From Rhodobacterales bacterium 52_120_T64 (GTDB lineage Bacteria; Pseudomonadota; Alphaproteobacteria; Rhodobacterales; Rhodobacteraceae), in the NCBI GenBank assembly GCA_002162875.1, contig MABA01000024.1, forward strand, positions 1-64,000: 64,000 nt of DNA. The letters run 5' to 3'. Positions 1 through 64,000 of the stretch are shown here, one piece after another. The stretch's first letter is position 1. Each line of letters begins with the position of its first letter. Position numbers and translations under genes: made by a program. A model generated the notes under the pieces. The model was not told where the DNA came from and did no database searches. It saw nothing but the letters and a program-made list of their open reading frames with translations.

Positions 1-71
1 GATGAGAAGTTGCTTATGCAGCGCATTTTGAGGGCGGCAAAATCCACAGATGTCCAAGAATTGGAACTCAT
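1..71 (-). CDS. start of an unidentified protein, cut by the left edge
   Basis: An ATG overlaps the stop codon of the excisionase gene as ATGA, and the frame stays open for 23 codons to the window edge (beginning MSSNSWTSVDF). The overlap suggests a translationally coupled next gene of the integrative element, where a replication or primase gene often follows the excisionase. Too little is visible to assign a family, and the frame could be chance. Confidence 0.35.
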   Translation of the reverse strand, partial: MSSNSWTSVDFAALKMRCISNFS

Positions 72-268
72 GCTGCTTCCCCCTCAATGCGAGAAGTAAC
101 AAAGGCTTCCACGTCTTCAGCGCGATAGCGCACAAGGCGACCAATTTTTGTGTAGGGCAAGTTATAGCGTTTTGTACAACGCCACACGTTGAGAGTTTCA
201 ACTTCCAGTTTGAGGTATTTCGCAACCTCTTCTGGGGTCATTAGGTTGGTTTTAAATACTGTAGCCAT
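68..268 (-). CDS. AlpA/excisionase-like helix-turn-helix protein
   Basis: This 66-residue protein has the layout of small MerR/AlpA-type DNA-binding proteins used as excisionases or element regulators. It opens with LMTPEEVAKYL, a typical first helix of the excisionase fold. After a middle stretch comes KIGRLVRYRAEDVEAFV, the wing and last helix of the fold. Such proteins bind att-site DNA and direct the integrase toward excision, or switch on element genes. It lies on the same strand as the integrase at 2390-3559 and within the same element, which fits that job. The start is the first ATG of the frame. The family call is firm; excision rather than transcriptional control is inferred. Confidence 0.8.
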   Translation of the reverse strand: MATVFKTNLMTPEEVAKYLKLEVETLNVWRCTKRYNLPYTKIGRLVRYRAEDVEAFVTSRIEGEAA

Positions 269-417
269 ATTGGCAGTCTCCGTTTTCGAACGCTAACCGT
301 GATTGATTAGCAATACAGAGATTCTACGGGAGATTGAATTTGAGCTATATAACACCGCAAACAGAGCATCTTCGGTACATAGGAAAAACTGCTATAAAAA
401 ATGCACCAAAAATCAAC

Positions 418-1206
418 CTAAGGTTGATTGCGGGTTTTCCCAATGGCTGTTCCAACCAATGTAAGCTTCACTTCAGGGGCGATTTTCCGAATCACAAAGT
501 GAAGGGCTTTAGCCGGTGGCGAGTAAAACCCCTCTTTGGTCTCGTCATAGCGTCCCTTGTGATAGAGCCGTGATGAATGTTGTTCCCAGAGCGGTTTAAA
601 AGCGATGGCAGCCCGTTGAAGCGCATGATGGGCTGGTGCTTTGGACACCTTGCTCCATTTGTCAGATTGGACTTCTCTGGAAAATGCATCACCACGCGCG
701 ACGTATTGCCGTTCGGTTTCATCCTTATCCGGAAGAGAGATTAACCCATCAACTGCATTGGCGAATGATTCTGCAATTATCCGATAGATTTCTAATGGGT
801 TTGATGGGCCGAACTGCCTCTGAATGTGATCGAAGAGTTGGTCTGTCTTAGGTGACTTTCCCTTGGCAATATTTTCCATGTTCCAATTGAGAACATATTC
901 GGCCAAGTCGCTCTTTGTGATTTGACGTAATGAGTGTTCCAAATCTCTCGCGGCAACGCCTGCTTTTAAAATATGCCGCCCGGTGTAGATATTGAAGTTC
1001 GATTTATTTGCTTGTTTGCTATTCCAGCTGATAATGTAGGCGCGGGCGGTATCTAAGGTTGTCTCAACCAAGTCTAGCGGGTCGACTTCGGCGTCGAAGT
1101 ATTTGACGAATTCGACAAAAAAAACCTTGTCGTAGATTGTGAGTAAATCGCGGGTCAGGTCTGAGCTTTCGCTAAGTTTGCCCCAGACAAAGTTATTGGT
1201 ATTCAT
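418..1206 (-). CDS. hypothetical protein of the integrative element
   Basis: This 262-residue protein is not recognised. It is rich in charged and aromatic residues, with no signal peptide and no membrane segment, so it is probably cytoplasmic. I prefer the ATG at 1206 (MNTNNFVWGKL) over the one nine codons upstream. The preferred start overlaps by 14 bases the end of a small open frame (1193-1342) that resembles an integrase C-terminus, whereas the upstream start runs through that tail in another frame. No catalytic motif stands out. It is cargo of the element between the excisionase and the HNH gene, and is transcribed like the excisionase. A role in element maintenance or defence is possible, but nothing in the sequence shows it. 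Confidence 0.6.
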   Translation of the reverse strand: MNTNNFVWGKLSESSDLTRDLLTIYDKVFFVEFVKYFDAEVDPLDLVETTLDTARAYIISWNSKQANKSNFNIYTGRHILKAGVAARDLEHSLRQITKSDLAEYVLNWNMENIAKGKSPKTDQLFDHIQRQFGPSNPLEIYRIIAESFANAVDGLISLPDKDETERQYVARGDAFSREVQSDKWSKVSKAPAHHALQRAAIAFKPLWEQHSSRLYHKGRYDETKEGFYSPPAKALHFVIRKIAPEVKLTLVGTAIGKTRNQP

Positions 1207-1342
1207 CGCCCGCATTAATCCCCGTATATCCAAACATTGCGTCCATAGCGTTGTTGACGGATTCTCTCAGCGGTTCAAGCGACATTCGTGCATCGCGCAG
1301 CATTCTCATGACGGCAATGACCCACCTTGTACTTAGGCACAT
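1193..1342 (-). pseudogene. detached integrase C-terminal tail (49-codon open frame)
   Basis: The frame ends in PLRESVNNAMDAMFGYTGIN, which aligns with PVRESVNKATDVMFGYMGIN at the end of the integrase encoded at 2390-3559; about four residues in five match. The codon aligned with the integrase catalytic tyrosine (YARLNL in the integrase, DARMSL here) is GAT, one base from TAT. Only the last 30 or so residues are related; the upstream part is not. It is therefore a leftover of a second integrase copy, or a tail re-used as a tiny leader peptide. Its stop overlaps the start of the 418-1206 gene, so translation of the two could be coupled. Confidence 0.6.
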
Positions 1343-1400
1343 TCATGCCCACTTTGGTCTAATAGACGCGAAAATTTAGGCAACGTTTGAGGAGCTTGTT

Positions 1401-2063
1401 TTGAAAGATATTGACTACGTCAAAGACTTACTCACGAAGGATTACCCGACTGAGCGCTCGAACGAGGTTCCTTACCCACCGCTGAATCAAATCATTCAAT
1501 TTGCAACTTTCGACTACCCAGCAGGAACGGTTGAGGGAGAAGTCCCAAACGGCGCAACGAGCCGAGAAGGCGACCCATACCTTTGCTTCAAACATGCAGA
1601 CAAACGGATCCTCTCACATCGCTTCATCTCGGCAGTCACTCTTGGAAGGTGGGTTCCAAGAGAATGCGACATTGACCATATCAATCACAATCCGTCAGAT
1701 AATCGCCCTACCAACCTACGGATCACGACACCCCGCGACAACGCAGGGAACAGACGTAATGCTTTGCTTTCAGAACTGGTGGATATCGAAAGCGTTGGGG
1801 TGAGGTTGGAAGAAATCAAAGCGATACCGGTCGTAGAGATTGTGCCAGAGCCTGAACCGCCGCTTGCGCGTGTCGCGGAAACCGATGAACCTAACGATGG
1901 GATGCATACTCGACGCCCAGAACACGTAGGAGCTCCAAGGTACACAGGGGATACTATGCTGGGAACCTCCTCCGGAACCTACTTTGGCACTACCTTCGGC
2001 TCTTGGCATTGGTATGAGGACGAGACTACTCCGGCCTCCAAAGACTTTGTAGAAGACCGCTAA
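1401..2063 (+). CDS. HNH-family endonuclease, element-borne
   Basis: This 220-residue protein carries an HNH nuclease core at roughly residues 70-120. A His in SHRFISAV is followed by DIDHINHNPSDNRPTNLR and then TPRDNAGNR, the arrangement seen in phage and mobile-element HNH homing-type nucleases. The remaining C-terminal 100 residues are low in hydrophobics (Pro/Glu-rich, then Gly-Thr-Ser) and unrecognised. The start is a TTG preceded by GGAG six bases upstream; no better ATG exists. It is the only plus-strand gene of the island here, divergent from the 418-1206 gene and convergent with the integrase. It may nick DNA in element mobility or defence; the target is unknown. Confidence 0.7.
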   Translation: MKDIDYVKDLLTKDYPTERSNEVPYPPLNQIIQFATFDYPAGTVEGEVPNGATSREGDPYLCFKHADKRILSHRFISAVTLGRWVPRECDIDHINHNPSDNRPTNLRITTPRDNAGNRRNALLSELVDIESVGVRLEEIKAIPVVEIVPEPEPPLARVAETDEPNDGMHTRRPEHVGAPRYTGDTMLGTSSGTYFGTTFGSWHWYEDETTPASKDFVEDR

Positions 2064-2389
2064 TCGAATTTGCCACCCCAGATATGAGTAATCCGTGCTA
2101 TATGGTCCCCGCGATACATCCGTATTCTTGCTCGGCCCATAGGCGTTCAATGACAAACAGCCACTTGCACCACTATCACTAATGTCGATTAATCAGACAA
2201 TCAGATTTTAAAACTCCGAAGGTCCGCTCTGACAGTCTGCACAATTTCCTGCTGCGTTGCAGCCAAAGTCCGCTCTCCGCCCTAGTTCCTGAACTGCGCG
2301 ACAGGCACATTGGTCAGTAAGGGCTCTAAGAGGACATCTGGCCTTTATAATTTGACAATTCCCTAGGCTTCGTCACCTTCTGATATGTC
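2064..2389. other. convergent intergenic stretch, no gene seen
   Basis: This lies between the 3' ends of the HNH and integrase genes. I see no convincing coding frame, RNA gene or strong terminator. A short phrase, AGTCCGCTCT, occurs twice in near-identical form around 2220-2280 and is the only structure noticed. Confidence 0.4.
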
Positions 2390-3559
2390 TTAGCCATCTT
2401 CCGAGTTGATCCCCATATATCCAAACATTACGTCAGTAGCTTTGTTTACGGACTCCCGAACCGGATCAAGGTTCAATCGCGCATAGATCGCGGTTGATTG
2501 CTGACTTTTGTGTCCAAGAGATTTCCCGATGATATAGCCATTAGCGCCTGTGGCTGCCTGATAGCTGCCAAGGGTGCGGCGCAAGTCGTGTATACGAAGG
2601 TTTTCAATTCCAGCTTCCTTCAATATTCGCATCCAAGCCTTCTTAGGGTCGGCCAGATGCCCCGATGCGCCGTTACCCTCAAACACCCAAGGGCTTTCGG
2701 ATTTCCATTTGCGTTCGGTCAGAATTTCTACCGCTTCTTTTGGTAGGTGTACCGTTAGCGCCTCCGAGTTCTTGGTATCTTCAATGCGCCAAGTCTCGGT
2801 TGTAAAATTGATATCGCTCCACCGCATGGCAAGCGTGTTGGATTTACGCGCCCCTGTTAGTAGCGAGATCATAAAGAAATCCCGCGCGGCCTCGTTAGGT
2901 TCATTCGAGAGGGCTTTAAAGAAGCGGGGGAGCTCGTCTGGCTGTAAAAACCTGTCACGGCTCTTCTCTTTGAACTTCTTGATCCCCACCGCTGGATTTA
3001 CACCCTCCCAACCCCAATCAATAGCCTTGTTGAAGATTGAGCGTATACGCTCCAACAATCGATTAGCCTGATAGATACCGTTCTCTTTGCCAAGCTTGGC
3101 GTGCAGGCGTTCTACTTCGGTTTTCTTGATCGAGGATATCTTTCGCTTAAACCAGTGCGAGAGAAACTTATTCACTTCGCGCTCGTCATACACCCAAGAT
3201 TTCTTATGCACCTTTGAATACTTCTCCATGTATTCAGCAAACAGTGCAGCAAAGGTCATTTCGTCCCGTATAGCGCGTTTGGCTGTTTGCGGATTAAGAC
3301 CCGTAGCAATCTCGCCCTTGGCAGCCATTGCCGCCTTGCGGGCATTCTCGATTGAGATATCAGGGAAGCGCCCAAGCAATAGGCGCTCCGGCTTTCCGTC
3401 AATTCGCTTGTAGAGGTAAAACGACTTCGTGCCAGCAGGCGTTACCGCCATCATCAAACCCTTCTCCTTGGTGTCATAGTAATAATCCTTGCTGCCTTTC
3501 TTGGCGGCTGGAACCTTGGTCAAGGCGGTCTTAACAAAATTCAAATGGTGGCTGGCCAT
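2390..3559 (-). CDS. tyrosine recombinase/integrase (P4-type, arm-domain N-terminus)
   Basis: This 389-residue site-specific recombinase would integrate and excise the element. The N-terminal 90 residues (KGLMMAVTPAGTKSFYLYKR ... LGRFPDISIENARK) form the arm-binding domain of the P4-type family. A SAM-like core-binding domain follows (about 105-200), then the catalytic domain with Arg in TGARKSN, HDLRRT, GHKS and the nucleophile Tyr in IYARL. All catalytic residues are present and the length is normal, so it should be active. I use the ATG at 3559 rather than the TTG five codons earlier. It reads away from the tRNA-derived attachment site 170 bases upstream. Three 11-base direct repeats lie just upstream and could be arm sites or promoter-linked operators. 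Confidence 0.93.
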   Translation of the reverse strand: MASHHLNFVKTALTKVPAAKKGSKDYYYDTKEKGLMMAVTPAGTKSFYLYKRIDGKPERLLLGRFPDISIENARKAAMAAKGEIATGLNPQTAKRAIRDEMTFAALFAEYMEKYSKVHKKSWVYDEREVNKFLSHWFKRKISSIKKTEVERLHAKLGKENGIYQANRLLERIRSIFNKAIDWGWEGVNPAVGIKKFKEKSRDRFLQPDELPRFFKALSNEPNEAARDFFMISLLTGARKSNTLAMRWSDINFTTETWRIEDTKNSEALTVHLPKEAVEILTERKWKSESPWVFEGNGASGHLADPKKAWMRILKEAGIENLRIHDLRRTLGSYQAATGANGYIIGKSLGHKSQQSTAIYARLNLDPVRESVNKATDVMFGYMGINSEDG

Positions 3560-3577
3560 GATGCTCGCTTTCAATCC

Positions 3578-3610
3578 GGTGCTACACTGGTGCTACGTTG
3601 GTGCTACACT
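3578..3610. repeat. three tandem 11-bp repeats upstream of the integrase
   Basis: The units GGTGCTACACT, GGTGCTACGTT and GGTGCTACACT sit head to tail just upstream of the integrase start. A period of 11 bases is close to one helical turn, which suits side-by-side binding of an integrase arm domain or a repressor. A further GGTGCTAC occurs near 3845, beyond the attachment site. Confidence 0.6.
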
Positions 3611-3728
3611 TTGGAGCTATATTGAGCAATCCACATAATGCTTGAAGCGAGCTATACACATGATAACATGCTTATTAATAACGATAAAAAGATAACCAGC
3701 AACTTTCATCAATGAACAGCCTGTTAGA

Positions 3729-3773
3729 CTCATAACCTGAAGGTCGTAGGTTCAAATCCTACCCCCGCAACCA
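3729..3773 (+). other. attachment site: 3' 45 bases of initiator tRNA-Met
   Basis: The sequence matches the 3' part of a bacterial initiator tRNA (fMet). It holds the anticodon loop CTCATAA with anticodon CAT (3731-3733), the 3' anticodon strand CCTGA, a variable loop, a perfect T stem (GTAGG/CCTAC) around TTCAAAT, the acceptor strand CCCCGCA, a discriminator A and encoded CCA. The bases before it do not complete the anticodon, D or acceptor stems, so this is not a working tRNA. It is the direct-repeat copy left at one end of an element inserted in an fMet gene; the intact gene is expected left of the window. Confidence 0.85.
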
Positions 3774-4039
3774 AATTACATAAACAACATAAACAGTATG
3801 TTACACCGTGCAGTCGCGCGGCGCTTTAGTGTGCCTAATCGCGCGGTGCTACGAATTCGATTGTAATCTTTATAGATAGTATCGGGAACCAGTGATTTAC
3901 TTGGACGCACTGTATATTCGATTACACCAGTATTTATAGAAATGCAAAAAATCGAAGTATTTACAATGTTGCAATTGTTACCACAATGCGATTATTTGGT
4001 GATGTTAACAAACAATAATTACCGCCCAAAGGGACAATA

Positions 4040-4573
4040 ATGAAAACATTAAGTATGTTAGTCGCGACTGCTGTTGCGCTCGCGGCCTGTACGCCAATGG
4101 AAGTTACAACTCCACCAATTATGGTTACACCAACCGTTGCCTCCAAAGCCGTAGGTATTGATGTTTATGCTGTTGATCGCGCGAGAGGCAATCCAGTACC
4201 GAGTTTCCGTGGTCAAAAAACTGTGCCAGTTAGAGCCAATGGTAAATTGACCGGTGGCGGGTTCGGAGAGTTGTCAGGAGTTCCCTGCACAGCTGATGCT
4301 GGAGTTTACTCGGCTTCCTTCCTCACACCAGCAAATTTAAACGTTCCTGATTATGGCCCAAGTTCACCATCAATTTTTGTTCGGTGCGTACTTGATGACC
4401 GTTCTGGATCAGTGACTGTCGATGCAGTTAACTTTACTGCACAGCAGCGTCAAAGCTCTGCTATTGGTACAGGAATATTGGGAGCTATCATTATTGGCGC
4501 GGTAGCGGCATCTAAGCGCGACGATCAAAACGATGACTTCAAATATCCCCCGATAGCTGTTTCAATAAAATAG
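4040..4573 (+). CDS. small outer-surface or periplasmic lipoprotein, unknown role
   Basis: This 177-residue protein begins with a short signal sequence ending in the lipobox ALAAC, so Cys17 is the predicted lipidated residue. The mature part has two further Cys residues (in GVPCTAD and FVRCVLD) that could form a disulfide. It ends with a glycine-rich hydrophobic stretch (GTGILGAIIIGAVAA) followed by a charged tail, as in several small alphaproteobacterial lipoproteins. It stands alone, and a perfect 13-bp hairpin follows 12 bases after the stop codon. It is probably a host gene just outside the island end. I cannot assign a function. Confidence 0.75.
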   Translation: MKTLSMLVATAVALAACTPMEVTTPPIMVTPTVASKAVGIDVYAVDRARGNPVPSFRGQKTVPVRANGKLTGGGFGELSGVPCTADAGVYSASFLTPANLNVPDYGPSSPSIFVRCVLDDRSGSVTVDAVNFTAQQRQSSAIGTGILGAIIIGAVAASKRDDQNDDFKYPPIAVSIK

Positions 4574-4585
4574 ACGAGATGGCGT

Positions 4586-4616
4586 CCAACCAAATAATCG
4601 GAAATTATTTGGTTGG
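4586..4616 (+). terminator. terminator hairpin after the lipoprotein gene
   Basis: A perfect 13-bp inverted repeat (CCAACCAAATAAT, loop CGGAA, ATTATTTGGTTGG) is followed within a few bases by TAATTTT. The position just after the stop codon fits a factor-independent terminator, though the stem is AT-rich and the T run is weak. Confidence 0.65.
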
Positions 4617-4726
4617 AGTAATTTTAAATCGGAATACAAAACTGATTTTGGTGAGTTTGGCTGGTAAAATTTCACACCAAAAACGGAAACAATTCCCATA
4701 ACAAAGTTATATAACCTGTTTACATT

Positions 4727-4758
4727 GCGCTACGTGGAGGCTTCACGTAGCGCTTTTT
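4727..4758 (+). terminator. strong orphan rho-independent terminator
   Basis: GCGCTACGTG pairs perfectly with CACGTAGCGC across a 7-base loop and is followed directly by five T. The orientation is for plus-strand transcripts. No open frame ends just before it: the lipoprotein stop lies 150 bases upstream and already has its own hairpin. It may be a backup terminator, the end of a deleted gene, or the 3' end of a small RNA from about 4617-4758. Confidence 0.75.
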
Positions 4759-4995
4759 GCAACATTTTCTGCCGTGGCCGGAACATGAGCAAATTTGAAG
4801 CAGATATTAATGGCGACACAGCTTCTAATTGGCTCGCTTCATTTTATCTAACAGCGACATCGAAGACCCAGAGATTGATTGGATGGGCAATCTATATCTT
4901 GCCTTGGGAATCCAATACTATTTCCATTAAAGTCAGCAACAAAACCGCCGTTTGCCCAACACCAATTCCCAGTTCCCAATATTGCGTTAGAAGAA

Positions 4996-5901
4996 TCACA
5001 GCTTCGCCCTAGATATAGCGTTTCGAATCTCTTTCCCCTCAATCGCCGCATCCTCAACCGATTGCCTGTTCGCTGCGTAGGACTCCATAAGCGCTCCGTG
5101 AGTCCATCCAAGCGCTGACTCGGCGGCAGTGACTCATTTCGCGAAGTCCGCCATTCTGGGGGCTTCTGAGAGTCTCACAGATCCAATATTTGCTAGAGCG
5201 CCCGATACGGCGTCGAGTAATCCCGCCAGAATGCGCGGCGAAGCCCTATCGAAGGCTTTCCAGAACTCCGCCTCCGTTTTCCGTTCGATGTTGGTGATGA
5301 CAGGCTATGTGACGATAATCGCGCGATCAGCCAAATCAGGACGGTTTGCCAAATCTGGAATTCCGTTCAACAAGCAAGGCCGCGTAGCATCAAATAGAAC
5401 CTCTTCTGAATCCGTGTGCAAGTTTCGCGTACCGAACCCGCCTCCTGTCGAGATACGACAGAGCGCATCCGCAATCGCGGGTTTGATGTTTGAAAGGTTG
5501 TCAAAAGCCAAAACATGATTGTGCTTAGCAACAATGACTAAATCCTGTTCGGTTTGTGGACTACTGCGCCCTAACGGGTTTGCAGGATCAATCAAACTGC
5601 GCAAAACTTTGGCGGTGGTGCTTTTTGCGCCGCCTTGTTCTCCGGTAAGGATCAATATCGGGTAGGGGCCGCGCGGATGAAAGCACCCGATCAACCACGC
5701 GGCCAGCAGTTTAAAATCCGTCTCGCTTCCGACATTCAGGAATGGTCGCAACAATTCGATATCTCCCGTATGAGGAACTGGAACCGGCAGCGCTTCTATG
5801 CAAAACGATCTACGGAACCCAACAGGTGGACGATCAAGTATCTGCCACCCCGCAGCATCTATGGCGACGCCTCTCCGAGATATTTTATTAAGTCCGACTG
5901 T
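4996..5901 (-). pseudogene. decayed phage/plasmid-type primase-helicase
   Basis: A long minus-strand frame keeps protein-like character but is broken. It shows a Walker A loop (GEQGGAKST), a Walker B-like strand (HVLAFDNLS), an arginine-rich sensor region (IPDLANRPDLADRAIIVT) and a C-terminal region (TAAESALGW) typical of D5/primase-associated helicases of mobile elements. An in-frame TAG follows RAIIVT (near 5305) and a TGA replaces the expected Trp at 5134-5136. The 5' end has no start and is cut by a stop at 5902-5904. Only about a third of a normal gene length is left. It lies just downstream of the integrase tail at 5932-6075, so both are probably relics of one lost element. Confidence 0.8.
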
Positions 5902-5931
5902 TCACCAATAAATTCTTTTAGATTAGGATTT

Positions 5932-6075
5932 TCAGGAGAGTTTCGTGAGCGCCAGATTATCAACTGCTAGCCGGGCAGCATTTTCCTCAGCAGCGCGGTT
6001 AACTGGATCATCGGCCAAATGTGCGTACCGCATCGTTGTTTGGATTTGACTGTGGCCCAGCAACTTCCCCGTGAA
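5932..6075 (-). pseudogene. C-terminal remnant of a second tyrosine integrase
   Basis: The minus strand encodes GKLLGHSQIQTTMRYAHLADD followed by an Ala/Asn-rich tail and a stop. This is the last catalytic box of a tyrosine recombinase (GHSQ, then the nucleophile Tyr in RYAHL). The upstream domains are missing, and the 5' side turns into unrelated sequence before the deacetylase gene. It is a different integrase type from the one at 2390-3559, whose tail reads YARLNLDPVRESV. Confidence 0.82.
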
Positions 6076-6127
6076 ATTGCTTAAACGGTTTTGAGTTATT
6101 GTAAAAACGTTTTCCGGACAAAATGGT

Positions 6128-8515
6128 TCAAACGGGATTGTGAAGAAGGTTTGCCAATATTCGGTATGCGCCTGGCACCAATTTCTCCACTTGGTGGTGC
6201 AATATTAAGCTGGTGTGGGTATGGCGCCCTTTGCCAAAACGTCCAGTTAGTAATGCTCCGCGAAGTGGGTCTTCGTTTGTGTCGGACATCTCTAGAATTG
6301 GAGTGTAGGCTTCGTCCCATTCTGCTGCAAAATATAGTCCACGCTCTTTATCCCAGTTATCCCAGTCGTTCTTGGTGATTTTATTGGGAGTGTTTAACAA
6401 TTGATTGTCAGGGGCCAAATGCGATACCTCCGCGCTCTCATCGGTCACACGCCACCGCAGCGATGGTTTACCTATTTTCAGGTACGCAAGAGCTGTGGTT
6501 TCTGGATTCCAGTTGTCCCAAGGACGGTGGTAAAGTGTTATAAGGTTTCCACCCGCGAAAACCCAGTTATGCAAGTCATGCAAACGGGATTGAAGAGTTG
6601 GGCAAGTTTGAAACGCAAAAATGCCAATAAGGATCGAGTCAAATTCAGAAAATTCGACATTCTGCACCATCTCGCTCGTTAAGCTTTCAATATCCACCCC
6701 AAGCTTTCGCAGCCAAAAATCCGTGCGGTCGTTTCCGCCACCGATATAAGCAATCCGGCCCTTCGGTAGCGCCACGTTCATCACCTGAACATTAATCCCG
6801 GCAGCAACACATCGGTTCGCCGTGCCAATATGGCGGTAACTCATCCGATTGATCGATTGCGCTGGGTTTTCATCAAGCAGCAGACCGAACGTGTGTAACC
6901 CTTCTGCCAAACCGCTCAAAGGTTGTAGTGTGAATTGGTTGCCGGTTTGTGAAAACTTCCAACCCTGCGTACTTGAAAATTCAGGCTTTGAGCCTTTCGG
7001 AAAAATTTGTGTAAGACTGAGATCAATGTCAGATGGATTTGCCAGATTAAAGACCGCATCTGTTTGGGACAAACAGGCCGAATAAGCGGGGAGAATTCTT
7101 AGACGCTCCTCTGGATCAACCGAAATCCAAATCGGCTGATCGCCTTCAAACCATTCTAGTATTACGTTCAAAGGCGCATTCGCGCGATCCGCGTACCATG
7201 TGTCTGGATATGGATCACTTGGTTCTTCATCAGAAGGTATTAGGATTTCACAAGAATTCACTTCTGATTTATCAGTAGCCCAACCGGCTGGTGCCTTTAC
7301 TTGCATAGAAACTTCGCAGTCGGGTGCTCCTAGGTGTGTTGTAAGCGTCAGTCTTTCACCGGGGTGTGCTTCGTTTTGTGATAGGGTAACGCGACAGTTG
7401 ATATTGCGTGCTATTGCGAGGGCGTTTGATATCTGTCGTTGTTTATCCGACAAGCGGTGCAAAACTTCGGCTGTTGAAGCATCAGGGCACTTTGCTTTCG
7501 CAGTCGCAAGGTTTTTAAATGCCGTAACTAAATGCGATTTTATGGACGTGTAGTTGGGCCACGCAGCGATCGCTGCATCCAGTGCAGTTTGGGCATCACT
7601 TAACGCGGCGTTCAGTTCCGGGCAGTTCGCGTAGCTAGACAAGTCGAACAGGGTCTTTGGTAAACGATCAAATATTGTTTCTTCTTCAGTCTCGTTATCA
7701 TCAAAGTCCCATGCTAGATTCAACGGCCAAACGCTTGGTAACCCCGGTTCAACCCAACGCCCCATACCTTGCGTTCGATGAAAGCTGCGCGAATATTGCG
7801 CGATCTGGGCGTAATCCATTCCAAGCACGGGGTCGGCACCAGTAGCATTCACGCAAACAGTTTCTGGCGGTGGTGGAACGTCGTCATCGTATGCATCCCC
7901 AGCACCAGACCAAGCTGGTAAGTACAGCTTCTTGACTTGCCAAACGGGCAAGTTCTGTTCGGGAAATGCATCAGGGTCCGCCGCCAATTGTACCGCCTTA
8001 AAAGCACTTCTGGTCATCGCTTGGTGGTGGCCATGCTGGCCTGAGATATCTAGGAACGTAGGACAAACAATATCAGGACGTTCGCGGCGAATAATTAAAA
8101 CAAAGCGCTCAAGCGTTCGTTGTTCACCCCATTTTTCCAGTGTTTCGTTGCCAGATTTGGAAAAACCAAAGTCGAAAATCGTATCTTCGGGGGTTTCAGA
8201 CAGCCAATAATGGGTCATGTTAATGGCTTCCGCCGCACGCTCCATTTCACGGGTTCGAACAACCCCTAAATCGCGTGTAATCTCGCTTCCAATTGCATTT
8301 TGCCCGCCTTCCCCCCGGTTTGCACAAGCTTGTGACAGCTTAACACCGTCACGCAATCCAAGGGCTGCAAGCATGGCAGTTGTTTCATCATCCGGATGCG
8401 CCCCCGTATTCATAAATGAAATGCAGGAACGAAGCGGTTGCAGCGCCTTCCACATTCGAATGGCACGAGGGTTTGCGTTTTGCTTGGTAAGGCGGTCAAT
8501 ATCAGTAAGCGTCAT
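6128..8515 (-). CDS. large PIG-L-family deacetylase with C-terminal GATase-like region
   Basis: This 795-residue protein should remove N-acyl groups from a sugar or sugar conjugate in the cytoplasm, as no signal peptide is visible. The N-terminal 260 residues are a PIG-L/LmbE zinc hydrolase: AHPDDE at 39-44 supplies metal ligands and the catalytic Asp, and HGHH at 161-164 the last ligand. The middle part looks like beta-sandwich material. The last 200 residues (YIGGGNDRTDFWLRKLG, then FAGGNLITLYHRPWDNW) resemble a class I glutamine-amidotransferase/ThuA-like fold, as in other long PIG-L proteins. It starts 9 bases after the ROK gene on the same strand and is divergent from the ABC importer operon, so the imported substrate is probably N-acylated. 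The exact substrate is unknown. Confidence 0.85.
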   Translation of the reverse strand: MTLTDIDRLTKQNANPRAIRMWKALQPLRSCISFMNTGAHPDDETTAMLAALGLRDGVKLSQACANRGEGGQNAIGSEITRDLGVVRTREMERAAEAINMTHYWLSETPEDTIFDFGFSKSGNETLEKWGEQRTLERFVLIIRRERPDIVCPTFLDISGQHGHHQAMTRSAFKAVQLAADPDAFPEQNLPVWQVKKLYLPAWSGAGDAYDDDVPPPPETVCVNATGADPVLGMDYAQIAQYSRSFHRTQGMGRWVEPGLPSVWPLNLAWDFDDNETEEETIFDRLPKTLFDLSSYANCPELNAALSDAQTALDAAIAAWPNYTSIKSHLVTAFKNLATAKAKCPDASTAEVLHRLSDKQRQISNALAIARNINCRVTLSQNEAHPGERLTLTTHLGAPDCEVSMQVKAPAGWATDKSEVNSCEILIPSDEEPSDPYPDTWYADRANAPLNVILEWFEGDQPIWISVDPEERLRILPAYSACLSQTDAVFNLANPSDIDLSLTQIFPKGSKPEFSSTQGWKFSQTGNQFTLQPLSGLAEGLHTFGLLLDENPAQSINRMSYRHIGTANRCVAAGINVQVMNVALPKGRIAYIGGGNDRTDFWLRKLGVDIESLTSEMVQNVEFSEFDSILIGIFAFQTCPTLQSRLHDLHNWVFAGGNLITLYHRPWDNWNPETTALAYLKIGKPSLRWRVTDESAEVSHLAPDNQLLNTPNKITKNDWDNWDKERGLYFAAEWDEAYTPILEMSDTNEDPLRGALLTGRFGKGRHTHTSLILHHQVEKLVPGAYRILANLLHNPV

Positions 8516-8524
8516 TTTCTCTAC

Positions 8525-9721
8525 TCAACTAAATAATGCCAGTGAAGGCGTTGTATTTTTGTGGATTATCATTGCTGCACCGCCAATAGCCGCTGTGAAC
8601 CGACCAGACGTACCGCGAAGCACACGTGCCAAGGTCCGATCTTCTCGGTTGGCTAATGAACCCATCGGCAAATCAAGTGTTGCGATCAACGCATCCATCA
8701 CAGCGTCCGGCATAGCGCCACCTAGAATTATGGTTTCAGGGTCAAAAATATTCTCAAGGATACTGATTGCTTGGGAAAGGTGCCGTGCCGCAGTTTCAAT
8801 CCATTCCATCAAAACAGGATTTTCGTCTGTAAGTAATTGCGCCAGTGCAGATCCGTCGGGCAAATCAATCCCGCTTTGTTCAAGATAGGTTTTGACAGAC
8901 ATACGGCTGGCATATGTTTCAAGACAACCACGATTACCGCAAGCACATTGGATGCCGCCGGTTTGCGTGATTATATGGCCAATCTCGCCGAAATTGCCAA
9001 ATGCGCCTCGCTGCGCGTGGCCGTCAGCAATTACGCCCAATCCGAGGCCTGTTCCGAAGTACACAAAACAGAATGTATCAACAGTAGTCGCAGCCCCGGT
9101 CACCCGTTCTGCAATCGCAGCTGCGGTCGCGTCATTTTCGATGATGACCGGGCATTCAAGCGTTTGCTCAAAAACAGCTTGTATATCGATTCCACCCCAT
9201 TCCGGCAAATTTGCACCACCAAGGGCGCTTAGTCCCGAGACCCCAAATGGCCCAGGCATAACAATACCTGCGCCCAGTAATTGGCTTCTTTTACGATTGC
9301 TGTTTTTTATTGCGCGGTTAACGGTTTCCTTAATTGCTGGAATCGCATTGTCTGGCACAGCATTGGAAAAAGCCTGGCGCTCGCTATATATGCATTCGCC
9401 TGTCAGGTTCAGCACCGCGCAGATCAATGCATCCGGCCGAACCTCAACCCCAATCGCAAATGCGCCTTCTGGGTTTATTGTATACTGCGTTGCCGGCTTC
9501 CCGCGCACCCCTGTTTTGGGACCTACCGCAAGCAGAAGCCCGTCTTCTTCTAAAACTTCGGTTATGTTCGAAACCGCTTGAATACTCAGCCCGCAGCTTC
9601 GTGCAATTTCGGCGCGGCCCGCAGGTTCGTGGGCACGCACAAAGTTAAGAACGACCCGCCGGTTATGGCTTCGATTTCGCCCGGCATTCCCGCCTGTAGC
9701 TTTTAGTTTTTTATCTGTCAT
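8525..9721 (-). CDS. ROK-family transcriptional regulator of the catabolic locus
   Basis: This 398-residue protein has an N-terminal winged helix (NRRVVLNFVRAHEPAGRAEIARSCGLS, about residues 20-75) and a sugar-kinase-like ROK domain. The ROK zinc motif CACGNRGCLE and the phosphate-loop region FGTGLGLGV are present, and ENDATAAA is the usual nucleotide/sugar-site motif. NagC- and XylR-type ROK repressors bind a sugar or sugar phosphate and release DNA. It is divergent from the ABC importer with 188 bases between; a 13-bp palindrome (9749-9761) in that gap is a likely operator. Autoregulation plus control of both arms is inferred from this position. Some ROK proteins are kinases, but the winged helix argues for a regulator. 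Confidence 0.9.
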   Translation of the reverse strand: MTDKKLKATGGNAGRNRSHNRRVVLNFVRAHEPAGRAEIARSCGLSIQAVSNITEVLEEDGLLLAVGPKTGVRGKPATQYTINPEGAFAIGVEVRPDALICAVLNLTGECIYSERQAFSNAVPDNAIPAIKETVNRAIKNSNRKRSQLLGAGIVMPGPFGVSGLSALGGANLPEWGGIDIQAVFEQTLECPVIIENDATAAAIAERVTGAATTVDTFCFVYFGTGLGLGVIADGHAQRGAFGNFGEIGHIITQTGGIQCACGNRGCLETYASRMSVKTYLEQSGIDLPDGSALAQLLTDENPVLMEWIETAARHLSQAISILENIFDPETIILGGAMPDAVMDALIATLDLPMGSLANREDRTLARVLRGTSGRFTAAIGGAAMIIHKNTTPSLALFS

Positions 9722-9748
9722 GGCCTACTGTAACCTGAAGTTATTTAC

Positions 9749-9761
9749 TCAAGTAACTTGA
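9749..9761. promoter_or_regulatory. candidate ROK operator
   Basis: TCAAGT-A-ACTTGA is a perfect 13-bp palindrome in the divergent region between the ROK regulator and the importer operon, 28 bases upstream of the ROK start codon. A looser palindrome (TAAC..GTTA) lies next to it at about 9731-9743. The assignment rests only on symmetry and position. Confidence 0.45.
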
Positions 9762-9909
9762 TTTAAGTATTGATTTATTTTCGAAGGCGGTCAACAGTGC
9801 TTTCATCGGTCCACTAAGAAATTTCAAAACAAGAAAGCAATGCGGGCCTTATGTATCTGTTAAGAAACAACTTATCAGAAATATTGCACGCAACAGGAGG
9901 TTGTAAAAG

Positions 9910-11163
9910 ATGAAATCGTGGAAGAATACATTAATGGGAATCACTGCCGGAGCGACAATTGCTCTTAGTGCAGGTGCCAGCCAAGCGGTCGAAATTGAGT
10001 ATTGGCAATACTTTTTCGAGGCACGCGTAAACGCTATCGATACCCTAATCGAAAAGTTCGAAGCCGAAAATCCGGACATCACCGTAAATCAAACCACATT
10101 CCCTTATGCGGACTATCGCACAAAGGTTGCAGCGGCGATTCCGGCGGGTGAAGGCCCTGATGTAGTTCAGCTGTTTTACGGATGGTTAAATGACTATGTC
10201 GAGGCGGAACTAATTTCGCCACTACCAGTTGACGCATTCCCACCAGAGCAAATCCGCGCAGAATTCTTCCCAATGGTTCAGGCCATGGAAAAAGACGGTC
10301 AATATATGGCGCTTCCAACCGCTGTTCGTTCGCTCGCGCTATTCTATAACACCCGCTTGTTTGAAGAAGCAGGTATCGATGGCCCACCTAAAACGCTGGA
10401 CGAATTGATCGAAACAGCGGCGGCTTTGACCAAAACCGATGCTGCTGGAAATATCACCCAAGTTGGTATCACTACTGGCATGAACGCACAGGACCACCAC
10501 TGGGTTCGTGAAGTTCTAATTCGTCAGTTCGGTGGCGATCCGTACACTGGCGATTATCAAACTGTAACTTACAATGACGACGCAGGTGCGGCAGCATTGC
10601 AGTGGTACTCTGATCTTCAAAACAAGCACGGTGTAACACAAGCCGGATTTATGGATGAACCACAGGCCGCCTTCAAGGCTGGTCGTGCAGGAATGCATAT
10701 TGATGGATCGTTCCGCATCGGTGCGCTGAATAAAACACGCGGATTGAAATGGGGTGTTGCTGAACTTCCGGCTGGCCCGGATGGCACACAGTCCAACTAT
10801 TCAAGCTATTGGGTGAATGCAGTTACAACCAAAGCTGAAGGGGAAAAAGAAGCGGCCGCGTTGAAATTCCTTGCTTTCATCACTTCGGACGAGGCTATGC
10901 AAATTTGGCTAGATACCGTTGGCGAATTGCCTGCTAAACCATCTGCAGGGCTAACCGATGCAAATCGGGCTGATCCGGTGTTTGGACCGTTCATCAGTGG
11001 GCTTGCCTATGCAAAAACAACGATTTTTGCGAACGAGTCTGGTCAACGTCAGGTGTTGATGGATGCTATGCAACGTATCCTTCTTGAGGGCGAAACACCC
11101 GAAAATGCAATCGGAATTGCCGCTGCTGAAGAGCAGGCAATCCTTGACGGATACTACAAATAA
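9910..11163 (+). CDS. ABC importer substrate-binding protein, sugar (CUT1/family 1) type
   Basis: This 417-residue periplasmic protein would capture the substrate and deliver it to the two permeases that follow. A classic signal peptide (MKSWKNTLMGITAGATIALSA, cleaved near SQA-VEI) precedes a family 1 solute-binding fold with the usual opening EIEYWQYF and the pattern GEGPDVVQLFYGW. The ribosome site AACAGGAGG lies about 7 bases before the ATG. It is first in a six-gene operon (importer, lyase, ATPase, kinase). A hairpin after the gene may keep its mRNA more abundant than the permease part. CUT1 systems take up oligosaccharides, polyols and glycoside-like compounds; the ligand here is unknown. 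Confidence 0.93.
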   Translation: MKSWKNTLMGITAGATIALSAGASQAVEIEYWQYFFEARVNAIDTLIEKFEAENPDITVNQTTFPYADYRTKVAAAIPAGEGPDVVQLFYGWLNDYVEAELISPLPVDAFPPEQIRAEFFPMVQAMEKDGQYMALPTAVRSLALFYNTRLFEEAGIDGPPKTLDELIETAAALTKTDAAGNITQVGITTGMNAQDHHWVREVLIRQFGGDPYTGDYQTVTYNDDAGAAALQWYSDLQNKHGVTQAGFMDEPQAAFKAGRAGMHIDGSFRIGALNKTRGLKWGVAELPAGPDGTQSNYSSYWVNAVTTKAEGEKEAAALKFLAFITSDEAMQIWLDTVGELPAKPSAGLTDANRADPVFGPFISGLAYAKTTIFANESGQRQVLMDAMQRILLEGETPENAIGIAAAEEQAILDGYYK

Positions 11164-11176
11164 TTAAAAACTTGAT

Positions 11177-11210
11177 GGCGGTGCAAATGTGCCGCCTTCA
11201 TCACTTTTTT
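11177..11210 (+). terminator. intercistronic hairpin/attenuator after the binding-protein gene
   Basis: GGCGGTGC pairs with GTGCCGCC (two G-U pairs) across an AAAT loop, followed after a short spacer by six T. It sits between the binding-protein gene and the first permease gene, the usual place for partial termination or 3'-end protection that keeps binding protein in excess. Confidence 0.6.
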
Positions 11211-11221
11211 GGAAGCCGGAT

Positions 11222-12115
11222 ATGAATTGGTATCGCAAACTCTCAATAAAACAAAAGCAAGTCGTATGGGCATGGTCGTTCCTTGCCATACCGGTATTAT
11301 TTTATACGGTCATCCGGTTTTACCCAACATTTGGCGCCATTGTTCTATCGTTTCAGAACTGGAATTTACTGGGCGCGAAAACGTGGGCCGGACTTGAGAA
11401 TTATCAAAGGCTAGTTGCCGACCCAGTATTCTGGAAAGTGTTTTCAAATACCTTTATTTATTTGCTGCTGGGAACCCCCATCAGCTTGGTTATTTCCTTT
11501 GTAATTGCCTACCATTTGGACAAAGTCAATTTTCTGCACGCAACAATTCGGGCGATGTATTTCCTCCCGTTCATGACATCCGCAGTGGCGATGGCTTGGC
11601 TATGGCGGTGGTTCTACCAGCCCGTTCCAATTGGCCTCTTTAACAATATATTGTCCAGCTTAGGAATTTCACAATTCCCCTTCCTAAATTCTACGTTCTG
11701 GGCGCTGCCCTCGGTGCTGGCACCAGCTGTTTGGGCGGGCTTGGGCTTTCAGATCATCATTTTCATGGCTGGATTACGTTCAATCCCACAATCCTATTAT
11801 GAAGCTGCACAAATTGATGGCGTTGGTCCTTGGACCATCTTACGCGAAATCACATTGCCGCTACTCAAACCCACAATCGTCTTTTTGGTCGTGTTCTCGT
11901 CGATCGGCTTCCTGCGGATATTTGACCAGGTTTTCAACATGACCACTAACGATCCGGGCGGTCCGCTGAACTCTACCAAACCGCTGGTGTTGATGATTTA
12001 CGATACGGCTTTCAACGCCTTCAATATGGGATATGCAGCGGCGCAAACGGTCGTATTGTTCACAATTTTGCTTATCGTCAGTCTTCTTCAACTATACGTC
12101 ATGCGGGAGCGCTAG
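11222..12115 (+). CDS. ABC sugar permease, first subunit (MalF/UgpA type)
   Basis: This 297-residue inner-membrane protein has about six membrane segments, starting with WAWSFLAIPVLFYTVIRFYP. The coupling-helix EAA motif reads YYEAAQIDGVGPWTILREITLPLLKP, which contacts the ATPase. I choose the ATG at 11222 (MNWYRKL), which has GGAAG upstream; the longer frame starts inside the attenuator hairpin. Its stop codon is followed at once by the ATG of the second permease, so the two are translated together. Together with the binding protein (9910) and the ATPase (14494) it forms a complete CUT1 importer. The membrane topology was read by eye. Confidence 0.92.
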   Translation: MNWYRKLSIKQKQVVWAWSFLAIPVLFYTVIRFYPTFGAIVLSFQNWNLLGAKTWAGLENYQRLVADPVFWKVFSNTFIYLLLGTPISLVISFVIAYHLDKVNFLHATIRAMYFLPFMTSAVAMAWLWRWFYQPVPIGLFNNILSSLGISQFPFLNSTFWALPSVLAPAVWAGLGFQIIIFMAGLRSIPQSYYEAAQIDGVGPWTILREITLPLLKPTIVFLVVFSSIGFLRIFDQVFNMTTNDPGGPLNSTKPLVLMIYDTAFNAFNMGYAAAQTVVLFTILLIVSLLQLYVMRER

Positions 12116-12997
12116 ATGAGCAATATCGAATATAAGGCATCTGCCGCTACGCTAGATACGGCCAAGCCCTATAACTACAATAAACGGATGGAGCCGGCAA
12201 AAGTTATCCGTTGGACCATATTGTTCCTTGGCGGGGTCGTTATGATCATGCCGATCGTATTCATGATGTCGACATCATTCAAATGGCCGCATGAGATTTA
12301 CAATCTAAAAATCATTCCAGATGACCCAACAATCGAGAACTACACTTATGTTCTTGAGGATGGTCGGTTTTACAAATGGTTTGTAAACTCACTAATCATT
12401 GCGACAATAACTACGATTTCTGCTGTGATATTTGACTCCCTGGTCGGATATACGCTTTGCAAATTCCGTTTCCGCGGCAGAATGATTGTATTCGTTGCAA
12501 TTCTTTCAACATTGATGATCCCGACCGAGATGCTCGTTATTCCTTGGTACCTCATGGCCAAAGACTTCGGTTGGTTAAACAGTTACTGGGGCATAATGTT
12601 CCCTGGCGTAATGACGGCGTTTGGTACGTTTCTGATGAAGCAGTTTTTTGAAAGCGTACCGGATGATTTTCTTGAGGCTGCGCGCATTGACGGGCTAAAC
12701 GAGTTCCAAATCTGGTGGACCGTTGCGATGCCACTGGTTACTCCAGCGATTTCAGCCTTGGCGATATTTGTGTTCCTTGGAAATTGGACTGCGTTTATCT
12801 GGCCGTTAATCGTAACAAATGACCCAGAGCTCTATACGCTTCCTGTGGGGTTAACCACGTTCAGCGTAGAACAAAGCGTGGAATGGGAGCTGATTATGAC
12901 CGGTGCCGCGCTTGCGACTATTCCAACCCTAATCGTGTTTCTGGTCTTCCAACGTTACATCATCCGTGGTGTGGTAATGACTGGACTAAAAGGATGA
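12116..12997 (+). CDS. ABC sugar permease, second subunit (MalG/UgpE type)
   Basis: This 293-residue partner permease has a cytoplasmic N-terminus of about 35 residues, then six membrane segments beginning WTILFLGGVVMIMPIVFMMSTSFK. Its EAA motif is FLEAARIDGLNEFQIWWTVAMP. It starts directly after the first permease stop codon and its own stop overlaps the start of the lyase gene (ATGA), showing tight coupling with the metabolic gene that follows. It pairs with the 11222-12115 protein to form the translocation channel. Confidence 0.92.
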   Translation: MSNIEYKASAATLDTAKPYNYNKRMEPAKVIRWTILFLGGVVMIMPIVFMMSTSFKWPHEIYNLKIIPDDPTIENYTYVLEDGRFYKWFVNSLIIATITTISAVIFDSLVGYTLCKFRFRGRMIVFVAILSTLMIPTEMLVIPWYLMAKDFGWLNSYWGIMFPGVMTAFGTFLMKQFFESVPDDFLEAARIDGLNEFQIWWTVAMPLVTPAISALAIFVFLGNWTAFIWPLIVTNDPELYTLPVGLTTFSVEQSVEWELIMTGAALATIPTLIVFLVFQRYIIRGVVMTGLKG

Positions 12998-14493
12998 TCG
13001 ACAAAACCAGTTTTCCCGATCCAGCCTACAAAGAAACGGTTTTGGCGCCGCTATTTGAGGGTGCGAAGGCTCATTTTGTTGAGGCCGTAAGGGCGATCAA
13101 TCAAGCCCATTTGGTTATGCTAACCGAAACCGCAATTATCTCGAAAACGGACGCGGAGAGCATCGCCAATGCACTAACCGATATAGATGAAAACCTTGAT
13201 GTAAGTTCTTTGGAATACACTGGTGAGTACGAGGACTATTTCTTCTTTGTTGAAGCCGAGCTGAAGAAACGCCTTGGTGCCGATCTTGCAGGTGCTTTGC
13301 ATACAGCACGCAGCCGAAATGATATGGATCATACGGTTTTCAAACTTGTGCTGACCGAAAGGCTGGACGAATTACTCACCCATACTCATCTTTTGGCGCA
13401 ATCCCTTATCGAAACCGCAAGGCGCGAGAAGAACACGTTAATCGTCGCGTATACCCACGGCCAACCAGCACAACCTAGCACATTTGGGCACTACCTCGGC
13501 GCCGCTACCGAGGTGCTTCTGCGTGACATCCAACGTTTACATACGATCCGGGCTGACCTGCAAAAATGCCCAATGGGTGCCGCAGCGATAACCACATCTG
13601 GATTTCCAATTGATCGTCACCGAATGGCTGAACTGCTGGGGTTCAGCGCACCATTGCAAAACTCCTATTCCTGCATCGCTGCCGTTGACTATGTGACCAG
13701 TCTTTATAGCGGGATAAAGCTACTGTTCTTACACCTTGGTCGCGTCATTCAAGATTTACAGTTTTGGAGCTCGTTTGAAGTATCCCAACTCTATGTACCA
13801 AACAGTTTTGTTCAAATCAGTTCAATCATGCCGCAAAAACGAAACCCGGTGCCGATCGAACATTTGCGCTTATTGTCATCCCTCACAGTTGGTCGTTGCG
13901 ATATGATTGTGAACACCATGCACAACACACCTTTCACCGACATGAACGATAGCGAAGGCGAAGTTCAACAAGCTGGGTATAGCGCATTTGAAAGCGGTTC
14001 GCGTGTACTAAAACTGCTAGGCGCGTTTATTCCTGCGCTGACCATCAATAGCGATAAAGTTCGCAAAAACATCGACGCAAGTTGCATTACTGTTACTGAA
14101 CTGGCTGATACTTTAGTGCGAAAAGAGAGCCTCTCGTTTAGACAAGCACATGAAGTTGCGGCGATCACTTCACGCGATGTTATCGAAAAATCCAAACCAC
14201 TTGCAGAAGGTTACGAAGCATTTAAATCCGCCTTTGAAGATCAAACTGGCCGCACTACAACTTTGACCGAAGACGCTTACAAATTGGCAGTATCGCCAGA
14301 AAACTTTATTGCTGTTCGCACAAGATATGGCGGACCAGCCGAAGCGCCAATGGATAGCGCATTACCCGAATACAGCGCAACGCTCGGCCAGCAAATGAAA
14401 CACGCATCCCTAAATAATACGTATCGAATAAAGTCTGACGATGCACGCACTGCGGCATTTGCCAGATTAACCAACATCGAAGGAGAGGTTTAA
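12994..14493 (+). CDS. argininosuccinate-lyase-superfamily C-N lyase, substrate probably not argininosuccinate
   Basis: This 499-residue cytoplasmic enzyme belongs to the fumarase/aspartase superfamily, whose members split a C-N or C-O bond and release fumarate. The three conserved regions are present but altered: HTARSRND at 103-110 (HTGRSRND in true ArgH), THGQPAQP at 154-161 (THLQRAQP in ArgH; THGQP is seen in PurB) and the mobile loop SSIMPQKRNP at 276-285 (GSSxMPQKKNPD in ArgH). The catalytic Ser and the loop Lys/Asn remain, so activity is likely. It lies between importer permease and importer ATPase genes, coupled by ATGA to the former. This points to catabolism of an imported N-succinyl-like or aspartate-adduct compound rather than arginine synthesis. 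Automatic annotation would probably call it argH. Confidence 0.82.
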   Translation: MIDKTSFPDPAYKETVLAPLFEGAKAHFVEAVRAINQAHLVMLTETAIISKTDAESIANALTDIDENLDVSSLEYTGEYEDYFFFVEAELKKRLGADLAGALHTARSRNDMDHTVFKLVLTERLDELLTHTHLLAQSLIETARREKNTLIVAYTHGQPAQPSTFGHYLGAATEVLLRDIQRLHTIRADLQKCPMGAAAITTSGFPIDRHRMAELLGFSAPLQNSYSCIAAVDYVTSLYSGIKLLFLHLGRVIQDLQFWSSFEVSQLYVPNSFVQISSIMPQKRNPVPIEHLRLLSSLTVGRCDMIVNTMHNTPFTDMNDSEGEVQQAGYSAFESGSRVLKLLGAFIPALTINSDKVRKNIDASCITVTELADTLVRKESLSFRQAHEVAAITSRDVIEKSKPLAEGYEAFKSAFEDQTGRTTTLTEDAYKLAVSPENFIAVRTRYGGPAEAPMDSALPEYSATLGQQMKHASLNNTYRIKSDDARTAAFARLTNIEGEV

Positions 14494-15552
14494 GTGGCTA
14501 CGGTAGAATTAAAAGGCCTTGTAAAAACGTTTGGCAAAACCGAAGTGCTTCACGGAATAGACCTCGCTGTTGAAGACGGAGAATTTATTGTTTTCGTGGG
14601 ACCGTCCGGTTGTGGGAAATCAACAACTTTGCGCCTTTTGGCTGGTCTTGACGAGGTTTCCAGCGGGGAAATATTGATTGGCGGTAATGTCGTCAATAAT
14701 CTTGAACCAAAAGAACGAAATATTGCGATGGTTTTTCAAAACTACGCAATTTATCCACATATGTCAGTTCGCAAAAACATTGGCTTCGGTTTGCGGACTT
14801 CGAAAATGTCAAAAGCAGACAAAGAAAAGAGAATTGATGAAGTCGCTGAATTGCTAGGCATGACAGATTTGCTAGATCGCAAACCCGGTCAATTATCAGG
14901 TGGCCAACGTCAACGCGTAGCGATCGGGCGGGCAATGGTCCGTGACCCGTTGGTATTCCTGTTTGACGAACCGCTTTCGAATCTCGACGCACAGCTACGA
15001 ACACAGATGCGCCTAGAAATTAAAAAACTGCATCAAGACGTCGGTACCACGATTGTATTTGTGACACACGATCAAGTTGAGGCAATGACCCTTGCCGACC
15101 GGATTGTGATTATGAAGGATGGGCATATCCAACAGGTGGGTACGCCTGCGGAAGTCTATCAAAAACCAGTAAATATGTTTGTAGCGCAATTCATTGGCGC
15201 ACCGTCAATGAACATGCTTCCGGGTAAAAAATCCAGTGCTGGCATTGTCCTGAATGCCGGCCCAACTATCTCTGAAAGTCTAAACTCTGACGCTTCGGGA
15301 ATTATGGTCGGCATCCGACCAAACGACCTAACACCTGCGCTCGATAACGAGGCGGCGCTTTTTGAAGGCCGCGTCAAGATCATCGAACCTTTGGGGCCGG
15401 AAACATTAGTCTATGTCGAACTTGGACAACACGAAGTTTTGGCGACTGTTCCAGGTCGAACGCCACCAAAAATTGGAGATACAATCCGGCTTAAGGCACC
15501 CCAAGAGGAAATTCACTTTTTTAACGCTGACACCGGAGCGGCGATATTATGA
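14494..15552 (+). CDS. ABC importer ATPase, UgpC/MalK type
   Basis: This 352-residue ATPase powers the CUT1 importer. The nucleotide-binding domain shows Walker A GPSGCGKST (about residues 37-45), a Q-loop in MVFQNYAIYPH, the signature LSGGQRQR, Walker B VFLFDEPLSNLDA and the switch His in VTHDQ. A C-terminal TOBE/MalK regulatory region follows from about residue 240 (VGIRPNDL). It starts with GTG after the site GGAGAGG and directly abuts the lyase stop codon. Its stop overlaps the start of the kinase gene. Placing the ATPase after a catabolic enzyme suggests that transport and breakdown genes are expressed together. Confidence 0.94.
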   Translation: MATVELKGLVKTFGKTEVLHGIDLAVEDGEFIVFVGPSGCGKSTTLRLLAGLDEVSSGEILIGGNVVNNLEPKERNIAMVFQNYAIYPHMSVRKNIGFGLRTSKMSKADKEKRIDEVAELLGMTDLLDRKPGQLSGGQRQRVAIGRAMVRDPLVFLFDEPLSNLDAQLRTQMRLEIKKLHQDVGTTIVFVTHDQVEAMTLADRIVIMKDGHIQQVGTPAEVYQKPVNMFVAQFIGAPSMNMLPGKKSSAGIVLNAGPTISESLNSDASGIMVGIRPNDLTPALDNEAALFEGRVKIIEPLGPETLVYVELGQHEVLATVPGRTPPKIGDTIRLKAPQEEIHFFNADTGAAIL

Positions 15553-16460
15553 CTGCTCCAAAAGCAGGTAAAATTTTATGTGTTGGCCGATTGTACTGCG
15601 ATCTGGTTTTTTCGGGTGTTCCGAAATTACCCGTGGTCGGCGAGGAGGTTTTCGCAGACAATTTGTCAACCCACGCTGGCGGCGGTGCGTTTATAACGGC
15701 TGCCTATTTGGCGGCAGCAGGGCAAAAGGTAGGTTTGTGTTCAGTCATTCCATCCGGCCCATTTGGTGAAGTCATCGAAGCTGAAATTCGAAATTCTAAA
15801 ATAGATTTATCGCAATGCAGGAAAGCCCCAACTGGATCAAGTCCACAAGTAACTGTTGCCATTACATCTTCGAGCGACAGAGCGTTTCTAACCAAAAGGA
15901 GCGGCTTAGCTGTACCTGATACAATCACTGCTGCGATGGATGATTCCGAATTATCACATGTTCACATAGCAGAGTTGGCCACGCTTTCAGAATTTCCAAT
16001 TTTGGTGCAAATGGCCAAGGTCCGGGGACTGACAATATCTTTAGATTGCTCTTGGGATGCAGATGTAATCGGCGAACCAATGTCACGAGATTTGTTTAGG
16101 GGAATAGACCTATTCTTGCCAAACGAAAAAGAATTGCGTGCACTTTTTTGCATTGATGGCGAAATTGCGGATCATCAGATCGAGATTTCTCATCATGTCC
16201 CAATTGTCGCTGTAAAACGCGGTGAAGACGGTGCTAAGTTGATTACAGAAACATCAATTATTGATGCTCCTGCAAATTCTTGCGAAGTTATAGATACTAC
16301 TGGCGCAGGCGACGCATTTAATGCGGGCTTTATTCTTTCGTGGATAAATGGGCGACCGCTAAGTGATTGTTTGAGGACAGGGAATTTGAGTGGTTCCGAG
16401 GCTACGAAACACATCGGGGGCGCAAAAGGTGCTAAACTCTTATCAGGACCTGTTCTATGA
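15549..16460 (+). CDS. PfkB/ribokinase-family carbohydrate kinase
   Basis: This 303-residue kinase would phosphorylate a sugar or sugar acid released by the preceding enzymes. The family hallmarks are an N-terminal glycine-rich substrate loop (THAGGGAFITAAYLAAAG) and the C-terminal ATP/anion-hole motif DTTGAGDAFNAGF, with the catalytic Asp in GAGD. The length is normal. The start ATG overlaps the ATPase stop codon. It is the last gene of the operon; an IS6-like transposase relic starts within about 20 bases of its stop, so genes once downstream may have been lost. The substrate cannot be read from sequence; in this family it ranges from ribose and fructose to keto-deoxy acids. Confidence 0.88.
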   Translation: MTAPKAGKILCVGRLYCDLVFSGVPKLPVVGEEVFADNLSTHAGGGAFITAAYLAAAGQKVGLCSVIPSGPFGEVIEAEIRNSKIDLSQCRKAPTGSSPQVTVAITSSSDRAFLTKRSGLAVPDTITAAMDDSELSHVHIAELATLSEFPILVQMAKVRGLTISLDCSWDADVIGEPMSRDLFRGIDLFLPNEKELRALFCIDGEIADHQIEISHHVPIVAVKRGEDGAKLITETSIIDAPANSCEVIDTTGAGDAFNAGFILSWINGRPLSDCLRTGNLSGSEATKHIGGAKGAKLLSGPVL

Positions 16461-16479
16461 TTTCTGGGCGGAATACCAA

Positions 16480-16837
16480 TCACTAACGTCTCTTTGGTGT
16501 GATTGTATTTAACATTCTGTCGGCTTTTGAGGTGTCGTTCTAGGCCGACTATCTTCATCGCGGCACCATATGGGCGGAGCCTGTTGGGCACAATTATCGT
16601 GGGAGAACCGTAGCGTTTTATCGTTTTTTTGAAGGACTTTAACGCCGCTTTGCGAGCTAGCTTCTTTGTAGCATAGTTTTCCACAACTGAGATGGGGCGC
16701 GTAGCTTCCGTCACGGTGTATGGACGACTGCGTGGATTGACATCCGTGATGCTAAAGATGCACTCGGATATTGATTGCCCGTGAGGCCGGTACTTCGACG
16801 ACAAAATTAACGCGAGAAACACTCTGTTGGGTTTCAA
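16480..16837 (-). pseudogene. IS6-family transposase remnant
   Basis: A minus-strand frame contains ENYATKKLARKAALKSFKKT, then KRYGSPTIIVPNRLRPYGAAMK and later NHTKETLVI-GIPPRNHR. This matches the catalytic part of IS26/IS6-type transposases (ESYVTKTRDKKAALKFLKK, RYGRPEVIVTDGLRSYGAAM). The second DDE-type Asp (normally TDGLRSYG) has become PNRLRPYG, and the upstream half is not recognisable. No terminal inverted repeats were found. It is inactive. The open frame continues into the kinase gene only by chance. Confidence 0.75.
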
Positions 16838-17489
16838 CTTTTGTTGCTCGTTAGATGTTGGGTTCTATTAGGTCGCAATAATGCTGTCGTTAAGGTTTAT
16901 CACTGTAAATTGAGCAATTCGTGCAAATCTGGGTGAGACAATTAATTGCCTAGCCGTTGCATCGATAAGTCGGCTGAGCAATGAATAATTTAATAGTCCG
17001 ACCATTTTAACAAGAGGCGAATCACCACAAGTATCGAACAACAATTGATTGAATAGTCGGTTTTTTGTCAATAATAGTCCTCAAAATGCGGTCCCAAAGC
17101 AATGAAAATGCCGAAAGTGATATCGGCGGAAAATTCCGCAATTGAGGTTTATCCACCACGCAAGTGAACGCCAAATAGGGGAGCAAGGTAGGAGCACTAT
17201 ACTTTGTGGTATAAAGTATTATTCGCTACTAGGAGTTGTGTAAAATTGCCAATTTGAAACAGCTAAGTAGAAGATAAAATTAGGATAGTATTCGCCTTTT
17301 AGACAGTAAATATAGGATATTATTGTCTCCAATTTGGTGATGAATTAAGCAAAATTTTGACAGACGGCCTTAAATATGCCTAATATTTGAAGGTAAATTG
17401 ATTAATAGTTTTCCGGGTGGTGGCTGAACACAAGGCTTTTGTTAGGCAAAAGTAAGTATGTTTGAAACCGTGATCTGGAGTAACTAGAG
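16838..17489. other. AT-rich stretch without a recognisable gene
   Basis: No frame here has a plausible start plus ribosome site, and no RNA gene was recognised. Together with the transposase relic upstream it looks like decayed insertion DNA. Confidence 0.5.
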
Positions 17490-17615
17490 ATGCAAAATTT
17501 ATTACTAGCCACTGCTGTCCCAGTATTATTGGGCGCTTGTCTGGGTTTTTCTGAAATGTTGAATCGGGTACAGACGAGTCGCGTGGAGAAACTGAGTTTT
17601 CCAAAGAACCGTTAA
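17490..17615 (+). CDS. 41-residue small lipoprotein, possibly a frameshifted relic
   Basis: An ATG with GGAG nine bases upstream opens a short frame starting MQNLLLATAVPVLLGAC, a signal sequence with lipobox LGAC. It ends after only 24 further residues. From about 17570 a second frame stays open and polar (SGTDESRGETEFSKEPL...), and a third ends in a run of five Asp near 17800. The piecewise pattern suggests a longer secreted lipoprotein broken by two frameshifts. A genuinely tiny entericidin-like lipoprotein is the alternative. Confidence 0.4.
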   Translation: MQNLLLATAVPVLLGACLGFSEMLNRVQTSRVEKLSFPKNR

Positions 17616-17998
17616 GCCAAGAAAGTTTCGATCATCGCCGACCAAGCGGTGATCTTAACACCCGTGGTGAAGTCTTACGTTTAACTATTAGCAGCAAGTT
17701 ATGAACATGGCGACGGATGCGCCGATAGCGACCATACTCTCAGCGGCGGCACAAGTGACGCACCTAATTGTACTGAGCAAGGCAGTGGCGATGATGACGA
17801 CGACTAAATCGAGCGACCAAGTATACAAATCGCCGTGGAGCGTTGTGTAAGTAGGCGCACTTTCGAAGTAGATGAAAGAGTACCTTGCCGCTCTAGTCAA
17901 AGCAGCCTTTGGGTGCGAACTATTTAACGTTTTGATACAAAATCCAAACTAGCAGAATTTGGAGGATAATTAACTATTGATCTCTTTTTAGGAGCAAA
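17616..17998. other. region upstream of tadE with only broken frames
   Basis: The first 200 bases carry polar, Gly/Ser/Asp-rich frame fragments that could be the rest of the lipoprotein relic. The last 150 bases have no coding sign and probably hold the tadE promoter; no clear -35/-10 pair was identified. Confidence 0.35.
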
Positions 17999-18415
17999 AT
18001 GATGTTTGTGTTTTATAATAAGTTTACTAAGTATATTTCGGAATTTCGAAGCGATGACAGCGGCGCTGTAACGGTTGAGTTTGTCCTGTGGGTGCCGGTG
18101 TTTATGACAATTCTTTGGCTTGTCGCCGATGCATCACTACTATTTTTTTCCAACACAAAAATGTGGCGGGTCGCTAGTGACACTACGCGTCAAGTCGCAG
18201 TGGGCGCTCTCGATACGGCGGAAGCAGAAGCATTCGCTAGAAACCGGAGCGCACAAGGTAAGCATTACCTGGTTAATGTAACGTCTAATGGAACGATCGT
18301 GACGACAAATATTTCGATAGACATCGGTGATGTCAGCTTTACGAAATTATTCGCATTCGCAGTTGGTTCCAAAATGTCCGTAACGGTTGTCCAAAGGATG
18401 GAGCCTATCGTCTAA
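17999..18415 (+). CDS. TadE-like pseudopilin
   Basis: This 138-residue protein has the TadE layout. A short cytoplasmic start precedes SDDSGAVTVEFVLWVPVFMT, where a conserved Glu sits in the first turn of a single membrane helix (about residues 23-50), followed by a periplasmic domain of about 90 residues. TadE pseudopilins are minor subunits of Flp/Tad pili. The site AGGAG lies seven bases before the first of two adjacent ATG codons. Its partner, a TadG-like gene, follows after 47 bases. No other tad gene (secretin, ATPase, prepilin peptidase) is in the window, so the pair depends on machinery elsewhere. Confidence 0.8.
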   Translation: MMFVFYNKFTKYISEFRSDDSGAVTVEFVLWVPVFMTILWLVADASLLFFSNTKMWRVASDTTRQVAVGALDTAEAEAFARNRSAQGKHYLVNVTSNGTIVTTNISIDIGDVSFTKLFAFAVGSKMSVTVVQRMEPIV

Positions 18416-18462
18416 TAAATTTATTTTTGGCAAAATTGGAAAGAGCGAAGGGGCCTGATATT

Positions 18463-19749
18463 ATGGGATCCAGTATAAAAGTTCAGTTTCGAAAGTTTGT
18501 AGATGATACAGATGGCGTAGCAACAATCCTGTCTGTCTATTGGGTGATTTTATTTCTGATAATCGGAGGGCTCGCAGTTGATTATACTAATGCAGAGCGA
18601 GCCGAGGCACATCTACAAGCGACAGCGGACGCTATTGCGTTGGCTGCGGTACAAGACTTACCGGATACAACAGTTGCCCTTGAGACCGCGGAGAAATTTG
18701 TTCGCCATAATGCGCCCACAGCGCGGTACGGCGACGTACTTCGGAATTCGGAAATTGTATTTGGACAGTGGGACAGAGATACTCGAAAATTTATTGCCGG
18801 CGCCGAACCTTATTCAGCAGTTAATACAACAGTTCACCGCGATACAGATTTTGGCAATGCGGTCCCCACATACTTTCTAAGGTTCGCGGGTTTCATGAAA
18901 TGGGACGTTGCTGCTACGGCTATTGCCGTCCAGGGTAAAATAATCCCCCCATGTAACGCAGGCGGATTTTTTAGCGAAGGAGAAGTCTTTTCCGGTAGTA
19001 ATAACAGTTATATCGATGGCTTCTGCTTGCACGGTGATGACGGTGTGAAAATTGGTTCAACTAACGACTTTGGCGATGGCACCAAAATAACGATGCTCGA
19101 CGCGGATAATACGTTTGTCGAAAGCTCGGATAATATAATTCCGGAAGGCGCTGTTTCGAGTGCATCCCACGACTTCACATTACCGCATCTGGTGGCGGAA
19201 ATGCGGGCGAGTATGGCGTCGGGATCATCAGCAGGGCTGCCGTTCGAAATTAGTAACGTCGTTTATCTCTCAGAAATCACCTCGTCTACAAATTTAGTAG
19301 CCGGCACTTTATATGTTGTTGATGAGGTCGCCGATTTGGGGTCGAATGTTGACATCAGTGAGATAGCCATTGTGGCTGGGAAGGAAATTAAGATTGGTTC
19401 AAATGTACGAATGTCGGAAACGGTACTCGTCACCAACTCCAAAGTGCTTTTTGGTTCAACCAACGATATCGGCACCGCAAATTTCTGTGAGAGCGGGCAT
19501 TATAGTGTTTATGTGATGTCCGGAGACAACATTGAATACGGCTCACAGAGCCTATTTCAAGGTGTTCGCATGGGAGCGGTCGGCGAAGTTAAATTGGGCT
19601 CTGAACTCAGAGCGGTACAGGGCGTTTATGCGGAATCGCTTGGTAATATTGATTACGGTAGCGCAGATACGTATGGCGGTTGTCCTCAAGGGTTAAGGAA
19701 TCAGCTGTTTGAAAAATTTGATCGCTTTGCGTATGCGTTGGTTTATTGA
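18463..19749 (+). CDS. TadG-like membrane-anchored protein with a Gly-Ser solenoid
   Basis: This protein (428 residues from the ATG at 18463; a TTG at 18427 would add 12) begins like TadG: a charged start, DDTDGVATILSVYWVILFLI as membrane anchor, then the Tad motif ERAEAHLQATADAIALAA. The distal half is different. From about residue 185 short units recur with Gly-Ser at a spacing of about 19 residues: LGSNVDISEI, IGSNVRMSET, FGSTNDIGTA, YGSQSLFQGV, LGSELRAVQG, YGSADTY. The hydrophobic-polar alternation suggests a right-handed beta-helix of at least six coils. TadG normally ends in a von Willebrand A or simpler domain, so this is a variant tip protein. It may display an adhesive fibre on the pilus or cell surface; that is inference. 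Confidence 0.72.
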   Translation: MGSSIKVQFRKFVDDTDGVATILSVYWVILFLIIGGLAVDYTNAERAEAHLQATADAIALAAVQDLPDTTVALETAEKFVRHNAPTARYGDVLRNSEIVFGQWDRDTRKFIAGAEPYSAVNTTVHRDTDFGNAVPTYFLRFAGFMKWDVAATAIAVQGKIIPPCNAGGFFSEGEVFSGSNNSYIDGFCLHGDDGVKIGSTNDFGDGTKITMLDADNTFVESSDNIIPEGAVSSASHDFTLPHLVAEMRASMASGSSAGLPFEISNVVYLSEITSSTNLVAGTLYVVDEVADLGSNVDISEIAIVAGKEIKIGSNVRMSETVLVTNSKVLFGSTNDIGTANFCESGHYSVYVMSGDNIEYGSQSLFQGVRMGAVGEVKLGSELRAVQGVYAESLGNIDYGSADTYGGCPQGLRNQLFEKFDRFAYALVY

Positions 19750-19811
19750 GGCGCGTGTCAATCACACGAGACTGACGATAGATTTGCTCATTCCAAGATA
19801 ATGGTTTGCAG

Positions 19812-22800
19812 TCACTGCCTCTTTCTGCGGGAAACAGCAGCGAGGATCGGGGTTGCAATAACCAAAATAGCGATCGTTCCTAGAATTGCTATCATCAAGG
19901 CTGATGCTCCATCGGGCAGGATCGGAATCAGTTTTGCAATTTCGTTAACCCAGCCAATCAATTCGCCGTTCAATACGAAATACCCTACGGTCACAGACAA
20001 CAACGACAATATTAGCAAATTTGTGACGACTAATCCGATACGAAGTTTCTTTGGAACTCGTCTACCCAAAAGGCTTCGACGCAGCGATGGCCACAACTTT
20101 GATATGTCGTGTTTCACAGCAAAAAGAGACGGAACCATTAATAAAACGATGAAGAAGCCAAATCCAAGCCCGTATACCAATGTAATAACGGTTGGTCGAA
20201 GGAATTGGGCTTGCTGACTTGTCTCGAATAATAGCGGGGCTAAGCCAACGACGGTGGTCAACGTGGTAAGGACTAGAGGGCGCAAGCGATCGGTTGTGGC
20301 GTCAATTATGGCGGGAATTAACCCCTTCTTTTCGGAATATTCCTGAATTGTGGACACAAGAACGATGGAGTCATTAATAATGATGCCAGTCATTCCAATT
20401 AATCCAATAACGGTGAACATAGACATTGGTACCGACCAAACGTAGTGCCCCCAAATCGTTCCCACCAGTCCAAAGGGGATGATGGCCAACACCACGATTG
20501 GTAGCGTCCAACTGGCGAAAATCCAGCAAAGGACCAAGTAGATCCCCAGTATTACCAGCGTAAACCCGATAAGAGCATCCGAAAGAAAATCCTGTTCCTG
20601 TTGAGCTAGTCCGCCGAGTTCCCATTCAACCGCAAAGCGCATGGCTAGATCGGGGAGGATCTCGGTCTGCAGGGTCTCGGTTATTTCCGCTGCAATCTCC
20701 GGGTTATCTTCAGCAACGTCACCACTAATATTGATAAGCCGCAGACCGTTTTCACGCAAGATCATCGAGAAGCCAAGGCTGCTCTCAACCGAGACAATAT
20801 CTGATAGGGGTACGTATTGTCCTGTTGGTGTGCGCATCAGTGTTTGATTTAGGAAATCCGCGTTAACCTCATCTGCGGGCAGCTGCACGATAACCTTGCT
20901 TGTATGTATCCCGTCGGGCAGGCTTGCCGCTTCGATACCGTTTAGACGATCTCGAAGTTCGGAACCCAACGCGTCAATTGTAAAGTTCAGAGACTCGCCA
21001 AGAGGGGTTAGCAGCAGAAGATATTCTGTTTTGTCATATGAAAGGCTGTCTTCTAGACCACTAATTTCAGGATAACGAGACAATGTGAATTTCAGATATT
21101 CAGCAGCTTCTTTCAAAGTAGTTGAATCTGCACCGAAAAGACTAACATCAATGGAATCGCCTCCCGGACCTGCACCAAACCGCCGAAAGCTTAAAGTTTC
21201 CAATAGTGGAAGGCGCTGAACTTCGTTTTGCAGAGCGGCGAGAAATTCGGAACTGGAATATGGACGAAGATCTGCATCTATTAAACCGATATCAATTGAT
21301 CCTAGTTGGTCGGCATCCTTGGTTCCCTGGCCCAATAATCCCCGGCCAGTGGTTCCACCAACTTGTGCCAAACTGTGCAGGACCGGAGCCACACCAAATT
21401 CATCTTCGTAACGATCAGAGACGACAATTGCAGCACGCTGGACTTCTTGAACCATTTCGATCGTGTCTGCGCGAGTGGAGCCGGGTAACATGGCGATATT
21501 TCCAGTAACCGAACCTTGTTCGGGCGAGCTGAAGAACCGCCAGGTAACATCACGATTGATTACCATTGTAATGGTGCTTGATAAAATCAGGATCATCGCG
21601 GCCAGCATTGGGTAGCGCAACCGAATAACCCAATGCATCCCCGGTCGTACAACCGTACATCGCAGCCAGCGGAAACCGGCGTCGAAAGCTCGGTTCGGGG
21701 CGTCGTACCACTTATTTTCGGCACGAGAAGTAATGGCATGGCGCATATGGTTGGGAAGAATTAGAAAACACTCGGCCAAGGACGCGACGAGTACTGCGAT
21801 GACGGTGAACGGGATATCTGATATTAGCGCCCCGAAACGCCCGCCAATCAGTATTAGTCCGAAAAATGCCAAAACCGTGGTTATTGTAGACGAAAAGACC
21901 AGCGATATCATGCGGGAGGCGGCATTTTCGGCAGCAACGGCCGGGCTTTCTCCAAGCCGCCGCGCACGAAAATCGGCATGTTCGCCAACAACGATTGCAT
22001 CATCGACGACAATGCCAAGCGTGATAATCAATGCAAACAATGACATCATGTTAATTGTCAAACCAGCGATATACATCACAGCAATCGCCGCAAACATCGC
22101 GACCGGAATTCCCGCAGCCACCCAAAAGGCCGTTTGAAATCCGAGGAACAGATAGAGCATGAACAATACCAGCGCCAAGCCCATAAGCCCGTTTTCCAGC
22201 AGTATCGATAGCCTATCTGTGATTTGCTCAGCGCGCGTATTAATCAAGGTGACGGTGGTACCCTGAGGCAGGATCGCTTGCAGATCTGCTGCGACTTTTT
22301 CAACGGTTGCTTGTATCGCAATCGCGTCCCCACCGTCCGAGCGATTTACGCTAATCAGGACGGCTTGATTGTCGCCGATAAAATAGGCCCGACCGCTATC
22401 GGCACCCTCGGTTTCGATACTCGCTACATCGCCAACCAATAATTTATCACCATCGGGCGTGATGCGTATTGCAATTTCAGCGATCTCCTGTGCGCTTCGT
22501 CGTTCTATTCCAGTCCGAATTCTTGATGCCCCACCTGCAACGTCACCAGCCGGATTGGTTTGAGTTTGGTTTGCAATGGCGGTTGCGACCTCACTCAGCT
22601 GAACGTCGTTTCGAAACATAGATTCTGCAGAAATTGAAACGCTAACAATGGGGTCAGAGATGCCACGTATAGTGGTGTGGGTAATGCCCTCCCGATAGAG
22701 TTTTGCCGTAAATTCGTCTGCAAACTCGCCAAGTTGTACCAACGAAACCGGACCCGAAATTACGACATCTGTAACCCCGTCACGCCATGCACCGCGTATT

Positions 22801-23216
22801 ACTTCAGGTACTTCAACACCGTCAGGAAATTTCTGGATGCTTTCGACTGCCGATTTTACATCCTCGGTAGCTCTCGCCATATCCCAACCAGGTTCAAACG
22901 ACACTGATACCCGCGCCGACCCCTCGGTTGATCGAGAACTGGAACGGTCGACGCCATCAACTGATAACAGTACCGGTTCCAAAAGGTCTATGATGCCAGT
23001 GTCGACATCTTCGGCTCCTGCGCCAGGCCACGCTACGTTGATTGAAACAGATTCGATGACAATATCTGGGAAATATTGCGAACGTATCTTGGTGGTTGCC
23101 AGCAGCCCAAGAGCCAACATAAGAACCAACAGGAGATTGGCTATCGTGTTGTGACGGGTGAAATAGGAAAGAATACCTCGAGCATCCGACGTTTTATTGG
23201 AAGAAAAGTTGTTCAT
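19812..23216 (-). CDS. RND efflux pump, inner-membrane subunit (AcrB/HAE type)
   Basis: This 1134-residue proton-driven pump has twelve predicted membrane segments in two repeats, each with a large periplasmic loop. TM4 holds the proton-relay Asp pair (GIVVDDAIVVGEH) and TM10-11 the matching GMTGIIINDSIVL. The porter region opens with RSQYFPDIVIESVSINVAWPGA, typical of hydrophobe/amphiphile exporters. It overlaps the adaptor gene by four bases on the same strand. No TolC-like outer-membrane gene is nearby, so the pump must share one from elsewhere. The C-terminus carries an extra hydrophobic segment beyond TM12 (LIPILPDGASALMIAIL), which makes it longer than usual by about 80 residues. The drug or metabolite exported is unknown. 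Confidence 0.92.
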   Translation of the reverse strand: MNNFSSNKTSDARGILSYFTRHNTIANLLLVLMLALGLLATTKIRSQYFPDIVIESVSINVAWPGAGAEDVDTGIIDLLEPVLLSVDGVDRSSSRSTEGSARVSVSFEPGWDMARATEDVKSAVESIQKFPDGVEVPEVIRGAWRDGVTDVVISGPVSLVQLGEFADEFTAKLYREGITHTTIRGISDPIVSVSISAESMFRNDVQLSEVATAIANQTQTNPAGDVAGGASRIRTGIERRSAQEIAEIAIRITPDGDKLLVGDVASIETEGADSGRAYFIGDNQAVLISVNRSDGGDAIAIQATVEKVAADLQAILPQGTTVTLINTRAEQITDRLSILLENGLMGLALVLFMLYLFLGFQTAFWVAAGIPVAMFAAIAVMYIAGLTINMMSLFALIITLGIVVDDAIVVGEHADFRARRLGESPAVAAENAASRMISLVFSSTITTVLAFFGLILIGGRFGALISDIPFTVIAVLVASLAECFLILPNHMRHAITSRAENKWYDAPNRAFDAGFRWLRCTVVRPGMHWVIRLRYPMLAAMILILSSTITMVINRDVTWRFFSSPEQGSVTGNIAMLPGSTRADTIEMVQEVQRAAIVVSDRYEDEFGVAPVLHSLAQVGGTTGRGLLGQGTKDADQLGSIDIGLIDADLRPYSSSEFLAALQNEVQRLPLLETLSFRRFGAGPGGDSIDVSLFGADSTTLKEAAEYLKFTLSRYPEISGLEDSLSYDKTEYLLLLTPLGESLNFTIDALGSELRDRLNGIEAASLPDGIHTSKVIVQLPADEVNADFLNQTLMRTPTGQYVPLSDIVSVESSLGFSMILRENGLRLINISGDVAEDNPEIAAEITETLQTEILPDLAMRFAVEWELGGLAQQEQDFLSDALIGFTLVILGIYLVLCWIFASWTLPIVVLAIIPFGLVGTIWGHYVWSVPMSMFTVIGLIGMTGIIINDSIVLVSTIQEYSEKKGLIPAIIDATTDRLRPLVLTTLTTVVGLAPLLFETSQQAQFLRPTVITLVYGLGFGFFIVLLMVPSLFAVKHDISKLWPSLRRSLLGRRVPKKLRIGLVVTNLLILSLLSVTVGYFVLNGELIGWVNEIAKLIPILPDGASALMIAILGTIAILVIATPILAAVSRRKRQ

Positions 23217-24700
23217 TGGTTTGTCATGCTTTCCTCGAGCCGTTCAACAACCTCTTGCGCTACCTCTGCTTGTGAAAGTTGCGCTATTAGCCGTGCTTTA
23301 ACATCCGCAGGCATTCGTCCATTACGTTCGAGGAATTCTAGTAATCTGGCTTTTCGACCTGGATCCAGAACGATCATCTCGTTTTTTGAAGTTGGCGCTG
23401 ATTGCTCAGCATTTTCTAATGGGTCAGCCTCTCGAAGGGGGCGAATTTGAATACCTTGGCCGATCTGAGGCGTGAGGGTCGTTACGAATTCGCGTCCAAA
23501 AGGAACATCGGATAGGATCAAATCGTTTGCTTGCCGTCGCAATACATCCACTGCGATTTCTTCGAGTCTATTATCCTCGTCTAGAACCAGCATATTTCCA
23601 TCGGCGCTAACCGAGGTCGCAGGAACGACCGCTACATTATTAAGCGGTTGCTCGATAATCGTGACGGAAAGGAAATCCCCGGGTCTCAAGATGGATAATC
23701 CGGCCCCGCTCAAGCGCGCATAAATCAAACGACCGGTCTGGCCTTCGCCGACTTCGGCACCCTCTCGATCAATTGTGCCGTTCAGTTCAAACGGAAGGTC
23801 TTCGATCCCGGATTGAACCGTCACTGGAAGTAGCTTCAGACGCCCTGATGAATCCAATAGTCGGGCGTATTGTGCGCTGGAAACACGAAATGCAACTTCG
23901 AGTGCTTCTGGATCAATTAGGTCCCCCAGTTTTTCGTTTGCTGAAACCATTCTTCCCAGGATAGCTGTCACATTGCTGACTACGCCGTCGAAGGGCGCAA
24001 TGACTGATGTCTCAGTTAGCAGCCTTTTGGCCTCGGTTGCGGAGATTTGTTTTCTGTCCAGTGCGATTTCTGCACTTATTATGCGTGTTTGGGCTTGGGC
24101 AAGAGCCCGCCGCTGGTTCACAATTGCTTGCTCTGCCGAGGCTACCGAAAGGGCCGCGTTTTCGACTTCTGCATCAGTAGCAACGCCGCGGGCCTTTAGA
24201 CCTTCTTGGCGAACTAAGGCTTGCGAACGTAATTCCAACTGTTTTTGCGCTAGATCAACCTCAATCTGTACCAGTTGAATTGCAGCTACCGCGTTGCTCA
24301 ACTCGGCCTCTGCTTCCTGTAAATCAGATTCGAGCAACGCCAAAGAAGACTGGGATTTCGCAGGATCAATCTGGAAGACTACCTGACCATCGGTGATTGC
24401 ACCACCGTCGCGAAAGCTTGGTGAAAGCTGAACTAGCGCACCGGATATCGCAGCGCGTAACTCGATAGAGCGCCAGCTTTGCACTCGACCAAACGCCGTG
24501 ATTTGTGGTGCAATGGTTACAGGTTTGAATGTTTCGATATTTGTGACAAAAACCCTTTCACGTTCGGGCCGAAAAGACCTGCTGCCAGTTTGGGCTTCGC
24601 GTACAGCCCACAGCACCTGACCAACCGCCAAAAGTAAAAGTCCGATAGTTACCGAAAATAGAAACAGGGCAACGATGCTGCGCGTTAAAAACTTCATCAA
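23213..24700 (-). CDS. RND efflux periplasmic adaptor (HlyD/AcrA type)
   Basis: This 495-residue protein has an N-terminal membrane anchor (IVALFLFSVTIGLLLLAVGQVL) and the order lipoyl-half, long coiled coil, lipoyl-half and beta-barrel. The first half has GRVQSWRSIELRAAISGALVQL and the second SVIAPFDGVVSNVTAILGRMV, with an Ala/Gln/Glu-rich helical hairpin between them (about residues 120-215). It bridges the inner pump to an outer-membrane channel. It is upstream of and overlaps the pump gene, so it is translated first. The C-terminal 60 residues are polar and may form a short extra helix. No local regulator gene flanks the pair. Confidence 0.92.
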   Translation of the reverse strand: MMKFLTRSIVALFLFSVTIGLLLLAVGQVLWAVREAQTGSRSFRPERERVFVTNIETFKPVTIAPQITAFGRVQSWRSIELRAAISGALVQLSPSFRDGGAITDGQVVFQIDPAKSQSSLALLESDLQEAEAELSNAVAAIQLVQIEVDLAQKQLELRSQALVRQEGLKARGVATDAEVENAALSVASAEQAIVNQRRALAQAQTRIISAEIALDRKQISATEAKRLLTETSVIAPFDGVVSNVTAILGRMVSANEKLGDLIDPEALEVAFRVSSAQYARLLDSSGRLKLLPVTVQSGIEDLPFELNGTIDREGAEVGEGQTGRLIYARLSGAGLSILRPGDFLSVTIIEQPLNNVAVVPATSVSADGNMLVLDEDNRLEEIAVDVLRRQANDLILSDVPFGREFVTTLTPQIGQGIQIRPLREADPLENAEQSAPTSKNEMIVLDPGRKARLLEFLERNGRMPADVKARLIAQLSQAEVAQEVVERLEESMTNQ

Positions 24701-25050
24701 TATTTTCCCAAGTGTTTAGCTAGAACGTTTCTACAGTGATTTTCGCTTAAACTGCGATGGTTATTATACGAAATTCAGATCAACTTCCGTTGCAGTAAAA
24801 GTTGAAATAGTAAAATAATTTGGAAGAGGGTTCTACACAGGGGAATTGAAATTGTTTGAGGGAGCTTTTTTTGATGTTAGAAATGCGGCGGCTTTGGCCA
24901 TCCAAATATTGCTTCGTAGTTTCGTTAGTTCATGCATGATTCAAGTTTCGCACCCCAATATATAAATATATAACAGTGGCTTAATGAAATAGAGTGAGCC
25001 GCTTAAAAAGTGATAGAATACTTCTGTATGCTGCCTTATGTTGTGCGAAT
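24701..25050. other. divergent intergenic region
   Basis: This lies between the divergent RND operon and the AEC transporter gene. It is AT-rich and presumably holds both promoters. I could not point to a specific operator, RNA or reading frame. A GTG at 24994 is in frame with the transporter but lacks a ribosome site. Confidence 0.4.
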
Positions 25051-25953
25051 ATGGGCGATTTTATTACTATACTATTGGGCTTGGCACCAAGTTTTCTTTT
25101 GATTGGACTGGGCGGTCTAGTAAGGGGGCGATTGTCGGCAAGCGTTTGGCTTGGCTTGGATAAATTGAACTTCGAGATTCTTTTCCCCGCCCTAATTTTT
25201 GTTGCTGCCGCCAGCCGACCGATCGCGGCACCGGATTTGTTAACAATAGGCCCTGCCGTTTGGTCGATTATGCTATGTGGGCTTTTCCTTGGTTGGTGGA
25301 GTCGCGGATTTGGACCGACCTCCTTCTTGGACTTTGCGGGGGCTTGGCAAACTGCGTGGCGGTTTAATACGGCAATAGCATTTGTGGCGGTTGGTGTGGC
25401 GCAGCAGGCGGACGCAGCTGTGCTGGCGATTGCAATCGGTATGGCTGTTCCTGTAGCGAATATTCTGGCTGTGTCGGCGTTATCTCGGGGCGGGAATCTG
25501 GGTAAGTTGGCGACAGTTGGGAAAGTTTTGCGTAATCCGTTTCTGATCGCTAGCGTCGCAGGCATTCTTGTTGGGGTGAGTGGTCAGAATGTTCCGGTTT
25601 TGCTGATGCGGCCGCTTAATATGTTAGCACAGGCGGCTATACCTATTGCTCTGCTTTCTATCGGGGCAACGATGAATTGGACGGCGTTGGCTAAGCTGGA
25701 CGCGTTTAGTGGTATCCTGAACGCCACGAAACTAGTCGCGTTGCCGGCGATCGTATTAGGTTTTGCAAAGTTATTTCAACTTGATGGAGCACTTATTTCA
25801 ACGTTGGTTGTTTTTGCTGCATTGCCAACAGCATCGGCGGCACATGTGCTGGCTTCTGCCTTTGGTGCGGACCGGAAGCGGGTTGCAACGATTATCGCGC
25901 AATCAACCCTGCTTAGCGGGATTACACTACCGTTCTGGATATTTTTAAGCTGA
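25051..25953 (+). CDS. AEC-family transporter (auxin efflux carrier/malonate type)
   Basis: This 300-residue inner-membrane protein has about ten hydrophobic helices and the family pattern: an N-terminal ILLGLAPSFLLIGLGGLVRG, a broken helix with KLNFEILFPALIF, and a C-terminal half with PLNMLAQAAIPIALLSIGATM. AEC proteins are secondary carriers, mostly of organic acids in bacteria. I prefer the ATG at 25051 (MGDFITILL) over the upstream in-frame GTG, because membrane-type sequence starts there. It stands alone, so the substrate cannot be guessed from neighbours. Confidence 0.85.
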   Translation: MGDFITILLGLAPSFLLIGLGGLVRGRLSASVWLGLDKLNFEILFPALIFVAAASRPIAAPDLLTIGPAVWSIMLCGLFLGWWSRGFGPTSFLDFAGAWQTAWRFNTAIAFVAVGVAQQADAAVLAIAIGMAVPVANILAVSALSRGGNLGKLATVGKVLRNPFLIASVAGILVGVSGQNVPVLLMRPLNMLAQAAIPIALLSIGATMNWTALAKLDAFSGILNATKLVALPAIVLGFAKLFQLDGALISTLVVFAALPTASAAHVLASAFGADRKRVATIIAQSTLLSGITLPFWIFLS

Positions 25954-25994
25954 GCGTTGTTTAGGCGCAGCGTGGTGTCGCTTTAGAGTTCATT

Positions 25995-26222
25995 TTAATC
26001 TGAATCAGTTTGCCCCAGTTGTAGGCTGGCTTCCCAGATAGCTCGTCGAAGAGTCGTTTCAACATCGCGAATTTCGTTGAATGCACAATACTCGGCTAAA
26101 TCTGTAAGTGCGCTGATAATCCATTCCGAACCGGCCGTTTGGCTCGAAGGATAGTATGGGATGTCTTGATGCTCGGCTTTAAGGTGTGCACCGTCCGATA
26201 TCCGTACAATACGTCCCACCAT
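25995..26222 (-). CDS. small hypothetical protein
   Basis: This 75-residue soluble protein is unrecognised. An excellent ribosome site (AAGGAGG) lies seven bases before the ATG, so it is a real gene. The C-terminal half (ALTDLAEYCAFNEIRDVETTLRRAI, two runs) is helical and acidic-amphipathic. It is the second gene after a 34-residue secreted peptide gene on the same strand, and it converges with the AEC transporter gene. Its role is unknown. Confidence 0.65.
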   Translation of the reverse strand: MVGRIVRISDGAHLKAEHQDIPYYPSSQTAGSEWIISALTDLAEYCAFNEIRDVETTLRRAIWEASLQLGQTDSD

Positions 26223-26336
26223 TGAATGTCCTCCTTCAACTAAAGGGTGGCAAAGCCCTCGATGCTTGTTTGTGACAAGTCATCGAAAGCTGTTGCAACG
26301 CTAGGTAGATTTGTGTTGGCCGAAGCCGCTACAGTC

Positions 26337-26441
26337 TTAGTGCGGGTAGCAAGGAGCGGCTGCAGCAATACCGGCGGTGGTGATCATCATCAAGCTAGTG
26401 GCTACGATTACGGCGGAGAATTTTGTTTTGAAGTTAGTCAT
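26337..26441 (-). CDS. 34-residue signal-peptide-like microprotein
   Basis: The frame reads MTNFKTKFSAVIVATSLMMI, then TTAGIAAAAPCYPH, and stops. The first 28 residues are a textbook signal sequence (two Lys, hydrophobic core, AAA-type cleavage site), which would leave a mature tail of only about six residues with one Cys. AAGGA precedes the ATG by seven bases. It could be a regulatory microprotein or leader, or the surviving 5' end of a longer secreted protein. The 75-residue gene follows 114 bases downstream. Confidence 0.5.
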   Translation of the reverse strand: MTNFKTKFSAVIVATSLMMITTAGIAAAAPCYPH

Positions 26442-26651
26442 GATATTTTCCTTATCAGTTGGTTAAGTAGTTCAGTTTGCGGGTGATGAGCTGGCGGTAC
26501 CCATTCGAATTGTTGTGCATTCTGATTACCCAAATTCTGACCGGGTTAGCTACGTAACATGGCGTGCGTTACGGTAACGCCGACGATGGAACAGGACGTC
26601 GCACGGCAACTTAACTTGTTGTTTTGTTGAGGTTTCGCGGTATAAGGAACT

Positions 26652-28271
26652 ATGATTGCACGCAGCCTATATTCGAGTGATGCCGTCCGCAGTGTGTTGG
26701 AGAACATATTGGCGTCACGCCAGTTTGCCTCGTCGCCGCAAGTGTCGGCAACTTTGCGATACGTTGTAGACGAAACGCTTGACGGAAGAAGCGATAGGAT
26801 TAAGGCGTACTCCATCGCAATTGATGTTCTAAAAAAAACAGAAGAATTCGACCCCTCGGCTAATCCCATAGTGCGGGTACTGGCAGGGCGGCTACGAGAG
26901 TCGTTAACGGGATACTACGATTCTGAAATTGGACTGAAGCAGCCCATTGTCATTACTGTCCCTAAAGGCAGCTACGTGCCGGTGTTTTCCGAACCTCTCG
27001 AATTTGTGCCAGCAGCGAATGATCCCGAAGCTGCGAGTGCCCCATCGTTTTCCCGAACTGTAGTTATCGAAAAATTTGACGTTTTCTCTGGTGAAACCGC
27101 CTCCGAGGCCACCGATGTTCGCTCCACCTTGGTGCGTGAAGGGTTGTTGGTGGAGCTGATTGACAAGCTGTCCCGCTTCAAAGATTTCGTGATTACCGAA
27201 GCGCGCCAAGAAGTGTCGGGCCCGAACGTAGTTCAGTTGAAATTAAAACCGGCAGAGTATTCGCTGTCAGGCAAAATACGCATATCCGAGGCGCGGATCA
27301 TTGTTACACCCGTTCTGCGCCGTTGTGCCGATAACGCGATTATCTGGTCTAAAACTTACGATGAGTTGTTTCAGAATACCGACGCGTTGTTTGATATTCA
27401 GGCATCAATAGGTTCGGATGTTGCCGCGACATTGGGGCAACCCTACGGCACTATTGTTACTAAAATTTCAGCCACACGACCACGCGTGGGTGAAATGGAT
27501 CTCGACCATTATTTAGCGCTGGTGGATTTTTACCAATACTCGAATAACAAGACTGATAAAAACTTTGAAGAGGTTTTGGCGGGTTTAGAAAAGGCGACTG
27601 CCGAAGTCCCCGAGTTTTCGTCAGCGTGGGCGGCGCTTTCGTGGATGTACACTTATGATCGATATCACGTGCACACAGAAGTTGATCCCAAAGAAAATAG
27701 TGCCAAAGCTTTGGCGGCTGCACAAAAAGGCGTTTATACCGACCCTGAAAACGCTATGGCGCATCAGTATCTGGCTATCGTAAAGTTCAATGATGGCGAC
27801 AATGATGGGTTTCGAAAGGCCGCACGAACGGCGTTACGACTGAATCCAAACGACGCCGAGGTATTGGCTGATATGGGAAGCCACTTCATACAGTTGGACA
27901 ATTCCGTCGAGGGAAAAGAAATGGTCGAAAAGGCCATGGAACTTAGTCCCGGACACCCGCCTTGGTACCATTTCTCGATCGCGATGTACCACTACACCCG
28001 AAAAGAGTCTGCTCAGGCGGTGAACCACTCGCGCCACTTGCTACAAGAAGGATCACTGTCTGCGTACATCCTGTTGACGGCCAGTCTTGCTCAAGGTGGA
28101 CAGATCGAAGAAGCCAAGGACGCTTATCAGAAATTGCTGCAAAACCGACCTGTTTTTGCGACCAACTATCTGGACATTCTGGACAAATGGCCCTTGCCTG
28201 ACGGAATGCGAGAGATGCTGCTGCTTGATCTTGAAATTGCGGGTTTGCATGTGAACGCAATCAAGGGGTGA
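26652..28271 (+). CDS. TPR protein with cyclase/CadC-associated N-terminal domain
   Basis: In this 539-residue cytoplasmic protein, residues 8-105 (ILASRQFASSPQVSATLRYV, then DPIVRVLAGRLRESL-like text and VPKGSYVPVF) match a domain found at the start of many alphaproteobacterial TPR, adenylate-cyclase and TolB-like signalling proteins. The middle (about 130-260) resembles the TolB-like region of such proteins (LIDKLSRFKDFVITEA, IIWSKTYDELFQN). From about 290 to 500 run tetratricopeptide-type helical repeats (ALAAAQKGVYTDPENAMAHQ, ALRLNPNDAEVLADMG). No catalytic site is seen, so it is probably a scaffold or regulator. It is divergent from the two small genes at 25995-26441 across 210 bases, which makes them its first candidates as targets. 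Confidence 0.68.
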   Translation: MIARSLYSSDAVRSVLENILASRQFASSPQVSATLRYVVDETLDGRSDRIKAYSIAIDVLKKTEEFDPSANPIVRVLAGRLRESLTGYYDSEIGLKQPIVITVPKGSYVPVFSEPLEFVPAANDPEAASAPSFSRTVVIEKFDVFSGETASEATDVRSTLVREGLLVELIDKLSRFKDFVITEARQEVSGPNVVQLKLKPAEYSLSGKIRISEARIIVTPVLRRCADNAIIWSKTYDELFQNTDALFDIQASIGSDVAATLGQPYGTIVTKISATRPRVGEMDLDHYLALVDFYQYSNNKTDKNFEEVLAGLEKATAEVPEFSSAWAALSWMYTYDRYHVHTEVDPKENSAKALAAAQKGVYTDPENAMAHQYLAIVKFNDGDNDGFRKAARTALRLNPNDAEVLADMGSHFIQLDNSVEGKEMVEKAMELSPGHPPWYHFSIAMYHYTRKESAQAVNHSRHLLQEGSLSAYILLTASLAQGGQIEEAKDAYQKLLQNRPVFATNYLDILDKWPLPDGMREMLLLDLEIAGLHVNAIKG

Positions 28272-28340
28272 CGAGGGCGCTCAACCTCTGACTTGTATGC
28301 TGCGCCAAGGAAGGTTATTCCAACAGAAAGCGGAGGTATC

Positions 28341-29189
28341 ATGAACAACGACTCACAACTACTCGTTTCCACGCAATGGCTGGACGATCACCTTGACGCA
28401 CCAGATGTACGCATTCTGGACGCCACCTATTTTCTGCCCGGAGCCGAACGAGATGGACGAGCTGAATACGATGCCTCGCACATTCCTGGCGCAAGGTATT
28501 TTGATATCGATGACGTCGCTGACAGCCGTTCCAGCCTTCCGCATATGTTGCCGCCTATCGAAAAATTTATCAGCCGTGTGCGAGCCATGGGAATTGGTGA
28601 CGGACATCGGGTAGTGGTTTATGACACCCACGGAATTTTTTCAGCACCGCGGGTTTGGTGGATGTTCCGCCTGTTTGGCAAACTGGATGTTGCAGTTCTT
28701 GACGGCGGCATGAAGAAATGGATAGCCGAAGGACGCGCAGTTGAAAACACGCCGCCAACCGTGCGTGATCGTCATCTGACCGCGCGGCGCAATGCGTCGA
28801 TGGTGAAAGACGTCACGCAGGTCGCTGCCAGCTCCAAACTCGGAGATTGCCAGATCATTGATGCGCGCGCACCTGAACGTTTCAGGGGCGAGGTTCCGGA
28901 AGCGCGGGTCGAATTGCGCTCAGGGCATATCCCCGGTTCATTGAACGTCTACTACGGAGATTTGCTAAATCGTGATGGCACAATGAAAGGCCTGCAAGAT
29001 TTGAAGGCTGCATTTGACATGGCTGGCGTGGATTTGGACAAACCAACAATCACTACCTGTGGGTCTGGTGTGACTGCCGCAATTCTGACTTTGGCAATGG
29101 CCCGTTTGGGGCATCAATTGAACGCCGTTTACGATGGCAGCTGGTCCGAGTGGGGAATGTATAATGACCTGAAAGTCGAGATCGGATGA
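28341..29189 (+). CDS. sseA: 3-mercaptopyruvate sulfurtransferase
   Basis: This 282-residue two-domain rhodanese moves sulfur from 3-mercaptopyruvate to thiols or cyanide in cysteine catabolism. The N-terminal domain is the inactive half (LLVSTQWLDDHLDAPDVRIL). The C-terminal domain holds the catalytic loop CGSGVTA, where CG[S/T]GVTA distinguishes mercaptopyruvate enzymes from thiosulfate rhodaneses (CRKGVT). The start at 28341 has GGAGG six bases upstream; an earlier in-frame start lacks one. Its stop overlaps the next gene (ATGA). Downstream is an aspartate-type aminotransferase, which could supply 3-mercaptopyruvate from cysteine, so the run may serve cysteine breakdown. Confidence 0.93.
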   Translation: MNNDSQLLVSTQWLDDHLDAPDVRILDATYFLPGAERDGRAEYDASHIPGARYFDIDDVADSRSSLPHMLPPIEKFISRVRAMGIGDGHRVVVYDTHGIFSAPRVWWMFRLFGKLDVAVLDGGMKKWIAEGRAVENTPPTVRDRHLTARRNASMVKDVTQVAASSKLGDCQIIDARAPERFRGEVPEARVELRSGHIPGSLNVYYGDLLNRDGTMKGLQDLKAAFDMAGVDLDKPTITTCGSGVTAAILTLAMARLGHQLNAVYDGSWSEWGMYNDLKVEIG

Positions 29190-29734
29190 CACATAAGCCA
29201 GGGGAAGAAGTTACTTACACGGTTACATACCTCGAAATGGAGGAAAAGCCGTCGTTCCCCTATCCACCAATGCCCACTGGCGGGCCAACGGTATTGTTGG
29301 CAGCCGACGAGCCACCGGTGCGGTATTTCCTGAACATGTACGACGCGGTTGGCGCAGAATACGGCTGGACTGACCAACATGAAAAACCACTGCTAGAAGT
29401 TAAAGATTTCCTGCACGACCCCTCCATTACTATGTTCACCTTGATGCGAAATGGTTGGCCAGCAGGATTTTTCATTCTGGATGCCACTGTCGTTGGCGAA
29501 TGTAATCTCGCCTATTTCGGCCTTGTTCCCGAAGCCGTCGGCCTCGGTCTTGGTAAATACCTTCTGCACACCGCCATTTTGATGGGATGGGAGCTGCCAG
29601 ACGTGACTAAAATGACCGTTAACACGAATTCCCTTGATCATCCCCGCGCTTTACCGCTTTACCAGAAAGCAGGATTTGCACCTGTTCGACGCGAGGAGCA
29701 CAAGCGAGTACTTACGCGCGACCGAACTCAATAA
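29186..29734 (+). CDS. GNAT-family N-acetyltransferase
   Basis: This 182-residue protein has a GNAT fold. The acetyl-CoA pyrophosphate loop is in PEAVGLGLGKYLLHTAI (a variant of Q/RxxGxG/A), with a final strand-helix LPLYQKAGFAPVRRE typical of the family. The N-terminal 80 residues contain a Pro-rich segment before the core. It overlaps the sseA stop codon and is followed by the aminotransferase after 12 bases, so it belongs to that operon. The acceptor may be an amino acid or small amine; nothing in the sequence specifies it. Confidence 0.87.
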   Translation: MTHKPGEEVTYTVTYLEMEEKPSFPYPPMPTGGPTVLLAADEPPVRYFLNMYDAVGAEYGWTDQHEKPLLEVKDFLHDPSITMFTLMRNGWPAGFFILDATVVGECNLAYFGLVPEAVGLGLGKYLLHTAILMGWELPDVTKMTVNTNSLDHPRALPLYQKAGFAPVRREEHKRVLTRDRTQ

Positions 29735-29746
29735 AGGACCATAAAG

Positions 29747-30922
29747 ATGTTCGAAAATCTTAAGCCACAACCAGAAGATAAAATCATCAAGATGATCGGC
29801 ATGTATGCTGCCGATCCACGGAGCGAAAAGCTCGATCTTGGTGTCGGCATCTATAAGGACGCAACTGGCAACACGCCAGTGATGCGCGCCGTTAAGGCGG
29901 CCGAGGCGCGGCTTTTGGAAACACAAGAAACGAAAAAATACGTAGGGCTTCTGGGCAACCCAGATTTTGTCAATGCAATGCGTGAACTCGTGCTGGGTGA
30001 CAGTGTCGATGCTGCTCGTGTGACAGGTGCGCAGGAACCAGGCGGAACAGGTGCTATTCGCCAGATATTTGAACTGATCCAGATGGCTGGACCTGATGCA
30101 ACGGTATGGATTTCGAACCCGAGCTGGCCGAACCACGAGGCAATTCTAAAGCACCTCGGCATGAAAATAGGCAAGTACCGTTATTTTGATGAGGCGACCT
30201 GTGGTGTTGATTTCGACGGCATGATGGAAGATCTGAACAGAATGGCTGAAGGGGACGTTGTTCTGTTGCACGGCTGTTGCCACAACCCAACTGGTGCGAA
30301 CATTACGCTTGAGCAATGGGGTTTGGTCACGGATCTGGTGTTAGCCAAGAATATCATGCCGATGATTGATTTCGCCTATCAGGGTTTCGGTGACGGCCTC
30401 GAGGAAGACGCCGAGGGCATGCGCTCGATGGCAGCGCGTGTGCCGGAAATGCTGATTGCGGCGTCCTGTTCGAAAAACTTTGGCCTGTACCGTGATCGCG
30501 TCGGTGTCGCTATGGCGGTTTGCGAAGGCGATGTGACATTGACTAAAGGTGCGTTTGCGTCGCTCAACCGTGCGAACTTCAGCTTCCCGCCCGATCACGG
30601 CGCGACAGTTGTGGCTATGATCATGGCTGATCCCGAACTGAAAGCTGACTGGAAAGCTGAACTGGAAGGTATGCGTGTCTCCATGTTGGCACTTCGCTCT
30701 GGTCTAGCGGACGCATTGCGTCGAGAGACGAATTCGGATCGGTTTGACTTTGTTGCGGACCACCGCGGCATGTTTTCGCGCCTGGGTCTTACGAGTGAAC
30801 AGGTCGATAAGCTGCGCGACGAGTACGGCATCTATATGGTCGGTGATAGCCGGTTCAACGTGGCGGGACTGCCTGCTGACGGCTTGAACGATTTGGCCAA
30901 GGCAATCGCAGCGGTTCTGTAA
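29747..30922 (+). CDS. aspartate/aromatic aminotransferase (class I, TyrB/AspC type)
   Basis: This 391-residue PLP enzyme transfers amino groups between dicarboxylic or aromatic amino acids and 2-oxo acids. The family marks are LDLGVGIYKDATGNTP near the N-terminus, CCHNPTGANIT, DFAYQGFGDG, and the PLP-lysine motif SCSKNFGLYRDRVG. The sequence PPDHGATVV, with Pro-Asp-His in place of the family's usual Ser/Pro-hydroxyl pattern, is a small variation near the active site. It sits behind sseA and the GNAT gene and ahead of an ornithine-cyclodeaminase-like gene. Cysteine-to-mercaptopyruvate transamination for SseA is a plausible side role; a housekeeping aspartate role is equally possible. Confidence 0.92.
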   Translation: MFENLKPQPEDKIIKMIGMYAADPRSEKLDLGVGIYKDATGNTPVMRAVKAAEARLLETQETKKYVGLLGNPDFVNAMRELVLGDSVDAARVTGAQEPGGTGAIRQIFELIQMAGPDATVWISNPSWPNHEAILKHLGMKIGKYRYFDEATCGVDFDGMMEDLNRMAEGDVVLLHGCCHNPTGANITLEQWGLVTDLVLAKNIMPMIDFAYQGFGDGLEEDAEGMRSMAARVPEMLIAASCSKNFGLYRDRVGVAMAVCEGDVTLTKGAFASLNRANFSFPPDHGATVVAMIMADPELKADWKAELEGMRVSMLALRSGLADALRRETNSDRFDFVADHRGMFSRLGLTSEQVDKLRDEYGIYMVGDSRFNVAGLPADGLNDLAKAIAAVL

Positions 30923-30925
30923 GCT

Positions 30926-31831
30926 ATGGTTCCCTATATTCGGGCACAAGACGTAGAATATCTGCTGGATTGGAATAATCTGGCGGATGCTTTGCTGGCT
31001 GGGCATCGGAAGGCAACACCCGAGATTTCTGACCAGTTTTTGCATCGGGATGGAGATACATTGTTGTCGCGTGCTGCGTGGATTGATGGTGTTGGGGTCG
31101 CGGTTAAGTCCGTGACCGTGATGCCGGGAAATGCGGCGCACGCGTTACCTTCGGTTCACGGTGCGATGGTATTGTTTGAAGACAAAACCGGACAGGTCGA
31201 AGCGGTAATTGATTCCGCTTTGGTGACAAAATGGAAAACCGCAGGCGATTCAGTGTTGGGCGCGCGTTTACTGGCACGGCCGAATTCAAAGCGGCTGCTG
31301 ATTGTCGGGGCCGGGACTGTTGCGGCCTCCTTGATCGAGGGTTACGGCGCTGTTTTCCCCAACATCGAAATTTCCATCTGGAACCGTACCAAGGCGAAAG
31401 CCGAAGGCTTGGGTGTTCCGGTCGCTGATGATCTCGCAACCGCGGTACACGAGGCTGATATTATCAGTTGTGCAACGATGGCTTCTGATCCTGTAATCAA
31501 AGGGGAATGGTTACGCGAAGGGCAGCACGTTGATCTGATTGGAGCATTCAAGGCGGATATGCGCGAGGCCGATGATTTGGCAATGCAACGCGCCTCGATT
31601 TATGTGGATAGCCGAGCGACAACCATCAAGCATATCGGCGAATTGATGATTCCGATCGCCAATGGTGCAATCTCGGAATCGGATATTCGTGGTGATTTAT
31701 ACGATCTGGTTCAGGGCGGTGGGCGCGCGTCGGATGATGAAATCACGCTGTTCAAAAATGGCGGTGGCGCGCATCTGGACTTAATGACGGGTCAGGAAAT
31801 TCTTAAAGCATGGAGGAATGCCCGCACCTGA
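30926..31831 (+). CDS. ornithine cyclodeaminase/mu-crystallin family oxidoreductase
   Basis: This 301-residue Rossmann protein has the family opening (VPYIRAQDVEYLLDW), a substrate-binding KSVTVMPGN, and VIDSALVTKWKTAGDSVLGARLL before the NAD(P) loop LLIVGAGTVAASLIEGY. Members include ornithine cyclodeaminase, alanine dehydrogenase and ketimine (piperideine/pyrroline-carboxylate) reductases. The Lys of KSVT and the Asp of DLIGAF fit the ketimine-reductase/alanine-dehydrogenase side of the family. It follows the aminotransferase after 3 bases. Reduction of cyclic ketimines formed from sulfur or basic amino acids would fit this position, but this is inference. Confidence 0.87.
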   Translation: MVPYIRAQDVEYLLDWNNLADALLAGHRKATPEISDQFLHRDGDTLLSRAAWIDGVGVAVKSVTVMPGNAAHALPSVHGAMVLFEDKTGQVEAVIDSALVTKWKTAGDSVLGARLLARPNSKRLLIVGAGTVAASLIEGYGAVFPNIEISIWNRTKAKAEGLGVPVADDLATAVHEADIISCATMASDPVIKGEWLREGQHVDLIGAFKADMREADDLAMQRASIYVDSRATTIKHIGELMIPIANGAISESDIRGDLYDLVQGGGRASDDEITLFKNGGGAHLDLMTGQEILKAWRNART

Positions 31832-31851
31832 AACAGTTGCGGGCCGCGTTA

Positions 31852-32352
31852 TCACGCCGCTTTAAAAGTCATTGCCAAACCGTTAATGCAGTGGCGTTTG
31901 CCTGTGGGCGCGGGACCGTCGTTAAAGACATGTCCAAGATGCCCACCACAACGACGGCAGTGTTCTTCGGTGCGCTTTGAGAATAGGGTGTTGTCCTCTT
32001 TGAAGCTGACATTACCCTCGATTACATCCCAGAAACTTGGCCAACCGGTGCCACTTTTGAATTTGGTTTCGGATTTGTAAACAGGCAGATCGCAACCGGC
32101 GCAATGGAATGTGCCTTCACGATTTTCGGTCAACAAATCGCTACTTTCACCTTTTAGACTGTTAGAAAACGGCCGTTCCGTTTTTTCTTTGCGTAGTACC
32201 GCGAATTGAGCGGGCGTTAACAGCGCTTGCCATTCAGCGTCCGTGCGCATGATTTCGAATACCTCTGTGGCGGCACCCGCGCTTAATCCGCCAAGTGTGG
32301 CGAGCCCGATTGCGGCAGTCGAGGTGGCGAGGAAATTACGGCGGTTAATCAT
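31852..32352 (-). CDS. msrB: peptide-methionine (R)-S-oxide reductase, Tat-exported
   Basis: This 166-residue protein repairs methionine-R-sulfoxide. Zinc-binding CxxC pairs are in CAGC and CRRC. The core GTGWPSFWDV and the catalytic Cys in RHCINGLAM are present. The start at 32352 gives MINRRNFLATSTAAIGLATL, a twin-arginine signal (NRRNFL), with AAGGA upstream; the longer frame start at 32403 would bury it. The enzyme therefore acts in the periplasm, probably on oxidised envelope proteins, and must obtain electrons from an envelope partner. It is convergent with the cyclodeaminase-like gene and is not part of an msrA fusion. Confidence 0.93.
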   Translation of the reverse strand: MINRRNFLATSTAAIGLATLGGLSAGAATEVFEIMRTDAEWQALLTPAQFAVLRKEKTERPFSNSLKGESSDLLTENREGTFHCAGCDLPVYKSETKFKSGTGWPSFWDVIEGNVSFKEDNTLFSKRTEEHCRRCGGHLGHVFNDGPAPTGKRHCINGLAMTFKAA

Positions 32353-32442
32353 TTTTTGTCCTTCGGTTTTGAATACTCTCAACCTTATATAGGGACAATT
32401 CATGTTTCATGGGGTCACATGTTCTCGACCGATCCGTGAGGA

Positions 32443-35115
32443 TTAAGCGAGCGGCAGGGTGATGCGGAAGACAGCACCCGGGGCGTTTTTCTCGACGGTT
32501 AAGTCGCCTTTAAGGTTTCGCATGATCTCGCGACTGATGGGAAGGCCGAGGCCGGCACTGCCTGCCAATGTTATCTCGGATAGCCGCGAGAACTTTTCGA
32601 AAACCTTCTCGCGATCTTTGGGGTGTATGCCGGGGCCGTTGTCAACGATGCCGATGATTGCGACATTCCCGACTTTTCGGGCAGTGATCTTGATTTCGGG
32701 GTTTTCGGCGCGGCCATATTTAATGGCATTTGAAACCAGATTAATGAATACTTGCGCCAATCGGTCGAAATCCGCGGTGACCATAATGTTTGCAGGCACG
32801 TTACGCGCGATATCAACCTTTGCGGACGCGCGCAGCCCTTCGGTGCTTGCAAGGGCGCGCTCGACAACTGAGTTAAGCTCGACAGGTTCCAGATGCCAAT
32901 TCACGCGACCGCTTTCAAGAAAGCTGAGGTCGAGAATTTCATCGAGCAGGCGGGTCAGCCGTTGACTTTCTGTGTTGATAATATCAACGAAACGTTTCGA
33001 TTCTTGCGACGAGATGTCGTTAGTATCCCGCAGGATTTCCGCAAAAGACTTTATGGACGTCATCGGGGTGCGCAGTTCATGACTGATTTGGGAAAGGAAG
33101 GCATCCTTCTGTGCACCTAGTTCCGTAAGCAGCGCGTTGGCTTGGCGCAATTTGTGGGCGGAGTCAGCCAGTTCGCGCGATTGAACTTCGAGTTGCTGCG
33201 AATACTCCATCACTTGCGCGGTTTCATCAGCAATTTTCATCAATTCTTCAACGGACACCGTGCCGCCACCGGCAATTTGCGAAACCATCACGTGAGCAGA
33301 GGCGGCGCCAACACTACCAGCCAACTCGCGCTCCAGCCGTTCAATGAACTTGTCTGTGGAGTCCGGCAAACCCGCTTGTTTGCCTTGTTCACCAGCGGCC
33401 TGCGTGAATAGGCGGTGGGCGTGCGTCGTTCCAAGGATACGTTGCGCGAGAGTGAACAAGTCTTCCGACGTGGCAGATCGCCCGATGACGATACCAGCGC
33501 TGCGGTCGCCGGTTTGACGGAATACATCTACGAATTGTGCGCCCTGAATACGTTCCAGTTGGCGCGGCGTTACAACTAGTGACAGGCCTACAAACAGGGT
33601 GATGTTGATACCAAGTGACCAGAATAAGGAATGGACCAACGGGTCGTACCCGGTCAGCCCAAGTAGTTCTTGTGGACGTAGCCACGAGAGACCGAAAGGA
33701 CCGTTTTCGATAACGTTGGAGCTTAGTAAGAAGGACCCTTCGAAACTTGGCAAGAATAGCGTGTATGCCCAAAGAACGAAGCCGACAATCAGCCCAGCCA
33801 ATGCCCCGGTTCTTGTGGAACTCCGCCAAAAAATACCACCGATCAGGCTTGGCAGTATTTGCGCAACACCAGCGAAGGCGATCAGGCCGATAGACGCCAA
33901 CGCATTCGATCCGCCGGTTAGGCGGAAGTAGAAGTACCCGAGCAAGAGCAACCCGGCGATGCTGGCGCGACGACTGAGCAACAAAACGCTACGGACATCC
34001 CCGCTGGTCGAAACGCGCCCCTTTCCGGAACTGATCCACAGCGGCATGACGATGTGATTGGAAACCATCGTGGACAAGGCGATGGCGGCGACGATGACCA
34101 TCGATGTCGCGGAGGAAAATCCACCGAGGAACGCGAATAGTGCCAATGCATTTTGTCCTTCGGCTAAGGGCACCGTTAGAACGAATAGATCAGGGTTTGA
34201 ACCCGCGGGTAAGATGGATTGACCTGCAATTGCGATGGGCAGCACGAACAAACTCATCAAAAACAGATAAAGGGGGAATGCCCAACTGGCGACGGCCAGG
34301 TGCCGCTCGTCAGAGTTCTCAACGATGGTGACCTGAAACATACGCGGTAGGGTGATGATGGCCGTTGCTGACAAGAATGTTAGTGCGATCCAGCGCGGGC
34401 CGAATAGGCGATCGGTTTGCAGCATCTCAGGAGACATGCGCGCGAAGATACCAGCTGGACCGTCGCTGATACCCCAGACCACAAATATTCCTACTGCTAG
34501 CAGGGCGAACAATTTGACGACAGCTTCGAGTGCGATGGCAGTGACAACGCCGTGGTGGCGCTCGTTGGCATCCACGTTGCGGGTGCCGAACAGGATAGTG
34601 AATACAGCAAGAACTGCGGCGATCCAGAATCCCGATACTTTTTCGTCGGCGAATCCGGCACCGTCAGTAGGTGAGAACACCGAAAAGCTGGTCGTTATGG
34701 ATTGTAGTTGCAGGGCGATATAAGGGGTGGAACCAATGACTGCTAATAGTGTCACAACCACACCAAGGGTGGCACTTTTTCCATAGCGCGAAGATATCAG
34801 GTCGGCGATGGAGGTGATGCGTTGGGTCCGTCCGATGCGTAGCAGTTTACGTAGTAACCACCACCATCCGATGAATACCAGAGTAGGGCCGAGGTAGATT
34901 GTAACAAACTCCAGCCCGTTGCGGGCCGCGGAACCCACGGCTCCGTAGAATGTCCACGCAGTACAATAGACCGAAATCGATAATGTGTAGACTAGTGGGG
35001 ACCGCAACCACCCAAGACGACCAGCGCGAGCGCGCCGCTCGGCCCAGAAGGCGACGGCGAATAATAGGGCGACATAGGTTACGCTGGCGGCGACAAGAAT
35101 GTTGAAGGTTAGCAC
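32443..35115 (-). CDS. sodium:solute symporter-histidine kinase fusion (CrbS/CbrA type)
   Basis: This 890-residue membrane sensor joins a 12-13-helix SLC5-like symporter domain (about residues 1-500; SIADLISSRYGKSATLG and GGFSSATSMVIVAAIALSTM are typical) to a linker and a histidine kinase. The kinase has the H-box SQISHELRTPMTSIKSF, N-box NLVSNAIKYGR, G1 VDNGPGI and G2 GLGLPISREI. CrbS proteins of this layout sense or carry acetate and control acetyl-CoA synthetase. Here acs lies about 7 kb away in the divergent operon, which supports that reading. No C-terminal receiver is attached; the receiver is the separate 35365-35724 gene. Transport by the N-domain is possible but unproven. Confidence 0.9.
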   Translation of the reverse strand: MLTFNILVAASVTYVALLFAVAFWAERRARAGRLGWLRSPLVYTLSISVYCTAWTFYGAVGSAARNGLEFVTIYLGPTLVFIGWWWLLRKLLRIGRTQRITSIADLISSRYGKSATLGVVVTLLAVIGSTPYIALQLQSITTSFSVFSPTDGAGFADEKVSGFWIAAVLAVFTILFGTRNVDANERHHGVVTAIALEAVVKLFALLAVGIFVVWGISDGPAGIFARMSPEMLQTDRLFGPRWIALTFLSATAIITLPRMFQVTIVENSDERHLAVASWAFPLYLFLMSLFVLPIAIAGQSILPAGSNPDLFVLTVPLAEGQNALALFAFLGGFSSATSMVIVAAIALSTMVSNHIVMPLWISSGKGRVSTSGDVRSVLLLSRRASIAGLLLLGYFYFRLTGGSNALASIGLIAFAGVAQILPSLIGGIFWRSSTRTGALAGLIVGFVLWAYTLFLPSFEGSFLLSSNVIENGPFGLSWLRPQELLGLTGYDPLVHSLFWSLGINITLFVGLSLVVTPRQLERIQGAQFVDVFRQTGDRSAGIVIGRSATSEDLFTLAQRILGTTHAHRLFTQAAGEQGKQAGLPDSTDKFIERLERELAGSVGAASAHVMVSQIAGGGTVSVEELMKIADETAQVMEYSQQLEVQSRELADSAHKLRQANALLTELGAQKDAFLSQISHELRTPMTSIKSFAEILRDTNDISSQESKRFVDIINTESQRLTRLLDEILDLSFLESGRVNWHLEPVELNSVVERALASTEGLRASAKVDIARNVPANIMVTADFDRLAQVFINLVSNAIKYGRAENPEIKITARKVGNVAIIGIVDNGPGIHPKDREKVFEKFSRLSEITLAGSAGLGLPISREIMRNLKGDLTVEKNAPGAVFRITLPLA

Positions 35116-35116
35116 G

Positions 35117-35368
35117 TCAGTTGCCCTCGTCGCCTTTGGTTAACAGGCGCGACATGCGTCGTGCCAGAACGATCAGAAGAAACCAGAACCCAAAAATAAA
35201 CAGAAATGGCAACGGGGCTCCGAAAATCAAAACGTCTTTCGTGAAAATCGTAAAAATCGGAGTGATAAAGATTGCCACACCAAATAACGGCAGAACAAGG
35301 GCGGCGTCTTGGCGGCGGCGGCGGCGGAAAGCGCGTTCGGCGAGATCGGGGGGGCGTTTGTCGTTCAC
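35117..35368 (-). CDS. small two-helix membrane protein, likely symporter partner
   Basis: This 83-residue protein has a basic start (AFRRRRRQD), a hydrophobic segment (AALVLPLFGVAIFITPIFT), and a second one (LPFLFIFGFWFLLIVLARRM) ending in Arg residues. The pattern PLPFLFIFGFW resembles the small-subunit proteins (DUF4212-like) that accompany some SLC5-type sodium/organic acid symporters. It overlaps the receiver gene by four bases and is followed one base later by the symporter-kinase gene, so all three are co-translated. A partner of the sensor's symporter domain is the best guess. Confidence 0.72.
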   Translation of the reverse strand: MNDKRPPDLAERAFRRRRRQDAALVLPLFGVAIFITPIFTIFTKDVLIFGAPLPFLFIFGFWFLLIVLARRMSRLLTKGDEGN

Positions 35369-35724
35369 GCCAGAATTTCCTGAACTGCGGCGACTATTTC
35401 GGCGTTGGCGAAAGGTTTGGTCATGAAACGGGTCACACCAATTTCTTCGGCGGTTTGCCGGTCCCGCGCCTGGCCCTTCGCAGTTAACATCAGAACATGA
35501 GGGGCGACATCAAGTTCAGTGATGTCTTTCAAAATATCGAAACCGGAGCGGTTTGGTAGCATAACGTCAAGAATTACCAGATCGGGGGTTAGGTTGAGAA
35601 CGCGATTCATTGCCATGGCACCGTCTTGTTCAAACGATATGTCGAAGCCCGCTCGGTCCAGCAGGAAGGACAGGGATTCGATGATATTCGGTTCATCCTC
35701 GACGATCAGAATGCGCTTTGACAT
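35365..35724 (-). CDS. stand-alone response-regulator receiver
   Basis: This 119-residue CheY-like protein has the acidic pair in IVEDEP, the phospho-acceptor Asp in LVILDVMLP, the Thr in MLTAKG and the Lys in MTKPF, so it should be phosphorylated. There is no output domain, unlike CrbR, which ends in a LuxR-type HTH. It either acts through a protein partner or passes phosphate onward. GGAGG precedes the ATG. It sits between the ScfR-like regulator (26 bases upstream) and the small membrane protein, in one operon with the sensor kinase. Confidence 0.93.
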   Translation of the reverse strand: MSKRILIVEDEPNIIESLSFLLDRAGFDISFEQDGAMAMNRVLNLTPDLVILDVMLPNRSGFDILKDITELDVAPHVLMLTAKGQARDRQTAEEIGVTRFMTKPFANAEIVAAVQEILA

Positions 35725-35750
35725 GTGTACCCTCCTCCTATCAGTTAAAT

Positions 35751-36905
35751 CTATAACACCGTTTCTTCAGAACGTGCAGTACAGTTTTTGCGCGGGCAAA
35801 TTCGGCAGCTTATTCCAACAGCGCGGGCCGGTTGAGGGGGCGTCGGCCACGGTGATTGATCCAGCGGAAGAAACAGCATCGCGGACTGATAATCGGGTGG
35901 CGCGCCAAAAGAGATTTCTGAATGTGGTAGCGCAATTGTCAGCGTAGTGAATTGAATACCGCCGGGTAACTCGATCAAATCCTGCATCGGGCGTTCTGGT
36001 TGCGAAAATCCCTGAAATACTGGCCACAATGGGCAAGCATTGCCATGGCGAGGCAATGGAAATTCCGACAGAGCTTGTCGGTGCAAGGTTTGCCCCGCCG
36101 CGTTGGTGATGATCAAGCCCATCTCGGGGGCTTGGAGCCCCGCGACCCTCAAATTGGCGAGGCGGCGGAATACGGCGTGTAGATTTGTGCGAAATTCGGT
36201 AGCTAGAGCTGACGGGTTGTAGCACGAAATCGCGGCGCTGGTGGCGAATTGTTCAAGTGGCATAGATGCCACGTCTTCTTCCGATACACTGTCGGGTGTC
36301 TCGCTTGGCCCGTCGGGCGTTGCTTCTTTGTCAAAATATCCAATCAGCGCTTGCGTAGCGTCGGAAAGACGCCTGCTTTCTTCATGGATTGCCTTGTCGA
36401 AACGTCTGCGTTGATCAGCGGTTATGTCTTCGACGGTTGTCAAAATTTCAGCGGTCGAACGGATTGCTGTGATGTTGGACAGCATCAAGTGTAAGCTTTC
36501 GGCTAGAAACGGGTCGTGGGTCAATCGATCAGATAGGGCTGCGATCGCAGCTTCTTGGTCGCGGTTCTGCCTGTAAATCGAAGCGAGAAGTTGTGACCAG
36601 CCTGGAAACCTACCGGCGAACTCAGCCGAGGCAGAGATTTCGACAGATTTTCTGGATACACTAGAGGCGGCTTCGAGCAAGGTAGTGGTTAATTCGGAAT
36701 CCGCGCCTTCTGTCAAGGACGAGGGTGGAACACCGAGTTCGCGAGCAATCGACAATAGAATTTTCCCTGCGATTCCCCGTTTGTTATGTTCAATCAAGTT
36801 TAAATATGATGTGGAAATACCCGTTTGCCGTGCAAGCGCTGTTTGGGAAAGACCTGCTCGTGTGCGTTGTTGACGAATTCGCGTTCCGGTTAACGAATGT
36901 GGCAT
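35751..36905 (-). CDS. ScfR-type short-chain fatty acid regulator (XRE HTH + DUF2083)
   Basis: This 384-residue regulator has an N-terminal XRE helix-turn-helix (IRQQRTRAGLSQTALARQTG, about residues 8-60) and a long C-terminal ligand domain ending in a Cys-rich tail (GISCRICPRKNCTARSE). This is the PccR/RamB/ScfR pattern; such proteins sense acyl-CoA or related metabolites and control acetate and propionate genes. I use the ATG at 36905 (MPHSLTG); upstream frame extensions have no ribosome site. A 7-bp-arm palindrome (36947-36962) lies about 45 bases before the start. It is divergent from a five-gene ABC operon ending in acs, its obvious target. Confidence 0.88.
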   Translation of the reverse strand: MPHSLTGTRIRQQRTRAGLSQTALARQTGISTSYLNLIEHNKRGIAGKILLSIARELGVPPSSLTEGADSELTTTLLEAASSVSRKSVEISASAEFAGRFPGWSQLLASIYRQNRDQEAAIAALSDRLTHDPFLAESLHLMLSNITAIRSTAEILTTVEDITADQRRRFDKAIHEESRRLSDATQALIGYFDKEATPDGPSETPDSVSEEDVASMPLEQFATSAAISCYNPSALATEFRTNLHAVFRRLANLRVAGLQAPEMGLIITNAAGQTLHRQALSEFPLPRHGNACPLWPVFQGFSQPERPMQDLIELPGGIQFTTLTIALPHSEISFGAPPDYQSAMLFLPLDQSPWPTPPQPARAVGISCRICPRKNCTARSEETVL

Positions 36906-36946
36906 TGTTCGATTCCCATTGTTTTCATGCTCTTGCCGCGGCGCAA

Positions 36947-36962
36947 TGTAAATAAATTTACA
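36947..36962. promoter_or_regulatory. candidate ScfR operator in the divergent promoter region
   Basis: TGTAAAT-AA-ATTTACA is symmetric with 7-bp arms. It lies between the ScfR-like gene and the ABC operon. A second TTTACA occurs at about 36989, followed by GCAAAT/GCAA half-sites. The known PccR motif of related bacteria is TTTGCAAA-N4-TTTGCAAA, so a T/A-rich ScfR-family variant is plausible. Confidence 0.5.
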
Positions 36963-37116
36963 CAAATAGTTTGAGATTGTGACAATAGTTTACAAAAATA
37001 TTGAGCAAATGCAATCATTTATTGATTTTTTGACAGTTTCGTTAAAAAATGATTTTGGGTAAAAATACCCTCTGCCGTTCATGGCAGTATTAATTGACAC
37101 GAATGGGAGGAAATTC

Positions 37117-38463
37117 ATGTCTGTATTTACACCAAATCGTCGAGGTTTGATTAAGTCAGGTGCACTGTTGGGCACAGGCTTGGCTATGCCGACGATCTTC
37201 ACTGCTGGTTCGGCGGCTGCGTATACCAACGCTCCGACTGGGTCCGGCGTAACACTTGGCTTTAACGTTCCACAATCCGGTCCGTATGCGGACGAGGGAG
37301 CGGACGAGCTTCGCGCTTATGAACTTGCTGTTGAGCACCTGAATGGTGGCGGCGACGGCGGGATGATGAACACGTTCTCATCTAAAGCGCTTTCCGGAAA
37401 CGGTATCCTTGGCAACAAGGTTAACTACGTGACCGGCGACACGCAGACGAAATCTGACGCAGCACGTGCTTCTGCTAAGTCGATGATCGAAAAAGACGGC
37501 GCGGTGATGATCACCGGTGGTTCTTCGTCGGGCGTTGCGATTGCTGTTCAGGGTCTATGTCAGGAAGCTGGCGTTATCTTCATGGCTGGTCTGACACACT
37601 CCAATGACACAACCGGTAAGGACAAGAAAGCTAACGGCTTCCGTCACTTCTTCAACGGTTACATGTCTGCCGCCGCTTTGGCACCTGTGCTGGAAGAAAT
37701 GTACGGTCCTGATCGTAATGCATATCACCTTACGGCCGACTACACTTGGGGTTGGACTCAACAAGAATCCATTCAGGCTGCGACTGAAGCTAAAGGCTGG
37801 GAGACTGTTAACAACGTTCTTACACCTCTGGCGACACAAGACTTCAGCTCGTATGTTGCACCAGTTCTAAACTCTGGCGCGGATATTCTGGTCCTGAACC
37901 ACTACGGTGGTAACATGATCAACTCGTTGACATCGGCTGTTCAGTTTGGCCTGCGCGACAAGCAGGTTAACGGTAAGAACTTCGAGATCGTCGTTCCGCT
38001 TTACTCTCGCCTGATGGCGAAAGGTGCTGGCGAAAACGTTAAAGGCATCTTCGGTTCGACAAACTGGCACTGGTCCTTGACCGACGCGGGTTCGCAAGCC
38101 TTCGTTAAATCCTTTGGCGAGAAGTACGGCTTCCCACCATCACAGGCTGCGCACACAGTATACTGTCAGACGATGCTTTATGCAGATGCTGCTGAACGCG
38201 CTGGCACATTTAACCCATGTGGCATTGCTGAAGCACTTGAAGGCTTTGACTTTGACGGTTTGGGCAATGGTCCAACACATTACCGTGCCGACGATCACCA
38301 GTGCTTCAAAGACGTGCTGGTTGTGAAGGGTAAAGATAACCCGACTTCCGACTTCGACCTTTTGGAAGTTGTTCAAGTTACACCACGTGCTCAAGTCGAG
38401 TATGCACCGGATCATCCGATGTTCGCTGGTGGTGCTTTGGGTAAATGTAACCCAGGCGCATAA
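37117..38463 (+). CDS. HAAT-type ABC substrate-binding protein, Tat-exported
   Basis: This 448-residue periplasmic binding protein is of the branched-chain-amino-acid/urea-amide group. The signal MSVFTPNRRGLIKSGALLGT has twin arginines (NRRGLIK), so it may be folded before export. The mature part begins with VTLGFNVPQSGPYADEGADE and has the fold-type pattern MITGGSSSGVAIAVQ. GGGAGG precedes the ATG. The frame could start 12 codons earlier without a ribosome site. It is first in an operon of importer genes ending in acs and lies divergent from the ScfR-like regulator. The ligand is therefore guessed to be a short-chain carboxylate or its precursor, not an amino acid. Two hairpins follow the stop codon. 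Confidence 0.9.
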   Translation: MSVFTPNRRGLIKSGALLGTGLAMPTIFTAGSAAAYTNAPTGSGVTLGFNVPQSGPYADEGADELRAYELAVEHLNGGGDGGMMNTFSSKALSGNGILGNKVNYVTGDTQTKSDAARASAKSMIEKDGAVMITGGSSSGVAIAVQGLCQEAGVIFMAGLTHSNDTTGKDKKANGFRHFFNGYMSAAALAPVLEEMYGPDRNAYHLTADYTWGWTQQESIQAATEAKGWETVNNVLTPLATQDFSSYVAPVLNSGADILVLNHYGGNMINSLTSAVQFGLRDKQVNGKNFEIVVPLYSRLMAKGAGENVKGIFGSTNWHWSLTDAGSQAFVKSFGEKYGFPPSQAAHTVYCQTMLYADAAERAGTFNPCGIAEALEGFDFDGLGNGPTHYRADDHQCFKDVLVVKGKDNPTSDFDLLEVVQVTPRAQVEYAPDHPMFAGGALGKCNPGA

Positions 38464-38464
38464 G

Positions 38465-38512
38465 TTTCCCCCTCGGGAAAACACTACCGGTCGCGCCTTT
38501 GTGTGCGGCCGG
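38465..38512 (+). terminator. two intercistronic hairpins after the binding-protein gene
   Basis: TTTCCC/GGGAAA with a 4-base loop (38465-38480) is followed by CCGGTCGCGC/GTGCGGCCGG with two G-U pairs and a 6-base loop (38487-38512). Neither has a T run, so mRNA 3'-end protection is more likely than full termination. This is a common way to keep binding protein in excess over permeases. Confidence 0.55.
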
Positions 38513-38551
38513 ACTTTCCGCTAGGGCGCGGAGCCTCATTAACATTACGGG

Positions 38552-39589
38552 ATGCAAGCGATGGATGCGATCTTTCTGCAAGTATTGAACGGGCTGGACA
38601 AGGGCAGCGCTTATGCGCTGATTGCTCTGGGTTTGACCCTTATTTTTGGAACGCTGGGAGTGGTGAACTTCGCACACGGTGCTCTGTTTATGTTAGGTGC
38701 ATTCTGTGCTGTGATAATGCGCAAAATTCTGACGCTATCACATGTATCGCTTGACCCGGAGAAGACGAACTTTCTCGGTAAGCCGCTAGAAATTAGAACT
38801 CCCTATGTTGAGTTGTGGTGGGGTGATGTCGGCACTTGGATGATCGACTATTCGGTTCTGATCGCGATCCTGTTCGCAATTCCCGTCATGGGAGTTATGG
38901 GCATCGTGATGGAGCGTGGCCTTATCAAACATTTTTACCATCGCCCGCATGCGGATCAAATCCTGATGACGTTCGGTCTGGCGATTGTGTTGCAGGAAAT
39001 AATCAAAGCATTCTTTGGTGCTAACCCAATTCCACAATCCGCGCCTGACTCGATGAGCGGCGCGATGGATATCGGTGTGCTATTTGGATTCGCTGAATAC
39101 GCGGTCATCTATCCGTATTGGCGTCTTGTGTATTTCGTTTTTGCAGCTGTGGTAATCGGAGGTGTGTTCGCGTTCTTGCGTTTCACCACTTTCGGAATGA
39201 TTGTGCGTGCGGGTATGGCAGACCGCGAGACGGTTGGCTTGCTTGGTATCGATATTGATCGACGCTTCACCATTATGTTCGGCCTCGCCGCCGCGGTGAC
39301 GGGTGTTGCGGGTGTGATGTATACGCCTATTCTTCCACCGAACTATCACATGGGCATGGACTTCCTTGTTCTTTGCTTCGTTGTGGTGGTTGTAGGTGGC
39401 ATGGGCAGTTTGCCGGGGGCAATCCTCGCGGGTTTCATGCTGGGAATGCTCGAGAGCTTCTCTTCTATGAACGAAGTTAAGGCAATTATCCCGGGTATCG
39501 ACCAGATTATTATTTACCTCGTTGCCATGATTGTTCTGTTGGTCCGCCCACGCGGTCTGATGGGCAAAGCCGGCATGATGGAGGATTAA
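38552..39589 (+). CDS. HAAT ABC permease, LivH type
   Basis: This 345-residue inner-membrane channel subunit has about eight to nine hydrophobic helices and the LivH opening [29 protein letters not shown] (split here: [16 protein letters not shown], then [13 protein letters not shown]). The C-terminal region [18 protein letters not shown] is the contact to the ATPases. A second ATG three codons in is an alternative start. It is separated from the next permease gene by 4 bases. It is longer than LivH, with an insert of about 40 residues after the second helix ([20 protein letters not shown]), shared by urea/amide-type relatives. Confidence 0.92.
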
Positions 39590-39593
39590 GAGC

Positions 39594-40754
39594 ATGTTAA
39601 AATACAACGATAAAGTCCTGATGATAGTGTTTGCGATCCTCGTACTTACCGGACCAGTTATCCTCGCACCGTTTGGTGCAGGATATCCGGATTTGCTACA
39701 ACGCTTTGCTATCTTTGGCATTCTGGCGGTGGGCTACAACATTCTGTTCGGCTTAACTGGGTACCTTTCCTTTGGCCACGCAGCATTTCTGGGTGTGGGT
39801 TCTTATTCGACAGTTTGGATGTTCAAGCTGCTGACAATGAACATCATTCCGGGGATGATCCTTGCGATCATTATGTCGGGCCTGTTTGCCCTTCTGATCG
39901 GGTTCATCACGCTGCGCCGCTCGGGCATCTACTTCTCAATTCTGACGTTGGCGTTCGCGCAAATGTCTTACAGCCTTGCGTATTCGGTTCTGACACCGAT
40001 CACGAATGGCGAGACAGGTTTGCAGATACGCCTTGCCGATGCACGGATACTGGATCCGAAGAACGAGTCCGGTTCGCTGCCATCTACCAACCTGTTCGGG
40101 TTCGAGATGAATGATACGTGGCGAACTACGTTCATGGGCATGGACTTGCAGTTCAACGTCGGTTTCTACGTTTGTGCAGTTATATTGATAGCGGCGTTCT
40201 ACGTCTCCATCCGCATCTTCCGTTCGCCTTTCGGTTTGATGCTACGGGCGGTTAAAACCAACCAGAACCGTCTGATGTATACAGGGATCAACACCAAACC
40301 TTACACACTGGCGGCTTTCGTGATCTCTGGCATGTATGCTGGTCTGGCGGGTGCATTGTTGGCCTCGATGGATCCGTTGGCGGGCGCCGAACGTATGCAG
40401 TGGACCGAATCTGGTTCCATCGTTCTGATGGTAATTCTTGGCGGTGCCGGCACATTGCTTGGCCCAGTACTTGGTGCAGGCGTTATCAAATACTTCGAAG
40501 CGATCTTCTCACGCATCAACGACAACGTCCTACACGGATGGTTCGATTTCCTACCCGGTTTCCTCGAAACCTTCATGGTCTGGATCATTCACCCATTCGT
40601 TGGCAAAGGCTGGAGCCTGACGTTGGGTGCGGTGTTTATGATTATCGTGATCTTCCTACCCGGTGGCCTGATGGAAGGTGCAAATCGCATCAACAAACGG
40701 TTTGGTAAACAAAAACGAGGCTCGGCGGATAACGCCAAGGCCCCGGCTGAATAA
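39594..40754 (+). CDS. HAAT ABC permease, LivM type
   Basis: This 386-residue second permease has about ten hydrophobic segments. Family marks are [26 protein letters not shown] (two runs) and [20 protein letters not shown] near the C-terminus, and an [15 protein letters not shown] coupling region. An extra periplasmic-type loop (about residues 120-180) is rich in polar residues. The gene overlaps nothing but is only 4 bases from the LivH-type gene and 12 from the ATPase gene, in one operon. It forms the pore with the 38552-39589 protein. Confidence 0.92.
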
Positions 40755-40766
40755 GGAGCAGGGTTT

Positions 40767-41525
40767 ATGGGAATTCTTGAAGTCCAGAACGTCAACAAAC
40801 ACTTCGGTGGTTTGCATGCGCTGAACAACGTTAACCTCGATGTTATAGAGGGTTCGGTTCACGCAATCATCGGACCGAACGGGGCTGGTAAATCCACGTT
40901 CCTGAACTGCTTGATTGGTAAGCTCGCGCCGGATACGGGATCGGTGATGTTTCAAGGCAAGCCAGTGCTTGGCAAGAAACCGCACGAGATCAACCAGTTG
41001 GGGATTAGTCGTGTGTTTCAAACACCCGAAATCTTTAGTGATCTGACCGTATTTGAAAACGTAATGATCCCTTGTTTTGCACACCGTGACGGGTCGTTTA
41101 TGATGAACGCCTGGAAAAAGGTTAAATGCGAAACGGACATTCGCGAACAAGCCGAGCAGATGTTGCTCGACGTTAACATGCAGGACAAATTGCATATGGA
41201 AGCGGCCTCGCTTTCACGCGGCGACAAGCGGCGGTTGGAAATGGCGATGTGTTTGTCGCAAAACCCAAAACTGTTACTGCTGGACGAACCTACAGCCGGT
41301 ATGGCGCGGGCCGATACAAACGCAACAATCGACCTGCTAAAACACATTGGCGAGACGCGCGGAATTACCAAGGTTATTATCGAGCACGACATGCACGTAG
41401 TGTTCAGCCTTGCCGATACGATCTCGGTTTTGGCGCAGGGTGCAATCATTGCCGAAGGGCTGCCCGATGACATCAAAGGCCATCCGAAAGTCCGTGAAGC
41501 TTATCTTGGGGAGGCCGAAGTATGA
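40767..41525 (+). CDS. HAAT ABC ATPase, LivG type
   Basis: This 252-residue nucleotide-binding subunit has Walker A GPNGAGKST (about residues 36-44), a Q-loop at VFQTPEIF, the signature LSRGDKRRLE (D replaces the usual Q), Walker B LLLLDEPTAGM and switch His in IIEHDMH. The extended helix-rich C-terminus is as in LivG. GGAGCAGGG lies shortly before the ATG. The stop overlaps the LivF-type start by four bases. Confidence 0.93.
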   Translation: MGILEVQNVNKHFGGLHALNNVNLDVIEGSVHAIIGPNGAGKSTFLNCLIGKLAPDTGSVMFQGKPVLGKKPHEINQLGISRVFQTPEIFSDLTVFENVMIPCFAHRDGSFMMNAWKKVKCETDIREQAEQMLLDVNMQDKLHMEAASLSRGDKRRLEMAMCLSQNPKLLLLDEPTAGMARADTNATIDLLKHIGETRGITKVIIEHDMHVVFSLADTISVLAQGAIIAEGLPDDIKGHPKVREAYLGEAEV

Positions 41526-42247
41526 ATGACAAGACAAATAAGCCGGCATATTTTTCGCTGCACGACATCCATTCTTATTACGGCGAAAGCTACATTGTTC
41601 AGGGTGTGTCATTTAACGTCCACGAGGGCGAGATTCTTGCGCTTTTGGGTCGGAATGGCGCAGGCAAAACCTCTACGCTTCGTTCCATTGCGCAGATTGG
41701 CGACCCACAGGTGACGAGCGGCGAATGCTGGTTGGACCATCAAGCGATACATGAAATGAAATCGTTCGAAGCGGCCCGTGCGGGTGTGGCCTTGGTGCCT
41801 GAAGATCGCAGTATCATTCAGGGTTTGACAGTGCAGGAAAACTTGGAACTTGCGCAGATTGCACCGCCAATCGGTTGGTCGATCGAACGAATTTACGAAC
41901 TTTTCCCCCGTTTGGGCGAACGCAAAAATCAAGAAGGCACTACGCTTTCGGGCGGCGAACAGCAAATGCTGGCGATTGGACGTGCGTTGGCTCGCGACAT
42001 CAAGTTACTGTTGTTGGATGAACCGTACGAGGGTCTGGCCCCTGTGATCGTTCAAGAAATCGAACGGACGCTTCGGCAGATTAAAGAGTTGGGCATCACC
42101 ACGATTATCGTGGAGCAGAATGCCGTTGCGGCGTTGAAACTAGCTGATCGCGCGGTTATTTTGGATACCGGGGTTGTGGTTTTTGATGGAACCGCACAAG
42201 AGGTTCTGGACAATGAGGCGCTCCGCGAAGAGTATCTCGCTATCTAA
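41522..42247 (+). CDS. HAAT ABC ATPase, LivF type
   Basis: This 241-residue second ATPase has Walker [28 protein letters not shown] typical of LivF, signature LSGGEQQM, Walker [14 protein letters not shown] and a Gln (VEQNA) in place of the switch His, as is normal for LivF-type subunits. The gene starts within the LivG-type stop codon and is followed by acs after 26 bases. Completing the set, the operon has all five importer parts. Confidence 0.93.
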
Positions 42248-42273
42248 AAAAATTACGATTACTGGAGAAAACC

Positions 42274-44217
42274 ATGGAACAGCCCAACTATCCGCCCTCG
42301 AAAGAAACCATCGCCTCCGCCTTGATAAACGAAGATCAATACGAGGCAATGTATGCTGAATCCATCAGTGATCCAGAAACCTTCTGGGGGAGAGAAGGTC
42401 ATCGACTGGATTGGATTAAGCCATATACAAAGGTGAAGAATACCACCTTTGAGTACCCCAATGTCTCGATCAAGTGGTTCGAAGACGGGATTTTGAATGT
42501 TTCGGCCAACTGTATTGACCGACATTTGAAGGACCGTGGCGACCAAGTTGCCATCATCTGGGAGGGGGATAGCCCTGAAGATGATGCGCACATCACCTAC
42601 AAAGAGTTGCACGAACGCGTTAGCCGTCTGGCAAATGTGTACAAGAACCTTGGTGTCAAAAAGGGCGATCGGATCGTTCTATATATGCCAATGATTCCCG
42701 AGGCGGCTTACGCGATGTTGGCCTCTGCACGGATCGGTGCCGTCCACTCCATCGTATTCGCGGGCTTCTCTCCCGAGGCATTGGGTAGCCGCATCGCGGA
42801 TTCCGGTGCCAAACTGGTGGTTACTGCGGACGAGGCACCGCGCGGTGGGCGGAATACTCCGCTGAAGTCTAATGTTGACAAGGCCTTGGAGATTTCCGGT
42901 GACGTGCCCACTTTGGTGGTCGAGCGCACGGGCGCAGATGTGGGCCTAAAGGCAGGTCGTGACCATTCGTACCGCGCGATGATGGCCGATGCATCGACCG
43001 ATTGCCCGCCTGAACCGATGAACGCCGAAGACCCGTTGTTTGTGCTTTATACTTCGGGCTCCACAGGCAAACCGAAAGGTGTTGTACACAGCACCGGTGG
43101 ATATCTGTTGTATGCGTCGATGACACATCAGTACGTATTCGATTACCACGACGGCGACATATACTGGTGCACGGCCGATGTTGGTTGGGTCACCGGCCAC
43201 AGCTATATCGTTTATGGTCCGCTGGCGAATGGCGCGACAACTGTGATGTTCGAAGGTGTTCCAACCTATCCGGACGCTAGCCGTTTTTGGCAGGTATGTG
43301 ACAAACATAAGGTTACCCAGTTCTATACAGCCCCTACCGCACTCCGTGCACTAATGGGCCAAGGGGAATCTTTTGTCGAAAAATGTGATCTGTCGTCGTT
43401 GCGGATTTTGGGTTCTGTAGGCGAGCCAATTAACCCAGAAGCATGGGAATGGTACAATCGTGTGGTTGGCAAAGGTAAATGCCCGATTGTGGACACTTGG
43501 TGGCAGACGGAAACCGGTGGCATTTTGTTGACGCCGCTTCCCGGAGCAACGGCGCTGAAACCCGGCTCGGCTATGAACCCGTTCTTTGGGGTTCAACCTG
43601 TGGTTCTCGACTCGCAATCTGGTGTGGAGCTGGAAGGTAATGGCATTGAAGGCGTTTTATGCATCAAAGATAGCTGGCCCGGTCAAATGCGGACAGTGTT
43701 CGGTGATCACGATCGCTTCATCTCGACATATTTTGCAGATTACAAAGGCTACTATTTTGCCGGTGACGGCTGTCGTCGCGATAAAGACGGGCATTACTGG
43801 ATTACTGGTCGTGTGGACGATGTGATTAACGTATCTGGCCACCGTATGGGAACTGCAGAGGTCGAATCTGCGCTGGTAGCACATGCCAAAGTCTCAGAAG
43901 CTGCGGTTGTCGGGTTTCCCCACGCCATAAAGGGCCAAGGCATTTACGCTTATGTGACCCTGATGGGGGGCGAGGAGCCATCGGACGAGCTTCGCAAAGC
44001 GCTGGAAGTCTGGGTCCGGAAAGAAATCGGACCGATCGCCAAGCCGGACTTGATACAATGGGCACCGAGCTTGCCGAAAACGCGTTCCGGTAAAATCATG
44101 CGCCGTATTTTGCGCAAGATCGCCGAGAATGATTTCGGTGCTTTGGGCGATACCTCAACGCTCGCTGACCCGTCAGTGGTTGAGGATCTGATCGAAAACC
44201 GTATGAACCGAGAGTAG
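42274..44217 (+). CDS. acs: acetyl-CoA synthetase (AMP-forming)
   Basis: This 647-residue enzyme activates acetate, and often propionate, to the CoA thioester through an acyl-AMP. The adenylate motifs are [12 protein letters not shown], the ATP-binding [10 protein letters not shown], and the hinge [16 protein letters not shown]. The C-terminal [11 protein letters not shown] holds the catalytic Lys that is commonly acetylated to switch the enzyme off. The length is normal and the start has GGAGAAA upstream. It ends the importer operon and has a strong terminator 20 bases after its stop. Its presence is the main reason to suspect that the importer handles a carboxylate. Regulation by the divergent ScfR-like protein and the symporter-kinase is likely. 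Confidence 0.96.
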
Positions 44218-44238
44218 GTTCTACAGATTTAAATAGAC

Positions 44239-44266
44239 AAAGGCCCGTCAATTTGGCGGGCCTTTT
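44239..44266 (+). terminator. rho-independent terminator of the importer-acs operon
   Basis: AAAGGCCCG pairs with CGGGCCTTT across a 9-base loop, with TTTT at the 3' side. It is symmetric enough to serve the convergent irr gene (A run on the other strand), so it is probably bidirectional. Confidence 0.88.
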
Positions 44267-44287
44267 CGTCTTTCTGACAACATAAAT

Positions 44288-44713
44288 TTAATTGCGCCGT
44301 AACCTGATCACTACATCGATCTTGGAAATTTCGGCACCTTCCGGCAAATCCGGCAGGCTTTCAAATTTGATTGATCCTACAGGGGCGTCGCTTAGGATGC
44401 CCTCGTCTTCCCAGTAGAAATGGGAATGATCGTCTACTCGTGTGTCAAAGTACGAACGATGCCCGTCAACACTTACTTCGCGCATCAGCCCAGCTTCGCA
44501 AAACGCGCCGAGCGTGTTGTAGACTGTGGCCAATGACACCTTCGCTTCGGTGTCGTGGGTTAGATCGAACAAAGATTCCGCTGTGACGTGACGGTCGTGA
44601 CCATCGCCTACAAGCAATTCTGCCAGTGACAGTCGTTGACGTGTTGGGCGCAGACCGCCGCCGGAAAGCCAAGCAGAAGCGCGTTGTTGTGGGGATTGAA
44701 TTTCGAGGTTCAT
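44288..44713 (-). CDS. irr: iron-responsive regulator Irr (Fur family)
   Basis: This 141-residue Fur-family protein has a winged helix (RPTRQRLSLAELLVGDGHDR, then VSLATVYNTLGAF) and a short C-terminal dimer domain with VDDHSHFYWEDEG in place of the Fur metal site HHHH/CxxC. This is the Irr pattern. In alphaproteobacteria Irr represses iron- and haem-demanding genes when iron is low. I use the start at 44713 (MNLEIQSP; AAAGGA upstream) over the frame's first ATG. It is divergent from fabA, a gene order well known in Rhodobacteraceae and rhizobia. A haem-regulatory CP motif is not visible. Confidence 0.88.
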   Translation of the reverse strand: MNLEIQSPQQRASAWLSGGGLRPTRQRLSLAELLVGDGHDRHVTAESLFDLTHDTEAKVSLATVYNTLGAFCEAGLMREVSVDGHRSYFDTRVDDHSHFYWEDEGILSDAPVGSIKFESLPDLPEGAEISKIDVVIRLRRN

Positions 44714-44852
44714 CGTACGAATTCCTTTGATTTGCATCAATATACGCTAAAAGCGCAGCTAATGACCAGACCCGCGCCAGCGCTATTGCGCCGCCTCCCA
44801 CCGCAGTGGTAAGAATACCCAAATAAACAGAATTTCAGGAGCATCCCCTAAC

Positions 44853-45362
44853 ATGACCGACTATCCTACAAGCTTTGATCGCGATGACCTTTTGAAATGT
44901 GCTCGTGGCGAACTTTTCGGGCCGGGGAACGCACAGTTACCGATGCCACCTATGTTGATGATGGATCGTATTACTGAGGTTTCCAGTGACGGCGGCGAGC
45001 ATGGCAAAGGTCATATCGTGGCGGAATTCGATATCAATCCAGATTTGTGGTTCTTTGAATGCCACTTCCCGGGAAACCCTATTATGCCGGGCTGCCTTGG
45101 TCTTGATGGCTTGTGGCAACTAACAGGATTTAACCTTGGCTGGCGTGGCTGGCAGGGCCGTGGGTATGCGCTGGGTGTTGGCGAAGTTAAACTGACAGGC
45201 ATGGTGCGCCCTGAACGCAAAATGCTGACATATTACGTTGACTTCACCAAAGCCATTCAGACGCGTCGCTTGACCATGGGTGTTGCCAACGGACGGGTCG
45301 AGGCCGACGGCGAAGTGATCTATTTGGTTAAAGACATGAAAGTCGCGTTGTCTGCGGAATAA
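44853..45362 (+). CDS. fabA: 3-hydroxydecanoyl-ACP dehydratase/isomerase
   Basis: This 169-residue hot-dog-fold enzyme dehydrates 3-hydroxyacyl-ACP and isomerises the trans-2 to the cis-3 C10 product, the branch point to unsaturated fatty acids. The catalytic His is in [14 protein letters not shown] and the Asp in [15 protein letters not shown] lies about 10 bases before the ATG. It is first of fabA-fabB-fabI. The early motif [10 protein letters not shown] is as expected and the length matches the family. Confidence 0.96.
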
Positions 45363-45383
45363 TCTGAATAAAAGGAATACATT

Positions 45384-46610
45384 ATGCGTCGCGTAGTTAT
45401 CACAGGTCTCGGGATTGTCTCAAGTATTGGCAATAACGCTGAAGAAGTTCTTGCTTCGTTGAAGGCCCAGAAGTCCGGCATTAGTTTTGCCCCTACATAT
45501 GCGGAACATGGGTTCCGGTCGCAGATACACGGTCTGCCAGACGTCGATTTGAAAGAAAGTATCGACAAACGCATTTGGCGCTTTATGGGCGATGGTGCGG
45601 GATACGCCTATTTGTCCATGCAACAAGCGATTGCTGATGCGGGACTTGAAGAAAGCGACGTTTCGAACGAACGTACTGGATTGGTTGTAGGTTCAGGCGG
45701 CCCGTCCACCAAGCACTTACACGACGCGCATAATATCGTGGTTGCAAAGGGTGCACCCAAACGTATGGGGCCGTTTATGGTTACACGGGGCATGTCCTCG
45801 ACCACGTCCGCTTGTTTGGCAACGCCGTTCAAGATCAAAGGCGTTAACTATTCGATAACCTCCGCGTGTTCGACGTCTGCGCATTGTATCGGCAACGGTG
45901 TTGAGCAAATTCAGTTCGGCAAGCAAGACATCGTATTTGCTGGCGGCGGCGAGGAACTGGACTGGACACTGTCCTGCCTGTTCGACGCGATGGGCGCGAT
46001 GTCTTCGAAATATAACGACACACCAGAACTGGCAGCACGAGCATTTGACGCAACACGCGATGGGTTCGTGATTGCTGGCGGCGGTGGCATGGTTGTTCTT
46101 GAGGAACTAGAGCACGCCAAAGCACGCGGCGCCAAGATTTACGCTGAGGTTACAGGGTACGGTGCCACATCTGACGGCTACGACATGGTTGCCCCATCGG
46201 GTGAAGGTGGCGAACGCTCGATGAAGCTAGCGATGTCTACGCTTGGTGATCGCAAGGTTGATTATATCAACGCGCACGGCACTTCGACGCCAGTGGGCGA
46301 TGTCAAAGAAGTTGAAGCGGTTCGCCGGATTTTCGGTGAAGGTTCTACCCCGCTGATTTCCTCGACCAAATCATTGACTGGCCACAGTCTTGGCGCAACG
46401 GGCGTGCAGGAGGCGATTTATTGCCTGATGATGTTGCAGAATGATTTCATCGTAGGATCGGCTAATGTGACGGAGCTTGATCCGCAGTTGAAAGCCTCCG
46501 AAATTGCCACTGCGAACGTTGAAAACGCGGGGCTGGATACGCTTATTTCCAACAGCTTCGGGTTTGGCGGAACCAACGCGACCCTAGCGATGAGCAAATA
46601 TCATGGCTGA
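45384..46610 (+). CDS. fabB: 3-oxoacyl-ACP synthase I
   Basis: This 408-residue condensing enzyme elongates the cis-unsaturated acyl-ACP made by FabA. The thiolase-fold catalytic triad is visible: Cys in [11 protein letters not shown], His in [11 protein letters not shown] and His in [10 protein letters not shown], with the C-terminal loop [10 protein letters not shown]. It starts 21 bases after fabA and overlaps fabI by 8 bases. Pairing with fabA identifies it as FabB rather than FabF. Confidence 0.95.
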
Positions 46611-47391
46611 TCTTATGAAGGGCAAACGCGGCCTGATTATGGGCGTCGCGAATGAACGTTCGATCGCGTGGGGTATTGCCAAGGTTCTGGCTGAAGAAGG
46701 CGCGGAACTGGCGTTCACCTATCAAGGTGAAGGGTTCGGTAAACGCCTGCGTCCCTTAGCTGAAAGTGTTGGCTCTTCACTGGTGATTCCAGCGGATGTG
46801 CAGGATGAGGCGTCGTTGGATACCACGTTCAAAACCCTCGAAGACGAATGGGGCACTATCGACTTTTTGGTTCACGCCATCGCCTATTCCGACAAGGAAG
46901 AACTGGCGGGGCGATTCATTGATACCAGCCGCAGGAACTTCCTGAACTCGCTGGATATTTCGTGTTTCAGCTTTGTGGACGTGGCAAAACGGGCAGCGGC
47001 ATTGATGCCGGACGGCGGCTCGATCATAACGCTGACCTATATGGGCAGCAATCGCGTGCAACCGAATTACAACGTTATGGGTGTGGCGAAAGCGGCGCTT
47101 GAAAGCTCGGTTCGGTATTTGGCGAACGACCTTGGGCCTGACAATATCCGTGTGAATGCAGTTAGCCCCGGTCCTATGAAAACGCTTGCGGGCGCTGCAA
47201 TTGGCGGGGCGCGTAAGGTGTATCGCACGATTGGCGAAAACGCACCTCTGCGGTCCAACGCGACACCGGATTCAGTGGGCGGAACAGCGGCTTATCTGCT
47301 GTCAGATTACGGCGCTTTTACCACTGGCGAGATTATTCGCGTCGATGGCGGTTACCACGTCATGGGCATGATGCAGTCGGAAAACCTGTAA
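46603..47391 (+). CDS. fabI: enoyl-ACP reductase
   Basis: This 262-residue short-chain dehydrogenase performs the last step of each fatty-acid elongation cycle, using NADH. FabI traits are [18 protein letters not shown] at the cofactor site and the catalytic Tyr-x6-Lys in [12 protein letters not shown], with [10 protein letters not shown] in the middle. The C-terminal [15 protein letters not shown] is usual. It overlaps the fabB end, which shows coupled translation. The Tyr-x6-Lys spacing marks the triclosan-sensitive FabI group; sensitivity itself is not read from sequence. Confidence 0.95.
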
Positions 47392-47455
47392 CGCCAAATG
47401 GACGTTTAACAATGGTTCTTCTTGTGCCAATGTACCGGCAACGGAGGAACCCACC

Positions 47456-48145
47456 ATGCCAATCACCACATGTGTATTTGATGCCTACGGGACATTGTTT
47501 GACGTAGCTGCCGCGGCGCGAATTGCCGCGGCTGAACCCGGGCGCGAGGCGTTTGCTGCGAAATGGCCACAGATCGCACAAGATTGGCGGCTTAAGCAGT
47601 TGCAATATACATGGCTGCGGGCCGTGGCTGATGCACACACGGATTTCTGGGAAGTTACGCAAGACGGTCTCGATTATGCTCTGGATGCGGCTGGATTGGC
47701 CGACAGCGAACTGCGCGAGCGATTGTTGGCACTTTACTGGGAACTTTCGGCGTATCCCGAAGTTCCGGCCATGTTGAAAGCTTTGAAAGACGCGGGGATG
47801 CAGACGGCGATCTTGTCAAACGGTTCGCCTGAAATGCTAAAAGGCGCGGTTTCCAGCGCGGGTATTACGGATCTATTGGACGATATTCTAAGCGTTCAGG
47901 ATGTCGGCGTTTTCAAACCACATAAGTTTGTCTACGACATGGTTTGTGACCGCTTTGGTGGTGAGCCTTCTGAAGTGTTGTTTGTGTCTTCCAACGGTTG
48001 GGATGCAGCGAACGCTTCGGGTTATGGGTTCTACACTGCGTGGGTGAACCGCGCGGGTGAACCGATGGACCGCTTGCCTTGGAAGCCACAAGAAGTGATG
48101 TCGGATTTGACCGGAATACCTGCATTGGCGAAGGAACGACCATGA
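47456..48145 (+). CDS. (S)-2-haloacid dehalogenase, type II (HAD superfamily)
   Basis: This 229-residue hydrolase removes halide from 2-halo acids. It has the nucleophile Asp10 in FDAYGTLFD, Arg in DWRLKQLQYTWLR, ILSNGSP, Lys in FKPHKFVYD, and the family-specific SSNGWDAANASGYGF. These residues separate true dehalogenases from other HAD phosphatases. GGAGG precedes the ATG. Its stop overlaps the next hydrolase gene (ATGA). It heads a run of five coupled genes of mixed metabolism, suggesting breakdown of halogenated or xenobiotic acids; the substrate range is unknown. Confidence 0.9.
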   Translation: MPITTCVFDAYGTLFDVAAAARIAAAEPGREAFAAKWPQIAQDWRLKQLQYTWLRAVADAHTDFWEVTQDGLDYALDAAGLADSELRERLLALYWELSAYPEVPAMLKALKDAGMQTAILSNGSPEMLKGAVSSAGITDLLDDILSVQDVGVFKPHKFVYDMVCDRFGGEPSEVLFVSSNGWDAANASGYGFYTAWVNRAGEPMDRLPWKPQEVMSDLTGIPALAKERP

Positions 48146-48966
48146 AGTTTACCACCAGCGATGGCCTGCAACTGGCATACGAAGACGAAGGCGAAGGTAC
48201 AGTTTTACTGTGCCTGCCGGGACTAACACGCAATGCACGGGATTTTGATGATCTGGCCGCCGCGATCAGTGGAGTTCGATTGGTGCGGCTAACGTATCGC
48301 GGTCGTGGGGAGTCGGATTACGATCCGACCTACGCAAATTATAACGTTCCGCAGGAGGCCAAAGACGCGCTGGAATTGCTCGACCATCTTGGCATTGAAA
48401 AGGCAGTATTCGTGGGAACTTCGCGTGGCGGGATCATTGCGATGTTGACGGCGGCGATGGCCAAGGGCCGTATGTCCGGCGTGTTGCTGAACGACATTGG
48501 ACCCGAGCTTAATTCAGACGGGCTTAGCCGGATCATGGACTATCTGGGCATTCAGCCCAAAGCGAAAACTTTTGAACAGGCTGTCGCGGGATTGCGCGCA
48601 AATATGGGCGCCGAGTTCCCCACGTTGACCGATGCTGATTGGCTGGAACAGGCTAATCGCTGGATGGAGATGGGGACCGATGGGTTGCAGTTGAATTATG
48701 ACCCCAAACTGCGCGACGCGATGCTTGAACAGGCGACCAAAGAACAGCCCGACTTGTGGCCGCTATTTGATGCAATGGCAGAGCTTCCCTTGGCGCTAGT
48801 ACGCGGTGCAAATTCGGACCTTCTAAGCGAGGAAAGCGTTGCTGAAATGCAGCGACGGCGACCATATATGATATATGCGAATGTGCCAGACAGGGGCCAT
48901 GTACCGTTCTTGAACGAACCGGAAGCTGTAGCGGCGATTGAAAAACTGATCGGGCAGGTTGGATGA
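48142..48966 (+). CDS. alpha/beta hydrolase
   Basis: This 274-residue alpha/beta-fold hydrolase has the nucleophile Ser in GTSRGG (about residue 95), an acid candidate in VRGANSDLLS and His in PDRGHVPFL. The oxyanion segment CLPGLTRNARDF is typical. It could be an esterase, lactonase or C-C hydrolase. The start overlaps the dehalogenase stop codon; a longer frame reaches back into that gene. Its own end overlaps the PLP-deaminase start. Confidence 0.87.
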   Translation: MKFTTSDGLQLAYEDEGEGTVLLCLPGLTRNARDFDDLAAAISGVRLVRLTYRGRGESDYDPTYANYNVPQEAKDALELLDHLGIEKAVFVGTSRGGIIAMLTAAMAKGRMSGVLLNDIGPELNSDGLSRIMDYLGIQPKAKTFEQAVAGLRANMGAEFPTLTDADWLEQANRWMEMGTDGLQLNYDPKLRDAMLEQATKEQPDLWPLFDAMAELPLALVRGANSDLLSEESVAEMQRRRPYMIYANVPDRGHVPFLNEPEAVAAIEKLIGQVG

Positions 48967-49925
48967 ATATCGAGATGATCAATGCGGCGGCAGCAAGGTT
49001 GGCGCCAGTGGTAAGGCGCACACCGATGCTCAGCTCTCCGTTCCTTGACGAAATGGCAGGCCGCCGCGTGTTGGTGAAGGCGGAAAGCTTGCAACACACC
49101 GGAAGTTTCAAGTTTCGTGGTGGTTGGTCGGCTTTGTCAGGCATGTCGGAAGCGCAGCGTGCGAACGGAGTGATTGCATATTCTTCAGGGAATCACGCGC
49201 AAGGGGTGGCGCTGGCTGCTGCTAAATTCGGGGTGCCTGCTGTTATAGTTATGCCGGAAGATTCGCCAAAATTGAAAGTCGCAAACACCCAAGCGTTAGG
49301 TGCAGAAGTGGTGACTTATGACCGCTTGCGGGATTCGCGTGAAGAAATCGGGGCGCAACTGGCCGCTGAACGCGGACTAACGCTTGTTAAACCATACGAT
49401 GAGCCGCTGGTGATTGCGGGGCAAGGCACCATTGGGCTGGAGATACTGGAGCAAGCAACGGCCGAGGGTATCGAAACTGCTGATGTATTGATCCCCTGTG
49501 GGGGTGGCGGGTTAACCTCAGGCATCTCGGTTACTTTCGAAGGTACCGACCTGCGGGCGCGCACTTGTGAGCCGGAAGAGTTTGACGACGTAGCACGCTC
49601 ACTTGCTTCAGGGGAGCGAGAGGTGAATGCCACGCAGGGTGGGTCAATTTGCGATGCTATTGTTACGAACTCCCCGGGTGAAATTACGTTCCCAATTATG
49701 CTGAAAAACTGCGGTCCGGGGCTGGTCGTCAACGACGAAGAAGCCATGCGGGCGGTGGCAATCGCATATCAGCGGTTGAAAATTGTGTTGGAGCCGGGTG
49801 GTGCTGTGGCGCTGGCGGCGGCGTTGTTTCACGCAGACAAAGTTGAAGGAGATGCCGTTATTGTGGTGGCGACCGGCGGTAACGTCGACACCGACGTATT
49901 CACGCAATGTTTGGAATTGCTATGA
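48963..49925 (+). CDS. threonine/serine dehydratase-like PLP enzyme
   Basis: This 320-residue fold-type II PLP enzyme has the PLP Lys in HTGSFKFRGG, a substrate loop YSSGNHAQGVA, a phosphate-binding glycine loop PCGGGGLTSG and C-terminal Ser/Gly in VATGGN. It is the size of catabolic threonine dehydratase, serine racemase or hydroxyaspartate dehydratase. There is no C-terminal regulatory domain as in biosynthetic IlvA. It is coupled by overlap to the hydrolase before and to a flavin oxidase after. 3-Hydroxyaspartate or serine dehydration is more likely than isoleucine synthesis, but not decided. Confidence 0.88.
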   Translation: MNIEMINAAAARLAPVVRRTPMLSSPFLDEMAGRRVLVKAESLQHTGSFKFRGGWSALSGMSEAQRANGVIAYSSGNHAQGVALAAAKFGVPAVIVMPEDSPKLKVANTQALGAEVVTYDRLRDSREEIGAQLAAERGLTLVKPYDEPLVIAGQGTIGLEILEQATAEGIETADVLIPCGGGGLTSGISVTFEGTDLRARTCEPEEFDDVARSLASGEREVNATQGGSICDAIVTNSPGEITFPIMLKNCGPGLVVNDEEAMRAVAIAYQRLKIVLEPGGAVALAAALFHADKVEGDAVIVVATGGNVDTDVFTQCLELL

Positions 49926-50989
49926 CGGACATTATTATTATCGGCGGAGGGATTGCTGGCGGAAGCCTTGCGGCAGCGGTTTCGGCCGATGCAGACGTTG
50001 TGCTGTTGGAAGCTGAGGATGTCTTTGGCTACCATGCAACGGGGCGTTCAGCCGCGATGTATGAACCGAACTATGGCAATACGGTGATCAACACGCTGAC
50101 GCGTGCAAGCCTAGGCGCATTCAAGGAAGCGGATGTGCTTTCGCCGCGCGGCGTTCTGTATTTGGCCGACGAAAGTGAACAGCATCTGATGGATGCTATA
50201 GCCGCCTCGGACTTTACCGACCGCATTTCGCTGGACGAAGCGCACGCGCTGGTCCCGATCCTGAATATGGCACATATCAAAGGCGCCGTGATGAGTGCCT
50301 CGGCTAGTGATCTGGATGTGGACAAGTTGTTCCAAAGTCGTTTGAGAACCGCACGCCGAAATGGTGCGCAACTTCATACGAAAGCTGGCGTGACCGGCAT
50401 CCGTTTCGATGGCCAGTGGCATGTACAAACGGCTATCGGTGAGTTTTCAGCACCGGTTATTGTAAATGCAGCAGGGGCCTGGGCCGACAAAATCGCAGAG
50501 CTTGCAGGCGTTGCTCCGGTTGGTATTCAGCCATTCAGGCGGTCTGTAGCACGACTACCAGCACCAGCTGGGTTAGATATTGCCGATTGGCCAATGTTGT
50601 TATCCGCGACCGAAACTTGGTATGCCAAGCCAGACGCGGGCAAGTGGTTGGTTTCCTCGGCCGAAGAAGACCCGGTTGATCCGATGGACGCTTGGGCAGA
50701 CGATATGGTGCTGGCAGAAGGTTTGGCGCGGTATCAGGAGTTTGTTACCGAAGAGATCACACGAGTTGAAGGAAACTGGGCCGGATTACGCAGTTTCGCA
50801 CCGGATCGTACACCTGCCGTCGGGTTTGACCGAGCTGCGAAGGGATTTTTCTGGTTGGCGGGCCAAGGCGGCTACGGAGTACAAACATCGCCCGCGTTGT
50901 CGGCGTTGGCGGCGGATTTGATTTTCGGTCGAACGCCTGATTTTGATGCTAAAATTGTCGCTGATCTTTCGCCTGCACGAGGAATGTAA
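49922..50989 (+). CDS. FAD-dependent amino-acid oxidase/dehydrogenase (DAO family)
   Basis: This 355-residue flavoenzyme has the FAD loop IIIGGGIAGGSLAAA, the family segment FGYHATGRSAAMYEPNYG, and a C-terminal WAGLRSFAPDRTPAVGFD then FWLAGQGGYGVQTSP. These are shared by glycine/sarcosine oxidases and D-amino-acid dehydrogenases. It overlaps the deaminase-like gene by 4 bases. Together the two could oxidise and deaminate a D- or N-methyl amino acid. The electron acceptor is unknown, and no signal peptide is present, so it is cytoplasmic. Confidence 0.87.
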   Translation: MTDIIIIGGGIAGGSLAAAVSADADVVLLEAEDVFGYHATGRSAAMYEPNYGNTVINTLTRASLGAFKEADVLSPRGVLYLADESEQHLMDAIAASDFTDRISLDEAHALVPILNMAHIKGAVMSASASDLDVDKLFQSRLRTARRNGAQLHTKAGVTGIRFDGQWHVQTAIGEFSAPVIVNAAGAWADKIAELAGVAPVGIQPFRRSVARLPAPAGLDIADWPMLLSATETWYAKPDAGKWLVSSAEEDPVDPMDAWADDMVLAEGLARYQEFVTEEITRVEGNWAGLRSFAPDRTPAVGFDRAAKGFFWLAGQGGYGVQTSPALSALAADLIFGRTPDFDAKIVADLSPARGM

Positions 50990-52165
50990 ATGGAACAAGT
51001 TGAAGCGCTTATAGTTGGTGCCGGTCCGGCTGGTTTGATGGCAGCGTCGCAATTGGCCGATGCGGGTGCATCCGTTGTGGTGGTGGATGCCAAGCCTTCG
51101 GTCGGGCGGAAGTTTTTAATGGCGGGGAAGTCGGGGTTGAACCTGACTAAAGACGAACCAATCGACGAATTTCTGAGTGCATACGGCGAAGCAAAGACGT
51201 GGGTGGAGCCGATGGTGCGAGCGTTTGGTCCTGCAGAGGTTCGGGCGTGGGCCGAAGGGCTAGAGCAAGAGGTTTTCACGGGCAGCAGTGGGCGGATTTT
51301 TCCGAAGTCTATGAAGACTTCACCTCTTTTGCGAAACTGGATGGGTTCACTTGCTGACAAAAGCGTAGAAGTTCGGACGCGCTGGCGCTGGACCGGTTGG
51401 GATGGCGACGCACTTAAGTTTGATACGCCGGACGGACAACGGGTGGTTAAGGCTAAGACTACAGTTCTGGCATTAGGCGGCGCGAGCTGGGCAAAGCTTG
51501 GGTCCGACGGAAGTTGGGCGACATGGATGGATGCTCAAACCGTTCCGTTCAAACCAGCAAATATGGGGTTTTTGCGGGAATGGTCAGATTTCATGAAGCC
51601 TTTCTTCGGAGCGCCAGTGAAACCCGTTCGGTTAACGGTTGGTGAACATGCAGTTAAAGGCGAATTTGTCGTTACCGCACGCGGGATAGAAGGGGGCGCA
51701 GTCTATGCGATTTCTTCAACGCTTCGGAATGGTGGCGAGCTATCGGTTGATTTGATTCCGGACATGGAGTTGAAGGATGTTATTACGAAACTGAACCGAC
51801 CACGGGGAAAGAACAGCCTGTCAAACCACTTGCGAAAAACACTAGGTTTGAAAGGCGTCAAAGCAGCGTTGCTGCGCGAGGCAGGGCCACTACCTGAAAC
51901 ATTTACTGGCTTGGCAAAACGGATAAAAACGTTGCCGCTGGCACTGGACGGACCAACACCAATTGACGAGGCAATTTCAACAGCCGGAGGGGTACGGCAA
52001 TCCGCGCTGAGCGATGAATTGATGTTAAAATCCCGATCAGGCGTGTTTTGCGCAGGAGAAATGCTGGATTGGGAGGCTCCGACGGGCGGATATCTGCTGA
52101 CAGCATGTCTGGCGACGGGATTACATGCCGGGAAATCAGCGGCCGAATTTCTAAACGATCAGTAG
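50990..52165 (+). CDS. HI0933/YhiN-type flavoprotein
   Basis: This 391-residue FAD protein has GAGPAGLMAASQLADAG and the family hallmark KFLMAGKSGLNLTKDE (usually GRKLLxSGNGRCNxTN; here GKSGLNLT, as in the alphaproteobacterial subgroup). The C-terminal segment GVFCAGEMLDWEAPTGGY closes the FAD site. Its function is not established for this family; some members are linked to RNA modification or thiol metabolism. It starts directly after the flavin oxidase stop codon and its 3' end overlaps the convergent GST gene by 7 bases. Confidence 0.87.
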   Translation: MEQVEALIVGAGPAGLMAASQLADAGASVVVVDAKPSVGRKFLMAGKSGLNLTKDEPIDEFLSAYGEAKTWVEPMVRAFGPAEVRAWAEGLEQEVFTGSSGRIFPKSMKTSPLLRNWMGSLADKSVEVRTRWRWTGWDGDALKFDTPDGQRVVKAKTTVLALGGASWAKLGSDGSWATWMDAQTVPFKPANMGFLREWSDFMKPFFGAPVKPVRLTVGEHAVKGEFVVTARGIEGGAVYAISSTLRNGGELSVDLIPDMELKDVITKLNRPRGKNSLSNHLRKTLGLKGVKAALLREAGPLPETFTGLAKRIKTLPLALDGPTPIDEAISTAGGVRQSALSDELMLKSRSGVFCAGEMLDWEAPTGGYLLTACLATGLHAGKSAAEFLNDQ

Positions 52166-52755
52166 CCGGTTTTATCTTTGGCGCGTTGATATGCAGACCG
52201 CGAAGTTATGCGTTTCAAGTATTCTCCGACCGGGCCTTCCGGAAGGTCGAATTTGGCCCCCATTGCCCAATTGGCGCAATGCCCCAGAAGCAGATCGGGG
52301 ATGGTAAACGTATCGCCCATCACGAATTCATTGTCGCCCAAACGAGTCTCCAACGTCTTCATAGCGTTGGCAAACTCGTACTTTGCAGTAGGTTTAATGT
52401 CTGGCACGCGTCTTTCTTCGGGATGGATGAACGAGTTTTTGGCGGCCGTCCACAGCGCCCCCTCGATCTCGTCGACGCAAAATTGAGTGAAACTGTCCTG
52501 TTGGGCGCGTTTTATAGTGCCGGCAGGAAACGTCATCTTACCGTGCTTGTCAGCAAGAAATTGAATGATTGCCACTGAATCAATAATCGCTTCGCCGTCA
52601 ACCAAAAGGCAAGGCACTTTACCTGACGGGTTAAAAGCGCGCACTTCTTCGGAGCGCGGCGGAATTAGCACCATCTCGTAATCCAAGCCCATTTCTTCAA
52701 GCGCCCAATATACACGCATGGTGCGGTTTCTTGATGTTCCGATGACTTTATACAT
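52159..52755 (-). CDS. glutathione S-transferase
   Basis: This 198-residue cytosolic GST has an N-terminal thioredoxin fold (MYKVIGTSRNRTMRVYWALE, with NPSGKVPCLLVDGEAIIDSVAII including the Glu/Asp-Ser gamma-glutamyl contact in DSVA) and an all-helical C-terminal domain. It would conjugate or reduce electrophiles with glutathione. The C-terminal half has a Trp-rich patch (ALWTAAKN, CANWAMG). It is ten bases from the holA stop on the same strand, but its function is unrelated to holA. The substrate is unknown. Confidence 0.9.
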   Translation of the reverse strand: MYKVIGTSRNRTMRVYWALEEMGLDYEMVLIPPRSEEVRAFNPSGKVPCLLVDGEAIIDSVAIIQFLADKHGKMTFPAGTIKRAQQDSFTQFCVDEIEGALWTAAKNSFIHPEERRVPDIKPTAKYEFANAMKTLETRLGDNEFVMGDTFTIPDLLLGHCANWAMGAKFDLPEGPVGEYLKRITSRSAYQRAKDKTGY

Positions 52756-52765
52756 AGTGGATTCC

Positions 52766-53797
52766 TTATTTCGGGCGCAGCATTGCGATGCGGATGAAGG
52801 CGCGTTCCATCATTGCCATGGCGGGAACGGGACGCGAAGATCGTAGGGCTAGATCGGTGTCTGTCAATACCTTTATCGCCATCTCTAAGCGTGGCGTTTG
52901 CCACTGGCGCGCTTGGCGTATCATGCGGTCACGCCGCGGTCCGAAAACTGGCGGGCGGGCACGGGAAAGTGCGGCCTCTGGTCCTTGATCCGATGAAGCG
53001 GCGGCGTGAAGTTGGCGAAAATGTCGTGTGGCCCCGATGCAAAGCGTTGTTGGATTAATGCCTTGTCCGGCCAACCTGCGCATTTGTGGGACGATCGCGG
53101 TGAAATTGCCGTCAGCTGCGAAGTTTACCGCGTCGTCCAGCGCCGCCTCGGATGTTAGCGGGGCGCAGGCGATGATATCTTCTGATGTTACAGGTGTGTC
53201 GTCACCAAGTTTATAAAGCGCCAGTTTCTCGATGGTTTGGCGAAAGTCCCCAAGGTCAAGTTGGCGGGACAGATTATCGAGGTCGGTCATGGCCGCCAGG
53301 TCGATGTTCGCGATACCTGACTTTTTTAAAGTTGCTTCGATTTCGTCGCGTGTCGGAGGGTCGGTGTAAATGCCGACGGCAACACAGGAGCCACTTCCCT
53401 CAAACGCTTTGCGAAGGGCAGATCGCGCATTTAGCTGGCCGGCTGTAACCACCATCATTGCATCGCCCGGTAGCCAGTCCTGAATCGCAGCGAGGAAGGT
53501 TTTGGACAGTCCGTCGGTTGCATCCTCCACTAACACAACCCGCTGACCGGGGAAAAAGCCTTGGGCTTTAAGCGCGTCTAGCAATCTTGCAGGGTCTTTG
53601 CGTAACTCGGCACCGCTCATGCGAGTCAGGCGCATCTCGTTTTCACCCTCAGGTCCGACAAGTGTTGCAACCACATCTTGACGCTTAAGTGCAATCCGCA
53701 TGGCGTCTGGCCCAAACAGCAACACACCGGCCTTGGATAGGTCAGGTTTTGCCAAAAATCGGGCAGCATCGCGGGCGTTCAATTTCACGTCAACCAA
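52766..53797 (-). CDS. holA: DNA polymerase III delta subunit
   Basis: This 343-residue clamp-loader subunit opens the beta clamp. It starts with the family pattern [20 protein letters not shown] then VLLFGPDAMRI, and carries the AAA+-like region (VVLVEDATDG) and the C-terminal collar domain (QARQWQTPRLEMAIKVL). It lacks a working Walker A, as expected for delta. It overlaps lptE by 13 bases, in the order leuS-lptE-holA common to alphaproteobacteria. The identification is supported by this synteny more than by motifs. Confidence 0.92.
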   Translation of the reverse strand: MVDVKLNARDAARFLAKPDLSKAGVLLFGPDAMRIALKRQDVVATLVGPEGENEMRLTRMSGAELRKDPARLLDALKAQGFFPGQRVVLVEDATDGLSKTFLAAIQDWLPGDAMMVVTAGQLNARSALRKAFEGSGSCVAVGIYTDPPTRDEIEATLKKSGIANIDLAAMTDLDNLSRQLDLGDFRQTIEKLALYKLGDDTPVTSEDIIACAPLTSEAALDDAVNFAADGNFTAIVPQMRRLAGQGINPTTLCIGATRHFRQLHAAASSDQGPEAALSRARPPVFGPRRDRMIRQARQWQTPRLEMAIKVLTDTDLALRSSRPVPAMAMMERAFIRIAMLRPK

Positions 53798-54279
53798 TCC
53801 TCGGCAGACGTGGCCAGTCGGGTGACGATTTTATCAGCAATTGTGACAGCTATTCGCCGATTGGCATCCTTTTCGGCGATGCGCGTGGCATAGGCAGAGG
53901 CAGTTGCATTATAGGCGGTAAAGGCCGTGACAGTATCCGTGAACACGACACCGCCACCCAGTTGCGAGATTGTGAATTCAGCACTACCTGACAAGTTGTA
54001 GCGCGTGATCGAGCCGTCTTGAGTGATTGCAATACCATCGCTGTCAACGGTTAGCATGACATTAAGTTGATGCGCCGCATTAATCGCGGTGCCAAGCCGC
54101 GACACCAGTTGTTCGCGCAGTTGAAAACCTTCGAGTCCGTCGAATGTGCCAAGGGCAATGCGTCCGTGCATTTTTTCGGCCGCGGAACCCTTGCTGTAAA
54201 TCGGGGTGAACCCGCAAGCCGAAAGGGCCAGCGGGATGGTTGCCAGGGACAGGAACTTGCGGCGGCTAAATAACAACAT
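53785..54279 (-). CDS. lptE: LPS-assembly lipoprotein LptE
   Basis: This 164-residue outer-membrane lipoprotein plugs and assists LptD in inserting lipopolysaccharide. The signal [21 protein letters not shown] ends in lipobox LSAC, then [10 protein letters not shown], the usual LptE opening. The body has the strand-rich pattern with [11 protein letters not shown]. Both ends overlap neighbours (leuS end by 14 bases, holA start by 13), showing coupled translation. An Arg-Arg pair precedes the hydrophobic core, which may be incidental. Confidence 0.9.
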
Positions 54280-56812
54280 TGATAATACGACCCGGAACTA
54301 CGATCAGTTTCTTGGGCGCTTTGCCATCAAGCGCCCTGATTACAGCTTCGTCTGCCAGCGCCAGTTTTTCAACCTCGGATTTCGGCAGGTCTTTAGCGAC
54401 CTTGATTTCCGAGCGTCGTTTCCCGTTGATCTGGATTGGCATGGTGATGGTGTCATCAATCAACATCGCAGGGTCAAGGACCGGCCAAGGTGCCGTCGTT
54501 ACCATACCTGTGCCGCCCATCAGCGCCCAAACTTCTTCGGCCAAATGCGGGGTCATTGGTTGCATCAGCTGCGCCATAACTTGCATAGCGGCCTGTTTGT
54601 CAGCCTTACCTGCTTTGGATTTCTGCACGGTGTTCGTGAATTCATACAGTTTGGCGATGGCCTTATTGAATGCAAATCCTTCGATACCTTTGGTCACATC
54701 GTCAATTGCACGGTGTGTGGATTTGGCAAGAACGAGCGCTTCGTCAGCGGGTGCTGCTTGATCCTCGGCACTCTGATCGATTTCATCAGCCATGCGCCAG
54801 ATGCGTTGCAGGTGCTTCCATGCGGCTTCTGCGCCTGCGGCGGTCCATTCCACATCGCGTTCGGGTGGGCTATCGGACATGACAAACCAGCGAGCGGTAT
54901 CGGCGCCGTATTGATCAATGATGTCTTCAGGGTCCACAACGTTTTTCTTGGACTTGGACATTTTGATGATTGGCCCGACGGTTATTTCCTGGCCCGTTGT
55001 GCGCAGGGTTGCACCCTCAGAGGTGCGGATCACATCGGTAGGGTTGTGATAAACAACGCGGTCATTGACTTCGCTAGCATAGAATTCATGCGTGACCATG
55101 CCTTGTGTGAACAAGGCATTAAACGGCTCGACAGCGGACTTAGGCAAATGGCCAGTCTTTTGCATAGCGCGGGCGAAGAAGCGAGAATATAGCAGATGCA
55201 GGATCGCGTGCTCGATTCCGCCGATGTATTGATCGACGTTCATCCAGTACTCGGCCTCAGCCAGATCAGTCGGCGTTTCAGCGTCAGGCGACGTGAAGCG
55301 GGCGTAATACCACGACGAATCCACGAATGTATCCATGGTATCAGTTTCGCGTTGCGCGTCCGCACCACATTTCGGACATTCAACACTGCGCCATGTTTCG
55401 TGGCGGTCCAACGGGTTGCCGGGGCGGTCGAATGACACATCGTCAGGCAACTTAACTGGCAGGTTTTCTTTCCTCTCGGGAACAATCCCGCAGGTGTCGC
55501 AATGGATCACGGGGATCGGACAGCCCCAATAGCGCTGGCGGCTGATGCCCCAGTCGCGCAGGCGATAGTTTGTAACGCCTTTGCCCATATCGCGGGCCTC
55601 GATGCGCGAAATAACCTCGGCTTTGGCGTCGTCAATCGACATCTCGTTCAGGAAATCAGAGTTGATAATTGTACCAGCGTCCGTGAACGCATCGGCCCCG
55701 ATTTCGTAGTTCGAGCCGTCAGCGGAAACCACAGCCTTTACATCCAACCCATATTTACGTGCGAAATCCAGATCGCGTTGGTCATGCGCAGGACAGCCGA
55801 AAATCGCACCCGTGCCATAATCCATCAGGATGAAGTTGGCGATATAGACGGGCATTTGCCAGTCGGGGTCAAACGGGTGTGTTACAGTGATACCGGTATC
55901 GTAACCGCGCTTGTCGGCTTTCTCCATCTCCTCGGCTGACGTACCCATGCGGCGACACTCCGCGTTGAACGCGGCAACCTTCGGATCACTTTCCAACGCT
56001 TTGGCCAGCGGATGATCCGCTGAAATCGCGGCGAAACTGGCACCGAACAACGTGTCGGGGCGTGTGGTATACACCTCCAACTCGTCAAAACCGTCAGGCC
56101 CACCATTCATATCAAAGCTGAACTGCAAACCCTGCGATTTCCCGATCCAGTTCTTCTGCATCGTGCGAACTTTTTCGGGCCATTCACCCAGATTGTCCAA
56201 AGCGTCCAGCAATTCATCAGAATATTCGGAAATCTTGAAGAACCACTGCGTCAGCTCTTTGCGTTCCACCGGCGCGTTCGAACGCCAACCCTTGCCATCA
56301 ATCACCTGCTCATTCGCCAAAACGGTCATATCAACCGGATCCCAGTTCACGACAGCATTCTTGCGGTAAATCAGACCGGCATCCAGCATGTCGATAAACA
56401 TGGCCTGCTGTTTGCCATAGTATTCAGGATCACAGGTGGCGAATTCGCGGCTCCAGTCCAAACTGAAACCAAGCGGTTTCATCTGTTCCTTCATGTCAGC
56501 GATATTCTTATACGTCCACGTGCCGGGGTGGGTGTTATGCTCCATCGCGGCGTTTTCCGCTGGCATACCGAAGGCGTCCCAGCCCATCGGGTGTAATACG
56601 TTAAATCCACGCGCTGATTTAAACCGCGCTACCACGTCGCCCATTGTATAGTTGCGAACGTGGCCGATATGAATGCGGCCTGACGGGTACGGGAACATTT
56701 CCAATACATAGTACTTTTCAAGCGAATCGTCGCGTTTTGCCTTGAAAACTTGAGCTTCGTCCCAGGCTTTTTGCCATTTCGGTTCAGTTACGCGCGCGTT
56801 ATATCGTGACAC
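54266..56812 (-). CDS. leuS: leucyl-tRNA synthetase
   Basis: This 848-residue class I synthetase charges tRNA-Leu. It has the HIGH signature in [15 protein letters not shown], a CP1 editing domain (about residues 225-420, including [12 protein letters not shown] with the editing Thr), KMSKS in [14 protein letters not shown], and a zinc-finger type CDTCG ... CPKCG. The C-terminal domain is complete. It is first in leuS-lptE-holA. The segment upstream (56813-57058) carries no gene on this strand. Confidence 0.97.
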
Positions 56813-56980
56813 AGCCGGCGACTCCCTCTTTAATACTCCGGCCCATGCCGAAATTCGGTTAAGTGCTAAGTATAAGGTCAGGAATGCGGGAACAAGAGGT
56901 ATTGAGTCACCCTAAACGGGCAAGAGTGTGACATCCCTGCATCACCCCGTAGAACAATTATCACGGATTAGTCAGTTTGC

Positions 56981-57009
56981 TTGACCCGAAAGGCACGTTG
57001 GGGGATTAC
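56981..57009 (+). promoter_or_regulatory. sigma-70-like promoter of the porin gene
   Basis: TTGACC (56981-56986) and GATTAC (57004-57009) are separated by 17 bases, the preferred spacing. The distance to the porin start is about 65 bases, leaving a short leader. The -10 is imperfect (consensus TATAAT), but the -35 is strong. Confidence 0.6.
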
Positions 57010-57073
57010 ATGTGCACTCCTTGCTGGGCAATCGGCGAAAGGTGATCTTTTAATTTAAATGAGAGAAAAAACG

Positions 57074-58084
57074 ATGAAAAACGTTCTTCTTACTACTACA
57101 GCACTGGTACTCTTTGCTGGCGCAGCAGCTGCTGAAGTATCCTGGTCCGGTGGCGCTGACATCGGTTACAACGATTCAGACGAGTTTGATACTGATCTGT
57201 TCTACGACGCAAACGTGGATCTACTTGGTTCATTTGATCTGGGCGACGGCTATGCCGCAACCATTTCTTACGGGTTTGACCTTGAAGTAGATGAGCTTTC
57301 GAATGACGATAATCCAACAATCGAAATCACTGCCCCATTCGGTTCGCTTAAAGGCGGTGACTTGAACGATAAAGGTGCTTCCGAGTACTTCTATAAAGAC
57401 CGTGACGGCATGTCCGTAGACGTTGAAAACCACGACACTAAGGCTAGATTCGACGTTCGTGCCTTGGCTGAGTTCGGTGCTTTCGGCGTTGCAGTCGGTA
57501 CGCAAGACGCAGACCCTGATACTGGTCTGAACTTCGGTGCTGGCGGAACATTCGGCGACGTTACAGTTGGCTTCGGTTTCGACGATGAAGACAACGCTGG
57601 TGGCCAGCGTACTGCGGTAAGTGCTGACATGGCATTCGGCGCTGCGTCGATTGGCGTTTCCTACGCTTCCATCGACGGTGGTCAGGATTCAACAGGTATT
57701 GCTGTTGGTTACGATGTATCTGCTGACCTTTCGGTTGGTGTATACTACGCTGACAACAGCGTTGACGGCGGCAACTACGGTGGTTCCGTTGACTACGCAA
57801 TGGGCGATCTGACTGTTGGTCTGTACTACGACTTCATCGACGCTGGTGACTATAACCAGTTCGGTATCGACGCTTCGTACGCACTGATGGATAACGTGAC
57901 TCTCTATGTTGGTTACCTTGACCTTGACGGCGAAGTGACTAGCGACGACGACGGCGGCTACGTTGGTGTTGTCTACGCAATCAACGACAACCTATCCGCA
58001 ACAATCTCCTATGCTGAAGGTTACGAAATCTCCGGTCCGGAATTCAGAGATGGCACAACTGTTATGTTGTCTGCATCATTCTAA
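57074..58084 (+). CDS. general porin, outer-membrane beta-barrel
   Basis: This 336-residue protein has a signal peptide (MKNVLLTTTALVLFAGAAAA, cut before EVSWSG) and alternating polar/aromatic strands, many Asp/Gly turns (DSDEFDTDLFYDANVD) and a C-terminal Phe (SASF), the beta-barrel assembly signal. This is the Rhodobacter-type 16-strand porin family, which lets small hydrophilic solutes through the outer membrane. I use the ATG at 57074, not the earlier one five codons upstream. It has its own promoter and terminator, and its strong codon-regular sequence suggests high expression. Confidence 0.93.
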   Translation: MKNVLLTTTALVLFAGAAAAEVSWSGGADIGYNDSDEFDTDLFYDANVDLLGSFDLGDGYAATISYGFDLEVDELSNDDNPTIEITAPFGSLKGGDLNDKGASEYFYKDRDGMSVDVENHDTKARFDVRALAEFGAFGVAVGTQDADPDTGLNFGAGGTFGDVTVGFGFDDEDNAGGQRTAVSADMAFGAASIGVSYASIDGGQDSTGIAVGYDVSADLSVGVYYADNSVDGGNYGGSVDYAMGDLTVGLYYDFIDAGDYNQFGIDASYALMDNVTLYVGYLDLDGEVTSDDDGGYVGVVYAINDNLSATISYAEGYEISGPEFRDGTTVMLSASF

Positions 58085-58111
58085 GCCAACCGGTTTAGTT
58101 TAGAATTAGAG

Positions 58112-58138
58112 AGGGCGGGCCGATTGGCTCGCCCTTTT
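58112..58138 (+). terminator. rho-independent terminator after the porin gene
   Basis: AGGGCGGGCC pairs with GGCTCGCCCT (one G-U pair) across a GATT loop and continues into TTTCTTTT. It lies 28 bases after the stop codon. Confidence 0.9.
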
Positions 58139-58201
58139 CTTTTGTTCTCTTGAATGGCGACGCCGCGCCCTGTAGGCATTCTTTTAAACGGAGGATCGCG
58201 G

Positions 58202-58867
58202 ATGGCGCTTTTAGATATTCAACAACGGATTGCGGCGGCGGAAGTTAAAGCCAATCGAGCTGCCGGCGCGGTTAAACTGATTGCCGTGTCCAAGGTTCAA
58301 CCAGATGCCCGCGTGGCGGATGTGTTGCAGCAGGGGCACCGTCTGTTTGGCGAGAACCGTGTTCAGGAAGCGGCGGGAAAATGGCCGGACTTCCGGTCAG
58401 ATTTTACGGACGTGCAGGTGCATCTGATTGGTCCGCTCCAGACAAATAAGGTGAATCAGGCGCTTGAGCTGTTCGAAGCTATCCATACTTTGGATCGGGA
58501 AAAACTGGCCAAGAAGCTGGCAGACGCGGTTCAAAAGCGTGGAAATTGCCCCGATTTATTCATTCAGGTGAACACTGGCGAAGAACCACAAAAGGCTGGT
58601 GTGTTGCCTGCCGAGGTGGATAATTTTGTGAAAACCTGTCGTGAAACTTATGATCTGCCAATTGCAGGACTGATGGTTATTCCACCAGTTGATGAAGAAC
58701 CTAGTCTGCATTTCGCCCTTTTGGCCAAGATGGCAGCGCGTAATGGCTTGAGCGATTTATCTATGGGAATGAGTAGCGATTTCGAGCGTGCAATTGCGCT
58801 GGGCGCAACGCATGTTCGGGTCGGCTCGGCGATATTCGGTGAGCGCGTAGCTGGCGTTAACCTTTAG
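58202..58867 (+). CDS. yggS: PLP homeostasis protein (YggS/PROSC family)
   Basis: This 221-residue protein adopts the alanine-racemase N-terminal barrel fold and binds pyridoxal phosphate without known catalysis; it keeps PLP and amino-acid pools balanced. Family marks are KLIAVSKVQ (PLP Lys), FGENRVQEA, HLIGPLQTNKVN, LFIQVNTGEEPQKAG and the C-terminal SMGMSSDFERAIALGATHVRVG (two runs), the phosphate site. The start at 58202 (MALLDIQ) is used; the open frame begins earlier without a ribosome site. It is a single gene after the porin terminator. Confidence 0.94.
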   Translation: MALLDIQQRIAAAEVKANRAAGAVKLIAVSKVQPDARVADVLQQGHRLFGENRVQEAAGKWPDFRSDFTDVQVHLIGPLQTNKVNQALELFEAIHTLDREKLAKKLADAVQKRGNCPDLFIQVNTGEEPQKAGVLPAEVDNFVKTCRETYDLPIAGLMVIPPVDEEPSLHFALLAKMAARNGLSDLSMGMSSDFERAIALGATHVRVGSAIFGERVAGVNL

Positions 58868-58883
58868 GGTTGTGGCGAAAATT

Positions 58884-58931
58884 GCGTGTGCACAACCCGT
58901 ACACAATGCGTGCACAACGCGTATGCACAAT
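58884..58931. repeat. four degenerate repeats GCGTGCACAAc
   Basis: Units GCGTGTGCACAAC, CCGTACACAAT, GCGTGCACAAC and GCGTATGCACAAT run head to tail. They are flanked by an imperfect inverted repeat (AAAATTG...CACAATTTT). The array lies in the convergent space between yggS and the Kef-type gene. Its meaning is unknown; a binding array or a transcription-end structure is possible. Confidence 0.5.
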
Positions 58932-59042
58932 TTTGCGGGATGGCCCGTTAACCTTTGGCAAAACCACAGCACGAAGTGAGGTTTGGCCAAAGAGAAGCGC
59001 TTCGTTTTGCGGACCAAACAATGGGTCTGACCGTTAGTCTGA

Positions 59043-60911
59043 TCAAGCCTGCCGTTCAGCCATGATCGCAACAATCTGCGCGGTCAGGTCCGCGTCCACA
59101 TTGTTTCGGGTTTCGCGAACTTTCGCAAGGTAGGCTGTGTTCTCATGGCTAGGCACATCGGGATCATAATGCTCGGCTGCTGATACCATCATATGTCGAT
59201 CGTTGTCGTTGAACACCTTCACGATACGTTCGGCCTGATCGCGCGAGTGGCCCAAGGCCTCGATGGCGGAGCGTCCCATACGAAGGGAGCCGTCATAGGT
59301 GTCTCGAACGATGTCGCGGCATCCTGCGCTCCACAAATCATAAACATGATTCCGGTCAACGGCACGGGCAACGATGTGTACATCCGGATAGTGATGACGC
59401 ACATATTTGACCAATTCAGTGATCTGTTCCTTGCCATCAATCGCGATGACGAAAAGTTTAGCTTCGCTAATACCAGCGGCGTGCAATAGGTCGGGGCGGG
59501 TTGCATCGCCATAATACGCCTGTACGTCAAACACCTTCAGCAATTCCAGCTGTTTGGAACTGAAATCCATCACAGTTGGTGTCAGTCCGCTGCTGCGTAA
59601 CATACGGCTTACGATACCGCCGACACGCCCGTGACCGGCAATGATTATCTCGCTTTTTTCTTCGATAGCATCCATTTCGCGTTCCTCATTGGCGGAAAAG
59701 CGGGGGGCAATGACACGGTCAAAAAGGATAAAGAGTGCTGGCGTCAACAGCATCGATAAAGCAACGATTAGAAGTAGCCTGTCTGCCAAATCTGTCGGTA
59801 TCACGGCGCTCGCGACTGTGAACGACAATAATACAAAGCCGAATTCACCGGCTTGGGCCAGTCCAAGACTAAATAGCCATCTGTCCGATCCACCCAGCTT
59901 AAAAATGACCGAAAGGAAATAGAGAACAGCAACTTTTATACCCATCAGCCCAATTGTTAACGCTACGATGGAACCAAGATTGTCAAACAATAGGACAAAG
60001 TTGATACCCGCACCCACTGTCATAAAGAACAGGCCTAGTAGCAGGCCTTTGAAGGGGTCTATGTCGCTTTCTAGTTCATGTCGATATTCGCTGTTCGCCA
60101 ATACCACGCCCGCCAAAAAAGTACCTAATGCCGGGGATAGGCCGACGAGGGTCATCAACAGCGCAATACCAATCACCATCATCAGTGCCGTGGCGACGAA
60201 CAATTCGCGCAATTTGGCGGCTGCAATAAAGCGGAATATCGGTCCGGTTAGATATGAACCGAAACCGATCACTGCCGCAATTGCTGCCAATGTCACCAAA
60301 GCGGCGCCCCATCCGGGCAGGTCGGCAACCAAGCTTAATGTAGCGCCGTGATCACCTTCACCGTCTTGCGCGCCGTGAGACAATGCTTCGGCCAACTCGG
60401 ACAGTGCTAATAACGGGACCAGTGCCAACATCGGGATGACGGCGATATCTTGAAAGAGCAGGACAGAGAAACTGGATTGCCCACCATCGCTTTTCATCAA
60501 ACCCTTTTCGCCCAGTGTCTGCAAAACAATTGCGGTGGATGACAGTGCCATTACCAAACCGATAGCCAGCGCTACGGACCACACTTGCCCTAAAAGCATC
60601 GCGACGACCATTACTGCACCGGCGGTCAACGCTACCTGACCTCCGCCAAGTCCAATCAACTTTGCACGCATTGACCACAACAGCTTGGGTTCGAGTTCTA
60701 GTCCCACCAGAAACAGCATCATCACAACGCCGAACTCGGCGAAATGTTGGATCGAGACGACATCTACGTGCAGTATCGCGAGTACCGGACTTATGGCTAT
60801 ACCGGCAATCAGATATCCCAACACGGAACCAAGACCCAGTCGTGATGCGATGGGTACGGCGATCACTCCAGCGATCAAAAAGATGAAGGCCAGCAGTAGA
60901 ACATCGGTCAT
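59043..60911 (-). CDS. Kef-type K+/H+ antiporter (CPA2) with TrkA-N domain
   Basis: This 622-residue protein has twelve predicted membrane segments (MTDVLLLAFIFLIAGVIAVP first; the start at 60911 is preferred over one 12 codons upstream) including LFQDIAVIPMLAL, the CPA2 exchange core. A cytosolic Rossmann RCK/TrkA-N domain follows (IIAGHGRVGGIVSRML) with a nucleotide Asp/Glu partner (TVMDFSSKQLELLK). Kef systems release potassium in exchange for protons and protect against electrophiles, controlled by glutathione adducts. No kefG/kefF ancillary gene is adjacent. The tail beyond the RCK domain (about 60 residues) is polar. Confidence 0.93.
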   Translation of the reverse strand: MTDVLLLAFIFLIAGVIAVPIASRLGLGSVLGYLIAGIAISPVLAILHVDVVSIQHFAEFGVVMMLFLVGLELEPKLLWSMRAKLIGLGGGQVALTAGAVMVVAMLLGQVWSVALAIGLVMALSSTAIVLQTLGEKGLMKSDGGQSSFSVLLFQDIAVIPMLALVPLLALSELAEALSHGAQDGEGDHGATLSLVADLPGWGAALVTLAAIAAVIGFGSYLTGPIFRFIAAAKLRELFVATALMMVIGIALLMTLVGLSPALGTFLAGVVLANSEYRHELESDIDPFKGLLLGLFFMTVGAGINFVLLFDNLGSIVALTIGLMGIKVAVLYFLSVIFKLGGSDRWLFSLGLAQAGEFGFVLLSFTVASAVIPTDLADRLLLIVALSMLLTPALFILFDRVIAPRFSANEEREMDAIEEKSEIIIAGHGRVGGIVSRMLRSSGLTPTVMDFSSKQLELLKVFDVQAYYGDATRPDLLHAAGISEAKLFVIAIDGKEQITELVKYVRHHYPDVHIVARAVDRNHVYDLWSAGCRDIVRDTYDGSLRMGRSAIEALGHSRDQAERIVKVFNDNDRHMMVSAAEHYDPDVPSHENTAYLAKVRETRNNVDADLTAQIVAIMAERQA

Positions 60912-60999
60912 TATTGGATTCCCCCCAAGCGTGCTATTTGGAAACACTTGGCGCTGACGCTACTAAAAAGTGCCGGCAAGTGAAAGCACATCGCGTTGG

Positions 61000-63753
61000 T
61001 TATTTTCGTACGGCTTCGACTTTTAGGGCCGAAAACTTGAATTCGGGGATTTTCCCGTAGGGGTCGAGTGCGGAGTTGGTAAGGATGTTGGCCGCCGCCT
61101 CGACGTAGGCGAAAGGGAGGAAGACGTTGTCTTCGGCGATGCCCCGATCGGCGCGAGCCATTATGGTGATGGTGCCGCGGCGCGTGGTTAGGCGTATCAT
61201 TTCACCGGGTTCGACGCCCATGCTTTTTAGTGTTCGCGGGTGAAGCGAGCAATTTGCTTCGGGTTCCATCGCGTTTAGGACGGTTGCGCGGCGTGTCATC
61301 GAACCGGTGTGCCAGTGTTCCAGTTGACGTCCTGTTATCAGGACGAAGGGATAGTCTTTATCCGGTGTTTCCGCTGGCGAAATAATGCTGGCAGGGGTGA
61401 ATCGTGCGCGTTTGTCAGGGCGCGGGAAGCCATCGGTGAAGACGATTGCTTGGCCGGGGTCCTCGGGCGACAGGCTTGGATAGGTGACGGTTTCGCGTTC
61501 TAGGCGTTCCCATGTGATGTTGTCGAGTGCCCCCATCACCAATTTCATTTCGGCGAAAACATCCGCTGGGTGCTCGTACTTCCAGTCCAGTCCAAGGCGT
61601 TGTGCCAAATCGACAGTAATCGCCCAATCAGGACGTGTTTCGCCCGGTGACGGGACAGCGGCGCGGCCCATTTGAACTTGGCGGTTGGTGTTGGTGACGG
61701 TACCGGTTTTTTCGGCCCAAGCAGAGGCTGGCAGGATAACGTCGGCGTAGTTGGCTGTTTCCGTCAGGAAGATGTCTTGCACAACGAGGTGGTCGAGTTT
61801 GGCGAGCGCGTCGCGGGCGTGTTCGACGTCTGGATCGGACATGGCGGGGTTTTCGCCAAGGATATACATACCGCTGATGTCATCGTTATGGATTGCGTCG
61901 ATGATTTCAACGACGGTCAGGCCTTTTTCGGCACCGAAGTCTTCGGATTGCCACAGGTCGATGAATTTGGCGCGGATCGCGTCATCGGTGACGGTTTGAT
62001 AGTCGGGCAAGAACATCGGGATCATTCCCGCGTCCGATGCGCCTTGCACGTTGTTTTGGCCGCGTAGCGGGTGGAGTCCGGTGCCCGGTTTACCGACGTT
62101 GCCTGTCATTAATGCCAATGAAATAAGGCAGCGCGCGTTGTCTGTGCCGTGGATGTGTTGCGAAACACCCATGCCCCAGAAGATCATCGCGGCTTTAGCA
62201 GTGGCGAACTCACGGGCGACCGTGCGCAGGGTTTCGACGTCTATTCCGCAGATCGGGGACATTTTCTCGGGTGAGAAATCAAGGAGGTGAGTTTTCATCG
62301 CTTCCCAGTTCTCGGTATATTTGGCGACGTACTCTTTATCGAAAAGTTCTTCTTCGACGATCACGTTCATGATGGCGTTCAGCAGTGCCACATCGGAACC
62401 CGGTTTCAATTTCAGGCGGTGATTGGCATGGCGGCCAAGGCCGACGCCGCGTGGGTCCATGATGATCATGTTGCCGCCGCGTTTGGAGAACTGCTTGAAG
62501 TATGTGGCGGCGACGGGGTGGTTCTCGATCGAGTTGGACCCGATGATGATTGCGCAATCGGCATTTTCGATTTCGTTGAAGGTGGCTGTAACGGCGGCGG
62601 AACCTACGTTTTCCATCAACGCTGCAACCGAGGAAGCATGACAGAGGCGCGTGCAATGATCGACGTTGTTGTGGTGGAATGCCGTACGGATGAGTTTCTG
62701 GAACAGGTAGGCTTCTTCGTTACTGCATTTCGCGGAGCCGAAACCGGCGATGGCTTTGCCACCTTTGGTGTCGCGCAGATTGGCGAGGCCGTTTGCGGCG
62801 GCTTCCATAGCTTCTTCCCACGATGCTTCGCGGAAATGTGTCAGCGGATTGGCGGGATCGACGTTCAAGCCTTTGGCTGGTGCATCGTCGCGCCGGATCA
62901 GTGGTTTGGTCAGGCGGTGCGGGTGGCTGATGTAGTCAAACCCGAAGCGGCCTTTGACGCAGAGGCGGTTTTCGTTGGCGGGGCCATCAACACCATCCAC
63001 CCATGCAATTTTGTCGTCTTTGATCTTGAAGGAAAGCAGGCAGCCGACACCACAATATGGGCAAACGGATTGGACTTCGCGGTCATAGTCATCGCTGTTT
63101 CCGTGTTCCATTTCATCCAGTGCCGTTGTGGGCATTAGTGCGCCAGTAGGGCAGGCTTGCACGCATTCGCCGCAAGCAACACAGGTGGAATCGCCCATCG
63201 GGTCGTTGAAATCAAAGGTAATTTCGGCGTTTCCGCCACGGTAGGACATGCCGATGACGTCATTAACTTGAACTTCGCGACATGCACGGACGCAGAGGTT
63301 GCAGTGGATGCAGGCATCTAGATTGATGCGCATGGCGACGTGGCTAGAGTCCAGCAGTGGCACTGCGATTTCAGACTTTGGAAACCGGCTGGTAGGAATG
63401 TCTTGCGCTTTGGCCATGTCCGAAAGGTGTGAAGATTCATCATGTGCTTGGTCGGGTTGGTCCGCGAGCAAAAGCTCCATCACCATTTTGCGCGATTTTT
63501 GGGCGCGCTCGGAGGATGATTTGACGGTCATACCTTCGGTCGGTGTGCGGATACAGGAGGCGGCCAACACGCGCTCGCCATCAATTTCCACCATGCAAGC
63601 ACGGCAGTTTCCGTCGCTGCGATAGCCAGGTTTGTCGGCATGGCACAGGTGTGGAATGTCGGTGCCGACGCGTTTGGCGACCTCCCAAATAGTCTCATCC
63701 GCCGAGGCCGTAACCTCGGTGCCATCTAGGGTGAAAGTGATCTGGTCTGACAT
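61000..63753 (-). CDS. fdhF: formate dehydrogenase alpha subunit (Mo/W, NAD-type)
   Basis: This 917-residue cytoplasmic enzyme oxidises formate to CO2. An N-terminal 2Fe-2S domain (Cys37, 50, 53, 67) is followed by two 4Fe-4S sets (CIHCNLC, CVACGEC), a further cluster at 231-265 (CPYCGVGC, LCVKG) and the molybdopterin domain. The catalytic residue is Cys371 in HCTRLCHAS; no selenocysteine is used. The C-terminal molybdopterin-binding part is complete. In FdsABG-type enzymes beta and gamma subunits and FdsC/D lie nearby; none is in the window upstream, and the gene here stands downstream of a GST tail. Partner subunits must be outside this window, or the protein works as a simpler type. Confidence 0.95.
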   Translation of the reverse strand: MSDQITFTLDGTEVTASADETIWEVAKRVGTDIPHLCHADKPGYRSDGNCRACMVEIDGERVLAASCIRTPTEGMTVKSSSERAQKSRKMVMELLLADQPDQAHDESSHLSDMAKAQDIPTSRFPKSEIAVPLLDSSHVAMRINLDACIHCNLCVRACREVQVNDVIGMSYRGGNAEITFDFNDPMGDSTCVACGECVQACPTGALMPTTALDEMEHGNSDDYDREVQSVCPYCGVGCLLSFKIKDDKIAWVDGVDGPANENRLCVKGRFGFDYISHPHRLTKPLIRRDDAPAKGLNVDPANPLTHFREASWEEAMEAAANGLANLRDTKGGKAIAGFGSAKCSNEEAYLFQKLIRTAFHHNNVDHCTRLCHASSVAALMENVGSAAVTATFNEIENADCAIIIGSNSIENHPVAATYFKQFSKRGGNMIIMDPRGVGLGRHANHRLKLKPGSDVALLNAIMNVIVEEELFDKEYVAKYTENWEAMKTHLLDFSPEKMSPICGIDVETLRTVAREFATAKAAMIFWGMGVSQHIHGTDNARCLISLALMTGNVGKPGTGLHPLRGQNNVQGASDAGMIPMFLPDYQTVTDDAIRAKFIDLWQSEDFGAEKGLTVVEIIDAIHNDDISGMYILGENPAMSDPDVEHARDALAKLDHLVVQDIFLTETANYADVILPASAWAEKTGTVTNTNRQVQMGRAAVPSPGETRPDWAITVDLAQRLGLDWKYEHPADVFAEMKLVMGALDNITWERLERETVTYPSLSPEDPGQAIVFTDGFPRPDKRARFTPASIISPAETPDKDYPFVLITGRQLEHWHTGSMTRRATVLNAMEPEANCSLHPRTLKSMGVEPGEMIRLTTRRGTITIMARADRGIAEDNVFLPFAYVEAAANILTNSALDPYGKIPEFKFSALKVEAVRK

Positions 63754-63840
63754 TGTAGGCTCCGGATGAGACGTGTTTGACGCAGAGTATAATCATGCCC
63801 CTATCGCGCTGGTCGTGTGTGAAGCGACCTGTAACGTATG

Positions 63841-64000
63841 TTACCCGACGGGAATTGTTGCAACCAGAGACGGGCGCTCGCGTATTTCGGCTTCCCATGT
63901 GGCCAGTGTCGGATGCGTGTCACGCCAGTTGCGGTCATCGTGTCGGAAGTCCACATAGTCAAGCGCGGCCGCGACAGCGAGGACGGGCAGGTTTTTCTGT
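63841..64000 (-). CDS. C-terminus of a glutathione S-transferase-family protein, cut by the right edge
   Basis: The minus strand encodes a frame that enters from the window edge and ends at a TAA (63841-63843). It reads LPVLAVAAALDYVDFRHDDR then NWRDTHPTLATWEAEIRERPS, the closing helix pair of bacterial GSTs. About 50 residues are visible. The start and thioredoxin domain are outside. It lies upstream of the formate dehydrogenase gene with an 87-base gap. Confidence 0.75.
   Translation of the reverse strand, partial: QKNLPVLAVAAALDYVDFRHDDRNWRDTHPTLATWEAEIRERPSLVATIPVG

Follow-up and report, generated by a model that had tools for sequence, protein, structure and literature searches.

Argininosuccinate lyase (ArgH, TIGR00838) has H162 and E296 at the fumarate end of its active site, and its K325 (K323 in the goose protein) is an active-site residue (PMC2779060). 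The EDDS lyase of Chelativorans sp. BNC1 (6g3d, 6rx8) is related to ArgH and releases fumarate from a non-arginine adduct, with an active-site set of Q159, D290 and Y320 together with R112, N113 and N288, of which Y320 lies near the substrate (PMC12363623). For Bacilli, the NCBIfam model PRK06705 (NF005218) is named 'argininosuccinate lyase', and its function is given as ArgH only. Among the LmbE/PIG-L proteins, the metal motif is HXDD plus a distal His, and characterised enzymes of the MshB/BshB type have GlcNAc-malate, GlcNAc-inositol and the thiol conjugates of these as substrates (PMC4101496).

Here we analysed a window of 64,000 nucleotides from Rhodobacterales bacterium 52_120_T64 that encodes a lyase resembling ArgH. 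It is like ArgH in its fold, its ASL_C2 domain, nine catalytic or fumarate-side residues and the motifs HTARSRND and SSIMPQK, but differs in forming a separate clade, in the replacement of arginine-side positions, in its THGQP and KRNP variants and in lying in a sugar-catabolic operon. EDDS lyase is the best fold match, but has Q in place of H155, lacks all eight signature residues described below and lies in another gene context. PRK06705 is the best NCBIfam model for the window lyase (331.7 bits) and for a Brevibacillus relative (465.9 bits), with all matches below the curated cut-off of 883 bits, and the Bacilli genes that match it fall in the clade of the window lyase. The PIG-L proteins encoded beside these lyases have the HXDD plus His motif in common with BshB1/BshB2, Bca and MshB/Mca, but all score below the equivalog cut-offs of the BshB and MshB models, and the large partner (about 770-870 aa) carries extra domains.

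An ArgH-like lyase gene in a sugar-type transport operon

At the coordinates given in the preliminary description (12994-14493), the lyase is encoded by an intact forward-strand open reading frame for 499 residues. It belongs to the aspartase/fumarase superfamily, with a match of 138 bits to Lyase_1 (PF00206), an ASL_C2 domain, and S276/S277, K282, N284, T154 and H155 all present; the catalytic Ser is thus retained, as had been stated. The ATG at 12994 overlaps the TGA of the preceding permease gene, which ends at 12997, and this ATGA (12994-12997), also correctly described before, suggests translational coupling of the two genes.

The three motifs quoted in the preliminary description, HTARSRND (103-110), THGQPAQP (154-161) and SSIMPQKRNP (276-285), are correctly placed. 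All three had been taken as altered relative to ArgH, which holds for the second and third only. THGQPAQP differs from the ArgH form THLQxAQP at G156 (L in 94% of ArgH) and P158, and R283 of SSIMPQKRNP stands where 88% of ArgH have K. The reading that HTARSRND is altered is rejected, as this is ordinary ArgH sequence (H103, T104 and R106-D110 are ArgH residues in the alignment), and the first departure comes one residue later, where M111 replaces a Q found in 100% of ArgH rows. More telling are changes beyond the quoted motifs, at P19, K25, Q274, V286, H290, H310, N311, D316, N318 and E321.

The lyase gene is part of an eight-gene module. The reverse strand encodes a large LmbE/PIG-L metallohydrolase (6128-8515; 795 aa, with an HPDDE and HGHH metal motif and without a signal peptide) and a ROK-family transcriptional regulator of the sugar-sensing type (8525-9721; ROK 179 bits, HTH). 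On the forward strand, profile matches identify the solute-binding protein of an ABC importer of the sugar (MalE/UgpB) type (9910-11163), the UgpA-like permease A (11189-12115) and the UgpE-like permease B (12116-12997); the lyase is followed by the UgpC/MalK-type ATPase (14494-15552) and a PfkB-family sugar kinase (15549-16460). NagB is present in the window genome. The gap between the ROK and solute-binding protein genes holds an imperfect palindrome, TTTACTCAAGTAACTTGATTTAA (9744-9766), which is a probable ROK operator. Words from its half-sites are found again in 41-45 of the 63 homologous gaps, and a search of the genome that tolerated up to three mismatches located the 20-nt core at this one site, a single-copy arrangement that would fit a local regulator with one target. 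A phage-type tyrosine integrase with an Arm DNA-binding domain (2390-3574) lies about 2.5 kb from the cluster, and no tRNA was found beside it within positions 1-20000.

Separation from ArgH and an eight-residue signature

Against the argH equivalog model TIGR00838 the window lyase scored 290.7 bits, narrowly above the cut-off of 279.5, and plasmid-borne annotated relatives are labelled argH in public records. For these two reasons the misnaming that had been anticipated from automated annotation is real. Against the purB equivalog model the protein reached 71.8 bits, far below the cut-off of 326.2. Four Lyase_1 genes are present in the window genome, including a canonical ArgH (L002) confirmed in alignments and tree; the remaining two probably encode a putative FumC and PurB.

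In the main tree, which comprised 75 proteins, all ArgH rows fell in one clade (support 100) and the window lyase in a separate one (support 98-99), together with alphaproteobacterial, Granulosicoccus, Bacillota and Microbacterium relatives. Forcing it into the ArgH clade cost 83.9 log-likelihood units and was rejected (p-AU 5.8e-5). Deinococcus relatives grouped with the window lyase clade (support 98), and their grouping with ArgH was disfavoured (p-AU 0.016). The preliminary description had proposed a phylogeny, naming robust placement within true ArgH as the outcome that would count against its reading of a fumarate-releasing lyase with a non-ArgH substrate. The tree gives no such placement, and the separate clade, the rejected constraint and the genome's own ArgH all support that reading.

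The nine catalytic or fumarate-side residues common to ArgH and the lyase clade are R108, N109, T154, H155, S276, S277, K282, N284 and E289, with H155 and E289 equivalent to ArgH H162 and E296; all nine are kept in every complete clade row. The arginine part of the ArgH substrate is presumably held by S29, D33, Y323, K325, Q328 and K331. At these positions the window lyase has P19, K25, D316, N318, E321 and V324, where the assignment of P19 and K25 is alignment-dependent, as N-terminal positions shift in a second alignment; the Deinococcus group has G at the position of E321. The neighbourhood of residue 316 corresponds to that of Y320 in EDDS lyase. Of the EDDS lyase active-site set, the window lyase has the equivalents R108, N109 and N284, while the other positions are taken by H155, V286 and D316/M317.

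Eight positions, Q274, R283, V286, H290, H310, N311, D316 and D319, form a signature of the clade. They are encoded together with the catalytic loop (S276/S277-K282-N284) in codons 274-320 (13813-13953, forward strand). All eight residues were found in 153 of 159 clade sequences, a count that includes incomplete sequences (two truncated rows are among the remainder), and in both Deinococcus relatives despite an identity to the window lyase of about 34%. Only one or two were found in 19 ArgH rows, in a Haladaptatus paralog and in three other ArgH-like paralogs, and none in EDDS lyase. The signature is not due to chance. It also follows gene context, since the Deinococcus genes with all eight residues lie in sugar-type loci, while paralogs without it have other neighbours.

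Several of these paralog loci are described here in their own right. The Haladaptatus plasmid 'argH' (L218, 8962-10449), which is without the signature, has rhodanese-like and sialidase-like genes as its flanking genes; genes of the MFS and mandelate-racemase families are close by. A signature-less ArgH-like paralog at L221 (G094 C1:90500-106000; lyase at 6927-8426) shares its locus with genes for a SIS-domain protein, an ABC transporter of the amino-acid type, a regulator resembling GntR and an L-asparaginase, which is possibly a fructosyl-asparagine/aspartate pathway. Two further ArgH-like paralogs (L222, 7078-8631; L223, 6967-8532) lie near NRPS-like genes and genes for a PLP (PALP) enzyme, a GHMP kinase and an ATP-grasp protein resembling L-amino-acid ligases, and perhaps serve in the synthesis, rather than the breakdown, of an N-succinyl-type product.

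The PIG-L partner and gene context across relatives

Residues H40-P-D42-D43 and H161/H163/H164 (HGHH) are invariant in 27 large PIG-L sequences, in agreement with the LmbE metal site. The fold of the large protein is matched best by MshB and also by diacetylchitobiose deacetylase and BshB, and we propose it as the amidase/deacetylase of the lyase pathway. For the small PIG-L partners, BshB2 or MshB models give the highest scores. The N-terminus of the large protein is non-hydrophobic in 26 of 26 sequences of the alphaproteobacterial type and has a hydrophobic segment in 22 of 25 from Bacilli, as called by a simple hydropathy window rather than a signal-peptide predictor. Because of this difference, cleavage would probably be cytoplasmic in the alphaproteobacterial type and extracellular in most Bacilli. 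The switch goes with a change of importer type, with L163 and L184 as exceptions.

Variation was also seen among individual PIG-L loci. Tandem large PIG-L genes occur at L161 (2619-7808) and L162 (9588-14826), and in each case one copy has a hydrophobic N-terminus and the other does not. The large PIG-L of Deinococcus actinosclerus (L220, 9476-11704), annotated only as hypothetical, has NPCBM-associated and CBM9 domains. A creatininase/MftE-like amidohydrolase gene stands between the large PIG-L and lyase genes at three loci (L165, L169, L174) and a few genes from the lyase at a fourth (L145).

Across 80 related loci, most share an order in which PIG-L and ROK genes occupy one strand and those for the solute-binding protein, two permeases, lyase, ATPase and usually PfkB the other. 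The full eight-gene module is present in most alphaproteobacterial relatives with sufficient flank, and PfkB is absent from at least eight relatives with sufficient flank (L007, L008, L009, L012, L014, L059, L064, L069). Lyase genes of Bacilli mostly adjoin another importer type and a large PIG-L, often with a NagK-like BadF kinase and a BshB2-like small PIG-L, and the Microbacterium lyase has a small PIG-L and a ROK kinase as neighbours. Both Deinococcus lyases are accompanied by ROK, a sugar-type solute-binding protein and permeases, an MshB/BshB-like PIG-L and a carbohydrate kinase (PfkB). The kinase slot is thus filled by three unrelated families (PfkB, NagK/BadF and ROK), and between phyla the importer and kinase families are exchanged, while the lyase and PIG-L are mostly constant. 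Among 345 genomes of Actinomycetes, no clade members were found besides the starting Microbacterium. Downstream of the Microbacterium lyase-kinase pair lies an OsmC-like (peroxide/thiol) gene (L081, 12558-13106), which would suit a thiol-containing substrate.

The lyase and the large PIG-L also tend to occur in the same genomes. In the window's order (292 genomes) each was found in 33 genomes and both in 32; among 398 genomes of Bacilli, the lyase was found in 72, the large PIG-L in 56 and both in 54, leaving 18 of the 72 lyase-bearing Bacilli without the large PIG-L. Fisher p values of about 1e-40 and lower ignore shared ancestry and are not readable as probabilities. Physical linkage alone is insufficient to account for the co-occurrence, because in some Bacilli (G442, G476, G673) the two genes are far apart or on different contigs. 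At four loci of a Bacilli subclade with the same signature (L176, L180, L182, L183), no PIG-L lies beside the lyase, and an N-methyltryptophan-oxidase-like FAD enzyme and an Amidohydro_2 protein are found instead. A sugar-type importer is also present at these four loci.

Candidate substrates and their meaning

The window gene very likely encodes a fumarate-releasing lyase of amino-sugar-conjugate catabolism rather than an ArgH. The preliminary description is amended with regard to the substrate, which it had left open, as the neighbours (PIG-L, ROK, sugar-type importer and sugar kinase) point to an amino-sugar conjugate. The computed support consists of the separate clade, the intact catalytic residues, the invariant signature, the conserved module, the lyase/PIG-L co-occurrence, the operator-like palindrome and NagB. 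We infer the reaction direction and the substrate class: the substrate would contain a sugar, to judge by the importer type, the ROK regulator and the kinase, an acylated 2-amino group because of the PIG-L partner, and a dicarboxylate able to leave as fumarate because of the lyase. The best-known compound compatible with both fumarate chemistry and a GlcN-glycoside amidase is GlcN-malate. GlcN-alpha-O-L-malate, the core of bacillithiol, would account for all three of these features, and its malate has the configuration needed by the superfamily.

The reading that we favour, with a probability approaching an even balance, is that an imported conjugate of an N-acyl amino sugar and a dicarboxylate, with bacillithiol or GlcN-malate the likeliest, is broken down to fumarate and an amino sugar. 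Under this reading the ABC importer would bring in the N-acylated conjugate, for which bacillithiol (Cys-GlcN-alpha-O-L-malate) and its GlcN(Ac)-malate core are the likeliest candidates, and the PIG-L hydrolase would take the acyl group off the 2-nitrogen. The Ser loop of the lyase would then abstract the C3 proton of the malyl group and eliminate the anomeric oxygen of glucosamine as leaving group, cutting the malyl C-O bond to give fumarate and glucosamine. The sugar would be phosphorylated by PfkB and exit via NagB, fumarate would enter the TCA cycle, and ROK, bound at its operator, would keep the cluster repressed as long as the sugar product is absent. The identity of the substrate as bacillithiol or GlcN-malate is tentative, at best approaching that same balance and possibly some way below it. 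It is possible, at the lower end of that range, that a scavenging pathway for these compounds exists in at least four phyla, with the lyase acting as an ether lyase on a malyl glycoside, a reaction new to the ArgH branch; to our knowledge, ether cleavage has no precedent there. Also weighing against the favoured reading are the relatives without PfkB, the 18 lyase-bearing Bacilli without the large PIG-L and the G in place of E321 in the Deinococcus group.

The synthase gene bshC is missing from the window genome (G000), where no match to BshC (PF10079) was found. Own synthesis of bacillithiol is thereby ruled out, so the organism would need to scavenge it. BshC was present in 18 of 20 lyase-bearing Bacilli tested and in none of seven other lyase-bearing genomes.

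An N-linked substrate is somewhat unlikely, and would imply the same kind of pathway. Here an aspartate conjugate, of an amino sugar or of the Amadori/Heyns type (fructosyl-aspartate and N-(dicarboxyethyl)-glucosamine are examples), would undergo C-N cleavage to fumarate and an amino sugar. Every characterised relative in the ArgH branch that we know of cleaves C-N bonds, and the kinases are compatible with an amino sugar. The amine-oxidase-like FAD enzyme of the Bacilli subclade is a better fit to such a substrate and counts against GlcN-malate, and a separate ArgH-like paralog has genes for asparaginase and a SIS-domain protein as neighbours. However, a succinyl-alkylated nitrogen is a poor site for a PIG-L amide hydrolase, which in the window's order is nearly one-to-one with the lyase, and the substrates of the MshB/BshB-like partners are sugar glycosides whose 2-nitrogen is free or acylated (PMC4101496). 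An amino-sugar-dicarboxylate lyase could also act on an undescribed glycan or polysaccharide decoration other than GlcN-malate, such as a malyl ether at another sugar position, which would suit the carbohydrate-binding domains of large PIG-L partners (NPCBM-associated and, in Deinococcus actinosclerus, CBM9) and the hydrophobic N-termini, like those of secreted proteins, of many of them. This we regard as doubtful, since the importers and small PIG-L partners are of the small-molecule kind and we know of no such natural decoration.

The fold and sequence comparisons raise two further alternatives. EDDS lyase is the top structural match (Foldseek 2e-28) and the second best by sequence, which would suit a lyase for aminopolycarboxylate chelators or metallophores. 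This is improbable, as EDDS lyase lacks a firm tree position, has Q159 against H155 of the clade and shares no signature residue, and the transporter, kinase and regulator encoded by the module are all of sugar type; residues and neighbours thus do not support it despite the fold. Least probable of all, and rejected on the grounds of tree, residues and gene context, is a second, divergent true ArgH of arginine biosynthesis or argininosuccinate catabolism. The TIGR00838 score, the public argH labels and the complete catalytic residues speak for it, but the forced placement was rejected, a canonical ArgH is encoded elsewhere in the genome, the equivalents of all six arginine-side residues are replaced, and the gene lies in a sugar operon with no arg genes.

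In the openly accessible literature, no relevant paper was found on bacillithiol uptake or catabolism, on breakdown of GlcN-malate or a lyase for it, or on this operon, which, given that scope, is weak evidence of novelty.

Many genes of this group probably carry the name argH, given that 72 of the 398 Bacilli genomes and 33 of the 292 in the window's order have one, and genes misnamed in this way distort reconstructions of the arginine pathway and mask a catabolic route. The eight-residue signature gives annotators a simple means to tell ArgH from this group now. If bacillithiol is the substrate, the pathway would be a route by which other bacteria feed on bacillithiol and would explain the fate of GlcN-malate, and the superfamily, which has uses in biocatalysis, would gain an O-linked substrate.
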